DNA from: Hemerocallis citrina
Lineage: Eukaryota > Streptophyta > Magnoliopsida > Asparagales > Asphodelaceae
Reading direction: 5' to 3'
NCBI GenBank assembly: GCA_017893485.1
Contig: CM030362.1
Coordinates: 177,940,166-178,004,165 of the forward strand
Length of the DNA: 64,000 nt
Part shown: in pieces, positions 1 to 64,000 of the stretch
Position numbering within the stretch: position 1 is the stretch's first letter
How the letters are laid out: the number at the start of each line of letters is the position of its first letter
Position numbers and translations under genes: made by a program
The notes under the pieces: generated by a model
What the model saw: only the letters and a program-made list of their open reading frames with translations
Databases searched by the model: none
What the model was told of the DNA's origin: nothing

Positions 1-550
1 CATTTGTATGATCTATTAAATCATGAAGAGACCAAACTGGTAATTTGTGATTAATAATAATTAAACACCTTTATAAGAGCGAACTTCTGTTAATGTCACC
101 GTTAAGAAATCCATAGATCTTAATGAATTATTAATTAGTAATTTGTGCATGAACTATGACAAATAATTAGTTGAGAATAGTTTTGATATTGCTTGAGAAA
201 GAATATTGAATAATTTGGAGATTTTGGTCTACAACTTGGAAAAATAATCTTTTTATTCATATGGAACTATAAATTGTGTGTGATTAACTAGGTGAAATCA
301 AAAGCCCTAGAATTAATTTTGCCATTAACAAGTTGCAAAATTTCAGATTCTGCTCCCTCTTAATTAATTTATTTTTTTTTTTAGATTAATTTAATTTAGT
401 TGCTTTCTTTATTAATTTTGATTATCCAAATAATGATTTATCTAGTAATTTCGGTACTCAATAAAATAATTAGTTCCTGTGGGTTCGACACTCTTTTCAC
501 TTAACTATACTACTTGTTACGATTTTGTACACTTGCAAAAATTCACATCA
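1..550 (+). mobile_element. 3' part of the 5' LTR of an Athila-like Ty3/gypsy element
   Basis: This stretch is nearly the same as 20045-20594, the end of the same element's other LTR. Both end in ...ATTCACATCA, and here the end is followed by a primer binding site. The LTR start lies outside the window. Judged from the interrupted 3' copy, the whole LTR is about 1.78 kb. The stretch is AT-rich and has no ORF. Confidence 0.85.
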
Positions 551-556
551 AGGTTT

Positions 557-574
557 TGGCGCCGTTGCCGGGGA
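557..574 (+). other. Primer binding site, tRNA-Asp type
   Basis: TGGCGCCGTTGCCGGGGA lies seven bases after the LTR end. It is complementary to the 3' end of plant tRNA-Asp, the usual minus-strand primer of Athila-type elements. The leader from 575 to 779 is T-rich and has no ORF. Confidence 0.85.
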
Positions 575-779
575 CTAATTATTCTTTTATTGATATTGAA
601 AATTGCTAGATTATTACTAGTTTGGATTTTTTTTTAATTTCTTTTGTTTTATTATTATTTTACCTCTTTATTTTCTTTTGACTTACTTTTAATTTTATTT
701 ATTTTTCTTATTTTATTTTTTTTAGTTTTTCTAAAAAAAAATTCAATACTTATATTTCAGGACATACAAGTACATTATC

Positions 780-2122
780 ATGGCGAACTATGAGAACAAG
801 GCTTTAAGAGACTATGCTATGCCCTCAATTTATAAAGCAACATCAAGCATAAAGAGGCCGGTTATTGAAGCTTACGATTTTGAGATTAAATCGGCGATTA
901 TTCAAATGATTCAACAGATTGTTCAATTTTGGGGACTATCGCACGAGGATCTTTATGTTCACATTGAAAACTTTCTAGAAATTTGTGACACATTTAAGCA
1001 TAATGGAGTATCAAATGATGCAATTAGATTGAGACTCTTTCAATTTTCACTACGAGATAAGGCGAAGGGTTCGCTAAATTATCTACCACCCGATAGTATT
1101 ACTACTTGGAAGGGACTTGCACAAAAATTTCTGGCTAAGTATTTTCCGCCGGCAAAGACAGCGAAGCTAAGAAATGATATTACCACATTTACTCAATTTG
1201 AGATTTGTATGATGCATGGGAGAGGTACAAAGATTTATTAAGAAAGTGTCCTCATCATGAACTACCGAAATGGCTGCAAATTTAAATATTCTATAATGGT
1301 TTGGGAGTTACAAATCGATCTATGGTTGACGCAACAGCTGGAGGTGCACTAATGAGCAAAACTCACGAAGCAGCCTATGAACTTTTAGAGGATATAGCAT
1401 CTAATAATTATCTGTGGTCTCCATAGAGAACAATGCCAAGAAAAGTAGCTGGAGTTTTTGCACTTGATCATATTTCTACTTTAATTGCAAAAATTGATAT
1501 TTTATCTATGCAAATAGGTAATATGAATTTTAATGCTATTCAATCTAATATGATTTGTGATCTTTGTGCAGGAAATCACTCAAGTACAGATTGCCAAGTG
1601 AGGAACCCTTTTGCTCAATCAAATTTCAATCAAGTAAATTACATGTCCAATTGTCAACATCAAAACAATCCTTATTCGAATACGTATCATCAAGAATGGA
1701 GAAACACCCCCCATTTTTCCTGGAACAACACACAAGAAGCAATTAGACCACCTCAAAATTTTCCACAGCAAGAAAAGAAGCCGACACTTGAAGATATGTT
1801 TATGCAATACATGCAGATGACAGATATGGCAATCCAAAATGTTGTAATTTCAACTTCAGCTTCAATTCGCAATCTTGAGGTTCAAATTGGTCAAATTTCA
1901 AATATTCTTAATGAAAGAACGACAAGAAACTTACCCCGCAACACCGTGACCAACCCCACGGAGGATGTCAAAGCAATAACACTAAGAAGCGGGAGGACAA
2001 TTGAGCAACCACAAGAAAAAAATGGCGAACAAAATGTGGTTGCAAAGGAAGAAGAGTACGAACCAATTGTGGAGGAACAAACGCAGCATGAGAAAGTAAC
2101 TTTTGATGTTTTAAATCATTAA
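780..2122 (+). pseudogene. Athila-like gag pseudogene
   Basis: Gag would form the virus-like particle and package element RNA. The first open part (780-1241) reads like the Athila gag core: a stretch with DAIRLRLFQFSL and WKGLAQKFLAKYFPP. Near 1200-1215 the frame shifts. The protein then continues in another frame through 'AWERYKDLLRKCPHHELPKW', with in-frame stops near 1286 and 1424, and is open again from 1433. A zinc knuckle of the form C-x2-C-x3-H-x4-C (CDLCAGNHSSTDC, about 1555-1593) is intact. A glutamine/asparagine-rich region follows, then a late motif 'VKAITLRSG' typical of this lineage. One frameshift and at least two stops make it non-functional. Lineage confidence is high and exact ends are approximate. 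Confidence 0.8.
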
Positions 2123-3777
2123 AGCTCCCTACCGAAGAACAGTCATCTTTTCAAGTAAGTAAAACTGATTTAATTGTGGGCGAGAAATATAAGGCTAAAG
2201 TTGAAAATTTACCAATCGAAGTATGTCCAACAAATTCAACAACTCTTGAATCTGAGAAAGAAAAGAATTTGAAATATGTTATGTATTTAGATGCTACACC
2301 ATCTCTTCATCCATTTTCTCAGCTGACATTTAAGGAGGTGGGGATATCAAAGACTCCATCTTCAAGAACGAAATGACTGAAATTCGAGCCACTACCATCA
2401 AGCTTGACAGATGCACAGGAAAAATCTAATCCAGATATGAAGAAAATTATTGGAAAAGAGGCTCGTATGTTGTTGGATCTTGGCGTTACATGACCATATC
2501 AGCCACCAAGTCTGGCTGAAGACTTAAAACTTAGCGCTTCTTGGGAGGCAACCCATGTTTTCTTTTACTACATTTAGATTTGATTTTTCTTTTAGTTTAT
2601 TATAATTTTAATTCTTGATTTTAATTTGTAGGATTGCACGAGTTTGAAAGTCGACGGGCAGAGCTGTTTTATACACCTACATTGATAGCTGTTTTTGAGC
2701 AGGATGGAGTTAAAAACCGGAAAAGTGCTTCAAAGAGCAATTGTAGAAAATTGTCTTAGCTTTCCAGCAAAAAAAACCAGCCCATTTGGACACCTACAGC
2801 TCCAGATATCGCTGAAACACTGAACGCCGTGCGTGCAGAATTTTTAAGACGAATCAAGGGAGAAATTCTGAACTTTTTGCATTCTTTTTGTTTTTCTTTT
2901 TCCTTTCCCAATGAGGACAATGTGATATTCGAGTTTGGGGGAAGGGTTACAAATTTATTTTATATATATATATATATATTTTTAAAAAGAAAAACAAAAC
3001 AAAAGAGATTTCAATTGGGCTCATCATTACACTTTTTGAGTTCTTTATTGTGCTAAAACATTAGTTTTTTTAGGATAGACAATTGCTTATAAAGCAAGAT
3101 TAAGCATACTTATTTACTTGAGGATTATTGAATTTCAAAATTCCATACACAATTGTGAGAGTCATGCGATTATACATAAAAGAAAAAAATGTGATGCTTT
3201 TTCTTGTGATTATCCCCTTTGATCTAGTCCTAAACAGAGTTTAAGTAAATAGAGTGTTAAAGAGTAAATAAATCAAATAATTAAAGTCAATCTACTCCAA
3301 TGTTTTAAGTTGCTTAGTAACTATGGGCATTCATCACAAATGTTTACTTTTATGTCAAACGGCAACTTGAAATATGAGTATGCAAATCACTTTAAGTTTG
3401 TGACTTGTTAAGTAATCGGGTGAATTCATCACAAATATTTTGCATTCGCGTCAAAAGGCAAGTTAAAAAAAACCTCTAGTTTGCTAATCGGTTTGTAGTA
3501 GTGAGAAGGGGAAATCACAGATGAAGTTGTTACATACTATAATTACATTAATTGCATGACAAATATAATTGGGATTGGAATTAGGAATAAATAATTGTAC
3601 TGGAGAAAGTGAGTATGCTTGATTTTACTTTATTTGCTATTGTTTATATTTTTAATTGAAATTTTGATGCTTGCATGATGAGATCTCATGGTGTGATGAG
3701 TTAAGCTGTTATTGATCCTTTATTGATAATTTTACTTTTTGCTCGAGGACAAGCAAAATCTTAAGTTTGGGGATATT
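2123..3777 (+). mobile_element. Athila-like 3' remnant with pol missing
   Basis: Short open pieces such as 2176-2376 follow gag, and then the sequence jumps straight to the 'CTTGGGAGGCAACCCATG' block (about 2540) that in this lineage normally lies after pol. No protease, reverse transcriptase, RNase H or integrase can be read between them. The rest to 3777 is AT-rich 3' spacer. It ends in CTCGAGGACAAGC and the purine tract AAGTTTGGGGA just before the 3' LTR. The element therefore could only move with enzymes supplied in trans. Confidence 0.75.
3763..3773 (+). other. Polypurine tract of the Athila-like element
   Basis: AAGTTTGGGGA lies immediately before the 3' LTR start TGATGTGTGTAA at 3778, the place where plus-strand priming is expected. 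Confidence 0.7.
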
Positions 3778-4914
3778 TGATGTGTGTAATTTTTATACAA
3801 ATATTTGTACTCATTTACCCATTAAAATTGCTTGTATTCGTCTTTATTGTGTTTAATTCATCTTATTTCCATAAGATTTCAAGTAATTAATTAGTTTTGA
3901 ATGAATAAGATTTTTGATGCAAAATGTGAATATTTTTGGTAAAAATCAACAAACAAAACACACATAATGATTTATTTATTTTTATTGATTTGTTGAATTT
4001 AAATTTTATGTCCATAAGAAAAATAAAATATAAATTTTAATTTGTTAATTGAGCTGAAAATGCAATAAACAATTTTAAAAGGGTTTAAATGATCTAATAG
4101 GACTTTTTAGTTAGTTTAATTAATTTTAAACTAATTAATTTAATTTTTTGTTTTAAATCCTAATTTCTAATTTTATTTTGTATGTGCAGCAGGTGAAAGA
4201 GAATAAAAAGAAGCAAGAAAGAAAAGAGCAAATTAAAGAAGAATGAAATAAAGAAAGAATATGGGTTTTTCTGCAAAAGTAAACCCTAATTCTATCCGTG
4301 CCTATAAATAGAAGAGAAGACAAAAGCAGAAGGAGCGCTTAACGAGAGAGGAAGAGCGATGGCTAACCTCGATTCATAATTAAATAAAAATAAATAAATA
4401 AAAATGTAAAAGAGACAGGGCGTCTCTGCTTCTGGCGGCTCGACTTCAAGAGATTCAAAGAGGAGCAGTTGACGTGTGTCGGCGTGAAGAACGAAAAAAA
4501 AAGTGGATCAGAGAGAAAGACTGTCTCTCTGTGTTCACGTGCACTTCAAGAAAGGAGAGAGAGACCAAGCAGCTGACAGCGACAGGACGTGACGTGGCTT
4601 CTGGGTTCTGGCTGACGTCAACGACTCGACGTGACGGCGACAGGACCTGACAGCAGTCAGCGCTCAGTGCTGACGTGGCAGCTCAGTTCCGACGTGACTG
4701 CAGGAGACAGGAGAGAGAGAGAACTGATTTTGCTTTTCGGAACGCGGTTCGAGGCTGTTTGGTTTGTAAAATTTTTGTTTACAAATCAGTTTTTTTTCCT
4801 GTTCATCTTTTCTCTTTGTCTAATTTCATCATGCAATCCAAGACTGTATTTGTTAGTTGCAATAAATTTATTATGAACTAAATTTTATTTTTCTAGGGCT
4901 TCGATGTAGCCTAG
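3778..4914 (+). mobile_element. 3' LTR of the Athila-like element, left part
   Basis: The LTR begins TGATGTGTG and is cut at 4914 by the Tat element. It resumes at 19949 and ends at 20594 (CATCA), for a total of about 1.78 kb. CCTAG at 4910-4914 is repeated at 19944-19948 as the target duplication of the inserted element. A TATA box lies at 4303-4310. Confidence 0.85.
4303..4310 (+). promoter_or_regulatory. LTR promoter TATA box
   Basis: TATAAATA sits in the middle of the Athila-like LTR and is followed by a purine-rich leader. This is the expected place for the core promoter of the element. Confidence 0.55.
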
Positions 4915-5517
4915 TGTTACCGCTGAATCTGGTGTGGGGGTAAACAGATGAGATTTGTGAGTTCGTGGAAAAACCTGAATAGCGGATCCATGCCTGCTGA
5001 TTCCTGCCGCTCACCTGCAAGGAAGTGCGATACACCGGGGTTGATTCCGGCGACGCACCCTCCGACGCTCTTGTCAGTAACCAGTGATGATTAAGAAAGA
5101 GCTTAAGTTGGAAAAAGAGTGATTACCTGGTTACAGTGGTAGGTAGGAGGTATTTATAGTCGCCATGGGAGTCTGATTAGGGACCTGATTTCCTGTCAAA
5201 CCGTTAAGAGTAAAATCCTCATAATTAGTTTAGGAAACTGATCCCTGATTCCCGGTGAGAGGATAACTGCAAATCAGGCCCGTTGATTTAGTCAAATCAG
5301 TGACCCTGATCTCCTCTTGTTGGTCTAGGTTTGTCTTGGGTCGGGACCCATACCCAGCTGGAGTGGATCCGTTTTGCGGGTTATTGGATCTGTGAAGGGG
5401 GAGATCCAGTGCCCGCTTCGGGTCCATCTATATGAGAAATTGCCGTTTTACCCCTAAGCTTCAAGATTCGTTCCCAATCTGGACGGTTCCGATTTAACCC
5501 TATTTTTAGCCATATCA
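4915..5517 (-). repeat. 3' LTR of Tat-1
   Basis: 603 bp, TGATATGG...TAACA on the minus strand. It matches 19341-19943 with about 17 substitutions and no length change. The minus-strand TATA box is at 5151-5159. Confidence 0.95.
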
Positions 5518-5537
5518 CGAGCCCCCCACCCCTAAAG
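5518..5537 (-). other. Polypurine tract of Tat-1
   Basis: On the minus strand the sequence just before the 3' LTR reads AGGGGTGGGGGGCTCG. It is a purine-rich tract in the expected position for plus-strand priming. Confidence 0.75.
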
Positions 5538-6800
5538 ACTGAGTGTGATCAGCCTTTGAGGAGTAGTTTAACTGTTTCAGTGGCTAGTGGAGTTGTATCG
5601 GAGTCCGAATGGAAGGTTTTGAATCTCGAAGGGGGTAGTGAGGTGATTTTTGAAGCTGTAAGCTGTTCCGAAGCCTTGTTGAATATTCGACGATTTTTAT
5701 CTATTTTTTCGGGTTATTCATTTAATTTTGCGATGTGTTAACCAATCGTTCGGGGACCTTAACAGTACATTCTAGGCAATAATTGTTCGTTCAGGGGCTC
5801 AAAAATATTTCCCCGAATTTATAATTATTTTCTAGAATTTTTAGTTAATTTTTCCGAATTTTTAGCAATTGTTTCGCAATTTTTAAATAAATAAAACGAT
5901 TAAAATAAATAAAAACTGATTTTTAATACCTATTTATGGCGTGGCTTGATCTGGGCCCTTGATCTCGCGCGAGCGCGAATATCTGAAAGATCTGGCGGTT
6001 GTAGTCGCTCGGAGGTCATTTTCTCACTTCTGGAGCTCGGATGGGCACTTGCTCGGTTAGCCGACCGGGGGTATAAGGGCTCGGCTGTCCGAGCGACGTG
6101 GCGCGATCTGAGCCGTTGGATGGTGGTGCGAATCTCGAGATGGGCTCAGTTCCCAAGAAAATGCTATCTTTTCGTCTAGCGCACGTGGCACGATCTGGAC
6201 CGTCCATCATCAGAGGCACGAATTTTTGAAAGATCCAACGGTCGTGGTCGCTTGGCAGCTTTTTCCTCTGTTTTGGAGCTCGGATGGGCACTTGCTCGGT
6301 TAGCCGACCAGGGGTATAAGGGTTCGGTTGTCCGAGCGACGTGGCGCGATCTGAGCTGTTGGATGGTGGCGCGAATCTCGAGATGGGCTCAGTTCCCAAG
6401 AAAATGCTATCTTGTCGTTTAGCGTCGCTGGCAAGATCTGGGCCGTCTGATCGAGATCTTACACGAATGTTGAGGAGAAAGTGAGTTTTCTCCGTTTTGG
6501 GGCTCGGATGGGCACTTGCTCGGTCATCCGACCGGAGGTCTGAGGGTTCGGCTGTTCGAGCAACGTGGCGCAATCTGAGCCGTTGGATGATGACATGAAT
6601 CTCGAGACGGGCCCAGTTCCCAAGAAAATGCTATCTTGTCGTTTAGCGACGCTGGCAAGATCTGGGCCATCTGATCGAGATCTTACACGAATGTTGAGGA
6701 GAAAGTGAGTTTTCTCCGTTTTGACGCTCGGATGGGCACTTGCTCGGTCAGCCGACCGGGCCCTTTGATGTTGGGGTCGGATCGTACGTCGCTCGGTTAC
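5538..6800. repeat. Tandem repeat of about 224-244 bp in the Tat-1 3' spacer
   Basis: The block GCTCGGATGGGCACTTGCTC recurs at about 6034, 6278, 6502 and 6726. Between copies lies a conserved stretch with GAGCCGTTGGATG, AATCTCGAGA and CCCAAGAAAATGCTATCTT. Single further copies lie at about 7630-7885 and 12470-12790, on either side of the reverse-strand gene. 5538-5940 is AT-rich and shows nothing recognisable. Open frames here are by-products of the repeat. Confidence 0.8.
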
Positions 6801-7885
6801 CGACCAGGAGTCCGAGGGTTAATGGGTCGGCAAGGGCAATGGCGAGCCATGGGGCCTTCGTGAGAAGGTCGAGCTGAGCTACAGGCTGCCCTCAGGGAGC
6901 ATTAATGGCGCTCCAGGATTTGTGCGGCATTTCAACTTCCCGGGGTAATTAAGATGGCGTCCTTTAATTAATGCGTAGCGCTTCAGCTTCCTAGGCGTGA
7001 CCGCCGGGCTTCCATCGTTTGGCCTCCCGAGGGTCATAATGGCTGGTCCTTGGGGGTAGGTTATAAATACCCCACTCCCCTTGTAGTTTCAGTCACAGCA
7101 ATGTTGATTTTTAGCCATCGGAGGTGTCAGCCTTGGGCGGATGCCTGGTTTTTTTTGAAAAATTCTAACCCCGGGAGCGTCGGAGGGGTGGTCACTCTTC
7201 CGCCGTGATCTTCTCCTGATTCTGACGGCCCCAGTGCGGATGTCAGGGTCAGGGGAGATCAAGGCATAAGTGATGACGACCGGAGTCCGGACCCGGGGTA
7301 CAAGGTGCTTCGGAAGGATGGGTCTCCTCCGATCTCTGTCTTCCTTTCGGGCTGACGGCTTCTGATGGTTGTCAGCCCGAAGGAGCTAGAGATGGGAGGT
7401 GTGCCGATCTGCTTTCTGACCGGGCCCCACGCGACGGTGGTTTTTCTCCCTCCTTTGAACGATTCGTGGTTTCGGATTCCGAGGCCGTAGGCCTCGAGTT
7501 GCTCACGGGTGAGAGGGGAACCAACCGAGACCTGGGGCCCGGGGGGCTCGCCGAGGGCGGTGCCTTAAACCTTTAATCCAAATTTTCTCTTGCTTCTTTA
7601 GACAAATGCGGGGTGTCTGGGTCCGAAGTGCTTCGTCCGGGCGATGTGGCGCGATCTGAGCCATTGGATGGTGGCACGAATCTCGAGACGGACCCAGTTC
7701 CCAAGAAAATGCTATCTTGTCGTTTAGCGGCGCTGGCAAGATCTGGGCCGTCTGATTGAGATCTTACACGAATGTTGAGGAGAAAGTGAGTTTTCTCCGT
7801 TTTGGGGCTCGGATGGGCACTTGCTCGGTTAGCCGACCGGGCCCTTTGATGTTGGGGTCGGATCGCACGTCGCTCGGATTTTGAT
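6801..7885. other. Tat-1 spacer with a TATA-like site and a repeat copy
   Basis: 6801-7630 is GC-richer single-copy sequence with no credible ORF. It holds TATAAATA at 7062-7069 on the plus strand. 7630-7885 repeats 6566-6803 closely, including GGCCCTTTGATGTTGGGGTC, so the last spacer repeat has been copied to the far side of this segment. Confidence 0.6.
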
Positions 7886-8043
7886 CCCGTGTGTGCCGAG
7901 CTACTTGACTTGTATCGAAACGTTTTGTCTTTTCACCAACAGTTGCTGCTCGGTCACAAAGTCATTTGGGCTTTCGTAAAGTTTCAAGAGCAGGCCAAAA
8001 GTCACGCCCTTACGTTAGGAAGCCCAAGAGACTTTTTTTTTTA

Positions 8044-8052
8044 CTATAAATC
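8044..8052 (+). promoter_or_regulatory. Likely promoter of the reverse-strand gene in Tat-1
   Basis: CTATAAATC is followed by a CT-rich stretch that suits a plant transcription start near 8075-8090. The first ATG in good context (AAAAAATGG at 8245) lies about 200 bp downstream. Direction and spacing fit the spliced gene 8245-10592. Confidence 0.5.
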
Positions 8053-9229
8053 TTCACTCCCCCACCCCAAATCTCATTATTCACTTTTACTTTCTCTCTC
8101 AGGTTTTTACTTTTCACCATCGAAGTTTTTAGCTCCTGGGTGGTGCTGCTAGCTGTCGCGGCAAGGCGTTTCTTTGCTCCAGCGAACTTTTCCGACCGTA
8201 ACAGTCACTTCAAGGTTAGTCTCTCTCCTTTCTTTTTAGAAAAAATGGTTAAGATTACTTCTTCGGATGAGACCCCCGCCTCGGATCAAGTCGTCGGCCG
8301 AGCGGGTAAAGAAAAGGAGGTGGTAGAGCCGACCGAGCAGACCGTTGTTCGGCCGAGCAAGAGTGGCGAAGTCACCGAGCCACTCCAAGAGGTTGTGTCG
8401 AAGTCCCAGAAGGGTAAGGGAGTGGTTACGATCATAGAGCAGCCGAAGACGGCAGGGGAGTTCGGTCGGCAACCAATCGTTCTGTCGAGCGTGGGGGGTG
8501 TTCGGAGCTATTCCGAAGAGATGCTGGAGAAGGTGACCCAGGGCACCGCCAAGTCGGTGGAGGAGAACGAGCCGAGAGAGTTGTCCGAGGTGGACCATAT
8601 CATTTCGGTTCTCACGGAGGCTGATTTGCATCGGATCCGGATTGGGTTCCAGATCCCTGCCAAGTATGGGCTACTTCTCCCGGGGCCTGGTTTCCGAGCC
8701 TGCACGTCGTCTTCGGCTGACGCATGCGTTTTTCCGGTCGACTCCTTGGCCGCCGGGCTTCACTTTCCTCTGCATCCGTTCATTGCCGAGGTCCTCAATT
8801 GGTAAGGCCTGTGCCCCGCCCAGCTGATGCCGAACACTTGGAGGCACGTTCTGGCATTTGTTCTTCAGTGTCAGGAGATCGGCCCCGAGCCAAGTCTGTT
8901 CCTCCTTCGGATCCTCTACCACCCTTGTCAGCCGAACAGGAATGAGCAGAGGTTCTACCTTTCGCCGCGGACAGGCGTGAAGTTGATCGAGAACCCGAAC
9001 TCGATCAAGCATTGGAAGGAGAAGTATTTCATTGTCCGAGCTCCTGCACCCTGGGCAATTCCGATAGCTTGGTCGAGGGAAGGCCTGCCCAAGCGAGCGA
9101 AGAAGGAGCCGGTGCTGAGTGACGAGGAGACGGAAGTCCTCAAGAAACTCCTCGGCCTGCCGACGCTAAGTTGGAAAGACATTACCGAGGAGGCTTTGTT
9201 CCGAGGGGGTCTCAGTCTGATCGACCCCA

Positions 9230-9305
9230 GTACGCTTCTGGTAATTTTACTTTTTGCTTGAAGTTCTTGAAAATTTTTCTGAGTTTTTTCATTCGGCTTG
9301 TGCAG
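9230..9305 (+). other. Intron 1 of the Tat-1 reverse-strand gene (phase 1)
   Basis: Donor GTACGC and acceptor TTGTGCAG. Only a phase-1 donor joins the two open frames. The stronger-looking GT at 9241 would run into a stop. The matching intron at 63826-63897 in Tat-2 is also phase 1 and follows the same Asp-Pro. Confidence 0.7.
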
Positions 9306-9805
9306 AATCCTCCAAAATGGACTATAGGGCGTTGATGGCGAAGGCCAAGGCGGATAGGGAGCAGGAGGTGAAGAAGAAGAAGAGACCCTCGACAGAACCT
9401 CAGGGCGGCCGAGCGCCGAAGACCGCCGACCTGCAGGGTGTCGTCGTTCCGGATGCCGATCCCGAGCAGGAGAAGGTCGCGGCCTCCGATCCTCCTGTCT
9501 CGGATGCGCCGACTTCAACGGCGAAGGCAGATGCTCCTGGCTCGTCGAGCGGCGCGTTCGACGTGAGTAAGGTGTTATCCCTTCAAGTTCTGCCCCTCAC
9601 TGCCGAAGCGGAGAAGATTCTGACCGAGGGGCACAAGCAGATCTTCATCCTCGACTGGCAAGTAATGAAAGTCGACGGTTTTTTGGGCGACGGCAACATT
9701 TGTATGCAGGCGGTGAAGCACCTGCCGACCACAAAGGACCGAGCGGCCCTTAAGTCCGGGGAAGTCGGGGACGCCACAATGCAGATTGCTCGGAACACGA
9801 TGTCG

Positions 9806-9896
9806 GTGAGTGGACCGAACACTTTCTTCTTGAAGCATTTTTCCGAAATTTTCTAAGTTTCTAGGTTCGGAGCTTAACGGTTTTTTCTCTTTTCAG
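9806..9896 (+). other. Intron 2 of the Tat-1 reverse-strand gene (phase 0)
   Basis: Donor GTGAGT and acceptor TCTTTTCAG (91 nt). Both flanking frames fit without a gap (phase 0). The equivalent intron in Tat-2 (63255-63325) is also phase 0. Confidence 0.8.
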
Positions 9897-10790
9897 ACCC
9901 TCTGCCACTTCAACCTCTTGCTCGAAGAGTTCGCGAGCAAAGAACAAGAGCTGATGGCGCAGTACGACCGGGAGAGGTCAGAGTGTGCAAAAGCTGTGAA
10001 GCTGCTCGATGCTGAGCAACTCCTCTTGGCAAAACGCGGTGCCGAAGTGGCCGGGTTGGAGGCGCAGCTGGCCGATGCCCTTCAGCGGTCGAAGGACGAG
10101 GCAGCCAAGCTCGAGGCCTCGGAGAAGGAGAATGCCGAGCTTAAGGAGGAGCTAGCCAAGGCTCGGTCGGAGGCAGAGAAGGCTCGGTCGGAGGCGGAGA
10201 AAGCTCGGAAGAAGACCGAGAAGATCATGGCCAAGCACCAATCGAAGGTGGCGAAGGCGAAGAGGGCCATCCAGCACGAGGCCGAGCAGCACATGTTTAA
10301 GAACATGGAGGACGCGTACGGCCGAGCCCTGCTTCATATCGCCGCTCGGAACCCTGGGTTCGACACATCCTCCTACCACTTTTACGACCCCATCGAGGGG
10401 GAGGAGGAGCTTCCCCCGACAATGCTTAGCCCCGAGGGATAGGCCGACAGTGTCGAAGACACGGGCGAGACAGAGGTCGAGGGTGAGGGGGAGGACGACT
10501 CCGAGGAGGAGAGCGAGGGCGAGGACGAGGTCGAGGGCGAGGACAAGGCCGAGGGGTCGGCAGACCCGAGCGACAAAAAGGTTGACCCCTGACTTGGTTG
10601 CGTCTTTGGTCTTTTTTTTTGTAAGGCCTGACCGTGGACTGGCCACCGCTTTTGTAACGCTTTTTGAGTTTTGAATGAAAACGCTTTTTGTTTGGCCAAA
10701 AATTCTCCAAGTGTTAGTCCCCGGATTTTGTGTTTGATTAGTCGTTTAATTTCTCCAAGTGTTGGGCGTCGGATTTATCTCTGCTTTTCA

Positions 10791-11631
10791 GGTGAAGTTT
10801 GGTCCGATTACGGAGGTTTCGTACCTTCGTAAGGAGCTGACCAAAACGAAGCGAGAGCTTTCCCATAGCCGAGAGAGGCGGTTTTATATGTTCTTGAAGC
10901 TGGAGGAGATAGAGGCAGCTGCGAGGGGGTATTGTCGCGAGTTGAAGCAGCTACGGAAGCAACCCCAAGCTCCTTGTCCCGAAGGTGAGACTGAGCGGCT
11001 TCGTAGGGAGCTTTCCGTCGTCGAGCAAAAGAATAACGAGCTCTTGGCCGAGATCCATCACTTGGAGTTAACGGAGAAAGAACACTCGGCGGAAGAAGAG
11101 AAGCTAGCTTCCGAATTGGCGAAGGTGTCATCCGAGCGCCAAAAGTTGTTGGCCGAGGTCGACAAGCTTAGGAGGATTACGATAGACAGGGAGATCGAGG
11201 TCACCCATTATCGACGACTCGCGACCGATAGCGCCGATGTCTCGGGCTCGTCAAGACCTCCTCGTTTGAAGATGTTGGCAAAGGATGATGCTCTGAGAGA
11301 TAGGATTATCGAGTTGGAAGAAGAGGTCGCATCGCTCAAGCCTCTGCCTGAGAGGGCCAACGTGCGTAGTACGTCGTGTATTCGTGAAGAGAGCGAGAGA
11401 GGGATTACCTTCTACGAACTTGCGACTCGTTTGCCTGCGGCGAGGCGGAGTCCTGCTGACGCTCAGAGTAGTGTAGCTGTCTCATCTAGCGGTGCCTCGG
11501 TCGGCGCCACAGTTGGAGTTAGCGGCGAAGGGGGATCTCGCTTCGTTGGTTTGGAATCGAGCTCGGAGGTTAGGCATCGCCGCCCCCGCGTTTCCTTGAA
11601 CCGAAGCGTACCCCTTCCAAAGAGGCACTAA
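10791..11631 (+). CDS. Coiled-coil exon B1 downstream of the reverse-strand gene
   Basis: An acceptor-like TGCTTTTCAG ends at 10790. From there the frame is open for 280 codons to the TAA at 11629-11631. The protein starts 'VKFGPITEVSYLRKELTK', is strongly heptad-like and charged to about residue 150, then turns low-complexity Ser/Gly/Arg. No known domain is visible apart from the coiled coil. A likely poly(A) signal AATAAA lies at 11714. The exon may be the 3' end of a second gene or an alternative terminal exon of the gene upstream; the donor that joins it was not identified. Confidence 0.5.
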
Positions 11632-11713
11632 ACAAGTTGTCTTATGTTCCTTTAGGCTATTGTAAAACTCTGTTGTAGCGTCGGTCTAGTTGTATGTAGA
11701 GTTACTTTATTTG

Positions 11714-11719
11714 AATAAA
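11714..11719 (+). terminator. Putative poly(A) signal after exon B1
   Basis: AATAAA lies 83 bp after the stop of exon B1, in a T-rich context. Confidence 0.4.
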
Positions 11720-11803
11720 AGTCTGAAAGTTTGTTTTGAAAATTCTTGAAGTGTTGGACTTCGGCAATGTTTGAAATTTTGTTGTTCATCTCTTCCTCTT
11801 TTC

Positions 11804-12270
11804 AGATCGTGGTGGTAGCTCAAGACGCCGACCCCAATCGCTCAGGTGACAACGCTCGAACCGAGGCTGGCTCGGGGGTGACGAGGTTGCGCTCGGCGAG
11901 GTGCCGAGAGCGGCTCTATGAAGTTGAGCTGGGATTGCGCCGAGCCGAAAGTGAGCGGGGCCACCTTCAGCTCATCCTAGGTCAGCGAGACGTCGAGATC
12001 CGGCGTTTGGATAGCAGGATCGCCGAGATGACCCCTATAGGAGAGGACGAAGGTTCGCCGACCGCCTTTAGCAACGCCCTTCGGATCCAGTGCGTTCGGC
12101 ACAATTTGTCGAAAATATTGGCCGAAAGGGACGATCTGCTCTCTAAGATCTGTCACTTGCAGACTATAGAGGCGGAGCTTCGGACGAAGGAAGAGGAACT
12201 GGCGGCCGAGGTTGCTAAACTGACGACCGAACGGGACGTTGATGATTTTTCTTTTAAAAACCAAGTGTAG
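11804..12270 (+). CDS. Coiled-coil exon B2, a diverged duplicate of B1
   Basis: It begins after an acceptor-like CTCTTTTCAG at 11803 and runs to the TAG at 12268-12270. It parallels B1: 'RDDLLSKICHLQTIEAELR' matches 'NNELLAEIHHLELTEKEHS', and 'EEELAAEVAKLTTER' matches 'EEKLASELAKVSSER'. The intron-like sequence before each copy shares the phrase AAGTGTTGG(A/G)C. B2 also has 'DVEIRRLDSRI', which resembles the Tat-2 exon at 62141-62644. Function unknown. Confidence 0.5.
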
Positions 12271-13515
12271 TGGGTCGGCATTGTAACTTTTGTTCTTTAA
12301 GGCCTTGTGACCTTGTTGTATGGAAGAGTCGCTTTGTACTATGTCCCAATTATTAATAACATTTCTTTCTCGAACTAGCACGTCCTTCGTAGCCTCGTGT
12401 AGTCGCTTTGTTTGTGACAGTGTTCATCGTGCCGAGGTCCCCGAGCCGGCCCCTTTCTCGTTCGCGGTTCGGTGCCGTAGCGCGATCTGAGCCGTTGGAT
12501 TTTGGCACGAATCTTGAGACGGCTCAGATCCCAAGAAAACGTTATCTTGTCATTTGGCGATGCTGGCAAGATCTGGGCCGTTGGATGATGGCACGAATCT
12601 CGAGACGGCTCAGTTCCCAAGAAAACGCTATCTTGTCGGGCTGGCAAGATCTCGGCCGTCTGATCGAGATCTTATACGAATATTGAGGGAAAAGTGATTT
12701 TTCTCCGTTTTTGGGCTCGGATGGGCACTTGCTCGGTTAGCCGACCGGAGGTCTATGAGATCGGCTGTTCGAGCGACGTGGCGCGCTCCGAGCCTACCTC
12801 TCGCTCGTTCACAGTTCGGCGACAAGGGCGTTCGGCCAGAGGTGCCGAGCAGCGCTTCGGTCTCCTCTTCTTGCGAAGTTGCGAGATGAGTCGAGCCTTA
12901 CACAATGGTGGACTCGCCGATCATCGTGAGAGTTCGACGGTCGTCGAAGCAATTCCGAATGGCGACCCACTCCTAGCCTCTTGCGGAGTAGAATCGAACC
13001 AAGTGTTGGACTCCGGAACCATCATTAGAGTTCAACGGTCGTGGGAGCAATTCCGAATGGCGACCCACTCCTAGCCTACTTAGAAGCGAGCTTGCGGAGT
13101 AGAATCGAACCAAGTGTTGGACTCCGGAACCATCGTTAGAGTTCAACGGTCGTGGGAGCAATTTCGAATGGCGACCCACTCCTAGCATGCTTAGAAGCGA
13201 GCTTGCGGAGTAGAATCGAGCCAAGTGCTGGACTCCGGGACCATCGTTAGGATTGTTTAACGATTGTGGGAGCAATTTCGAGCGGCGAACTACATCTGGC
13301 TCGCTTAGGAGCGAGCTTGCAAAGTAAAGTCAAGCTGGGTATTGGACTCCGAACCATTGATTGAATAAAGAAAAAAGGCGGAGAGACACAAGCAATTTTA
13401 TAAGTATGAAAAAGCATTCTTTATTGATAATTGACGACGAGCCATTTTTACATATGACAACTTAAGAGAAGAATTACAAGTTAGAGGAGAGGAATGGTTT
13501 AACACCCCGTGATAC
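12271..13515. repeat. Convergence zone of Tat-1 with tandem repeats
   Basis: No gene. 12470-12790 carries two copies of the spacer repeat seen at 5940-6800. 12900-13350 is a tandem array: the block (T/C)CGAATGGCGACCCACTCC recurs at about 12957, 13056 and 13166, with a diverged copy near 13280. The spacing is 99, 110 and 114 bp. The gag-pol transcript (minus) and the reverse-strand gene (plus) meet here. Confidence 0.75.
13419..13425 (-). terminator. Putative poly(A) signal after Tat-1 pol
   Basis: AATAAAG(AATGC) on the minus strand, about 95 bp beyond the pol stop at 13516. Tat-2 has AATAAAGAAC about 120 bp after its pol stop. Confidence 0.45.
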
Positions 13516-16500
13516 TCAGAGAGGTGCCGGGGCGCTTTCTTGGTATTTTAAAAGGTGGTCGGCATTCCAGGTCCTCGGAATCTCCCTGCCCTCGAGGTCT
13601 TCCAAACGATAAGCTCCGGGCCGAACTACCCTTGCGATCCTGTAAGGTCCTTCCCAATTCGGGGCTAGTTTGCTCTTCTGACTGGGGAAGGAGATGGCTA
13701 GTTTTCTGAGGACTAAGTCCCCCTCCTTAAGATCGGTGGGTCGGACTTTCTTGTTGTACGCCAATTCGATCCTCCTCCGGTAGTTCTGTTGGCGGATCGA
13801 CGCCCTTTCTCTCAATTCGTCCACCAGGTCTAGGTTCGCCCGGAGGTCTCTGGCATTCTGTTCCTCGTCGTAGGCTGCGAGGCGAGGAGAAGGTATTCCG
13901 ACTTCGAGAGGTATTACTGCCTCGGCCCCATAGGTGAGGTTGAACGGGGACTCTCCTGTGGGGGTCCGTTTGTTGGTGCGGTAGTTCCACAGCACGTTGG
14001 GGAGTTGGTCGACCCATAAGCCTTTGGAACATTTGTCCAATCTCTTCTTGATACCAGAGAGGATCTACCGGTTAGCGTTCTCCGCCTGGCCATTCGACTG
14101 TGGGTGGGAGACGGAGGAGAAGCACTGTTGGATGGCGAGGTCTTCACATAGAGCTCGGAACGCGGCCCCAGTAAACTGAGTTCCGTTGTCTGTTACGAGG
14201 ACACGGGGGACGCCGAATCAGCAGATGACGCTCTTCTAGAAGAATTGAAGCACCTTGCTCTCGGTGACAGTGGCAAGGGGTTCGGCCTCAATCCACTTCG
14301 AGAAGTAGTCGATGGCTACGACCAAGAACTTGAACTGGCCCGGAGCTGGAGGGAATGGCCCTAGTAAATCCATCCCCCACATTGCGAAGGGGATAGGACT
14401 TGATAGGGAGGCGAGGTTGGCTTGGGGGAGGCGACGAATGTTGGAATGTCTCTGACAAGAGCCATATTGCCGAACGTGTCGCTCGGCGTCTTGGAGGAGA
14501 GTCGGCCAGAAGTATCCGTAATTCAGAGCTTTCCGAGCCAAAGACCTAGACCCTGAATGTGCCCTGCCGATGCCTTCGTGGAGCTCCTGTAAGGCGTAGT
14601 CGGCCTGTTCTGGGGAAAGGCACCTCAGGTACGGTCGACCGTCAATCTGCGAGAAGGAGCGCTTGTACAAGATCCCCTCGATCAGGATGTACCACTCGGC
14701 CCTGGTTCTTACTCGGCGTGCTTCCTTGGGGTCCTCGGGGAGGAATCCGTCCCTTAAGAATTCCACTAACGGCTTCATCCAATTATTTTGCAGTAGGACC
14801 GACAATGACTCCACTGAGTCCGGGGTCTCGTCTTCTATACTCGGTTTCAAGAGGACCACGATCAAGACAGTCTGCTCGAGACCTTGGAGGGAGGATGAGG
14901 CCAACTTGGAGAGGGCGTCGGCTTGTGAATTCTCTTCTCGAGGGACTTGTTGGATGAGTGCCTCTTCGAACCGGACCATGAGGGTTCGGACTTTGGCGAG
15001 GTACTTCGCCATCTGTTCGTCTCGTGCCTCGTAATCGCCCAAAACTTGGTTCACAACCAGCTGAGAGTCACTATGGATTCGGAGGCGCTGCGCCCCGGCA
15101 CTTCGGGCAAGTCCGAGGCCCGCGATTAGTGCCTCATACTCTGCTTCGTTGTTTGAGGCCTTGAAATTCATGCAGAGGGCATACTGGAGGACGAAGTCAT
15201 CTGGACCCGTCAGGATGATACCGGCGCTGCTTCCCTCGTTGCAAGAGGAACCATCCACAAAAACCGTCCAAATAGGGGGTCCGTTCGGGACATGGCTGAC
15301 CTCGGGAATGGTGGTCTCGACGATGAAGTCCGCGAGGGCTTGAGCTTTGATTGCAGTCCGGGGCTGGTAAGAGATGTCGTGTTGGCTCAGCTCGATGGAC
15401 CATTTCATAAGCTGGCCTGAGGTTTCCGGCCTATGGAGGACCTGCTTCAGCGGTTGGTCGGTGAGGACCACAACCGAGTGGGACTGAAAGTATGGGCGGA
15501 GCTTCCTTGCCGCCATAACCAGGGCGTAGGCCATCTTTTCTACCTTCGGGTAGCGGAGCTCGGCGTCCCGAAGCACCTTGCTCACATAGTAAATGGGCCT
15601 CTGGGTCCGGTCTTCTTCCCTCACCAAGACGGCACTTAGGGCAGCTAGGTAGATGAAGAGGGTTTCCCCTGGAACAGGCTTGCTGAGCAGGGGAGGATTG
15701 GCCAAGTAGGCTTTCAGCTGTTCGAACGACTCCTGTTGCAATTCGCCCCACTCGAAACCCTTGGCCCCCCTGAGAGCCTTGAAGAAGGGGAGGCACTTTT
15801 CCCCAGACTTCGAAAGGAATCGCCCAATAGCGGCGAGGCGACCAGTAAGCCTCTGCACTTCCTTGATGTTCCGGGGCGGGGCCATGTCCAGTATGGCCTT
15901 AATTTTTTCAGGATTTGCTTCGATCCCTCGCTGGCTGACCATGAAGCCGAGGAACTTTCCTGACGAGACCCCGAACGCACACTTGTTCGGATTAAGTCTC
16001 ATGTTGTGCCTTCTCAGTACGCCGAATGCCTTCTGTAAGTCGGTCACGTGGTCGGTACCTCGGACGCTCTTCACAAGCATGTCGTCGACGTATACTTCCA
16101 TGTTGCGACCTATCTGGCTTTAGAAGACTTTGTTGACGAGGCGCTGGTAGGTGGCTCCAGCATTCTTCAATCCGAACGGCATAACTCTATAACAGTAGAG
16201 GCCTTGGTCGGTAATGAAGGAAGTCTTCGGAATGTTCGGGGGGAACATTCGGATCTGGTTGTAGCCGGAGAAGGCATCCATGAAGCTGAGGAGCTCATGG
16301 CCTAAGGTGGCATCGATGAGGGTGTCGATATTTGGGAGAGGGAACAGATCCTTTGGACACGCCTTATTCAAGTCTGTGAAGTCGATGCGTATCCTCCAGG
16401 AACCATTTGACTTCTTAACCATGACGACGTTGGAGAGCCACTCGGGGTAGTTCACCTTCTGTATGAACCGAGCTTTTAGGAGCTTGTCCACCTCCTCCTT

Positions 16501-17659
16501 GATGGCTTGTTGTCGCTCGGGAGCAAATTTATGCCTCTTCTGCTGGACCGGTCTGCACCCCGGTTCGACGCTGAGGCGATGCACTAGAAGCTCCTCGAAA
16601 ATCCTGGGCATATCCACGGCGGACCAAGCAAATAGGTCGCGGTTCTCCCGGATGCACTGCACCAAGTCGGAACATAGGGCAGTCGGCAGGGACTTGCTGA
16701 TGAGGAACTTTCGACTCGGGTCCTCATATGAGAAGAGCACTTCTTCCAATTCGTCCGCCGGCTCGGACGTGGGTCGGACATTCGGCTCGGGGATTTCTAA
16801 AGTCTCGAGGGAGAGCACCGGACCCCCAGTGGAAGTCATGTAGCACTTCCGAGCCGTCTCTTGGCTGTCCCTGACTTCTCCCACTCCCGCCCGGGTTGGG
16901 AACTTCATCTTGAGGTGGTACGCCGAAGGAACGGCTTCCAGGGCAGCTAGGCCAGGTCGGCCCAAGATGACATTGTATGCGGTCGGGACATCGACGACCA
17001 TAAAGTCCATCGGCTCTGTCCGGGTGGTAGGGGTCTTCCCAGCAGTTACGTCCAGAGTGATAACCCCTTCGACAGTTACTGGTACCCCCCGTGAACTCGT
17101 GGAGCGTGTAGCCGGCCGGTTTGAGGCGATCCCAGGATAGTTGCAGCCCTCGGAAGGCCGAGAGGAAGAGGATGTTCACGGAGCTCCCGTTGTCTACCAG
17201 GATCCTCTGCACTTTGAAGTTTGTCATGCAGAGGTCAATAACAAGTGCATCGCAGTGGGGAGTTCGGACCCCCTCGAGGTCTTCATCAGAGAAAGTTACT
17301 AGGACGCCGAGGCCTTTGGGGGGAGGGGCACCGTAAACTGAGTTGACCTCTCGGACGAAGGCCTTCCGAGAGGAGTTGGAAGAGCCCCCCATTGGACCCC
17401 CGTGGATAAGGTGCAGAACACGTTCCTCCTCGAACTCGGGGGTTTCATCTCGTCGCTCGGAGCGCTTGTTAGCCCCCCGAGGTGGAGGAGTGGTGCGATC
17501 TCCCCGATCATTTGTCTTCACAAACTTAGCTAACTGCCCCCTCTGGATGAGGGCCTCTATTTCGTTCTTCAGCGCCCGGCAATCGTTGGTGTCGTGGCCA
17601 TGATCCCGGTGGTAACGACACCACTTCTCCTTGTTCCTCCTCTTGGTCGGGGTGTTCAT
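13516..17659 (-). pseudogene. pol: Tat-1 pol: protease, RT, RNase H, second RNase H and integrase
   Basis: Reading down the minus strand: a CHHC-type knuckle 'CRYHRDHGHDTNDC' (about 17620-17579), protease with 'ILVDNGSSVNIL' (about 17190), and RT with 'FTDLNKACPKDLFPLP' and YVDD (about 16090). RNase H has 'LTDQPLKQVL'. A second RNase H (about 15275-14895) has 'VFVDGSS', 'NNEAEYEAL' and 'HSDSQLVV'. Integrase has 'GMDLLGPF', 'DNGTQF' and 'QAENANR'. Breaks: one extra C in the C-run 17085-17090 shifts the protease frame, a stop lies between RT blocks near 16120, and integrase has stops near 14236, 14220 and 14063. The first Cys of the integrase zinc finger is Tyr. The intact C-terminus 13516-14040 ends 'ADHLLKYQ'. 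Confidence 0.93.
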
Positions 17660-19267
17660 CCTCAGTGCGGGAGGTATAACTCCCTCCTTCTCGACTTACA
17701 TCAGGATGGTGGAGACGTTGGTAGTGAGAGAAGTAAATTTCTCGAACCTGGGAGGAGGACGGTGCTGACCGCTTTTATCCTTCTGTAGCTTCTTGGCCCC
17801 TTCCTCTTCCGTTGTCTTTCTCTTCGACCCGGAAGTGGATCCTCCGAAGCCCGGGAAGCACTCGACTTCCTCAGCCCGAATATACTTCTCGCATCTAAGG
17901 AGAAGGTCGGCGAAGTTGTGCGGGGGCTTTTTGGCTAGGGACGACCGAAGGTTAGAGTTGAGGACGTTGGATTGGAATGCGACGGTCGCCACAGACTGGT
18001 CGAGGGAGGCGATGGACCTGACCTCCGCAGTAAATCTCCTCACATAGTCCCTCAACTTCTCTCCCCTCTCCTGTCGGAGGTGGAGTAGAGAGAGGCTGGT
18101 CTTCTCCGTTCGTCTGCTGCTCACAAAGTGAGTTATGAAGAGCATTTCGAACTGCTCAAAGGAGAAGATGGAAGAGGGAGCGAGCCGGGAGTACCATTCC
18201 CGCGCCGAACCCTTGAGAGTGGCGGGGAAGGTTTTGCAAAGCATGGTGTCAGAAGCTTGGTGGATTAGCATCAAGGTCTTGAAGCTCTCGACATGATCAA
18301 CAGGGTCCGACTCCCCTAAGTACGTTTCAAACTGCGGAGGCTTGAAACCCCTCGGGATGGGAGCCTCCATGATAGTCCGAGAGAAGGGGGGTTTGCTGGG
18401 GCGGACGGTCCTTCCTCTCGACTCCTCCTCCTTATCCATTCGCCCGATGCGCCTTTCCATCTCGTGGAGACGACGGTAGAGGGCATCATCCCTCCGGTGG
18501 TAGTCAAACGATCCCCTGGACTCGTCTTCATAGGAAGGGGAGCGGGGACTACGGCGTCGATAGTCCTGGGATCGGCGAGGACTATGAGGGTGTTGCTAGT
18601 GACTAGGAGCCGGGGGAGGACTTATGGATCGGTGGCGAGGACTTGGGACCCGTGGGGGTGTTGGAACCCTTTGGGAAGTATTGTTGTTGTGGCGAAGGTT
18701 GAGGGCTTGCAACACCGTTGCCTGGAATTGTTGGAACTCGGCACGAGTAATGGGTGCCTCATTGTTCCTCGGATGATGCCGACCAGCAGGGGAATGTGGC
18801 CTCCTCCTACGACGTTCGGGAGATTCCCCCCGTCCTCTTCGGTCCGGAGACCTCCCGCCATCTCGGCGATGAGGAGATCGCTCACCTTGATGTTGGCGGG
18901 AGACTCCCTCTCGGGCCCGCTTCTCATCTAGGCGGTTGCGAAGGTCCTCATCCTTCTGCCGATTTAGAACGGTGTTGCGGAGATCGGAAGCTCGGGGATT
19001 ATGGGAGGCCATAGAATCCGAGGAGGAATTGTGCACTGAGACATGGTCAGGGTGGAGAGGTTGCTTCTGCTTCCGCTGGTTCTGACCAGTGGGACCATTA
19101 GGGGGTTGTTGATTCGGAAGAAGGTGCTGGCCCTGTTGGAAATGGTCTTGGACCGGGGGAGGAAGTTGTTCGGGCTGCGGAGCAGGATGTACGGGGACTT
19201 CCTCTTGTTGATCGGTGGGGTTGGGTCCACGGTTGGACCCCCTGGACCTGACCTTTTTGGGAGGCAT
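17660..19267 (-). pseudogene. gag: Tat-1 gag
   Basis: Starts with MPPKKVRSRG, 74 bp inside the LTR, and continues in one frame into pol. The N-terminal third is rich in Pro, Gln, Arg and Ser. The conserved core lies at about 18400-18030 and includes 'PPQFETYLGESDPVDHVESF', 'LKGSAREWYSRL' and 'RRFTAEVRSI' (Retrotrans_gag family). It would assemble the particle. Stops at 18596-18598 and 17696-17698 both look like Gln codons changed by C to T. Confidence 0.9.
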
Positions 19268-19319
19268 GGCTGGAGAAGAGCTAGTCGACGGGAAGAGGAG
19301 AGGCTGCTATTCGTATGGT

Positions 19320-19340
19320 TTCCCACATACGGCGCCAATC
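19320..19340 (-). other. Primer binding site of Tat-1
   Basis: Right inside the 5' LTR the minus strand reads TTGGCGCCGTATGTGGGAA. The Tat-2 site (TGGCGCCGTCTGTGGGAA at 53639) is almost the same, which supports both elements being in one lineage. The primer tRNA was not assigned. Confidence 0.75.
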
Positions 19341-19943
19341 TGTTAACGCTGAATCTGGTGTGGGGGTAAACAGATGAGATTTGTGAGTTCGTGGAAAAAC
19401 CTGAATAGCGGATCCAAGCCTGCTGATTCCTGCCGCTCACCTGCAAGGAAGTGCGATACACCGGGGTTGATTCCGGTGACGCACCCTCCGACGCTCTTGT
19501 CAGTAACCAGTGATGATTAAGAAAGAGCTTAAGTTGGAAAAAAAGTGATTACCTGGTTACAGTGGTAGGTAGGAGGTATTTATAGTCGCCATGGGAGTCT
19601 GATTAGGGACCTGATTTCCTGTGAAACCGTTAGGAGTAAAATCCTCATAATTAGTTTAGGAAACTGATCCCTGATTCCCGGTGAGAGGATAACTGCAAAT
19701 CAGGCCCGTTGATTTAGTCAAATCAGTGACCCTAATCTCCTCTTGCTGGTCTGGGTTTGTCTTGGGCCGAGACCCGTACCCAGCTGGAGTGGATCCGTTT
19801 CGCGGGTTATTGGATCTGTGAAGGGGGAGATCCAGTGCCCGCTTCGGGTCCATCTATATGCGAAATTATCGTTTTACCCCTAAGCTTCAAGATTCGTTCC
19901 CAATCTGGACGGTTCCGATTTAACCCCATTTTTAGCCATATCA
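19341..19943 (-). repeat. 5' LTR of Tat-1
   Basis: 603 bp, TGATATGG...TTAACA on the minus strand, followed by CCTAG. A TATA box (CTATAAATA, minus) at 19577-19585 should drive the genomic RNA. Confidence 0.95.
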
Positions 19944-19948
19944 CCTAG

Positions 19949-20594
19949 TTTTGAGAACATAATTTTAATTCCATATTATTTTTCTATTTTTCCATAGTGG
20001 TGTGTTTGATTTTTATTCTTAATGCGTACAAATGGTGGACAGACATTCGTTTGATCTATTAAATCATGAAGAGACCGAACTGGTAATTTGTGATTAATCA
20101 TAATTAAACACCGTTATAAGAGCGAACTGCTGTTAATGTCACCGTTAAGAAATTCATAGATCTTAATGAATTTTCAATTAGTAATTTGTGCATGAACTAT
20201 GACAAATAATTAGTTGAGAATAATTTTGATATTGCTTGAGAGAGAATATTGAATAATTTGGGGATTTTGGTCTACAACTTGGAAAAATAATCTTTTTATT
20301 TATATGGAACTATAAATTGTGTGTGATTAACTAGGTGAAATCAAAAGCCCTAGAATTAATTTTGCCATTTACAAATTACAAAATTTCAGATTCCGCTCCC
20401 TTTTAATTAATTTAGTTAGTTTTTTTAGATTAATTTAATTTAGTCGCTTTCTTTATTAATTTCGATTATCCAAATAGTGATTCATCTAGTAATTTCGGTA
20501 CTCAATAAAATAATTAGTCCCTGTGGGTTCGACACTCTTTTCACTTAACTATACAACTTTTAACGATTTTGTACACTTGCAAAAATTCACATCA
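19949..20594 (+). mobile_element. 3' LTR of the Athila-like element, right part
   Basis: Continues the LTR broken at 4914 and matches 1-550 closely, ending in the same ATTCACATCA. Confidence 0.85.
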
Positions 20595-21136
20595 AGGACT
20601 ACTTCTCACATCCAAGGACCATCTTCTCTCCATCAGAACTCCCTTCCATCCTTCTTAATTCTCCTCCAATGTACTCTCACCTCCTCTAATAACTTGTATG
20701 AACAAAGGAACAAGCCTCTTAGAGCTTGAGCAACTCTCTCTGTAATTTTTTTTGTCCTTTTAGGGGATTCCCGAAAGGGAAAACCCTAAGCTATGTATCG
20801 TTTATGTCCCCCTATGTAAATTAAATTCATAATTAAGCATGTTTTTTGTTTCCTTCTCATGCATAGGAAAACCTTTACATATGCATCTCATAACAGCATA
20901 ATTAGGCCTTTAACCACTATAGGCTTATGACGGCCGATGAAGATAGGCTATAAAAGATGCCCTAAGGGGAAAATGGTTAAGTCAAACAGGGCTTAATTCA
21001 CCTTGAGTTGTCATAGTGGGATTGTTATTTTTTTTAAAAAAAATAACTAGGGACATAAAAAATACATATGCAAGGGGTAAATACCAAGTAGGGGTTTTAC
21101 ACTTCTGAAAAAATTCATCCTATTTATACTCTAATT
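20595..21136. other. No gene recognised
   Basis: AT-rich DNA with CT-rich patches. Short open frames here have no recognisable motif. Confidence 0.5.
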
Positions 21137-21907
21137 TTGTTAGCCATTCTTAAACTTCCACTTTGGTATGGCGAAGTAACCAATTATTTAAGGACAAAAA
21201 CAGTAACACTAGAAAAATTAATTTATATATTAAGACAAGAAGAAGAAGAAATTTATAATGCCTTAGAAGAATATTTTCCTAACAAAAATATTAGGAATCT
21301 GAAACCTTCTAAAAGAAGAAAATTTAAATAATTTAATTACACACTATTTCTTGGTATGAGAGCTAATAAAATAGATCCATCAAAACCTGTAAATTTAGGA
21401 AATTTAGAAGACTTAAGCAAAATTACTCATTATTTAGAAGTAATTATTACTACGCTTAGGGAAAAGAACCAGATATTAAACGAAATATCAAGTAATATAG
21501 ATTATATTAGACACCGGAATAGCATTAGTCTAGAAAAACTTAGCACGTTAAAAAGTCACTCAACACCAGTAGATAAACCAAAAGGACTAGAAGAAAAAAT
21601 AGAAATATTTCAAGAAAAATCAAGAGAAAATAGACAGTTATTGGAAGAAATAAAAAGAATTGTCCTTAGTTGATGACAGATTTTAATTATAGCGAAATAT
21701 TACAAGAAATAGAAAGTTATGCCCCAAAAGCTCATTCTGATAGGTTAGTAGTTAAACAAAATAAAATTATTATAAAATTATTGGTAGGACTTCATAAAAA
21801 GATAATATTCAAAAACCTACTATAACTGGAATCCAAGACGAAATCAACAAGTTAACAGATAATATATCGAAAATATCCTTAGAACCCACAGGTAAAGAAA
21901 AAATAAT
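21137..21907 (+). pseudogene. Possible endogenous pararetrovirus-like small ORFs
   Basis: Three small coding-like pieces follow each other. 21137-21331 (64 codons) is acidic, then ends in a basic KPSKRRKFK tail. 21356-21673 (105 codons) is rich in Lys, Glu and Ile and probably coiled coil. A third starts at an ATG overlapping the stop of the second (TGATG at 21672-21676) and soon breaks by frameshift. Small ORFs joined by stop-start overlaps, with a coiled-coil product, recall the gene order of badnavirus- or tungrovirus-like plant pararetroviruses. No reverse transcriptase or movement domain is present, so the assignment is tentative. It could instead be a remnant of an unrelated element. 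Confidence 0.3.
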
Positions 21908-22690
21908 CAGAAAACCTAGACCAGTATTTAGATTCTCTGGCCAAAAAATAGAATGAATAATTGAACTCAATCAAATATGCAAACATTTGTAGGACACTCT
22001 AGAACTCTTAGATCTACAGAACAAGGTTCAACCGGTAGACTTTCAGTCAGTGGTTCAAGACCTTTATTAGAAAGATTATTTAGCAGATAAGCTAATAGTT
22101 ATGGAGTTCAATTAGATGAATTAATAGATCCAAAACAAGACTATGACTCAAGACCTCTTTTTTTTTAAACCAGAAAACCTAGACCGGTATTTAGATTCCC
22201 TGGCCAAAAAATAGAATGAATAATTGAACTCAATCAAATATGCAAACATTTGTAGGACCCTCTTGAACTCTGACATCTACAGAACAAGGTTCAACCAATA
22301 GACTTTCAGTCAGTGGTTCAAGAACTATATTAGAAAGATTATTTAGCAGATAAGCTAATAGTTATGGAGTTCAATTAGATGAATTAATAGATCCAGAACA
22401 AGACTATGACTCAAGACCTTTTTTTTTTAACCAGAAAACCTAAACCGGTATTTAGATTCCCTGGCAAAAAAATAGAATGAATAATTGAACTCAATCAAAT
22501 ATGCAAACATTTGTAGGACCCTCTAGAACTCTTAGATCTACAGAACAAGGTTCAACCAGTAGACTTTCAGTCAGTGGTTAGTGGTTCAAGATCTTTATTA
22601 GAAAGATTATTTAGCAGATAAGCTAATAATTATGGAGTTCAATTAGATAAATTAATAGATCCAGAACACGACTATGACTCAGGACCTTTT
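21908..22690 (+). repeat. Tandem triplication of about 262 bp
   Basis: Copies start at about 21908, 22171 and 22432, each beginning CAGAAAACCTA(G/A)ACC and each ending in a T-run. The unit reads as short broken coding sequence ('TEQGSTxRLSVSGSR', then a stop), in the position where a third ORF would start after the small ORFs upstream. Confidence 0.8.
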
Positions 22691-22740
22691 TTTTGTTTGT
22701 GTGTGTGTGTGGGGGGGGGGGGGGGGGGGGGGGGGGGGGA
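22690..22740. repeat. T-run, (GT)n and a poly-G run of about 30
   Basis: TTTTTTTTGTTTGTGTGTGTG is followed by an uninterrupted G-run, a low-complexity tract. 25628-25673 is a similar poly-T/poly-G tract. Confidence 0.9.
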
Positions 22741-23672
22741 TTGGTTTTATTTTTAGCGAGGGAGATGGGGATTTTATTTTTAGCGAGGGAGATGGGGATT
22801 TTAGTTTGACATTTCCATTCCATGAATTTGAGACAGGACATTTATGATGAAATCATAATTTTCCGTCCAGAAAATACAAAATCGAAAGTCGTTGATATTT
22901 CAATGGAATATACCATCAGAAATGTGCAATTTTTATGTAGTTTGAAGAAGATGGCAAGGGATCATATACACACAGTAAGCCTTAAACCGCTGGTAAATCT
23001 TTAACAATTGGAAGATCATTTCTTTAAGAATCGATACTTGATGTGTTTAAAAACCTATATTTGTTGGGGTTGTTGATATGCGATATGTACCAAACATTGT
23101 ATCTTTGAAATGATTAACTATACTCCTATAAAATTGAAGTTGGACTTAATTTCTAGGTACTTCATGTTTTCTTATTCTTTTCTTCTTTTTTTTCTTTTTT
23201 CTTTTGGTTTCATATCTGAGAAGTAATTCATGTAAGAGACATGATACTATTTAAGAAAACCTACCAATTTTTTTTCTTCTTGTCTTGTTTTTCTCCTCTG
23301 TTAAACCTTTGAAAATGTTTCCGATCAGAGCATGATCACTGAGATGAAGATGGAGTCTTTGCTTTTGTTCTGTCATTCTATTACGGTGAAGATGGAGTGC
23401 ATAGGAGATTGGGTTTTGTTCGTCAAGTACCCATTCTATTATTCTGGTGAAGATGGAGTACGTAGGACTCAGTAGGAGATTGGATTTTGTTCCTCAACCC
23501 AATCGTTCAATTCTGATGGTCATTCTATATTTGGGGCATCAGATATCAAAATTACACATATTTACGGAGTGCTGGGCAGACTTGGAAGGTCTTCCTTATG
23601 TAGGGAATGGGAATGTGGAGAATTGTGAACTACAATACCGAATATGGATGGGTTCAGACCATTCACGGCTTT
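22741..23672. other. No gene recognised
   Basis: Short open frames at 22822-23004 and 23447-23695 look more protein-like than the surroundings but match nothing I know. They could be captured host gene fragments. Parts of 23140-23330 resemble 24100-24245, so a local duplication flanks the Helitron. Confidence 0.4.
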
Positions 23673-24078
23673 CTTTGTTTGATCATATAAAATAGTTTTG
23701 GAGGTCCAGCAAATTAATTGAAGTAGCAAACATATTATATGAAAAACTTTGAGGAATCTAGCAAAAAACATATTATATGATTTTCTTAATTTTTTTGAAT
23801 TATTTTTAAAGTTTTTAACTTTTAATTTTTTAAAAAATTTTAAAATTTTTATTTTCTTAATTTTTTTTGAATAGAAGAGGGAGGGAGGGAGGGAGGGAGA
23901 GAAAAAAAAGAATAATTAAATAAATATAGGAGTTATTTTGGGTGGGGAATTTGAATTTGAGTTCTAGAGAAAAAATTTTGGAAAAAAATATATTTTGTGA
24001 GATTAGATCTGGACCTTTGATTTTTTTTTGAGGATTGAAGAGCCACTTGATAGCTTTCTTTGTGCTTTATTATATAGA
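23673..24078 (-). mobile_element. Truncated non-autonomous Helitron A
   Basis: The minus strand starts TCTATATAATAAAGCACAAAG at 24078, the family 5' end seen also at 25973, 33444 and 46710. It ends at 23673 where other copies continue into the 3' hairpin, so the 3' terminus is missing. Confidence 0.7.
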
Positions 24079-25972
24079 TATAATTGAATTGAAATTTCGG
24101 CTTTCTAATAAGTACCTTTTTTTTCTTTTTTTTTCTTTTCTTTTCGGCTTCATACATGGGAACTAGTTGAGAAAACTCCCTACTTTTTTCTTATCTGCCT
24201 CTATTAACCTTGAAAAGGCTTTCAATCACCATGATCACCTAATAAGTATATTCCCATCAAAACTTGGTTCAAGTATGACGAACGAGACTTGACAAAGGGG
24301 ACAACACAGTTTTACAATCAATATTAGTCGACCTATCATCAATCCTCAAATTCTTCACCAAGGAAATATAAAAGTCATCCGTACACCACATGCACCGGAC
24401 ACCATACAAACACACCTTTTCTAGCGGACATAGTAAAAATAGGTTAAGAAAGAACTCAAAACACAATATTTTTCGAAGTTTGCAGTACTACCCCTTCAGT
24501 TTGTATCAAATTCTTAGAGAACACCATTTGGGAATTCTGCATATACAACAAACTGTTCATAGAATTCATTACAAAAATCACAAAATTTGCTGATAGCTAG
24601 CTGTGTCTGTTTTGGTATTTGTCCAGACACTGGTCCCAGTGGCTTTTGGAAGAAGAGAAATGAGCCAACACATATTATACAACTTTGGAAGTCCATAGTT
24701 TCACCTGTCAAGAAAATCCCACAAGGGTTAACCTAAGTAAAATTAGCATCATATCATGTAAACAAAAACTACCTACTTTACAGAGTTGATTCCAACACGA
24801 GTAAAAATGCTAAATTTTGCTTATCTTCGCACTTATACTATAATATAACTTGTAGCATTGACAGCAATCAAAATGCTAGTTAAGATAAATGATTAAAATT
24901 TTTTGCTCATCAAAAAATAAATTTTAGATAAGCAGTGGTCATGGCATAGTACGCGATGGGGAAAAGGAAAGCCAAAATGCAGCTGTTTTTCCCTACCAAT
25001 GCTTCAATATGTATTACTTCAGCAAGGAGGGAACTTAAACAGGAGTTCTGAAAGTAGGAAACGTGCTAATGACACTAGTGACAAATCCTCTCACTGTAAC
25101 CCAGCTGTAAGAACCACTTACACGGTCATTATTTTCTTATATAATCTTTTCCCAACCATTTAGGGTCGTCATTTTCTTATATTATCTTTTCCTATCTTTT
25201 GGGAGTAATAAACTCATTGTTAACAACTCGAATACTCAAATTCTCACATTGGCTCACCTGCCAACTTTTTTTAGTTGAAGTTTACATTAAAGTGCACTGC
25301 ACCTATGGCTTGGGTTCCTGGTTACTATTTTATTGGACTTCAGCACTTTGAAAAAATATAATGTCAATACTTTGAAGGTGAGCTCAAACGTCTACTTGTT
25401 CTCTTTTGGTCCTCAAGAATTTTCATTTGTGACTCACATATTTTGATCCTTCATGTGTTTTATACTGGTATTGTGCTGATCCATAAAATTTCAGTACTAC
25501 TATGAGAATACTTCATAAAATTGATGACTCCTTCAGCAAAATTAAAGATAAAGGGATACTGATCTACCCTAGGTCAGGGTTCTCTCTCACAAGTGAGGTT
25601 GGATCATGTTTATATTCTTAATCTTGTGGTGTTTTTTTTTTTTTTTTTGAGAGGGGGGGGGGGGGGGGGGGGGTTCATTTCCATGTGGTGCACATGAATT
25701 TATTGGATGACACCGAGTTACAAACCCTCTTCACGGTCAGTAGGCAAAAATACAATATGATACAAGCCCTATGTGTCAGTATCCACTAATTTTTTGAACC
25801 ACTAATTTTTTGAACCATACGTATCTGCCAATTTTTGAAACTACGGTTCCAAGAGCAGGAAGGACATAAAAAGAAAACAAAGCATATTTAAATGTTATCT
25901 ATGATGCATGGATATGGGTACGGTTACGCAACACGTCAAATTTGTAAAAACTAAGGTACGGGGACACGGCTA
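24079..25972. other. No gene recognised
   Basis: AT-rich. Short frames on both strands (for example 24514-24711, minus) show no known motif. A poly-T/poly-G tract lies at 25628-25673 and a 16-bp direct repeat near 25793-25820. Confidence 0.4.
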
Positions 25973-26497
25973 TCTATATAATAAAACACAAAGAAAGCTA
26001 TCAAGTGGCTCTCATTCAATAGGGTTGAAATCAATGGGCCAGATCTAACCTCACAAAACATATTTTCTCGCCCAAAAGTTCTCCCCCAAAACTCAAATTC
26101 AAATCCCAAAACAACTCCTTTATTTATTTATCTCTCTCTCTCTCATTCTCTCTCTATTTACTCAGAAATTTATATTTTCAGATTTCAGGTTTGTAAATTT
26201 TCAGATTTTTTATACATTTTTTTATTGCTCATGTTACATTGAAAATAGCAAATATCTCATCAACAGTTAAATTTCATCATTTTCCACACTCAAAGTTCTA
26301 AGAAGTTGGATTTTACACCCCATCCATAATTATTTTTCAACATATACTAATGGAAACATGGACTTTTATTTATAACTAATTATTGTTTTACTATTCAAAC
26401 TTGAGCTACATAATTGTTATTTTACTGTTTACAAGACTTTCTTATATTGTATCATTACGAAGACGTGCCATAGGCACGTGCCCACGGGCAAATCTAG
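25973..26497 (+). mobile_element. Non-autonomous Helitron B, complete
   Basis: 5' TCTATATAATAAAACACAAAG; 3' hairpin GTGCC-ATA-GGCAC, then CCCACGGGCAAATCTAG. It sits between A (25972) and T (26498), as Helitrons insert. 525 bp, no RepHel coding. Confidence 0.85.
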
Positions 26498-28429
26498 TAT
26501 ATTATATAAAATAACTAAATATTAATTTAATTATGTATAATTTAAATAAAAATGGAGTTGGAACAATACAATTTGTTGCTCATAAACAAAATAAAAAACA
26601 CATTGTCCAAAAATGTGGTAATACTTCATTGTACACCATAAAATTGGAGATGTGTATGAAAATAACTAGAGTTAAATAGTAAAAGAAATATGATTATGTA
26701 TTTGAAATTTGATAATTATGTGTTCTAATTTTTAACAAGTGTCTAAGAAATGTCCGACATGTAAGATGTGTTATGTAATATAAAATTTGGGACACGCATG
26801 AGAAGTGTCCAAGTGTCTGACACGTGTCTCGTACGGCTACAGCTCCTTGCTAGAAGTACCCATGCTACATAGAAAGTTATGAACAAAATATTGAGGAGAG
26901 CTAAATGTAAAGTGAAGCAGAAGGAATAGTTTAGGATTTCAGCAGCCAAAAATGCCAAGTTATTTTAGAAATATACAAATTGTTCACTCAGAGAAAATAA
27001 ATGATCAATATAAAATATAATAAAATTAGTAATTAAAAAGTGCACAACTAAATGAGCAATTTATAAAATTAAAAAACACTAATATAACAATAATAAGCAA
27101 TCTACAAAGACTTAATTTGTTATAAATCTTGAACAAAGGCTAAACTAAAGTACCATCTAGAAAGCTGAAGGAACTGGTAGGGCTTCAGCAGGCTATTTCC
27201 AAGATGTTATGTAGATTGAAGTTTTGAGGAGGTGCAAGTAAGAGAGAAATACATTTATATTGTGAATCCTGATTTAGTATCTATAGTAAGAGTAAGGAGG
27301 GAGCTAGTGGGCAGGTCCCTCCTAAATCCTTAAACATGCACTTATACTTTCTATTATCTCCAAAGGTAACCGTAGTGGTGACGATTGTTTATAAAATACA
27401 TCTTTTACTAAAATAGAGAAGGATTTATAGATCTACAATTTGGGCTTGTGACCTTTAATATATGCTATTTAATAGAACTGCTCTGTTGCTCTCCAGAAAG
27501 TTGGGTGTTGTAGAATAAAATATTGGAGAAAAGAGGCCTATATACATGCTCACAAAACTTGGGCCTGGAGAAAGCCTTCCAACCTAATATAATCAAGTAC
27601 GGATATAAATATAAGTCAGCCCCAAATAGAATATAAATCGACCCATATATAGAACATAGATCATCTAATATGACAGCCTTGTATAATAATTTATTACCAA
27701 ATATGAAAGATATGGTAAATATTCCAACATTCAAAAATCAATTTCCTCCAATATTAAATACAAACAGGGCCTAACCCAGTTTAGATGTAGTCACAAGAAA
27801 GCACTTAAATGATTAGTTATCATGACATCAAAAGGTTACCAGAATTGGATGAGTAGGGATGAGTAGGAAACAACGATTCACAAGGCTGAAAGTATATGCT
27901 TCTTGTTATGGTAAATTAGAATCTAATAAAACCAACCCATTTTGACCGTTCACACCAATTGTTGCAGAAGGGGTTATTAAATAGCTAAGTCCCAAATTTA
28001 TGGATCCTGCTGCTCAATAAATGGAAAACACATTGACACGGCACGTGAATGCCTTGGCTAATATTGCGGGAATTCGTCGAATACCCATAAATCATAGAAG
28101 TCAGTCGAAAGGAACAGTTAACATAAACGATGCTAAGAATGCAGGTAAAATATCCTTGCTGCGAACAGGTTCGACAAGTAATACATTTAGAGTTTGCTGT
28201 TTGAAAAAGTAACATGAACAATTTTCATAAATTGAATTTGACATAGGCATTGTCCTTAGGGCAGTCGCTAGCGCTGCAAGTTCTTCATCACATCTGAACA
28301 CCAATTTCGGTTACAAACCACTTGACGATACTTTGTGATATGCATGCCTAAAAATCTGATCTTTCCAATTTATTAGGAACCAGTTGTTTTATTTATTATT
28401 TTATTTGAATAAGTTATTGATAGCCTAAG
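26498..28429. other. No gene recognised
   Basis: AT-rich sequence. Around 26720-26840 lies a short GACACG/CACGTGTC-rich repeat that also flanks Helitron B on its left. Frames at 27465-27734 (minus) and 28101-28304 (minus) show no known domain. Confidence 0.4.
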
Positions 28430-29184
28430 CAGTTAAAATCCGATTAATCGTCCGACTAATCCCCGATTATTTGCTAATCGGAGGCTAAACGATTATTTTT
28501 TTTAGCGATTTTCAATATTTCAATAGTTAGCGACTTAATCGGGTATAATCGGCCGATTAGTAGTTAATTGGCCGATTTTAAGTGGCCGATTAACCGATTA
28601 AATTCTCTTTTAATTTTCATGCTCATTTGCATTATTTGGGATCAATCCGGCCCAAACTCAAATTCAAATCCAAATCCAAAATTCAAACCCTTCTGGTCCT
28701 CGCACAAATCCAAACCCGACCCGTTGTCGTTATCTTCTTCCTCGCGCAAACCGAATCCTAAACCAATTATCTTCTTCCTCGAGCAAACCCAAACCCAATC
28801 CGCCGTCGCTCCCCTAAGTCGTCGCAAACTTAACTCGACCCGTATCTATTGCACCTCCTCATGCTGCTCGTGCTGCTCCTCCCCAAATATTTTTGTTTAC
28901 TGGAACTGACCAACAAACCCAACCTGACCAACATCCAGAATCCAAACTCGGCTCAAACCAAATACCCTCTTCTTTTTTCTCTATAACTATATGTTCCTAT
29001 TTGATAATCTCATAATAATTTTATGTTAGGGTATAGGATTGCTACATAATAAGGATAGATCATTTTTAAAATTTTATACACACACACACACGATTTTTCC
29101 GATTTAATCCCCGATTATTTTCCGATTAACCGATTAATCACTAATCGCACCTAGACCGATTAGTTCCAAAATTCGATTTTAACT
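28430..29184. mobile_element. Non-autonomous TIR element, copy 1
   Basis: Ends in short inverted repeats AGTTAAAATC ... GATTTTAACT. Sub-terminal regions are packed with CGATTAATCG-like inverted motifs. An inverted, related copy forms the frame of 32605-34515. I could not find a clean target duplication, so the superfamily (hAT-like is possible) is open. Confidence 0.6.
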
Positions 29185-30730
29185 ACCTAGTTGACAGCTT
29201 TTACTAGAATCAGTTGGGTTGCTAGCAGGACTTTATCTTTAGCTTATCTTCTTTCCCAGTTACGACTTATGAAGAAGTTCCTAACCAAATGCCTAATATG
29301 TAGCGGTTGTAATCTCCATTTAGAGAAAACGAATAAATGGGAGAAGCATCTTTGAATCTATCAACTGACATGAAAACATTTAGAGGCCTTGATTTCCTCA
29401 ACCACACCAAAGCTATTTCTTTAGACCTTACCTTATCAGCATAGGTTTCACGAAAAGTAAACATCAATTGTATCCTAGGCAGGGAACAAATAGTAGAAGT
29501 GAAGCATTATGTGCAATCTCTTGCAGGGGCAGAGGGAAATCCTAGTCAGCTTGGGAGCACTTAGTGTGGAGGGAATTTCTCTGGCTTCTTTATGCACTTG
29601 ATGAAGATTAATTATCTTTACCCGAACGGATCACTGCTGCAATGTCATAGCTCGAAAGGTCTTATTCGTCGCGATGTAGAAGCGACAACACAAACTTTTG
29701 CTCGACTTCCGCTTATGCTCCCAAGCTGGTCAAATGGAGTTTTCTTACTATTATCAAAGGAGGATCCCACAAGCCGAATGAGTATAAGCTCCCAAGCTGG
29801 TCAAATGGAGTTTTCATACTTTTATCAAAGGAGGATCCCACAAGCCGATTGAGTAGAGGAACAATTCTTTCAATTCCAAGATACCCCAGAAGTAGAAAGA
29901 ATTCCATTAGCCTCCTTTTTCTGCAAGGTGAGCACAATTGTGGTATCAACTCCTCCAAAGGAAAAATTTTGGTTGTTACGAGGGAAAGATTTTAAGCATT
30001 TCAAAGATGCTTCTCTCATTTATGTGGTTCCATTAGATTGAGATTACAACTGGTAACATTCAGAACTGACCTTAATGACTAGGAAATTGAATTAGCATAA
30101 AAGAAAATCTTGCTAACAACCCAACTGACTCAATTAAAATAAATTAAAGAAATAAAACAACTGATTCCTAATACGGTGCAGATCCTTTAAACAAGAAATT
30201 TTGATCGTTGCATAGGAAAGATTGTAAACATTTCAAAGATGCTTATTCTCATTTATTTGGTTCCATTTAATAGAGGTTGGTAACATCAGGTACAAATGCT
30301 AATTATCCGGAAAAAGAATATGCAAAAAACAAAATGTTGCTAACAACCCAACTGATTCCAAAATAATGTTAATAACTTATTCAAATAAATAAATAAATAT
30401 AGCAACTGATTCCTAATATAACGGAAATGTCATACTTTTAAGCATGAGCATCATTCTCTCCCTCTTAAAATTGCTCCTGTACTCCAGAGTTGTTGGAAAT
30501 TATGTGGAAAGTATTTTTGTAAAAACCATTTCATAATTGCATATCTAAATGATTGGTTAAATGAGTTGGATCTTTCCTTGTGGCCACTGGTTTGAAACCT
30601 AGCAAGGTCTAATATTATTTTCTTTTTATTCTTCGCAGGTTTAACCCACTCGGGTTTGAAACCTAGCAAGGTCTTATATTATTTTCTTTTTATTCTTCGC
30701 ATGTTTAACCCACAAAATTTCATGGATCCG
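29185..30730. other. No gene recognised; 71-bp tandem duplication
   Basis: A unit starting CTCCCAAGCTGGTCAAATGG occurs at 29718 and again at 29789. The rest is AT-rich with no recognisable coding. Confidence 0.5.
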
Positions 30731-31345
30731 GTCTCACAAACGGCTAGTGGATACAGATTGCTAACAGGTTATTGAGCGATTGGAGTGGCACGTGCACACG
30801 GACCGCAAGGCAGTTGAGAGATTGTGGGACTGCACATGTGCAGGAATATCTGGGTTGATACGGCAGTAGTGGGGTGATATCTGGGCTGATCATGTGGAAC
30901 CTCCAATGGAGCTGTTGGGCCACTTTCCCTTATAAATAAAGCTATTTATTGGCCTGTAATCTATCAAAAAAAAACAAGCAAATACTCTCAACTAAAGCTC
31001 GCAGTTTCCTTCAAAAATCTCTTCTTCCACCTTATATCATTTTTATTTATCTCGTCATTCATTCATAATTATTTTTTTTATTCCTTTATTCCGCGTCGAG
31101 CACTATTTGTGAACCGGGACCTTCCCACATCCCACCTGTGCGCGACGTGGAGCAAAAGTCAGGGGATAGTAGGACCACTAAGCGTTTTGATTACCTTTCC
31201 TGCCTACATGGAGGTGTTATGAAACTCTTAGGGAAAAGTATGTAGCTACTATCCCCAGTTTGGTAACAAGTTTATTTTAATTCTTTAGTTGATAATTTTA
31301 TTCTATAAATATATAAAAATGTGTTGTATTTTCTAATAGTCCAAG
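30731..31345 (+). repeat. LTR-like dispersed repeat, copy 1
   Basis: Similar to 49350-50325 (same strand) and 51400-51923 (opposite strand). Shared features are GTGGAACCTCCA, a TATA box (CTTATAAATAAAGC at about 30930) and an end near TTTTCTAA. It looks like a solo LTR of an old gypsy element; the exact left end is not clear. Confidence 0.55.
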
Positions 31346-32101
31346 AGTTTGATATTGTAATTGATATCTTATTATAGCATGTATTCTTTGTGAACATTCA
31401 ATAAGCATTGTAATTATATCGTAAAAATTAGCTGCATGTTGATTAGTAATATAACAATTTCCTTTCATGTGTTACTATATGATATATATACACACATATA
31501 AGTTGATGCATCCATATGTTAATTGCTGCAACAGTTTCCTATAAACTTAATTCATATGCTGGTTTAAGGCTTGTCATACTTTATTGCCATGAATAATGTT
31601 ATAGTCTAACAGATGATAAGGGTTTGATTTCATGGGCTAACCTAATCATAATTATTATGTTACAGTCATCTGTTAATTGTGATTAATAAAATACAGTTTT
31701 CACATAGCGTTGTCGTCATGGATTATTCTCTTGGCTGATTGTTATTTATATCCTCCCTTAGTTTATAATCAGAATTGTTTCATCAGGATTTCATAATTTT
31801 TGTGACTAGTGAATGTGATTAAAGTTACTAGTATCATAAGATGTTCATGCATGTGTTGTCAGGCCCATACATCTGCAGACCCATCCCATTTTCCTTTTAT
31901 ATAGTGACCTATTTTTATTTGTTAGATGTGCAGTGACCAATTTAATAGTACAGTAAAAACTCACTCCTTTAGATTGGCCCAAATAGTTGGATATATTTAC
32001 ATTTGTGCTAGTGTGCTCCGTCAACGCATTTAATTGGATTATCTATTTCCTGCCTCCTACTTCGACTCAAATATTTTCATAGGCCCAAATTGTTGTACAC
32101 A
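31346..32101. other. No gene recognised
   Basis: AT-rich. It contains GGCCCA-rich stretches similar to the DNA right of the copia element (40894 onward), consistent with one older sequence split by the copia insertion. Confidence 0.35.
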
Positions 32102-32659
32102 TGTTGAAGAATCTACCACAAATCGTAGTGCTGGTAGTGTTAATAGCGGAAGTACACCACAAGCAATGGAAACTACCAAGACTTAAATGAACCAAGAACA
32201 AGGCACCACGATATATGCAAGATCTGACAAGAACACAATCATTATGCAGAGATAACCAATATTTCTTATTCCCCAAGAAATACAAAGGTTACAAAAGAGA
32301 TAACAACTCTCAATCTCTCTCCCTCAACTTTGAAACACTCGGCACAATCCCCTCTTGAAGTTGAACAATGATAACAGCTCGTCAATTCTCTCTCATCGGT
32401 GATGATCTCATCGATACAAACCCTAGAGTCTACAGCCATATATATATAGCCCCCAAATAAACCATAAAAGATAAACACAAATCCAGCTTATTGGGCCTTA
32501 AACTCATCAGCCCAAATAACACATAGCGCCATTGTCGGTCGACCGCACCCCTAAATCGGTTGACCGCAACGTGTAAAACCCACAGCCGAGACATGGCCGC
32601 TAGGCAGTTAAAATCAGTTTTTAGAACTAAACGATCTAGAAGCGATTAAATCGAAAAAA

Positions 32660-32669
32660 ATGTTATATA

Positions 32670-32701
<32 letters not shown>

Positions 32702-32840
32702 AACACAAAGAAAACTATCAAGCGGCTCTCCTTCAATCCCCCCAAAATCAAAGGCCCAGATCTAACCTCACAAAACACATCCCCCTCCCCCCCCCAACTC
32801 AAATTCAAATCCCCCCAAAACAACTCCTTTATTTATTTAA

Positions 32841-32893
<53 letters not shown>

Positions 32894-33262
32894 GGGAAAG
32901 CTTCGGTTGTGCACTACCTCTAGTGCACGCGGCGTGTGCACTAGGCCTTCGGGCGTTCATATCGACGATCCGAACCGTTCACATTAATCTACACATCTAA
33001 ATTAGCCTAAATATGTAAAATCAAATAATTTGAAATTCATTTGCCCATCCATTGAAGTGTTACAAAATTGTATGGCTAAAAATCATTGTTTTTTATAGTC
33101 ACGTGATGGATGGGCAAATGAATTTCAAATGATTTGATTTTACATATTTAGACTAATTTAGATGTGTAGATCAATGTAAACGGTTCGGATCGTCGATATG
33201 AACGCTCGAAGGCCTAGTGCACACGCCGTGTGCACTAGAGGAGTGCACAACCGAAGCTTTCC

Positions 33263-33296
<34 letters not shown>

Positions 33297-33443
33297 AAAC
33301 ATGGACTTTTATTTACAACTAATTATAGTCATATACTATTCAAACTTGAGCAACATAATTGTTGATTTACTGTTTACAAGGCTTTTCATATGTTGTATCG
33401 TTCTGAAGACGTGTCGTAGGCACGTTCCGACGGGCAAATCTAA
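32660..33443 (+). mobile_element. Non-autonomous Helitron C, with a nested MITE
   Basis: The 5' end lies in a TA run near 32660 (family sequence AATAAAACACAAAGAAA follows). The 3' end has the hairpin and CGGGCAAATCTAA at 33443, the accepted CTRR form. A foldback MITE splits it at 32895-33262. Confidence 0.7.
32895..33262. mobile_element. Foldback MITE with arms of about 160 bp
   Basis: GGAAAGCTTCGGTTGTGCAC at the left end is the inverse of the right end. The two arms (to about 33055 and from about 33105) pair almost base for base around a loop of about 50 bp. Such long terminal repeats suggest a Mutator-like MITE. Target duplication cannot be read in the flanking TA/TG run. Confidence 0.8.
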
Positions 33444-33901
33444 TCTATATAATAAAACACAAAGAAAGCTATCAAGTGGCTCTCTTTCAATTTCCCCAAA
33501 AACCAAAGGTCCAGATCTAATCTCACAAAACATATTTTCCCCCCAAAAGTTTCCCCCCCAAAACTCAAATTCAAATCCCCCATCCAAAACAACTCCTATA
33601 TTTATTTAATTATTTTTTTTTCTCTCTCTCTCCCTCCCTCTTCTATTCAATTCAAAAAATTAAGAAAATAAAAATTTTACAAATTTAAAAAAAAATAAAA
33701 ATTTAATAACTAAAAAAATTAAAAATTTAAAAACTTTAAAAATAATTTTTAAAAATAATAAAAAAAATCATATAATATGTTTTTTGCTCTATGTTCGCTA
33801 CTTCAATTAATTTGCTAGACCTCTAAAACTATTTTATATGATCAAACAAAGTACACCGTTTCGAAGACGTGCCGTAGGCACGTGTCAACGGGCAAACCTA
33901 G
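33444..33901 (+). mobile_element. Non-autonomous Helitron D
   Basis: Starts TCTATATAATAAAACAC at the base after Helitron C ends, and finishes with hairpin GTGCC-GTA-GGCAC and CTAG, followed by T. 458 bp. Confidence 0.85.
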
Positions 33902-34747
33902 TATATATATAAAATTAAAAAAGATATAACCTCATTATGTAGCAACCCTACATCCTAACATAAAACTATTATGAAATTATCAAATAGGAACATATAGTAT
34001 AAAAAAAATAAGAGAGTACTTGATTTGAGCTGAGTTTGAATTCTGGATGTGGGTCGGATGAGGATCGGGTTTGCTGGTCAGTTCCATCAAACAAAAACAA
34101 TCGGTGAGGAGCAGCACGAGCAGCAAGAGGAGGAGATGCGGGCCGGGTCAAGTATGCAACGGCGAAGGGGGGCGATGTCGGATCGGATTTGGGATTGCTC
34201 AAGAAAGAATAAGAGAATCAGTTTGGATTTGGGTTTAAAGAGAATCAGTTTGGGTTTGCACGAGAAAGAAAAAGAGCGGCGATAAGTTGGGTATGGGTTT
34301 GCACGAGGACCATAAGGGGTTTGGATTTTGACTTTGAATTTGAGTTAGAGTCGGATTTAGCCCAAATAATATAAACGAGCATGAAAATTAGAAGAGGATA
34401 TTTAATCGGTGAACTTAAAATCGGCCGATTAAATTGCTAACTACTGAAATATTATAAATTGCTAAAATAATAATCGTTTAGCTTCCGATTAGCGATTAAT
34501 CGGGAATTTTAACTGGTTAGCATGACCGGTCGACCGTCTCCTTCTCTGTTGAACCCTGTACACCCTGTACACTCGAAGAACTCTCAGCAGCTTGGGTTGG
34601 TCGACCACACAGCCGGTCGGTTGACCGCTACTCTCCAGACTGCACATCTTCTACTTACTGTTGTCTTCTCTTGCTGTCTTCGTCTCCTCTTCTTCTCCAA
34701 CTTCAAGTACTCCGTGCCTAAGTGTATTTGAGGCCACAATCCTAACA

Positions 34748-34762
34748 ATCTCTCGCTTGGAC
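34748..34762 (-). other. Polypurine tract of the copia element
   Basis: Minus strand reads GTCCAAGCGAGAGAT directly before the LTR start TGTTAGGATTG, a standard copia arrangement. Confidence 0.65.
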
Positions 34763-35094
34763 TAAATGCACAACGCTTCAAAGTTATTGTTGTTTACCTC
34801 ACATTATCTCTGTCAATCTCCCACTTTCTTGAAAGACCCAAGTACTCCCCACTCTCATGAAAAGCACATCCGTCACTCCACGTGGAGTGTACCAACCATC
34901 CCTCATTGCCTCATGAAGGATGTGCTCCACCAATCACAAAGAGCATGAATACCGAAAAAACAACCTCATGTGTCGGATTCCATGTTACAAGACTTCCCAA
35001 CTCGCAGAATCTCCATTAACACCGGACATGGTTCAAAGCCTCACAATGTACCCTCTACAGTAGAAGTCTTCGTGAACAACACCTCCACAATATC
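34763..35094 (-). pseudogene. Copia internal remnant left of the solo LTR
   Basis: Between the copia polypurine tract and the solo LTR. No reverse transcriptase or RNase H motif is readable; the stretch is probably the decayed 3' end of pol. Confidence 0.3.
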
Positions 35095-38000
35095 TGTAAC
35101 ATCCCGCAAAATTGAAAATGACAATTTTGCCCCTCGTGTGCTACGCACATGTATTTTATACCGTTACGAGTAATATTCGTAAGGTGTTTCACTACGTATT
35201 TCGGATTCCGACTATTTATGCTTTCCATCTCAAAATTCGTTTTATCCTATTTCAGCCAACTCAAATATTAAATTTCAATCTGTGTTTTACTTACATTACA
35301 CGTGTTATCGATGCACGTGTTAATTACATATATTCCACCGTTACGTGTAATATTTCTGTGTTTCAATTATTTATTTTACATCATGTTCGAATTTGTTTTA
35401 TAAACGGAAATTTATTTTCTCCTATTTTGATTAAAATATTTTTATACGTACGGTCCACGTATTTTCCATGCACGTGTTGATTACATTATTGGATATGTGT
35501 ATATAGTTAATGGAATATATTTTTCGTATGTGGTATTTCGATTATTTATAAACATCTCCCCATTGACAATCGATTTCGCATTTGAATAATTGTTTTACGT
35601 GCGATGCATGTGTTTGCAGTGCGCGTGTCGGTTATATTTTTCTTTCAAAGGGAAATTTTGAAGTGTGTTTATTTTATTTGTGCATGACAAATCTAATTTA
35701 TAATTAAACTAAACTAATTTTATTTAAATACATATTATATATAAATATTAACTCATGTCTTCATTTAAATAAAAGTATTAATTTTTGTGTGGTGTACACT
35801 AGCACATGCACGTGCACACGTGCAAAGTGCACACCATGGAATGTCAGCCGTTGGAGGCCTTGACTGGGTAAAAGGGAGTGGAGTAGTGGGGTATGAATGA
35901 GTGGTTAATTAAATATTAGTGGGCTAATTAATTAATTAATTATATAAAACCACCCCCCTAATCTTCACTCTCTCCTCCTTCCCCTTCTTTCTTTCTCTGC
36001 CAATTCCGAAACCCCCCTCCAGCAAATGCTTTCTTTGCTCTCTCCTCTCATTTCACCAAACAATATATGTGTGTGTGTGTGTGTATTGGTGCTATGCTTT
36101 CGAAAGTACTTGCTGGTTGGACATTTCGGTGGGGATTTGTGTGCTTTTGTGGATTTTGGAGCTCTTTTGAAGGGGGGATTGTTGCTAGTATTCTTCTATA
36201 AGGTGGATGTTTCTTTATACTCTCTAATTTATTGAGTAGATGCATGTGTAGTTGTCTAAAATTTAAATTGTTAATGTAGAATGGTTAATTTACTCTCATT
36301 GATTGTGATGTTTGTGATGGAAGACACTAAAATTTTGAGTGAAATGCATGTTAATTAAAGTAGACTTGAGAAATTAAAGTTTAGAAATTGTGTAAATTAG
36401 CATATGAAATGTTAGTTTGCGTTCTCTTTAGAGAAGTAGATATTTTATGAAATGCGAATTTAATTGACCTTGAAGAAAAAAAATCTCATATTGCTAATTG
36501 TCATGGAAGAAGAAATATATTGAAGTAGAATTAATATTTCGTAAATTATAGTGATATTTGAGTTACTCTTTACGTGATTGAAATTTTTAATTTGTGTGAA
36601 CCTAATGTTGCATTAGAATTCAGTATATTGTTCCTCTGATGCGTAGATTGGTCGTATTTAATTGATGGAACGGGTGGAGATTTAAGGTGTGTAGTCTAAA
36701 AAGAAATGAATTAGCCGAAGTTGATTATTTAAGGACTTAAACTCCTTATATATTGTGATCTGAGAGTGGGTAGGCATTTATGCGCCTCTTGGTTGACTTG
36801 GGTTCGAGTGTGGCAACGCTCAGTGGGTTTTCCAAAAATTTTGTTTTAAACAAAATGAATTTAGTGAACTTGGGTATCTAAAGATCAAGTGGGTTTTATC
36901 TCTTGGGTGCACCTGGCCCACTGGTTTGGGCGCTGGGCTTTCTCCTTGTTGGCGCTAGTTCGAGCTTGCGAAGGCTCTCTGACTTTATTAAAACCCATTT
37001 TTTTGGTGAGTTTTTCATCAAGTTATTTTTTTAGAAAATATGGAGGATAAGTGTGAGAAAATTTATAGAACATAATTAAAGCAATTTAGAGATTTTATTA
37101 TATTATTCTAAAAGGAAATTTTAAAATCTAAAGAGGTATGTTTGGTATGTGCTGAGTTGGATTTCAAATTGGGGAAAATGCATATAATTGAAGATTATAA
37201 AGATTGATTTTTCTTTAAAAAGTGAGATAAAGTGGAAATAGAAATAGAAAACTTTGGGGATGATTTTTTTTAGAAGTTCGAAAATTGAACTGAGTTGGTT
37301 GGAAATATAGATTAATGTGCAAAAGTATTAGACAGAGAATTAATTTAAAGAAAAATGAGTTTTCGAGAAGGCTTTGAAAGTGGTTGTTTTGATTGGCTAT
37401 TTAAAAGTTAATTATGAGGAATTTGATTTGGAAATTATTAATGAATGAATTATAATAGTTGAATACTTCAAGGGTTGAAGAAAATTGTTGTTTTGAAAAT
37501 TGAAATATTATCGTTGAGGTTGAATATAACTTATTGTTGATCTCTAGAATGAGATAGTTGTTGGAATCTAAAGGCTAGGCAAGACCCTAGTGACCGGCAA
37601 TTTTTATTATGAGAATTTGAGAGCTAGCCAGTGTGGGTTGAGCATCTCTTGAAAAGTAGCCAAGTTGGGCTGACTGTCTCTCGTGTTGGTTTAAGTCCGG
37701 TAGGGTAAGCTAGCTCTAGATTGTGATGATTCTTCTAAAACTAAAAAAAAACTTAAGGACATGCACTAAGGGGAGACGTGATGAAGTATGGGCAAACATG
37801 GGTATGAGGGCCTCAGTTGGTCTGCGGTGTAAAATGGTTTGCACGGAATTATCGAGGTGTGATTAAGAGTTGTCTCCAGCTCATCGGCGGTGTGAGATTC
37901 ATCTTCGGAATTGTCGGGATCGAGGCGACGCCTATGGGGTGTTTTGGGACTATGGAAGCGCCACAGCTTGCGGTGTGAAATGGTTTCCCCAGAATTATCG

Positions 38001-38662
38001 AGGTGTGATTGGGAGTTGTCCCCAACTCATCGGCGGTGTGGGATTCATCTCCGAAATTATCAGGGCGTAGGCTTAATACTCCCAGAACATCTAAACCTCA
38101 CCTTAGTCACCGTAGTAGTAATTCATGGCGAGGGATTAAACCCTATATTGAGGAATACGATAAGGGCTTACCCTCGGACCTATATAGTATGGGATGCATA
38201 GAATCCGAACAAGTATGCATTAGTGCATCATAGTGTAAATCTGCATTAGGCATCAAAGGCATATCATACACTGACATGCTTAGGGTAGTCACTCTTTTAC
38301 ACTTTGTGATGCATTCAAGTTTGTGTTTGCTAAAGTATAAAGAATCGCTATATTACGGCATAGTGAGGATCGTCGTTTATAATATTGCATCAGTTGTAAG
38401 CAACTGATGTGCCCACAGTTTCACATGCAAGACTGGGATTTGCAAAAGAACACATTGATTTGGTGCTAAGGATTACTTGCAAATTTTGTTGTTGTCATTC
38501 AAGATTGTATTTTCATGTTGATTATTTATTTTCCACTGCGTAAATGTAAAATAACAGTGTTGTATGAACAAAGTTTTAAATCCCTGGTAAAATTGTACGA
38601 AATGAAGTAAAAAATCATGTTTGTGCTACGAATTACTGTATTTTGGAATTTGGGGCATTACA
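35095..38662 (+). mobile_element. Large solo LTR (Ty3/gypsy, probably Tekay/Del type)
   Basis: Starts TGTAACATCCCGC and ends GGGGCATTACA, with ATATC on both sides (35090-35094 and 38663-38667). There is no second LTR, primer site or coding domain inside, so it is a solo LTR of 3,568 bp. A TATA box lies at 35941. A 146-bp tandem duplication starts at about 37825 and 37971. Termini of this kind are typical of Tekay/Del chromoviruses. Confidence 0.85.
35941..35949 (+). promoter_or_regulatory. TATA box of the solo LTR
   Basis: TATATAAAA is followed by a pyrimidine-rich stretch (about 35960-36000) that could hold the transcription start. Confidence 0.45.
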
Positions 38663-39342
38663 ATATCCGCAAACTGTTCAACCCCTACAATCCCATTTCG
38701 GTTACCCTCATCGACATCACTCCGCATATTAATACCAGTGCTCTCCACCTCACAAGAGCGACTTGAAGCTTCGTCTGCCATATCGCAAAGTACCTTCACC
38801 GCAGCGACGTCTTGCCCTCTAAGATCACTTCCATGGCCAACAGCTCCCACTAAATTAGTAACTTCCCCTCCACAATTGAAAGAACTCAGTTGCACCCCAC
38901 GCAACAGATTACTCGATTCCGGCTGAGAGTCAACTACAGGAGAAACGTCTCTCACATCTCTAAGTAAATACAACGTTTCTTCATGTTTCCCTTTTGCAAC
39001 CACCCTTGAACCTGCAGCGATACGCCACTCCCCACTACCAACTGTAGTAAACAACCCCTCTTTATCTAGTCTTCCAATCGAGAAAAGATTTTTCTTCAAG
39101 TCTAAAACATGCCTCGTCTCCCGCAAGACAACACTTTGATCATCATTGGTTTTCACGCGAACAGTACCAACCCCTCGTACAGAACACCGGTGACTGTTCC
39201 CTACAATCACATCTCCAAACGAACTCTCCTCGTAGTCATCAAACACCTCTCCTCGGAGTGCAATGAAAAGAAGCTCCCGAATTAATACACCAATCTTGAG
39301 TGCCCAACTCCTCCCGAGCTGATAAGCACAACTCTTCAACAA
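38663..39342 (-). pseudogene. Copia protease / GAG-pre-integrase remnant
   Basis: Readable parts include 'FGDVIVGNSHRCSVRGVG', 'VVLRETRHVLDLKKNLFSIG' and 'KHEETLYLL', the usual copia stretch after the protease active site and before the integrase zinc finger. The DTG active site is not readable because the frame breaks upstream. The piece stops at the solo LTR insertion. Confidence 0.7.
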
Positions 39343-40178
39343 GTCCCACTTGAGCTTTCTTTGGGATATCTCACTTCGGTTTCTCCTGCTTCTGCTTCAT
39401 ATAAACTTGCAACTACGCATCATGTGACCTAAATACCAGCACTCAGGTCCCTGTCCCTCATCGTTGTCATCAGACTCACTCTCAGATGAATTACTCTGAT
39501 CCTTTCTTCTTTAACTGCTTTTAGATCTCCTACATCTCCTTTCAACAGACATTGCGAAATATCTAGAAGATGATGATGGATATCCCCCGTTTCTCACCCT
39601 TCTCACCCGTTCAGAATGCTACTCATCACATCCTGTAGAATCGTCAAATCTGCCATAGTGCCTGTAATAGTATGTTCCACCATACCAAAACTATCGGGTA
39701 AAGTAGATATAAGTAACAATGATTGTCCCCTCTCTGAAAATTTCATACCTGCAGCTTCCATCTGGTTATAAACCATACAGTAATTGTTCACATGCTCTGC
39801 TACTGAACCTCCTTCCCTCAACTTCATATTAACCAATTTCTTCAGATGAAGAATTTGATTAGATGCTGATGGTTTCTCATACATATCTGTGAGAATCTCC
39901 TTAGCCTCCTTTGTGGTGTTTGCCTTCGAAATATGAAATAACGTCTTCCTACTGAGCCCGAACTGAATCTGCCCTAGCACCTTCTGATCCAAACGATTCC
40001 ACTCAGCCAAGACCTTCGCATCCTTATCTGCATCTTTCGGCTTCTCATCGAACAACGGACCATCAAGATCTTTCTGACGAAGATACGCTATCATCTGAAT
40101 CTTCCATATAGCGAAGTCACTCCCATCGAACCTCTCGATCTTCGACTTGCTATAGGCCATCTCGAACATAGTGCTCAA
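39343..40178 (-). pseudogene. gag: Copia gag
   Basis: 191 open codons from 40178 read 'IERFDGSDFAIWKIQMIAYL', 'ADLTILQDVMSSILNG' and the helical gag core (UBN2/Retrotran_gag_2 family). A stop at 39603-39605 is followed by recognisable but broken gag C-terminus, with a knuckle lacking one Cys ('ECWYLGHMMRSC', about 39450-39410). It would form the copia particle. It lies directly inside the 5' LTR at 40197. Confidence 0.8.
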
Positions 40179-40196
40179 ATTCTAGTTGTTGAAGAA

Positions 40197-40893
40197 TCTA
40201 CCACAACTCGTAGTACTAATAGCGGAAGTACACCACAAGCAATTGAAACTACCAAGACCTAGATGAACCAAGAACAAGCCACCACAATATATGCAAGATC
40301 TCACAAGAACACGGTTAATATGCAGAGATAACCAATACTTCTTATTCCCCAAGAAATACAAAGATTACAAAAGAGATTAAAACTCTCAATCTCTCTCCTT
40401 CACCTTTGAAATACTCTGCACAATCCCCCCTTGAAGTTGAACATTGATAACGGCTCACCAATTCTCTCTCATCGGTGATGATCTCATCGATACAAACCCT
40501 AGAGTCTACAGCCATATATAGCTCCCACGTAAATCCTAAAAGATAAACACAAATCCAGCTTATTGAGCCTTAAACTCGTCAGCTCAAATAACACACAGCG
40601 CCACTGTCGGTCAACTATACCCCCAGGTCGATCGACCACAACGTGTAAAGCCCACACCAGAGACATAATCGGTCGACTGCACGGTCGACCGTCTCCTTCT
40701 CTGTTGAATCCTGTACACTCGAAGAACTCTCAGCAGCTTGGGTCGGTCGACCGCACACCCGGTCGATCGACCGCAACTCTCTAGACTGCACATCTTCTAC
40801 TTGTTGCTGTCTTCTTTTGCTGTCTTCGTCTCCTCTTCTTCTCCAACTTCAAGTACTCCGTGCCTAAGTGTATTTGAGGCCACAATCCTAACA
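40197..40893 (-). repeat. 5' LTR of the copia element
   Basis: 697 bp, TGTTAGGATT...CTTCAACA on the minus strand. A TATATAT-type box on the minus strand lies at about 40513-40520. No standard initiator-Met primer site follows; the sequence inside is ACTAGAATTTGAGCAC. Confidence 0.8.
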
Positions 40894-41140
40894 ATATGCA
40901 GGCCCATCCAAGTTTCTTTTGTTTTACGTTTATAGGCTAGTAGTTGCTATTGGCCCGTAGATTAGTTAATTTTTGTTATATATATATATAAAATGACAAT
41001 CTATTTGAAGCCCACTACCAGAGCCCACTGGTTTCCAATGGGAAAATTCACGTTTATAGGCTCATATTGTATCAATAAAGTGTTTATTTTTTCAAAATGT
41101 GATAAGAGTCTATTTTTTCAGTATATTATATTTCTCTGAC

Positions 41141-41910
41141 ATGGCATCTTCTCCTAGTGACACTAGATCTGCTAAGCCTGAGAAATATAACGGCCTTAAC
41201 TTTATGAGAAGAAAAAAATTAGATGATGTACTGGTTGACCACATTAAGACTTATGTCGGCTATAGATGAATCAATTCATGGGTCTCCTAGCTCCGCCAAA
41301 CCTAAAACGCCCAAGGACATCGATTTCCATTGCTATAATATGATTCTTAGTGCTTCGTCAGACAAGCTGTGACATCTATTTTGAGTTTAAGACTGCAGAG
41401 GATTTGTGGAAAGCCCTTGATGATGAATATGGTCAAGATGATGTTGGGATAATAAACAACTTCATGAGTTTTAGGACTTAGATACCCTGAGTAAACGGAA
41501 CACATTTTCAAATGATTACAAAGTGTCTAATCTCATAGATAAACTTTTCAATTCCTGGTCTAATTTTGCTCATTATCTAAGGTAGAAACATGGTCAACTT
41601 ACCCTTGTAGACACGCTTAGGATCGTTAAGTGTTGAAGACGAACATATAAGCAAAAAAGAAAACCCAATCCGAGTTGCAAGCCAAAGCCAACATAGTTGC
41701 TATCTATAGAACCCTAATCACTATCCAAGAGGTAAAAACGTTAAGAAAAATTGGCAATAGACCTCCAAACCATAAACAAAACCGAGTAGGTACAAAAACC
41801 AAAACCAAGGCAGGTTCCATCAACCTTCCGACCAAGATCCAAGACCTTTAGGACCTACTATGTCTGTGGAAAAACAGGTCATGTGAACCTACTATGACTG
41901 TGGAAAGACA
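41141..41910 (+). pseudogene. Older copia gag pseudogene
   Basis: Starts MASSPSDTRSAKPEKYNGLNF, a copia gag opening. It then shifts frame repeatedly. Fragments such as 'AEDLWKALDDEYGQDD' and a zinc-knuckle phrase 'YCVCGKTGHVN' (near 41850-41890) can be followed across frames. Many stops. The 250 bp upstream look like LTR or leader sequence of the same old element. Confidence 0.55.
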
Positions 41911-41913
41911 TAA

Positions 41914-42439
41914 GAGCATCCACAATGGAGTTTTCTATTTTTTAGCAAAATGAGAAGTATAAGAATAGAATAGATGTGAACTTGTGCAATGGAGTTTGCT
42001 ATATTTTAGAAGGACGAGACAACTTGTCTCGTCCTAGTGTTTTTTTTTTTAAAAAAAAAAAATCAAAACCCATGGGACACAACATGATGTTGTGTCCAAG
42101 AGCTTTTTTGATAAAACGGGACATCTTGTCCCGTTTGAGGTGATTTTTAATTTTTTTTTTATTGGGAAGGACGATACATCATGTATCGTCCGACCCATTT
42201 TTTTTTTTAAAAAAAAATAATACGGGACAAGACATCATGTATCGTCCGACTTTGGAACGATACAAGATGTTTCGTCTTTCTATATTGCTATATTCGCAAG
42301 CCCACTTCTCAAATATGAGAATGGACTGTAGATCGTTTGCTATTTTATGAGAAAATAGCAAACGACTGCAGCGCTCCATTCTCATATTATTCTCATAATA
42401 TGAGAATATGAGAATTATAGCAAACGACTGTGGATGCTC
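41914..42439. mobile_element. PIF/Harbinger-type (Tourist-like) MITE
   Basis: Inverted ends GAGCATCCACA(A/G)T with TAA on both sides (41911-41913 and 42440-42442), the target preference of PIF/Harbinger. 526 bp, non-coding. The interior contains a series of short palindromes separated by T/A runs. Confidence 0.8.
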
Positions 42440-42442
42440 TAA

Positions 42443-43990
42443 GATAGCTTTGACTCTCAAATAGGAAAAGGAGCACAAAGGGTGAATAACATTTAGGTCA
42501 GATTATTTCTATGCTTCTCACTTTGAATATTCACCCTAGCTAACTTAACTAGGGAGACATCCACAAACTCAAATCTCGACTATTCGAGATGGAAATCCAC
42601 ACCGTTTAGATGTGATCTATATCTTGAAATGTAAGTGTACGCAAAATTTCGTATCAATTCGATTAAATTTGATCGTCAATCATACGACAAAAATTTGACG
42701 TGTTATAAACGGTTAAGAATTACTCAATTTTTAGGTTGCATGATGAGTGATTAAAACTCACTGAAATTATTTCGAACTTTGTACAAATAATTTTTGTGAT
42801 ATAGACGATGTGAATTTTCTATTTGGAAGATCGAATATGTGTTTTGGGATGTCTCCCTAGCCTCCTTATTCTCATGTAATAATTGAATTATTGAGCTTAT
42901 ATACATATCCATTTGATTGCTGAAGTTTTCAATTTAATAGGAATCAAGTGAAAGAAGCATTATGACACTTCGACACGAGAATAGGACAACAATTTTGAGG
43001 ACGTCTAAGAAGTCCTTCGCTCTTTGTCAAAGCATATTTAGGGTTTTTTGTGGCCTTATTCATATTAAGCTTGTGTTTTTTGTTTATGCAAATAAGCTGC
43101 AAACACTTGCCTATTAATTTTGTTAAAATTTATGTAATCCGTTTTTGGTATTGAACTGCTTATGATGAGAACAAAATTGTACTTATATATTGTCCATTTA
43201 TGATCTTGTCACGCTTTAACCATGAGAATAGTTGTTAACTTTATTATCATGAGTTATGCCATTTAGAGAGAACCATTTCTGATCAAGCATGTTATTTAAA
43301 TTTTATGTGTGCACATTGTGTTTGACTAATGAGAAATTTATGTGGGACCCTGAATTTTAACGTTATTTGTGCGCATCAAGAGGGACTATATGAGGTCATC
43401 AAAGTGGCAACCCAACCTATTAAGGCTTCATTGTGGTAGAAACAAACTGAAAGGTGATTCTCGGGGAGCACTCATTCAATGGAGTTATACTCCTAGTGTA
43501 GAGAGAGCATTTGTGCTAGCTACATCCAATTCCTATGGTGCGAATGCTCATAAATGTGAACAGCAAAGGCTGACTTTAACTCTTAATAAGTCTATAGACA
43601 TGTGTTTCAGAGATATAAGTTCACATATACTTCTTGAGGACTTACCTACGTAGGGAGTAATCGTGAAGTCGCGATTGTGGATTTGGACTCTTCCCTAATA
43701 ACTCACGTAAAACTATACTTGTAAGTATGGCCAATTTAATGCTCCTACCCGTTATGCTAATAATTGACAAATATTGTGTGATTTTGTCAATTTTTGATCA
43801 AGTAACTTATTCAAGGCCTAGTCCATTATGTTCCCTCGAGTAGCAACAACTGTCTCTAAGTAAAGGTTCAAAGCCGATAGCTACCTTACCGAATCCACAA
43901 TATTTTTTATAGTTCTCAGCTCAACTCAACTATTCTTTCTCATCCAAGCTTTATTTTGTGTCATCGATCTTTTTCAAATGCATTTCTATC

Positions 43991-44041
<51 letters not shown>
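42443..44041. other. No gene recognised
   Basis: AT-rich. A 94-codon frame at 43369-43653 shows no known motif. (TA)n fills about 43995-44035. Confidence 0.4.
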
Positions 44042-44042
<1 letters not shown>

Positions 44043-44190
44043 TAGATTTGCCCGTGGGCACGTGCTACGGCACGTCTTCAGAACGATACAACATACGAAA
44101 AGCTTTGTAAACAGTAAATCAACAATTATGTAGCTCAAGTTTAAATAGTATGACAATAATTAGTTGTAAATAAAAATTCATGCTTCCATA

Positions 44191-44250
<60 letters not shown>

Positions 44251-44395
44251 ATTAAATAAATAAATGAGTTGTTTTGGGATTTGAATTTGAGTTTTGGGGG
44301 GGAAATGTGTTTTGTGGGGTGAGATCTGGGCCTTTGATTTTGAAGGGATTGAAGGAGAGCCACTTGATAGCTTTCTTTGTGTTTTATTATATAGA
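44042..44395 (-). mobile_element. Non-autonomous Helitron E
   Basis: On the minus strand TCTATATAATAAAACAC at 44395, hairpin and CTAG at 44042, flanked by A and T. 354 bp. Confidence 0.85.
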
Positions 44396-44615
44396 TCTTT
44401 GATTTTGAAGGGATTGAAGGAGAGCCACTTGATAGCTTTCTTTGTGTTTTATTATATAGATATATCTATATAATAAAACACAAAGAAAGCTATCAAGTGG
44501 CTCTCCTTCAATCCCTTCAAAATCAAAGGCCCAGATCTAACCCCACAAAACACATTTTCCCCCCAAAACTCAAATTCAAATCCCCCCACCCAAAACAACT
44601 CTTTTATTTATTTAA

Positions 44616-44667
<52 letters not shown>
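44396..44667. mobile_element. Two Helitron 5' ends head to head
   Basis: 44396-44460 is a minus-strand copy of the first 65 bp of the family. 44465 onward is a plus-strand copy (Helitron F). Together they make a near-perfect 65-bp inverted repeat with a 4-bp centre. F runs into a CT/TA tract where Helitron G begins. Confidence 0.8.
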
Positions 44668-44672
<5 letters not shown>

Positions 44673-44825
44673 AAATAAAACACAATAAAGCTATCAAGTG
44701 GCTCTCCTTCAATTTCCCCAAAATCGAAGGCTCAGATCTAACCTCACAAAACACATTTTCCCCCCAAAAGTTTTTCCCTAAAACCCAAATTCAAATCCCC
44801 AAAACAACTCCTTTATTTATTTAAT

Positions 44826-44858
<33 letters not shown>

Positions 44859-45079
44859 ATATATATATATATACTTATGGAAACATGGACTTATATACCC
44901 CAATTTATAATTATTTTTTAAGATACACTTATGAAAACATGGGACTTTTATTTACAACTAATTATTGTATACTATTCAAACTTGAGCTATATAATTGTTG
45001 ATTTACTATTTACAATGTTTTTCATATGTTGTATCATTCTGAAGACGTGCCGTAGGCACGTGCCCATCGGCAAATCTAG
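44668..45079 (+). mobile_element. Non-autonomous Helitron G
   Basis: The 5' end is in the TA run (then AAAATAAAACACAATAAAGC). The 3' end has the family hairpin and CTAG at 45079, followed by T. Confidence 0.7.
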
Positions 45080-45080
45080 T

Positions 45081-45090
45081 ATATATATAT

Positions 45091-45129
<39 letters not shown>

Positions 45130-45728
45130 CACAAGGCAATTTGAAAAAAAGTTATCTAGTGGCTCTCATTCAATTGAAACAAAATCAATGGCTCACATTC
45201 ACCCTCCCAAAAGACATTTTTCCTCCCAAAAGTTTCCCCCCAAAACTAACTTTTTCCCCCAAAAACTAAAATTCTCCTTAGTTTATTACTCTCTCTCTCT
45301 ATTTTCTTCACTTTTTCATCTCTCACTCTCTCACTCTCTCTCTTTCTCCTCATAAATTTAGATTTTTCATATTTTAGGTTTGTAAATTTCTGAATTTTTC
45401 AGATTTTTCATACTTAGCTGATTTTTCAGATTTTTTTTATATTTCCAAATTTCATGTTCTATATAAATGTGTTGACTGAAGCCGTGATGACTATTCATAT
45501 GATATATTAAAAAAAATAGAGATACCTATGTGATTGTTTTACGACATTCTAATTATTTTTTATAACTTATCGTGGAGTTTCTAGCACGGTGGTATTCTAT
45601 GTAAATGTTGATACCTATATGATTTGTTAGTCAAACATGATTGCATATATTTTACTGTTTACTGGGCTTTTCATATGTTGCATCGTTCTGAAGACGTGTC
45701 GTAGGCATGTGTCTACAGGCAAATCTAG
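45081..45728 (+). mobile_element. Non-autonomous Helitron H
   Basis: A more diverged copy: TCACAAGGCAATTTG replaces the usual start. It ends with hairpin GTGTC-GTA-GGCAT and AAATCTAG. The 5' end is uncertain because of a TA/TG tract. Confidence 0.6.
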
Positions 45729-45738
45729 TATAAATATA

Positions 45739-45930
45739 TCTATATAATAAAACACAGAAATCTATCAAGTGGCTCTCCTTCAATCTCCCCAAAATCAAAG
45801 GCCCAGATCTAACCTCACAAAACACATTTTCCCTCAAAAGTTTCCCCCCCAAAACTCAAATTCAAATCCCCCAAAACAACTCCTTTATTTATTTAATTCT
45901 CTCTCTCTGTCTCTCTCTCTCTCTATATAT
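45739..45930 (+). mobile_element. Helitron I, 5' part
   Basis: Starts TCTATATAATAAAACACAGAA and stops in the CT/TA run, where a foldback MITE follows. Confidence 0.7.
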
Positions 45931-45933
45931 ATA

Positions 45934-46109
45934 GGAAATGCTCCATTGAAAACGTACTGTAGCGATGAAAATGTGAAAAACCACCTAGACCGTTGTTGGA
46001 AACAACGGCCTAGGTTTAATGCATTATAACCTAGGCCGTTATTTCCAACAACGGCCTAGGTGGTTTTCACGTGTTTTCACAACATTTGCGTTTTCAATGG
46101 AGCATTTCT
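45934..46109. mobile_element. Foldback MITE
   Basis: GGAAATGCTCCATTGAAAACG and its inverse at 46087-46109 form the ends. The interior is itself palindromic around ACCTAGGCCGTT... blocks. About 176 bp, set in TA repeats. Confidence 0.75.
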
Positions 46110-46124
46110 CATATATATATATTC

Positions 46125-46159
<35 letters not shown>

Positions 46160-46176
<17 letters not shown>

Positions 46177-46307
46177 GAACACAAAAAAAGCTAATAGGGT
46201 TGAAATCAATGGTCCAGATCTAATCTCATAAAACATTTTCCCGCCCAAAAGTTCCCCCCAAAACTCAAATTTAAATCCCCCCAAAACAACTCCTTTATTT
46301 ATTTATT

Positions 46308-46358
<51 letters not shown>

Positions 46359-46709
46359 CTTTCTCTATTTACTCAGAAATTTATTTTTTCGGATTTCAAG
46401 TTTGTAAATTTCAAGATTTTTTATGCATTTCTTTATTGCTCATGTTACATTGAAAATAGCAAATATCTCATGAACAGTTAAATTTCATCATTTTCCACAC
46501 TCAAAATTTTAAAAAGTTGAATTTTATACCCTCATTTATAATTATTTTTCAACATATAATAATGGAAACATGGACTTTCATTTACAACTAATTACTGTTT
46601 TACTATTCAAACCTAAGCTACATAATTGTTGTTTTACTGTTTACAAGACTTTCATCTGTTGTATCGTCCCGAAGACATGCCGTAGGCACGTGCCCACGGG
46701 CAAATCTAG
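46160..46709 (+). mobile_element. Non-autonomous Helitron J
   Basis: Close to Helitron B in its interior (AATAGGGTTGAAATCAATGG). The 5' end is blurred by TA repeats; the 3' hairpin and CTAG end at 46709. Confidence 0.75.
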
Positions 46710-48647
46710 TCTATATAATAAAACACAAAGAAAGCTATCAAGTGGCTCTCCTTCAATCCCCCCAAAATAAAAAGCCCAGATCTAACCTCACAAAACACAT
46801 TTCCCTCCCAAAACTCAAATTCAAATCCCCCACCCAAAACAACTCCTTTATTTATTTAATTATCTCTCTCTCTCTCTTATTTATTTAATTATATATCTCT
46901 CTCTCTCAAAAAATTAAGAAAATAAAAAATAATTAAAAAATAAAAATAAAAAATAAAAAAAACTAAAAAACTAAAAAAATAAAATTTTAAAAACTTTAAA
47001 AATAATTCAAAAATATCAAAAATTTATAATAAATTTAAAAAAATTTAAAATATTTAAAAAATTAAACAAAAATTAACTTTTTAAAAATTTTTAATTTTTT
47101 TATTTTTTTATTTTTAAAAAATTAAAAAATTTTAAAAATTTCACAATTTTGAAAAATTTGAAAATCTCAAAGCAAATCCAAATCCAATGTCGAACCCCAA
47201 TCAAGAGGTCGCCGATATCTGATCCGCTGCTGATTTCGTATCGGTGACTCCCCTCCACCAAATCGAGCGCGAATATTAAGTGACGCCGTATCGGCGACTC
47301 CCATCCACCGAATCGAGAGGCTCTATATGCGATGTGACGACTCTAATTTCATCTCATTAACCGACTTCTCATTCTAATTTTTAATTTTGCATATGCAGGG
47401 GATTACTCAGTTTTTTACTGACTCGAATTTTGTGTATCTAAGTTCAGAGAGGTATGATTATTTTATTTTTGGGTTTAAAAAATTTTAATTTAGTGATTTA
47501 GTTGATAAGTTTTTTATTGGTTTTGATTTAAGGTGTACGCAAGTGAGAGATGGATTATTTGGTAACCTCAATTTGGGTTTCCAAACCATAGCAGGACAGG
47601 TAAGCTGACCAGCAACCTAAAATAACTTGGCAAATATGCAACATTAATTTCTTTACTACAAGATAAAATACTATCGTGAAGCGTTCCCTATTTTGTGTAT
47701 CTAAGTTCAAAGAGGTATGATTGTTTTATTTTTGGGTTTAAAAAAAATTAATTTAGTGATTTAATTGATAAGTTTTTTATTGGTTTTGATTTAAGATATA
47801 CGCAAGTGAGAGATGGATTATTTGGTGACCTCAATTTGGGCTTCCAAATCATAACAGGGCAGGTAAGCTGACCAGCAACCTAAAATATCTTGGCAAATAT
47901 GCAACATTAATTTCTTTACTACAAGAGAAAATACGATCATGAAGTGTTCCCTTCACTGGTTATTAGAAACCATGGATAATATAACATATAAGAACTTTTA
48001 CTGTATGTTTGGATATATAGGATTGGGATGACTGGAGTTTCCCAGTGAAGGGTGCAAACTCTCCACTCAAGAAAGACAGCTAAAGTAAATTTGTTATTTA
48101 TCCATTTTGATTTTTTTTATAAAAGTGCAATGGGGAGATAAAGTGGAGATAAAAGAAATGATTAGCTTGGATTAGAGTTTTGAGAACTTCATGTATTTCA
48201 TTTTGATTGAAATAATAATAAGAGATATTTTAATTGCAAACTGAGTCTCAGACAAACAAATGTTTAGATTATTGGTATTGTAGATACCTTCACACTTGCA
48301 CTTGCGTTACCATTGTATTTAGACATGCTTATAGTGGTTATGGAATTAGAGTAAGCTCTATAAAACCTATGATAATGTCCTTGCATAACGATTACAAGCA
48401 TCTAAAAGTGATGCTGAAGTTTAAAAAAATCTATGCAGTGTTTCTAATAAACTATATGCATTCCAGGTAAGTTAAAGCTAATGATCAAGAAGGCGATGGT
48501 TCAGCTTAAAGGTAGATATACTACTTCCTCATATAATATGTTTGCTACTTCAATTAATTTGCTGGACCTCCAAAACTATTTTATATAATCAAACCAGGTG
48601 CACCGTTCCGAAGACATGCCGTAGGCACGTGTCAACGGGCAAACCTA

Positions 48648-48648
<1 letters not shown>
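46710..48648 (+). mobile_element. Helitron K carrying gene fragments
   Basis: Starts TCTATATAATAAAACAC at the base after Helitron J ends and finishes with hairpin ATGCC-GTA-GGCAC, then CTAG at 48648 and T. 1,939 bp. Unlike its neighbours it carries about 1.3 kb of extra sequence (47160-48480) with exon-like blocks, which suggests capture of host gene parts. No Rep or helicase coding. Confidence 0.85.
47401..47880 (+). pseudogene. Duplicated exon-like gene fragment inside Helitron K
   Basis: TGCAG|GG...GAG|GTATG encloses a 53-nt open block ('ITQFFTDSNFVYLSSE'). TTTAAG|GTG...CAG|GTAAGC encloses the next ('TQVRDGLFGNLNLGF', about 47535-47600); the two join in frame. About 260 bp on, the end of the first block and all of the second recur with a few changes ('YTQVRDGLFGDLNLGF', about 47800-47863). 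I do not recognise the source gene. Confidence 0.55.
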
Positions 48649-48686
<38 letters not shown>

Positions 48687-48703
48687 ACAAAACATAAGCA
48701 TTC

Positions 48704-48745
<42 letters not shown>

Positions 48746-48811
48746 ACAAAACATAAGCATTCATAATATATATATATATATATATATATATTATGAATGC
48801 TTATGTTTTGT

Positions 48812-48877
<66 letters not shown>

Positions 48878-48900
48878 AAAACATAAGCATTCATACATTG
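48649..48900. repeat. (TA)n tract with a 27-bp unit in both orientations
   Basis: ATCTCACAAAACATAAGC... occurs forward near 48682, 48741 and 48872 and inverted near 48791, all separated by (TA)n. Confidence 0.85.
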
Positions 48901-49349
48901 CACATTGCACAATCATTTCAAAATTGTACACAAAGCTACGATAGGTCTTAAATACAAATAAACACAGACAGCACAATACAAGCAAAAAGCAATATATAAC
49001 ACAATACAAGTACCAAAACATCATAAATAAAAAATAATTAAAAAGTAACCACTAAATAATAATTTAGAGCAACGATAACAACAACAAATATAAACACAAA
49101 AAACAACTAAAATAGCTAAGTTCCTTGAATAGAAAACTCATGTCCGCTATTCTAGTCAGAAAAAGCACTATTTAAGCGATTTACAATACTTTCTAAGCTT
49201 TAGCACGTTTTTTGCACTTTTGTCCGCTTTTTTGAAAGCATTTTACACACCTCTGCTTTCTAGCACTTTTTGCCCAAAAAAGCGGTAACCCAGTGCTTAA
49301 CGGTTAAGCGGCTCTTTTTAGCGCATTTTGAAATCTTGAATACGAATAT
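48901..49349. other. No gene recognised
   Basis: AT-rich single-copy-looking sequence with no coding signal. Confidence 0.4.
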
Positions 49350-50325
49350 GCTAACGGGTAGCGGATCCAGCGGATTGTTGAGGGATCAAAGCTGCACGTG
49401 TACATGGATCACGAGGTAGTTGAGAGATTGTTGGACTACACGTGCAGTGAATATCTTAACTGATATTGCAGTATTGAGCTAATATATGGGTTGATCTTGT
49501 GGAACCTCCAGTGAGGTCTTTGGGTCATTTTCCTCTATAAATAAAGCTATTTTCTTGTAATCCATCAAAAAATTTAAGCAAATTCTCTCAACTAAAGCTC
49601 TTTTTCTTCTAAAATCAGACTGCATGTGCGGTGAATATCTAGAGTGATATTGCAGTAGTGAGATAATTTTTAAGCTAATCTTGTGGAACCTCCAATAGAG
49701 TTGTTGCGCCATTTTTCCCTATAAATAAAGCTATATGCTTGTAATCCGTAAAAAAAAATCAAGCAAATTCTCTCAACCAAAGCTCTGTCTTCTTCAGAAA
49801 TCGGACTGCATGTGTGGGTGAATATCTGGAGTGATATTGTAGTAGTGAGCTAATTTTTAGGCTAATCTTGTGGAACCTCCAATGAAGTCGATGCGCCATT
49901 TTTCCTTATAAATAACGCTATATGCTTGTAATCCATCAGAAAAAGTCAAGCACATATTCTCAATTCAAGCTCCTTAAAAATCTCTTCTTGCACTTTACGT
50001 CACATTTATGTATCCCACCAATCATTCAAAATTATTCTTTTTGATTTCGTCACTTTGAGTCGAGGACTATTTGTCAATTGGGATCTTCCTACGTCCCGTA
50101 TGTGCGCTACGTGGAGCGGAAAGTCATGGTTAGTAGTACTGCTAAACATTTTGATCATCTTTGCACTCTGCATGGAGGCAGTATCAAACTCTTAGGGAAG
50201 AGAGCCTCGCTACTATCACAAGTCTGATAACATGTTCATTTTAATTTTTTATTTGATAAATCACATGCGTAGTTTAAGATAATTTTAACGTACAAATAAA
50301 TAAAAATGTACTTTATTTTCAAACA
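49350..50325 (+). repeat. LTR-like dispersed repeat, copy 2, with tripled promoter segment
   Basis: The segment from GACTGCATGTG to the adenine-rich leader occurs three times (about 49435, 49618 and 49804; about 184 bp spacing). Each copy carries GTGGAACCTCCA and TATAAATAA (49536, 49720 and 49907). The downstream half matches 31020-31345. Looks like an old LTR with an internal triplication. Confidence 0.6.
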
Positions 50326-51100
50326 AGAATACTCTGCAAATTGATGGTATCGAACTCCTCGCATGTAGTCAGTTGGAGATAAGCCAAGATATTTGACTAT
50401 AGCTTCCCTAATATTCTTTCTCGCTTGGTTGTCCACGATAGCAATCAGCTTTGGAATTAAGACCCCATTCTTTGCCTCCATGGTTGGTAGTTTAGATTGT
50501 ATAACCACCTTGGTGCCAACTTGCTTCTTAAGAAGTGATACATAAAATATAGGATGTATTTGAGCATCCCTATAGGACTGCTACTCATAATCAACAATTC
50601 CAGTGCTTTGTAAAAGCTCGTATATACCATAATATCTGGCTGAAAAGCTTCAAAATCTTCTACATTAATAAAGAGAGTTCCCTATATGGTTGCAGGTTAA
50701 ATAAACCATGTCTTAAACCACGAATTCCCTTTCTTGATGCTTTTGCATCGTACACAAGTTACATTCGTTTATGTGCTTGCAAAATCTTTTCCTTGATCTC
50801 CTTAATTATTGCATACCTCTCTACTAACAATTGTTTAACAGAAGCCCCATGCATAGAATATATGTCAACAATGTCAGTCATCTTGTCGTGCTCTACCACA
50901 TACTACTTAGAAGGCATTTTTTCTAGAAGTTAGAAGTTAAATGAATAATGGTATTGTAGCAAAAACTTTGGCCAAGTCAGCCACTTAACCCACATCATTG
51001 GTTGAGATAGTGAAACAACCCAAATACATGTCCAAAGTGTGATTTAAGTCTTGGTCTCAATTAGACAAATTATCATCATAGATTTCACCAACAATAAACC
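50236..51100 (-). pseudogene. Decayed chromovirus integrase C-terminus
   Basis: The minus strand reads, with frame breaks, 'VERYAIIKEIKEKILQAHKRM', 'ARYYGIYELLQSTG', 'HPIFYVSLLKKQVGTKV' and 'AIVKYLGLSPTDY'. These match the order integrase C-terminus (GPY/F-like) then chromodomain-like end of plant chromoviruses. Upstream fragments 'TQPMMWVKWL' belong to the integrase core end. Heavily mutated. Confidence 0.65.
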
Positions 51101-51399
51101 TCAATATGTACCCTTTGCACCTAATAGTAATATTTGATCATCATGTTCTTGGTAGATGCGACTTGTCTCATCATAATGATTGGTTCCATTGCTCCATATA
51201 ATTTAGGGTTGGTAACTCAAAGATAATCAGACACCAGGAAATCTCAAGAACTTTCCAACCCAAGGCATTGGTCCACATGCCAAACAATCAAGAGTGCAAC
51301 CAGATCCTCAATTAAGCTTTCATGCATACACTCTAAAATTCATTTGAAAGTCAACTTAGTCAAGCCCAAACTACTCTCACTTCTTTTACTGTATGATTA

Positions 51400-51923
51400 C
51401 TGTTAGAAAATATAGCACATTTTTATATATTTATATGATAGAATTATCAAAAATCAAGCATGTGATTTATCAATAAAGAATTAAAATGAACTTGTTAGTG
51501 GACTTGGGATAGTAGCGCGACACTCTTCCCATAGAATTTGAAAACGCCACCATGTAGGCAGCAAAGGTAATCACAACGCTTAGCAATCCTACTAGCCCCC
51601 GAATTTCGGCTCCACGTCACGCACCGGTGGGACGCAGGAAGATCCCGATTGATAAATAGTGCTCTATTTGAAGTGAAAGTGTCAACAAAGAATAATTTTG
51701 AATGACAATAATTTTGAATGAGTAAATAAAAAAGATATAAGGTGGAAAAGGATATTTTTGAAGAAGGCAGACAACTTAAGTTGAGAGTACTTTGCTCAAA
51801 TTTTTCTGATGGATTAAAAGAAAATAGCTTTATTTTAGGAGAAAATGGCTCAACGGCTCCATTGGAAGTTCCACCAAGATCAGCTAACGGCGGAGCTACT
51901 CTTAACAAATCGAAATTTGTAAT
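51400..51923 (-). repeat. LTR-like dispersed repeat, copy 3 (inverted)
   Basis: Reverse complement shows the same GTGGAACTTCCAATGGAGC, AATAAAGC and TTTTCTAACA features as copies 1 and 2. It flanks the integrase remnant on the right in the orientation expected of a 5' LTR. No primer site is visible. The TRIM-like element interrupts it at 51924. Confidence 0.55.
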
Positions 51924-52021
51924 TGTAACACCCGACCCGAAACAGTAATTTTTCTAACTGCCCACCACAGGCTTGCCTCATAAAATGTGCTATAGCTAAT
52001 TGGTGACCTCTAATCCCTTGC

Positions 52022-52084
<63 letters not shown>

Positions 52085-52371
52085 CAATTAATCTTTCAAA
52101 TTCCCGATATGAGACAAATTTCCCACACCCGAGACCCCTGACATCAGCCAGGTGAGAGAAGGCACAACCGCTACCCCCACGTGCAGACCCCCCCCCCCCG
52201 CTCCTTCAATTGGGCCCACACGCCACGTCACCTCACAACAGCAGGCACAGCACTCATGCTACCCCTCTACATCACCCATGTGACAGCCATTCAACAACCC
52301 CCCTTCATTTCCATTAAATCCCATAGGAATCCCCCCATGGAAATTTCTATAGGCAACTACTTAATTAATTA

Positions 52372-52422
<51 letters not shown>

Positions 52423-53080
52423 TTAACACGGGTACTACACACACACGCCCTTAAGAATTCAGCATCCTTGCTGAAGCCAGGATATGCAACATAGCGCAGG
52501 ATCTTTCTTTCTAGCAGATGTGGAGTAGAGTACCCCTGATTCAACCAAATCTTAGCATACTGCCCCTGGCTACACCGCCAGTGTACTGACCACGGCTCCC
52601 TCTCAAGCATACAATACATCACACCCACTATTACCCACACCGATGTCGAAAATCGGCTCTGATACCATTTGTAACACCACGGTCCGAAACAGCGATTTTT
52701 CTAACAACTGCCCACCACAGGCTTGCCTCATACAAAGTGTTATAGCTGATTAGTGACCTCTAATCCCAAACAATTATATATATATAGGCAATTAATCTTT
52801 CAAATCCCCGATATGGGACAAATTTCCCACACTCGAGACCCCTTACGTCAGCCAAGAGAGAGAAAGCACAGCAGCTACCCCCACGTGCAGACTCCCCCTC
52901 CTTCAACCAGGCCCACACGCCACGTCACCTCACAACAGCAGGCACAACACTCATGCTGCCCCTCTACGTCACCCATGTGACAGCCATTCAACAACCCCCC
53001 TTCATTTCCATTAAATCCCATAGGAATCCCCCCATGGAAATTTCTATAGGCAACTACTTAATTAATTATATATATATATA
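51924..53080 (-). mobile_element. TRIM-like short LTR element, cut by Tat-2
   Basis: Two LTR copies start TGTAACAC(C) at 51924 and 52670 and share CCCACCACAGGCTTGCCTCAT and further sequence up to a (TA)n tract. Only about 230 bp lie between them, with no coding. The minus strand has TGGTATCAGAGC at 52656-52667, the initiator-Met primer site, two bases from the right LTR. The right LTR is cut within its TA tract at 53080 by Tat-2, so its end should lie beyond the window. Confidence 0.75.
52656..52667 (-). other. Primer binding site, initiator-Met type
   Basis: TGGTATCAGAGC on the minus strand, two bases inside the LTR ending at 52670. Confidence 0.8.
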
Positions 53081-53635
53081 TGATATGGGTTAGGAATGAC
53101 GTGGCTCATCCTGGGCCACAGGATCCCCTCAGGATACGCGCACCCCCTGATTCTCCAGATCCGCCACGTCAGCATCGGAAAACCGCCCGGGCATCCGCCA
53201 CGTCAGCCCTAAACCGCCCGGGTTTCCACCGCTTCAGCCAAACGGGCAACCGGGTCCAGACCCGGCCCCCAAACGGGTCCAGACCCGGTTGACATCTTCT
53301 ATAAATACCAGACCCCTACTCCTTCTCCAGGTAATGAACTCTTGCCCACTCAAACCCTAGTTACTGTTACTCTCCCTTAGTGACTAACTAGATCGTCGGA
53401 GGGTCTGCCACCGGGACCAACCCCGGTGTTCCGAGACCGTCTGCAGGTACACAAGACCCTCGGATCCAAGCCTCAAAGATCCGAGCCGAGCATCAGCCTC
53501 CGCCTCAATACCGCCTACCTCAGTACCGTTCGTCCAGCCAAGGGTCGTCTGTATAGGTGTCTCCTCCTTCAATACAAATTGAGTAAGAACTCATGCCTGG
53601 TGCATCCACACGTTTACCAAAAACAAACTGCATCA
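53081..53635 (+). repeat. 5' LTR of Tat-2
   Basis: TGATATGGG...CTGCATCA, 555 bp, followed after three bases by the primer site TGGCGCCGTCTGTGGGAA (53639-53656). TATAAATA at 53300-53307 is the probable core promoter. Confidence 0.8.
53300..53307 (+). promoter_or_regulatory. LTR promoter TATA box of Tat-2
   Basis: TATAAATA followed by CCAGACCCC and pyrimidine-rich DNA, about 335 bp before the end of the LTR. Confidence 0.6.
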
Positions 53636-53638
53636 GGA

Positions 53639-53656
53639 TGGCGCCGTCTGTGGGAA
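53639..53656 (+). other. Primer binding site of Tat-2
   Basis: TGGCGCCGTCTGTGGGAA, nearly the same as the Tat-1 site. Confidence 0.75.
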
Positions 53657-55216
53657 CTTGCCTATCGTAGACGCCAACCCGAGCCCCGCTTCCAACGGTA
53701 CCCTAAAAAACGCCGACCCGAGCTCCGCCCCCGTCGGCATTCCCGTCGACCCGAGCTCGCATGGAGCCCAAAAGCCGTTACCTCCGCACGCCGACACGAC
53801 GTGCCTCCGCAAGGCATCGATGCCGATGCCCAGGGACCAAACAACAAAAGGGTCAACCACGGGCCCCAGCCGAACGCCTCCCGCCCGATCCAGGGCGACC
53901 TACGGGGGGTAATCTCGAACCGCCAGGCCAGCCGTGGCAGGGGAGGAGCCGCTTCCAACTCGGCTCCGAACCATCCCAGACCCCCGTCCCAAGGGGCTCC
54001 GAACCATCCCAGACCCCCGTCCCAAGGGCTGGAGCTTGTGCTCAGCCGGGTCGGTCGGCAACAGTTTGCCCAACTGAACCAGGCCGAAGGAGCCCCGGTT
54101 ACCCACCAGGAATTCCAGGACTTCCGAAGGAAAATCTTGGGTGCCCTCCGAGGAGTCCCCGTTAACGAGAACGCCCGCCGTTCCCACACACAGTCGCAGG
54201 CCGAGGCTACCGTGTCTCGCCACTTAACAATCCCCCAAGAGTATGATGGCGACATTTTGAAGCGCCTCCAAGAAATGGAGGAGCGCCTCGACCACGTTGG
54301 TAACGACGACCCTAGAGCAGCTCAGGGGTACAAGCCGGTTCGTCCTCCGTTCTCCGCCCTCATCCTGCAGGCAGAGATACCCCGCAGTTTCCGTCCGCCT
54401 CAGTTCGAGACATATGACGGCGAGGGCGATCCTGCTGATCACATGGAGGGCTTCAAAACCCTCATGATGATTCACAGCGCATCGGATCTCCTCCTATGCC
54501 GAGCCTTCCCCGCAACACTCCGGGGTCCGGTCCGGGAATAGTTCTCCAAGCTCACCCCCGGCTCTATCTATTCTTTCGACCAGCTAGAGGGCAGTTTCCT
54601 CGCCCACTTCGTAACCAGCCGAAAGGCCGAAAGAACGAGTGCATCACTCCTCGGACTCCGGCAAAAGGAGGGGGAGCCCCTCCGAGTGTTTGTCCGAAGG
54701 TTCACCGCCGAAGCGAGGTCAGTCTCATCCCTCGACCCCGGCGTTGCCTCGGCAGCCTTCCGCCACAACGTCCGACATGGACAGCTGAAGGCCTCCCTGG
54801 TAAAGAAGCCGCCGATAGACTTCCCCGACCTCCTCAATCGGGTCGAAAAATATATCCGAGCCGAGGAGGCCCTCAATCCCGAGGACCAGAAGGAAGCTCC
54901 CGGGAAGGGGAAGCGCAAGGCCGACGAGATTGAGCCGACGAAAAAAGCTCCAAGAGACGGGGGCTCCGCAAAGAAGGTTCTGCCGATTCACCGCTTCGAG
55001 AGGTACACCCCACTGACGCAGAACGTGTCGACAATCCTCTTAGCGATTGAAGACAGCGACCTCGTCCAGTACCCCCCTCGACCGTCCAACAACACCAGCA
55101 AAAAGAGGGATCAACGATTCTATTGCCGTTTTCACCGGGACAACGGGCACGACACGGATCACTGCCGCGCCCTGAAGGACGAAATTGAGGCCCTCATCCA
55201 ACGAGGGTACCTCTGA
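53657..55216 (+). pseudogene. gag: Tat-2 gag
   Basis: The start is unclear: the first part is coding-like in a different frame (53658-53912) from the rest, so an early frameshift is likely. Then a Pro/Gln-rich stretch. The core has 'PPQFETYDGEGDPADHMEGF', 'RVFVRRFTAEARSV' and 'IDFPDLLNRVEKYI' (Retrotrans_gag). It ends with the CHHC knuckle 'CRFHRDNGHDTDHC' (about 55120-55163). TAG at 54539-54541 stands where Tat-1 has Trp ('REWYS'), and TGA at 55214-55216 where an Arg (CGA) codon is likely. Confidence 0.88.
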
Positions 55217-58200
55217 GAGTTCCGACAAGAAAGCGTCTGGGAACCGAGGGACAACAGGAACAGGAGGGATTCCCCTCCTCCTCGAGGGCACCGACAGCGT
55301 CCCGAGCGGGATCCGAATCCCGAGGAGCCTGAAGGTCAAGCGATCCTGCATTGCGTGCACGGAGGGCCTATGGGAGGCGAATCTAACACTTCCCGCAAAG
55401 CCTTCATCCAGGATGTCAATACCGTCCAGGGCCCTCTCTCCCCTCCGGTCCAGCAACTCCCTGTCTCCTTCTCAGGAGAGGATCTGGAGGGGGTCTGGCT
55501 CCCTCACTGTGACGTCCTCGTCATCAACCTCGGCATGGCAAACTTCGACGCCCGGAGAATCCTCGTAGACAACGGGAGCTCGGTCAACATTCTGTTCCTC
55601 GAAGCATTCAAGAACCTAAAGCTCTCTCGTGAGAAACTAAAGTCAGCCGGGTACACCCTACACGGATTCTCCGGCGTCCCCGTGACTATAGAGGGGATAG
55701 TCACCCTGGACGTCACGGCGGGCACAAAGCCCAACAGAAGGACCGAGTCCATGGACTTCATGGTTGTGAATGTAAAGGCAGCTTACAATGCCATCCTCGG
55801 CCGCCCGGGGCTCTGCTCCGTCCAGGCGGTCCCCTCGGCCTACCATCAGAAGATGAAATTCCCTACCAACACTGGCGTCGGAGTTGTCCACGGGAATCAG
55901 GAAGCAGTACGTTCGTGCTACATGACGGCGATCGAAAGCGGTGTGTTTCCCCTCGATGCCGTCGAGCTGGCGCCCGAAAGGACCCAGCCAGAGCCAGAGC
56001 CGGCAGACGAACTGCAAGATGTCTCGTTCGAGACAGGGGATGTGTCGAAGCACTTTCGTGTAAGCTGCTCCCTCGCCCCCGACCTCAAGTCCGCCCTAAT
56101 CGTCTGCATTCAGCGCAATGTCGACCTCTTTGCCTGGAAGGCCTTTGACATGCCCGGTACCTCCGAAGATCTCATCATGCACAAACTCAGCGTGATTCCC
56201 GGGTCGAAGCCAGTCGTCCAAAAGCGGCGTAAGTTCGCTCCCGAGCGACAACAGCCAGTAAACGCAGAAGTGGACAAGCTCTTGTCCGCGCATTTTGTGC
56301 AAGAGGTCAGCTATCCAGAGTGGCTGGCGAACGTCGTCATGGTAAAGAAGGCGAGCGGGAGTTGGAGGATCTGTATAGATTTTACCGACCTCAACAAAGC
56401 ATGTCCCAAGGATCTGTTCCCTCTCCCCAGCATTGATGCCCTGATCGATGCTACCTCGGGTCACGAGCTCCTCTCCTTCATGGATGCCTTCTCAGGCTAT
56501 AACCAAATCCGGATGTTCCCTCCGGACATCGCCAAGACGTCCTTCGTCACGGACCAGGGACTGTATTGCTACCGGGTCATGCCCTTCGGGCTGAAGAACG
56601 CCGGCGCCACCTACCAGAGGCTCGTCAACCGAGTCTTTAAAGATCAGATCGGGCGTAACACGGAGGTTTACGTCGACGACATGCTCGTCAAAAGTCAACA
56701 CGGACAGCACCACGTCGCCGACCTGGAAGAAGCCTTCGGGGTCCTTCGAACCCACAACATGAGACTCAATCCGGCGAAGTGCGAGTTCGGCGTCTCCTCG
56801 GGAAAATTCTTAGGGTTCATCGTCAGCCAGCGCGGCATCGACTAACCCCGAAAAAATTCAGGCCATAACAAACATGGCCCCTCCCAGGAATGTCAAAGAA
56901 ATCCAGAGGTTAACGGGGCGACTGGCGGCCATCGGCCGTTTCCTCTCCAAATCCGGAGAGAAGTCACTCCCGTTCTTCAAAGCACTGCGCGGCACTGGAA
57001 GGTTTGAGTGGGGTACTCAACAGCAAGAGGCCTTCGCACAGTTGAAGGAGTACCTCGCCAACCCCCTCTCCTCAGCAAGCCCGAACCAGGGGAGCCACTC
57101 TGGCTCTACCTATCCGCTTCGGAGAACGTACTCAGCGTCGTCCTCGTCCGAGAAGAGGAAGGGGTTCAAAAGCCCCTCTACTATGTGAGCAAGGACCTGC
57201 TCGACGCCGAGACCCAGTATTCCAGAATGGAAAAAGTGGCGTACGCCCTGGTCGTAGCCGCGCGGAAGCTTCGTCCTTACTTTCAGGTGCATTCGATCCA
57301 GGTGCTCACGGATCAACCCTTGAAGGTCGTGCTCTACAAACCCGAGAACTCCGGACGACTAGTCAAATGGTCGATCGAACTCAGCCAGTACGACATCGGC
57401 TATCAACCAAGAACGTCCATCAGGGGGCAAGTCCTCGCCAAATTCATTACAGAATGCACCATCTCCGAGCAACCCTCGAGCAAAGAAGCCGACCAGACGT
57501 GGGAAGTTTGCGTCGACAACTCCTCTTGCGAAACGGGGAGTGGTGCGGGAATCATTCTCCAAGGTCCGGATCGCTTCCTTCTCCAGTATTATCTCCGCCT
57601 CAACCTCCCGGCCTCTAACAACGAGGCTGAATACGAGGCGATGATCGCCGGGCTCAACCTGGCTCATCAAGCCGGTGTCAGACAGATCCGGGCCTTTAGC
57701 GACTCTCAGCTGGTGGTCAGCCAGATCACCGGTGAATACGAGGCCCATGACGATCGGATGATCAGGTACCGGGCCAGGGTCCAACACCTATTATCGTCCT
57801 TCGACGAATCGGCTGTCATAAGAATCCCCCGGGAGCTGAACGCACAGGCCGACGCCCTGTCGAAATTGGCTTCATCATCCTTTGAAGGCCTCGACCGCAC
57901 GGTCCTGATTGAAGTCCTGTTGAAGCCAAGTACAGACACCCCGGAGGTTCTGTGCGTCAAAGATGGAGCTCCTCCGGACGACTGGACCACCCTTATCAAA
58001 AAATTTCTAGTCAAGGGAACCGAAGACCGAGCTGAAGCAAGGCGGACCAGGGTCCGATCTGAAAGGTTCGCGGTCATCAATGCCACCCTCTTCAAAAGAT
58101 CCTATACAACAACAGACGGCAGACCCTACCTCCGCTGCCTAAGCCCAGACGAAGCCAAGTACGCCCTCAAGGAGCTGCACGAGGGGATCGGCGGATGCCA

Positions 58201-59230
58201 CATGTGAAGCCGTTCACTAGCACGGAAGGCGCTAAATCACGAGTACTACTGGCCCACTATGCTGCAAGACGCCCTCGCCCTAGAGAAGAAGTGTGGCCCC
58301 TGCCAACGATTCTCCCCAGTGAAGAGGGCTCCTCAGGCGAACCTCCGGTCCATGGCCAGTCCGACCCCCTTTGCAATGTGGGGGATGGATTTGGTAGGAC
58401 CATTTCTGAAAGCAACGGGCCAGCGAAAGTTTCTCATTGTGGCGATCGACTATTTCACGAAGTGGATCGAGGCCGAGCCTTTAGCAACGATCACCGAGCA
58501 ACAGACTCAACAATTCTTCTGGAAAAACATTGTCTGTCGGTTCGGGATTCCACAGGTGCTCATCACAGATAATGGGACTCAATTCGCGGGTAAGAATTTC
58601 TGCAAGTTCTGCGAAGATCTCGGGATCCAGCAGTGCTTCTCTTCAGTATGCCACCCCCAGTCTAACGGCCAGGCCGAGAACGCGAACCGCCAGATCCTCG
58701 ACGGCCTCAAGAAACGACTCGATAACTCTGCCAAGGGATTCTGGGTCGACGAATTACCGAGCGTTCTCTGGGCCCACCGAACGACAAAGAGAATCCCAAC
58801 AAGAGAATCCCCTTTCAATCTGACATACGGCGCAGAGGCCGTCATTCCCTTAGAGATCGGGATCCCTTCACCCCGAATCATGGCTTTCGACGAGGCCGCC
58901 AACTCCCAACAGCTGCAGGCCGACCTGGACCTCATAGACGAGGTCAGGGAAAAGTCCGCCCTTAGAAGAAGCATCTACCAGCAGAGAATTGAGAAGTTCT
59001 ACAACAAGAAGGTGCGCCCAACTGACATCAAACTCGGAGATCTTGTTCTCCGAAAACTGGCGGTTTCCAACCCCGGCCAGAAGAGAAAGTTGGCACCAAA
59101 TTGGGAGGGCCCCTACAAAGTATCCGAAGTCGTGCGCCTGGGCACGTACCGCCTGACCAGTGCCGAAGGCAAGCCCATCAAGAGACCCTGGAACGCGGAA
59201 CACTTAATCAAGTTCTTAGAAGGAGAGTAG
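55217..59230 (+). pseudogene. pol: Tat-2 pol: protease, RT, RNase H, second RNase H and integrase
   Basis: Protease 'ILVDNGSSVNIL' (about 55560); RT with 'FTDLNKACPKDLFPLP' and YVDD (about 56669); RNase H 'LTDQPLKVVL'; second RNase H 57500-57880 with 'NNEAEYEAM' and 'SDSQLVV'. Integrase has 'CGPCQRF' zinc Cys pair, 'GMDLVGPF', 'TDNGTQF' and 'QAENANR', ending 'AEHLIKFLEGE'. Breaks: about 2 bases missing near 56843, one C missing in a C-run near 57062 (which restores the frame), and TGA at 58205-58207 in the integrase zinc finger region. The second RNase H has Asn in place of the usual Gly after its first Asp ('VDNSS'). Confidence 0.93.
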
Positions 59231-59371
59231 CCTCCATGTAAATTATCATGATTGTAATCGGCACGTCGTGCCTAGTCTTTTGTAAAGTCCAAATATATTG
59301 TAAATATGCCAGCTTTCTTAAAACAAGCCCACGGCTTCATATTTTGTAACAAATAAAGAACATATCTCGAA
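59231..59371 (+). terminator. Tat-2 post-pol region with poly(A)-like signal
   Basis: ACAAATAAAGAACATATC at about 59348-59365. The AATAAAGAA core is also found after Tat-1 pol. It could end a gag-pol transcript before the repeat arrays. Confidence 0.45.
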
Positions 59372-59935
59372 TTCGGTGCTCGAATAACAGCGCAAGCCCA
59401 AAAAGCTTCTCTTACAAGCTTGGGGTTCAGTGCTCAGATAACAGTGCGAGCCCAAAAAGCTTCTCTTGCAAGATTGGGGTTCGGCGCCCGGATAGCAGCC
59501 CGAGCCCAAAAAACTTCTCCTACAATGTTGGGGTTCGGTGCTCGGATAACAGCGCGAGCCCAAAAAGCTTCTCTTGCAAGCTTAGGGTCGGTGCTCGGAT
59601 AGCAGCCCGAGCCCAAAAAGCTTCTCTTGCAAGCTTGGGGTCGATGCTTGGATAGCAGCCCGAGCCCAAAAAGCTTCTCCTACAATGTTGGGGTTCGGCA
59701 CTCGGATAACAGCGCGAGCCCAGAAAGCTTCTCTTACAAGCTTGGGGTTCGGCACTCGGATAACAGCGCGAGCCCAGAAAGCTTCTCTTACAAGCTTGGG
59801 GTTCGGCAATCGGATAACAGCGCGAGCCCAGAAAGCTTCTCTTACAAGCTTGGGGCTCGGTGCTCGGATAGCAGCGCGAGCCCAAAAAGCTTCTCTTACA
59901 AGCTTGGGGCTCGGTGCTCGGGCGACTCGGCCTGG
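59372..59935. repeat. Tandem array of about 58 bp, about ten copies
   Basis: Unit contains GCTCGGATA(A/G)CAGC(G/C)CGAGCCC and AAAGCTTCTCTTACAAGCTTGG, with some copies carrying ACAATGTTGGGG instead. Open frames across it, on both strands, are by-products of the period. Confidence 0.9.
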
Positions 59936-59959
59936 TTGGTTTTTTGGTAACGTGCATCC

Positions 59960-61210
59960 AATCGAACAACTCTGCCTCCTCCCCGCAAGCACCGTCTCTC
60001 CCCGAGAACATGTGCGAGAGCTCGGCGTCAACCCCGAGCAAGGCGGGTGCCTTCTCCAGGGCACCGCCACCTTAACGCTCGGTGGCGACCCTCAGCTACG
60101 CCCACAGTTGTCTTTCTCACCGGTATGGGGGCTCGGCATCCATCCCTCGCTCGGTTTGGGCTTCTTGAAGCTCATCAACCTATGTACGAGGCAACATCCG
60201 CCAGCCACACCCGCACTGTCTCCCCGTGAGAACATGTGCGGGAGCTCGGCGTCGACCCCGAGCAAGGAGGGTGGCTTCTCCAAGGCATCGCGACCTTGAC
60301 GCTCGGCGGCGACCCTCTACTACACCCGCAGTTGTCTTTCTCACCGGTATGGGGGCTCGGCATCCGTCCCTCGCTCGGTTTGGGCTTCTTAAAGCTCATC
60401 AACCTATGTACGAGGCGACATCCGCCAGCCACACCCGCACCGTCTCCCCCTGAGAACATGTGCGGGAGCTCGGCGTCGACCCCGAGCAAGACGGGTGAAT
60501 TCTTCAAGGCACTGCGACCTTGACGCTCGGCGGCGACCCTCTGCTACGCCCGCAGTTGTCTTTCTCACCGGTATGGGGCTCGACATCCGTTCCTCGCTCG
60601 GTTTGGGCTTCTTGAAGCTCATCAACCTATGTACGAGGCGACATCCGCCAGCCACGCCCGCACCGTCTCTCCCCGAGAATATGTGCGGGAGCTCGGCGTC
60701 GACCCCGAGCAAGGCGGGTGCCTTCTCCAAGGCACCGCGACCATGACGCTCGGCGGCGACCCTCAGCTACGCCCGCAGTTGTCTTTCTCATCGGTATGGG
60801 GGCTCGGCATCCGTCCCTCGCTCGGTTTGGGCTTCTTGAAGCTCATCAACCTATGTACGAGGCGACATCCGCCAGCCACACCCGCACCGTCTCCCCCTGA
60901 GAACATGTGCGAGAGCTCGACGTCGACCCCGAGCAAGGCGGGTGGCTTCTCCAAGGCACCGCGACCTTGACGCTCGGCGGCGACCCTCTGCTACGCCCGC
61001 AGTTGTCTTTCTCACCGGTATGGGTGCTCAGCGTCCGTCCTTCGCTCGGTTTGGGCTGAAGCTCATCAACTTATGTACGAGGCGACATCCGCCAGCCACG
61101 CCCGCACCGTCTCTCCCTAAGAACATGTGCGGGAGCTCGGCGTCGACCCCGAGCAAGGCGAGTGCCTTCCCCAAGGCACCGCGACCTTGACGCTCGGCGG
61201 CGAACTCGTC
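59960..61210. repeat. Tandem array of about 224 bp, more than five copies
   Basis: ACGCTCGGCGGCGACCCT recurs at about 60074, 60299, 60523, 60746, 60970 and 61190 (spacing 220-225). Each unit also has TCACCGGTATGGGGGCTCGG and GAACATGTGCGGGAGCTCGG. Confidence 0.92.
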
Positions 61211-61399
61211 ACTCTTGCACCTGGTTCTCTCACAAACAAAGTACAAAGTACTCGACGAACCGAAGCAAGGCCGCGGCTTTCTTCAAAACCGCTCTGCCAC
61301 CACGCTCGGTTACGAGCCTCAACCATGCATCGACAAAATTTTCTTTAAGATTTAGAGCGTCCGCCTTCGGCATACGCCCCGAGCCTCGAATCGAATTAT

Positions 61400-61740
61400 T
61401 GACCACCCTCTCACCCGCGAACAACTCGGGGTTTACGGCTTTTACAAGCCTAAACCCCGAACTGTTCGAGGATGGCAGGGGGCCATCGACCCGCTGCTCT
61501 CTCCGTCCCGGAACAAACGCTCCGAACCTTCGAGCTGTTCAGCTGACCCTTCTCTTGCCCCCGAACAACTCGGGGTTTACGGCTCCTACGAGCCCAAAAC
61601 CCCGAATTGTTCGAGGACGGCAGAAGAGCCACCACGCTTCGACTCTCTCCGAGCCCCCGAACTGATCGGTCGGCCCACCGCTCACCAACGAACAACCCGG
61701 GATCTCACGGCTCTAACAGCCTGAACACCGAATAGTCCGA
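61400..61740. repeat. Tandem repeat of about 130-145 bp, three copies
   Basis: GAACAACTCGGGGTTTACGGC at about 61418 and 61562, with a diverged third copy near 61690; each is followed by CCCGAA(C/T)TGTTCGAGGA-like sequence. Confidence 0.75.
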
Positions 61741-62140
61741 GCGTCAACCCCGGAGTACTCGGAAATATTATATTCTCTGGGCACCCGCCTTTGGCAGGCA
61801 CCCTGCCTGACAACCAACGAGGGGAGTGGGGGATTATATAGCCCCTTGAGGCCCTCATTTATTGCATCTGGGAATGCGAAACGACGGAAGGCGAAACGTC
61901 GCCATAAATGCTCATGGGAATGCGAAACGTCGCTAGTTATCGCTTATCGAAAAGCTAAACGCCGCGACCGTCGCGCCCGTTGCAACAAGTCATCTCGGAG
62001 CCGACCCCTGCGCAACTAGCCCGGCAACCGTTCCTAACAACCAAGATGATCAGGGCATGGAAAATCAAATGTTCTTATTCATTACTCATTGCTTACAACT
62101 CAATGAACGTCGGTAGAAATACAAGGAAAAAGCTCACAAC
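61741..62140. other. Tat-2 convergence zone, no gene
   Basis: GC-rich and then mixed sequence. It holds AGCAATGAGTAATGAATAAG on the minus strand (about 62070-62090), where AATAAG could act as a weak poly(A) signal for the reverse-strand exon. It also holds TTATATAG at 61833 on the plus strand. Confidence 0.4.
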
Positions 62141-62644
62141 TCACTCACACTCGGCTGGGAACTCGAATTCAGGGCTCCTATCACGCTCGGCCGGACCGAC
62201 CCGGGAAGACGCTCCCGCCACCGAGCTCCCTGCATCTTCGGGCTGCGCCACATCCGGTAGAAATATCGGAGACCGCCCCGGGGTCGCGTTGCTGGTCCCT
62301 TCTATCGGACCAGTGCCTAACAATAGCTTCAGTCTGCGGATCTCCAGCTCCTTCTCGACTACGGCCTCACGAAGGAAAGACACCGAAGCCGACCCACCGC
62401 TCGAAGCATCCGAGAGGGACCAGCCTGTCTCGATAACCCACCAGTCCCGGTCGGCTATGGCCTTCTTCAGGCGCGCCAACTCCAAGCCGAGCTCCCTGGA
62501 CCTGTTCAGAAAATAGTTAACGGCAGCGGCACGGTCCCGAGCTTGCTTCTGTTGACGAAGCAGAGCTGCCTCCGTGGCCTCCTCCCCCGCTCGATCTAAA
62601 GGTACCTCGGCAACAACGGGGAGGGCGACACAGGTCCCGTGCGT
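62141..62644 (-). CDS. Coiled-coil exon B of the Tat-2 reverse-strand locus
   Basis: An acceptor-like TTTTGATAG lies just before 62644 on the minus strand. From there 167 codons are open to the stop at 62141-62143. The protein begins 'THGTCVALPVVAEVPLD', then a heptad-rich part ('ELGLELARLKKAIADRDWW', 'EKELEIRRLKLLLG') and a low-complexity tail. It matches the position and style of Tat-1 exons B1 and B2; 'EIRRL' and a Pro/Ile/Gly segment align with B2. Function unknown. Confidence 0.55.
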   Translation of the reverse strand, partial: THGTCVALPVVAEVPLDRAGEEATEAALLRQQKQARDRAAAVNYFLNRSRELGLELARLKKAIADRDWWVIETGWSLSDASSGGSASVSFLREAVVEKELEIRRLKLLLGTGPIEGTSNATPGRSPIFLPDVAQPEDAGSSVAGASSRVGPAERDRSPEFEFPAECE

Positions 62645-63254
62645 CTATCAAAAGACGAGAACAAACATCACAAAAAACACAAGTCTGGAAAGATCGGCAC
62701 AAAAAATAAATTTCATTTCTGTCAAAAAGTTTGATACAAAAGCCGCGGTGGCCAGTCCGCCCAAGGCATTTACATCAAAACAAGAAAAAAGAGAAAAAGA
62801 TCTATTCTTGAAGGGGGTTTGGCACCTCTTCATCGACCTGATTACCCCCCGCATCGTCGCCCCCCGGGGTGGGAGGAAGGTTCGACGCCCATCCGTAGTA
62901 GAGATGGTCCACTTTCTGCTCGGGGTAGATCTGTCTAAAGTGGGACTTGGCTTGTTCATACGCCTCGGCCTGCGCCACCATGACGGTCTCCCCCAAGGCC
63001 GACTCCATCTCCTGCAGCGCCTTCTTCCCCTTCGCCGCCTCGGCCGCGATCTTCGACTCAAGGTCCTCCCGATCCTGCTTATGGATCTTGCAGAGCGACT
63101 CTATCTGGGCTTCGTGGACGGCCACCATCGCCCGGGCTTCCTTCAGCTCGTCCGTGGCCTTGTTCAGGTCGCGGAGGTACTTCTCCGCATTCCGCCTCTC
63201 AATGTAGATCTCCTTCTCCAAGCACTTATGGAAGTGCTGGCCATGGAGCATCGC

Positions 63255-63325
63255 CTGTCCAAAGAGAGAAAGATGAGGGAAAAAAACTCCAAGTCATCGA
63301 GTGAAACAGGGCCAAGCCAACTTAC
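63255..63325 (-). other. Intron 2 of the Tat-2 reverse-strand gene (phase 0)
   Basis: Donor GTAAGT and acceptor TTTGGACAG on the minus strand, 71 nt; joins 'SQATIS' to 'AMLHGQ' in frame. Confidence 0.85.
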
Positions 63326-63825
63326 CGAGATGGTAGCCTGCGACCACCGCATGTAGGCCTGGTCCGCCGTCTGCACCGCCAGGGCCATCCGATCGCGCTC
63401 GGTGGCGACCTTCGAGACGAACTTGACCGCCACGGGCCCATCAAGCAGAGAGTCCTCCCGCACAATCGACCAATCAGGGGCAAATGGCAGCGTGCCCTGC
63501 TTGCTCACCATTTTCGCAGCGGACGGCCGAAGAGGGGGGAGCCCTTTTTCCGGGGCATCCACGGTTTTGCCCGAACAACCCGCAGCGTCCCGAGCGGCCC
63601 TCGACGAGTGGGAGGGCTAGGAATGGTGCTTCTTAGCCCTCTTCGCTGGGGAAGGCTCCTCGGCCACCGGGGCCGGCACCTGGGAAGACGCTCCGACCTG
63701 CGCGGCCAGCTTCTGCTTCTCGGCCGCTATCCTCTCCTGCTCGGCCTTCTTCCTCCTCTCTGCCCTCGCCTTCTCGGCAACAACGAGCAAAAGCTTCTTC
63801 GCGTCCGCCTGTTGAGTAGTCATCC

Positions 63826-63897
63826 CTACAAAAACACGGAAGAAAAGCTAACGTTAACACGAAGGCAGGAAATGAACACATTCGGAAAGAGACATAC
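63826..63897 (-). other. Intron 1 of the Tat-2 reverse-strand gene (phase 1)
   Basis: Donor GTATGT and acceptor TTTTTGTAG on the minus strand, 72 nt; splits the Gly codon after Asp-Pro. Confidence 0.8.
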
Positions 63898-64000
63898 CAG
63901 GGTCGGCAGGACTCAGTCCGGCCCGGGCGAGGTGTATCTCGGTCACTCGAGGCCACGCGATACTGTGCCCCCGACAATCTTCTCCACCCTCTTCCACTCC

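Follow-up and report, generated by a model that had tools for sequence, protein, structure and literature searches.

A putative spliced antisense gene with a TRP28 domain in two Tat-type retrotransposons of Hemerocallis citrina

Two Tat-type elements and the gene on their opposite strand

The window analysed here is a stretch of 64,000 nt of the Hemerocallis citrina genome (CM030362.1:177,940,166-178,004,165, forward strand), within which all positions are counted. It harbors two Tat-type LTR retrotransposons, referred to as elements A and B. Element A occupies the minus strand from 4915 to 19943 and is delimited by a 5′ LTR (19341-19943) and a 3′ LTR (4915-5518) that are 97.2% identical, by TG...CA termini and by a 5-bp target duplication, CCTAG. 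Its gag (17696-18460, Retrotrans_gag) is followed by pol (14236-17010), in which Pfam detects a reverse transcriptase (RT), the native RNase H, a second RNase H (RVT_3) and an integrase zinc domain. Gag, RT and RNase H score above the Pfam cut-offs, the integrase zinc domain lies under its cut-off, and the pol frame is interrupted between ORFs. The gag-pol region of element B lies on the plus strand (53426-59230) and encodes an RT, two RNase H domains and an integrase core according to Pfam; its gag displays 53% homology to that of element A. Passages of PMC10508981 describe a second RNase H (aRH) beside the native one in pol as a feature of the Tat clade, and RT_RNaseH is followed by RVT_3 in both elements, the archaeal type of RVT_3 being putative. 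Both also carry the long region between pol and 3′ LTR with an antisense TRP28 ORF that characterizes the Retand lineage. In element A this spacer extends over at most 5519-14235, pol having only an approximate end, and seems to exceed the 2.9-6.6 kb published for Retand elements. Tandem-repeat arrays are located at 5960-6805 on the side of element A and at 59318-61203 on that of element B.

An earlier sequence-only reading had placed a gene opposite to gag-pol, between pol and the 3′ LTR, in both elements, and the coordinates and domains of the predicted gene agree with this. In element A it runs on the plus strand and comprises the exons E1, E2 and E3, followed by ORFs that end at 11631 and 12270. 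E1 (8245-9229) encodes the TRP28 domain (PF04195), which in this copy is split by an in-frame stop at 8803-8805; its halves therefore reach only 11.4 and 17.9 bits against a Pfam cut-off of 26.2. The phase-1 intron 1 (9230-9305; CCCA/GTACGC ... TTGTGCAG/, the slash marking the splice boundary) was placed by means of the compared loci; its donor is a weak GTACGC in family A and GTATGT in element B. Two other versions were discarded: with the donor CTG/GTATTT, E2 falls out of frame at the A-group junctions inspected by hand, and an in-frame version of 43 nt is too short for a plant intron. E2 (9306-9805) contributes a basic cluster, read by eye, and a C-terminal region that is conserved upon comparison. 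The phase-0 intron 2 (9806-9896; TCG/GTGAGT ... TTTTCAG/ACC) leads into E3 (9897-10592), which encodes a coiled coil and an acidic tail and has its natural end, KVDP and a stop, at 10590-10592. Coiled coils, here and below, were judged by eye, with Pfam support below cut-off. Both introns are kept in 30 of 30 aligned family-A copies. These 30 ranked highest among 37 scored matches out of 13889 first-look candidates, so that older copies are under-represented. A premature E3 stop at 10440-10442 occurs in six of the 30, element A included.

The gene appears to be framed by signals of its own. A putative TATA box, ACTATAAATC, lies at 8043-8052 on the plus strand, about 200 nt before the ATG; CTATAAAT recurs upstream in six of the eight loci that hold upstream sequence and in 28 of the 30 family-A copies, and is absent upstream of the gene in element B and at locus L042. 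Downstream of E3, a 16-nt tag, GCGGACTGGCCACCGC, is found at 10634-10649 (plus strand, one mismatch in element A), followed by TTGTA and AATGAA. Ten of 16 further TRP28 loci carry the tag at no more than two mismatches and six do not; as L051/L058 and L053/L054 are close kin, the ten amount to about eight independent cases. In 18 of 19 tagged loci, AATGAA or AATGCA follows at a distance of 19-29 nt; the UGUA-like pattern is permissive (five alternatives) and was not counted as evidence. An RNA hairpin as explanation of the tag was not supported, since six short segments fold no better than their shuffled versions (z from -1.52 to 0.31).

The copy in element B is encoded on the minus strand. 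Only the 3′ part of its E1 (63898-64000) falls into the window; the TRP28 domain is located beyond it, in locus L039 (41.2 bits). Intron 1 (72 nt, phase 1, donor G/GTATGT) directly precedes E2 (63326-63825, with one in-frame stop), and intron 2 (71 nt, phase 0, donor TCG/GTAAGT) directly precedes E3 (62802-63254). Then follow an exact match to the tag (62745-62760) with AATGAA 27 nt further on and the terminal exon O (62141-62644; phase-0 acceptor TTTTGATAG/ACG), which has 167 codons and not a single Met. The proposal that both elements carry the same parts holds at the sequence level for E1 and E2, which match the A group at 29-33%. By contrast, E3 of element B has no match in the A group, element A included, at E≤10, and O has none better than E=0.084, with O4 and O5 (see below) among the sequences compared. 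E3 and O are nonetheless assigned as the same parts as those of element A, because they agree in place and splice phase and enclose the tag.

Recurrence of the gene beyond the window

All five exons were found at four loci with 46-82% protein identity (L040, L041, L043, L005) and at two with 30-55% (L044, L001). Both introns are present at the same places and in the same phases in elements A and B and at five loci beyond the window (L040, L041, L043, L005 and L044). Intron 2 is additionally found in L001 and L042; L001 seems to lack the region of intron 1, and intron 1 is unsupported in L042, whose frame runs on through it without a stop. Based on these comparisons, an architecture of three exons, E1-E2-E3, with two introns at fixed places is very probable. 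Of four copies that were modelled, two give an uninterrupted three-exon reading, L040 with 719 aa and L041 with 713 aa, while L043 and L044 give broken ones. The two window copies are interrupted, and a fully open E1-E3 frame occurs in none of the 30 family-A copies. The TRP28 domain of L040 scores 62.8 bits. A terminal VDP was dismissed as a general E3 motif: it is present in L040, L041, L001 and spinach, replaced by VDT in L044, and element B ends in NPLQE.

Four plant relatives were identified that are annotated as hypothetical, uncharacterized or TRP28-type proteins. The predicted proteins from Spinacia, Ficus and Rubroshorea combine a TRP28-type region, a basic cluster and a coiled-coil-like stretch (by eye), the one from Rubroshorea without a listed Pfam domain. 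The sequence-only reading had named a lack of homologues outside the two copies as an argument against the gene; they exist at further loci and in other plants. A region-limited search with TRP28 returned nothing at E≤0.01, a fold search with a TRP28 model of a relative from Ensete (mean pLDDT 55) found no usable counterpart among solved structures, and a sequence search of the PDB gave matches at chance level (E 0.34 and 0.48).

Terminal exons and transcript ends

Two further exons follow E3 in element A on the plus strand. O4 (10792-11631) encodes a coiled coil with a conserved C-terminus and has the phase-0 acceptor CTTTTCAG/GTG; O5 (11806-12270) likewise starts at a phase-0 acceptor, CTTTTCAG/, and lacks an early Met. 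Phase 0 is common to all terminal-exon acceptors and to the donor of E2. Exact AATAAA or AATGAA is found downstream of O4 in one and of O5 in three of five loci. We lean towards O4 and O5, and O in element B, being alternative terminal exons of one antisense gene, a tentative reading of the exon structure. Transcription would run against gag-pol from the gene's own TATA promoter, followed by splicing. The transcript could then end after E3 at the tagged polyadenylation site, or E3 could be skipped by joining the phase-0 donor of E2 to O4, to O5 or, in element B, to O, and the outcome would be a single TRP28 head with differing tails. The more specific proposal of an alternatively spliced gene on the back strand, in which a TRP28 head exon pair is combined with interchangeable coiled-coil tails and the tag fixes polyadenylation of the short form, is speculative and on balance rather unlikely to hold in full.

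A possible, if less favoured, arrangement is that of two antisense genes in tandem, E1-E3 being one and O4/O5 (O in element B) belonging to a second with its own start, or a short first exon, and a promoter between the E3 polyadenylation site and O4. The conserved E3 stop and the polyadenylation-like module ahead of O4 would suit such an arrangement, and a start within O4 is possible because an early Met (19 or 33) is present in each of five loci. The sole conserved GT of fair score between the E3 stop and the O4 acceptor, however, is weak and inconsistent in phase across four loci. Moreover, Met is absent or late in O5 and in O of element B, where a start of their own would cost half of the exon or more, and the phase shared by all terminal exons with the E2 donor also speaks against a second gene.

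Considerably less probable is a single linear gene, E1-E2-E3-O4-O5, with donors inside E3 and O4. In four loci, E3 does contain two phase-0 GTs. The better is AAG/GTGAAG (AAG/GTGGCG in element A; donor scores 6-7 of 9); the second, AAG/GTCGAC, lies just before the stop. Yet, the conservation of coding sequence in E3 continues past the better GT, and both E3 (KKVDP) and O4 (PLPRRP-like) end in stops with C-termini conserved in the A group, and therefore alternative ends fit better than a linear gene. The exon list given by the sequence-only reading was right, whereas its arrangement as one linear five-exon gene is doubtful. The two GTs within E3 also count against the preferred reading with alternative terminal exons, as they could feed O4, too.

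Selective constraint, known relatives and possible role

Within the A group, dN/dS amounts to 0.15-0.23 for E1, 0.14-0.32 for E2, 0.18-0.35 for E3, 0.16-0.26 for O4 and 0.34-0.55 for O5. These values derive from selected copies per exon, with stop codons skipped and only pairs with dS >0.15 retained (dS 0.16-1.1 between loci); L005 was excluded for E3 because its frame is broken. Within the 30 family-A copies, the N/S ratio of E1 is 0.48 for shared versus 1.98 for private variants (p=4.4e-8), and O4 also deviates (p=0.022), while E2, E3 and O5 miss p<0.05 (0.067, 0.63 and 0.68). Variants in exactly two copies, gapped codons and codons with fewer than 20 copies were left out; the ranges for O4 and O5 start 42 and 66 nt before the acceptor, respectively, and E3 was counted to 10523. 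A minus-strand frame on the wobble positions of E1 gives a likewise low shared N/S of 0.73 (p=1.1e-5). The comparisons show purifying selection on E1-E3 in the A group, and O4 and O5 are under selection as well. Values near 1, named beforehand as speaking against the gene, were not found in this group, and the view that it has long been kept is borne out by dN/dS, the E1 variants and the conserved intron places.

The antisense RNA itself may be the key product, forming dsRNA with the genomic RNA and tuning silencing, with the protein being secondary. Such a role, raised in passages of PMC7264820, would accord with the position of the antisense gene entirely inside the sense transcription unit; it does not predict a dN/dS of 0.14-0.35 or introns kept in phase and is improbable, even more so than the linear gene. 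The idea that the ORFs arose by chance or are a dead relic, for which the interruption of both window copies and all 30 aligned family-A copies could be cited, is refuted as far as sequence allows and retains a negligible probability, since open copies exist, dN/dS is far below 1 between loci at dS 0.16-1.1, and the 0.14-0.35 of E1-E3 between families excludes a chance feature.

Extra ORFs in Tat elements were reportedly described by Steinbauerova in 2011. Transposase_28 was found in 23% of Retand elements by Neumann 2019, whose passages on extra ORFs contain no gene model or selection test (PMC6317226). According to Vicient 2025, antisense TRP28 ORFs occur in 97% of Retand clusters, that is, in all but 2 of 63 (PMC11963269). 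The statement that antisense ORFs are known from some Tat elements was hence correct but understated, as they are a hallmark of young Retand elements. The published ORFs resemble the present gene in antisense orientation, location between pol and 3′ LTR, PF04195, Smc-like companions and tandem repeats in the spacer. While that study relied on ORF finding, an exon model, a reading with alternative ends and the 16-nt tag are added here; in a word search of its main text, intron, TATA and polyadenylation were absent, and splic and exon appeared in the reference list only. In maize, passages of the review PMC7264820 describe gene23 of Grande, the subject of Gomez-Orte 2013, as an antisense accessory gene with its own promoter and a nuclear product, which is alike in place and orientation, a likeness by description rather than sequence. 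Consequently, the kind of gene is already known in plants, and the exon layout and the tag are additions: the intron positions, further 3′ exons with phase-0 acceptors, the TATA box and the tag were not found in the literature searched.

Taken together, the locus probably represents a Tat/Retand-type accessory gene that is antisense, spliced and driven by its own TATA promoter, and it may encode a nuclear regulator. Its introns would outlast retrotransposition because genomic RNA holds them as reverse complements, which the spliceosome does not read. For the product taken by itself, the assignment as a nuclear accessory regulator is plausible yet tentative: it may enter the nucleus, oligomerize via its coiled coil and target the DNA, chromatin or RNA of the element itself. 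Transcriptional or anti-silencing regulation would be the most likely role, though this particular choice is doubtful. The structural, nuclear-entry and silencing-related roles floated in the sequence-only reading likewise stay guesses. An anti-silencing protein of VANDAL elements is VANC. VANDAL accessory proteins act against silencing, as described in parts of PMC11728184, but VANDALs are DNA transposons, and the likeness is a functional analogy only (accessory protein versus silencing). HBZ of HTLV-1, a nuclear antisense product of a retroelement that is a retrovirus, was brought in for comparison in passages of PMC11963269, with no homology claimed.

If the reading with one head and alternative tails is true, the element makes a set of nuclear proteins that have a nucleic-acid-binding head in common but oligomerise with different partners, and the choice of form may depend on the tag being read by the protein itself or by the 3′-end machinery. 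A survey of flowering plants reported antisense TRP28 genes in almost every young Retand cluster (PMC11963269), and ORF-by-ORF annotation hides introns and therefore leads to partial proteins. The exon model, the splicing-dependent exon list and the 3′ tag make the antisense gene directly testable, and the case illustrates a route by which a retroelement may keep introns over many rounds of copying.

Two Tat elements and their antisense gene

Among the repeats in this 64-kb stretch of contig C5, drawn from a 3.78-Gb genome that its elements suggest to be a plant's, are two Tat-type LTR retrotransposons, A and B. Element A (4915-19943) carries gag and pol on the minus strand, with 97.2% identical LTRs, TG...CA ends and the target-site duplication CCTAG. 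Its pol comprises RT, a native RNase H and a second RNase H (RVT_3) on that strand, together with an integrase zinc domain scoring below the Pfam cut-off. The gag-pol region of B lies on the plus strand (53426-59230) with the same RNase H pair, an added RNase H being described as the Tat clade hallmark (PMC10508981). Across three gag/pol pieces, A and B proteins are 53-69% identical. Direct repeats flank A (1-553 and 20044-20597, 94.8% identical), and thus A is probably nested in an older LTR element truncated by the window start. Tandem arrays with units of ~224 nt occupy the spacers of both A (5960-6805) and B (59904-61203), and an array of 54-nt units (59318-59963), open on the minus strand and reading as an 18-residue repeat, adjoins the pol of B. 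Elsewhere, a second direct-repeat pair (32102-32594 and 40187-40666, 87.6% identical) possibly represents the LTRs of an additional element, and a cluster of inverted and direct repeats is found at 44276-46918, with arms up to 98% complementary.

The sequence-only reading had placed a spliced reverse-strand gene against gag-pol in both elements, and this is borne out, with predicted introns at matching places and phases; judged from sequence, the antisense gene is real. In A, it runs on the plus strand from an ATG at 8245 through E1, which encodes the Transposase_28 domain (TRP28, PF04195; 8245-9229), the basic exon E2 (9306-9805) and the coiled-coil exon E3 (9897-10592, natural end), followed by the further exons O4 (10792-11631) and O5 (11806-12270). 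The window copy has a stop within the TRP28 domain that the other 29 aligned family-A copies lack, and its E3 stop at 10440 is carried by 6 of the 30 copies. The two TRP28 halves of A score 11.4 and 17.9 bits, the domain of the relative L040 62.8 bits. In B, the minus strand holds the 3' part of E1 (ending at 63898) and E2 (63326-63825), with E3 at 62802-63254 and O, a terminal exon, at 62141-62644; its TRP28 lies beyond the window end, where it scores 41.2 bits, above the Pfam cut-off. Identity to the A group is low: 33% for E1 (against the family-A copy L020) and 29-33% for E2, while nothing matched E3 at E<=10, and the best match of O had E=0.084.

Despite this distance, intron places and phases in B equal those in A. 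Intron 1 follows the residues DP in phase 1 (B donor G/GTATGT) and intron 2 is in phase 0 (B donor TCG/GTAAGT). Both are predicted in A, B, L040, L041, L043, L005 and L044; L001 and L042 have intron 2, the intron-1 region being apparently missing in L001 and the intron-1 site spanned by an open frame in L042. All 30 aligned family-A copies retain both introns, as expected since these lie opposite to the genomic RNA strand, and genomic RNA would carry them as reverse complements.

Coding constraint and terminal exons

Between loci (dS 0.16-1.1), dN/dS is 0.15-0.23 for E1, 0.14-0.32 for E2, 0.18-0.35 for E3, 0.16-0.26 for O4 and 0.34-0.55 for O5. Hence, all five exons look protein-coding over the long run, O5 being the loosest, and the range of 0.14-0.55 in the A group agrees with the earlier suggestion of a long-kept gene. 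Selection was also examined within family A, in 30 copies comprising the one in the window plus 29 that match it at 92-95% identity (the best 30 of 37 scored matches). Private variants, seen in one copy, were taken mostly as post-insertion decay, and those shared by at least three copies as mostly derived from active parents. For E1, private variants had a ratio of protein-changing to silent changes of 190:96 and shared ones of 28:58 (odds ratio 4.1, p=4.4e-8). The corresponding values were 101:49 and 21:20 for E2 (p=0.067), 161:80 and 24:25 for O4 (p=0.022), 106:62 and 31:22 for E3 (p=0.63), and 130:52 and 23:11 for O5 (p=0.68), all p values being nominal with five exons tested. The minus frame sharing the wobble positions of E1 showed the same effect, as expected (p=1.1e-5), and the other two plus frames of E1 went in the opposite direction. 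Long minus-strand ORFs facing E1 (8239-9165) are likely a by-product of its codon use.

The acceptors of O4, O5 and O are in phase 0 and either conserved or pyrimidine-rich. An early Met is present in O4 of every locus, its position varying between 19 (L041, L043 and L005) and 33 (A and L040). In O5, Met is absent from L040, late in L041, L043 and L005 (108, 115) and at 75 in A; none occurs among the 167 codons of O. If translated whole, O5 and O must therefore, by this reading of the frames, be reached via splicing from a phase-0 donor. The donor of E2 is strong and in phase 0; in four loci that were compared, E3 itself contains two phase-0 GTs of lower strength. As a stop terminates each of E3, O4 and O5, these may be alternative last exons, a tentative reading to which we give slightly less than an even chance. 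Polyadenylation words support this reading unevenly, with an exact AATAAA or AATGAA lying within ~150 nt 3' of O4 in one of five loci (A), of O5 in three of five (L041, L043, L005), and also of O in B. In L044 and L001, adjoining stretches match O5 and then O4, so the two may derive from a single ancestral exon. The word CCAAGTGTTGG occurs at 10755, 5' of O4, and at 12999 and 13110 in a repeat region near the pol of A, with near-copies 5' of O5.

Upstream word and 3' tag

CTATAAAT, a putative TATA box in the promoter of the antisense gene, is located 171-201 nt 5' of the ATG in A, L040, L043, L005 and L044, also upstream of the gene in L001, and in 28 of 30 family-A copies. It was not found upstream in B and L042; the upstream sequence of L041 is too short to judge. 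3' of the E3 stop, GCGGACTGGCCACCGC is the sole word of at least 10 bases common to five lineages (the A group, L044, L001, L042 and B), and no such word was common to all five when B and L042 were reversed. Seven of nine loci, B among them, have this tag without a mismatch, and the other two, A and L005, differ from it by at most one change. All 30 family-A copies have it with at most two mismatches (17 exactly), as do 10 of 16 further TRP28 loci, compared with 6 of 3200 permuted-motif tries. In 18 of 19 tagged loci, AATGAA or AATGCA follows 19-29 nt after the tag, and this near-fixed spacing suggests a candidate module for processing the 3' end of antisense transcripts. Folding gave no support for GCGGACTGGCCACCGC as an RNA hairpin.

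Relatives and a known gene type

Among 5.8 billion proteins searched, two were recovered as relatives, one of Ficus carica and one of Spinacia oleracea, and a profile search added Ensete ventricosum and Rubroshorea leprosula; the first two are part of the profile, so their profile E-values are not independent. By eye, three of the four relatives combine a region of TRP28 type with a stretch resembling a coiled coil, and basic clusters are visible in all four; no Pfam domain is listed for the Rubroshorea protein. The TRP28 region alone gave no protein match at E<=0.01.

Antisense TRP28 ORFs with predicted DNA binding are reported for all but 2 of 63 clusters (Vicient 2025, PMC11963269), and Transposase_28 for 23% of Retand elements (Neumann 2019, PMC6317226). 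A review describes gene23 of Grande as nuclear with its own promoter and calls for looking for spliced antisense transcripts (Vicient and Casacuberta 2020, PMC7264820). The exon model, terminal exons and tag were not found in the literature searched, and publications beyond it may hold them. Taken together, the gene is of a known kind, and the finding is a further member with an improved gene model, in which the proposed alternative tails and the conserved tag can be put to the test.
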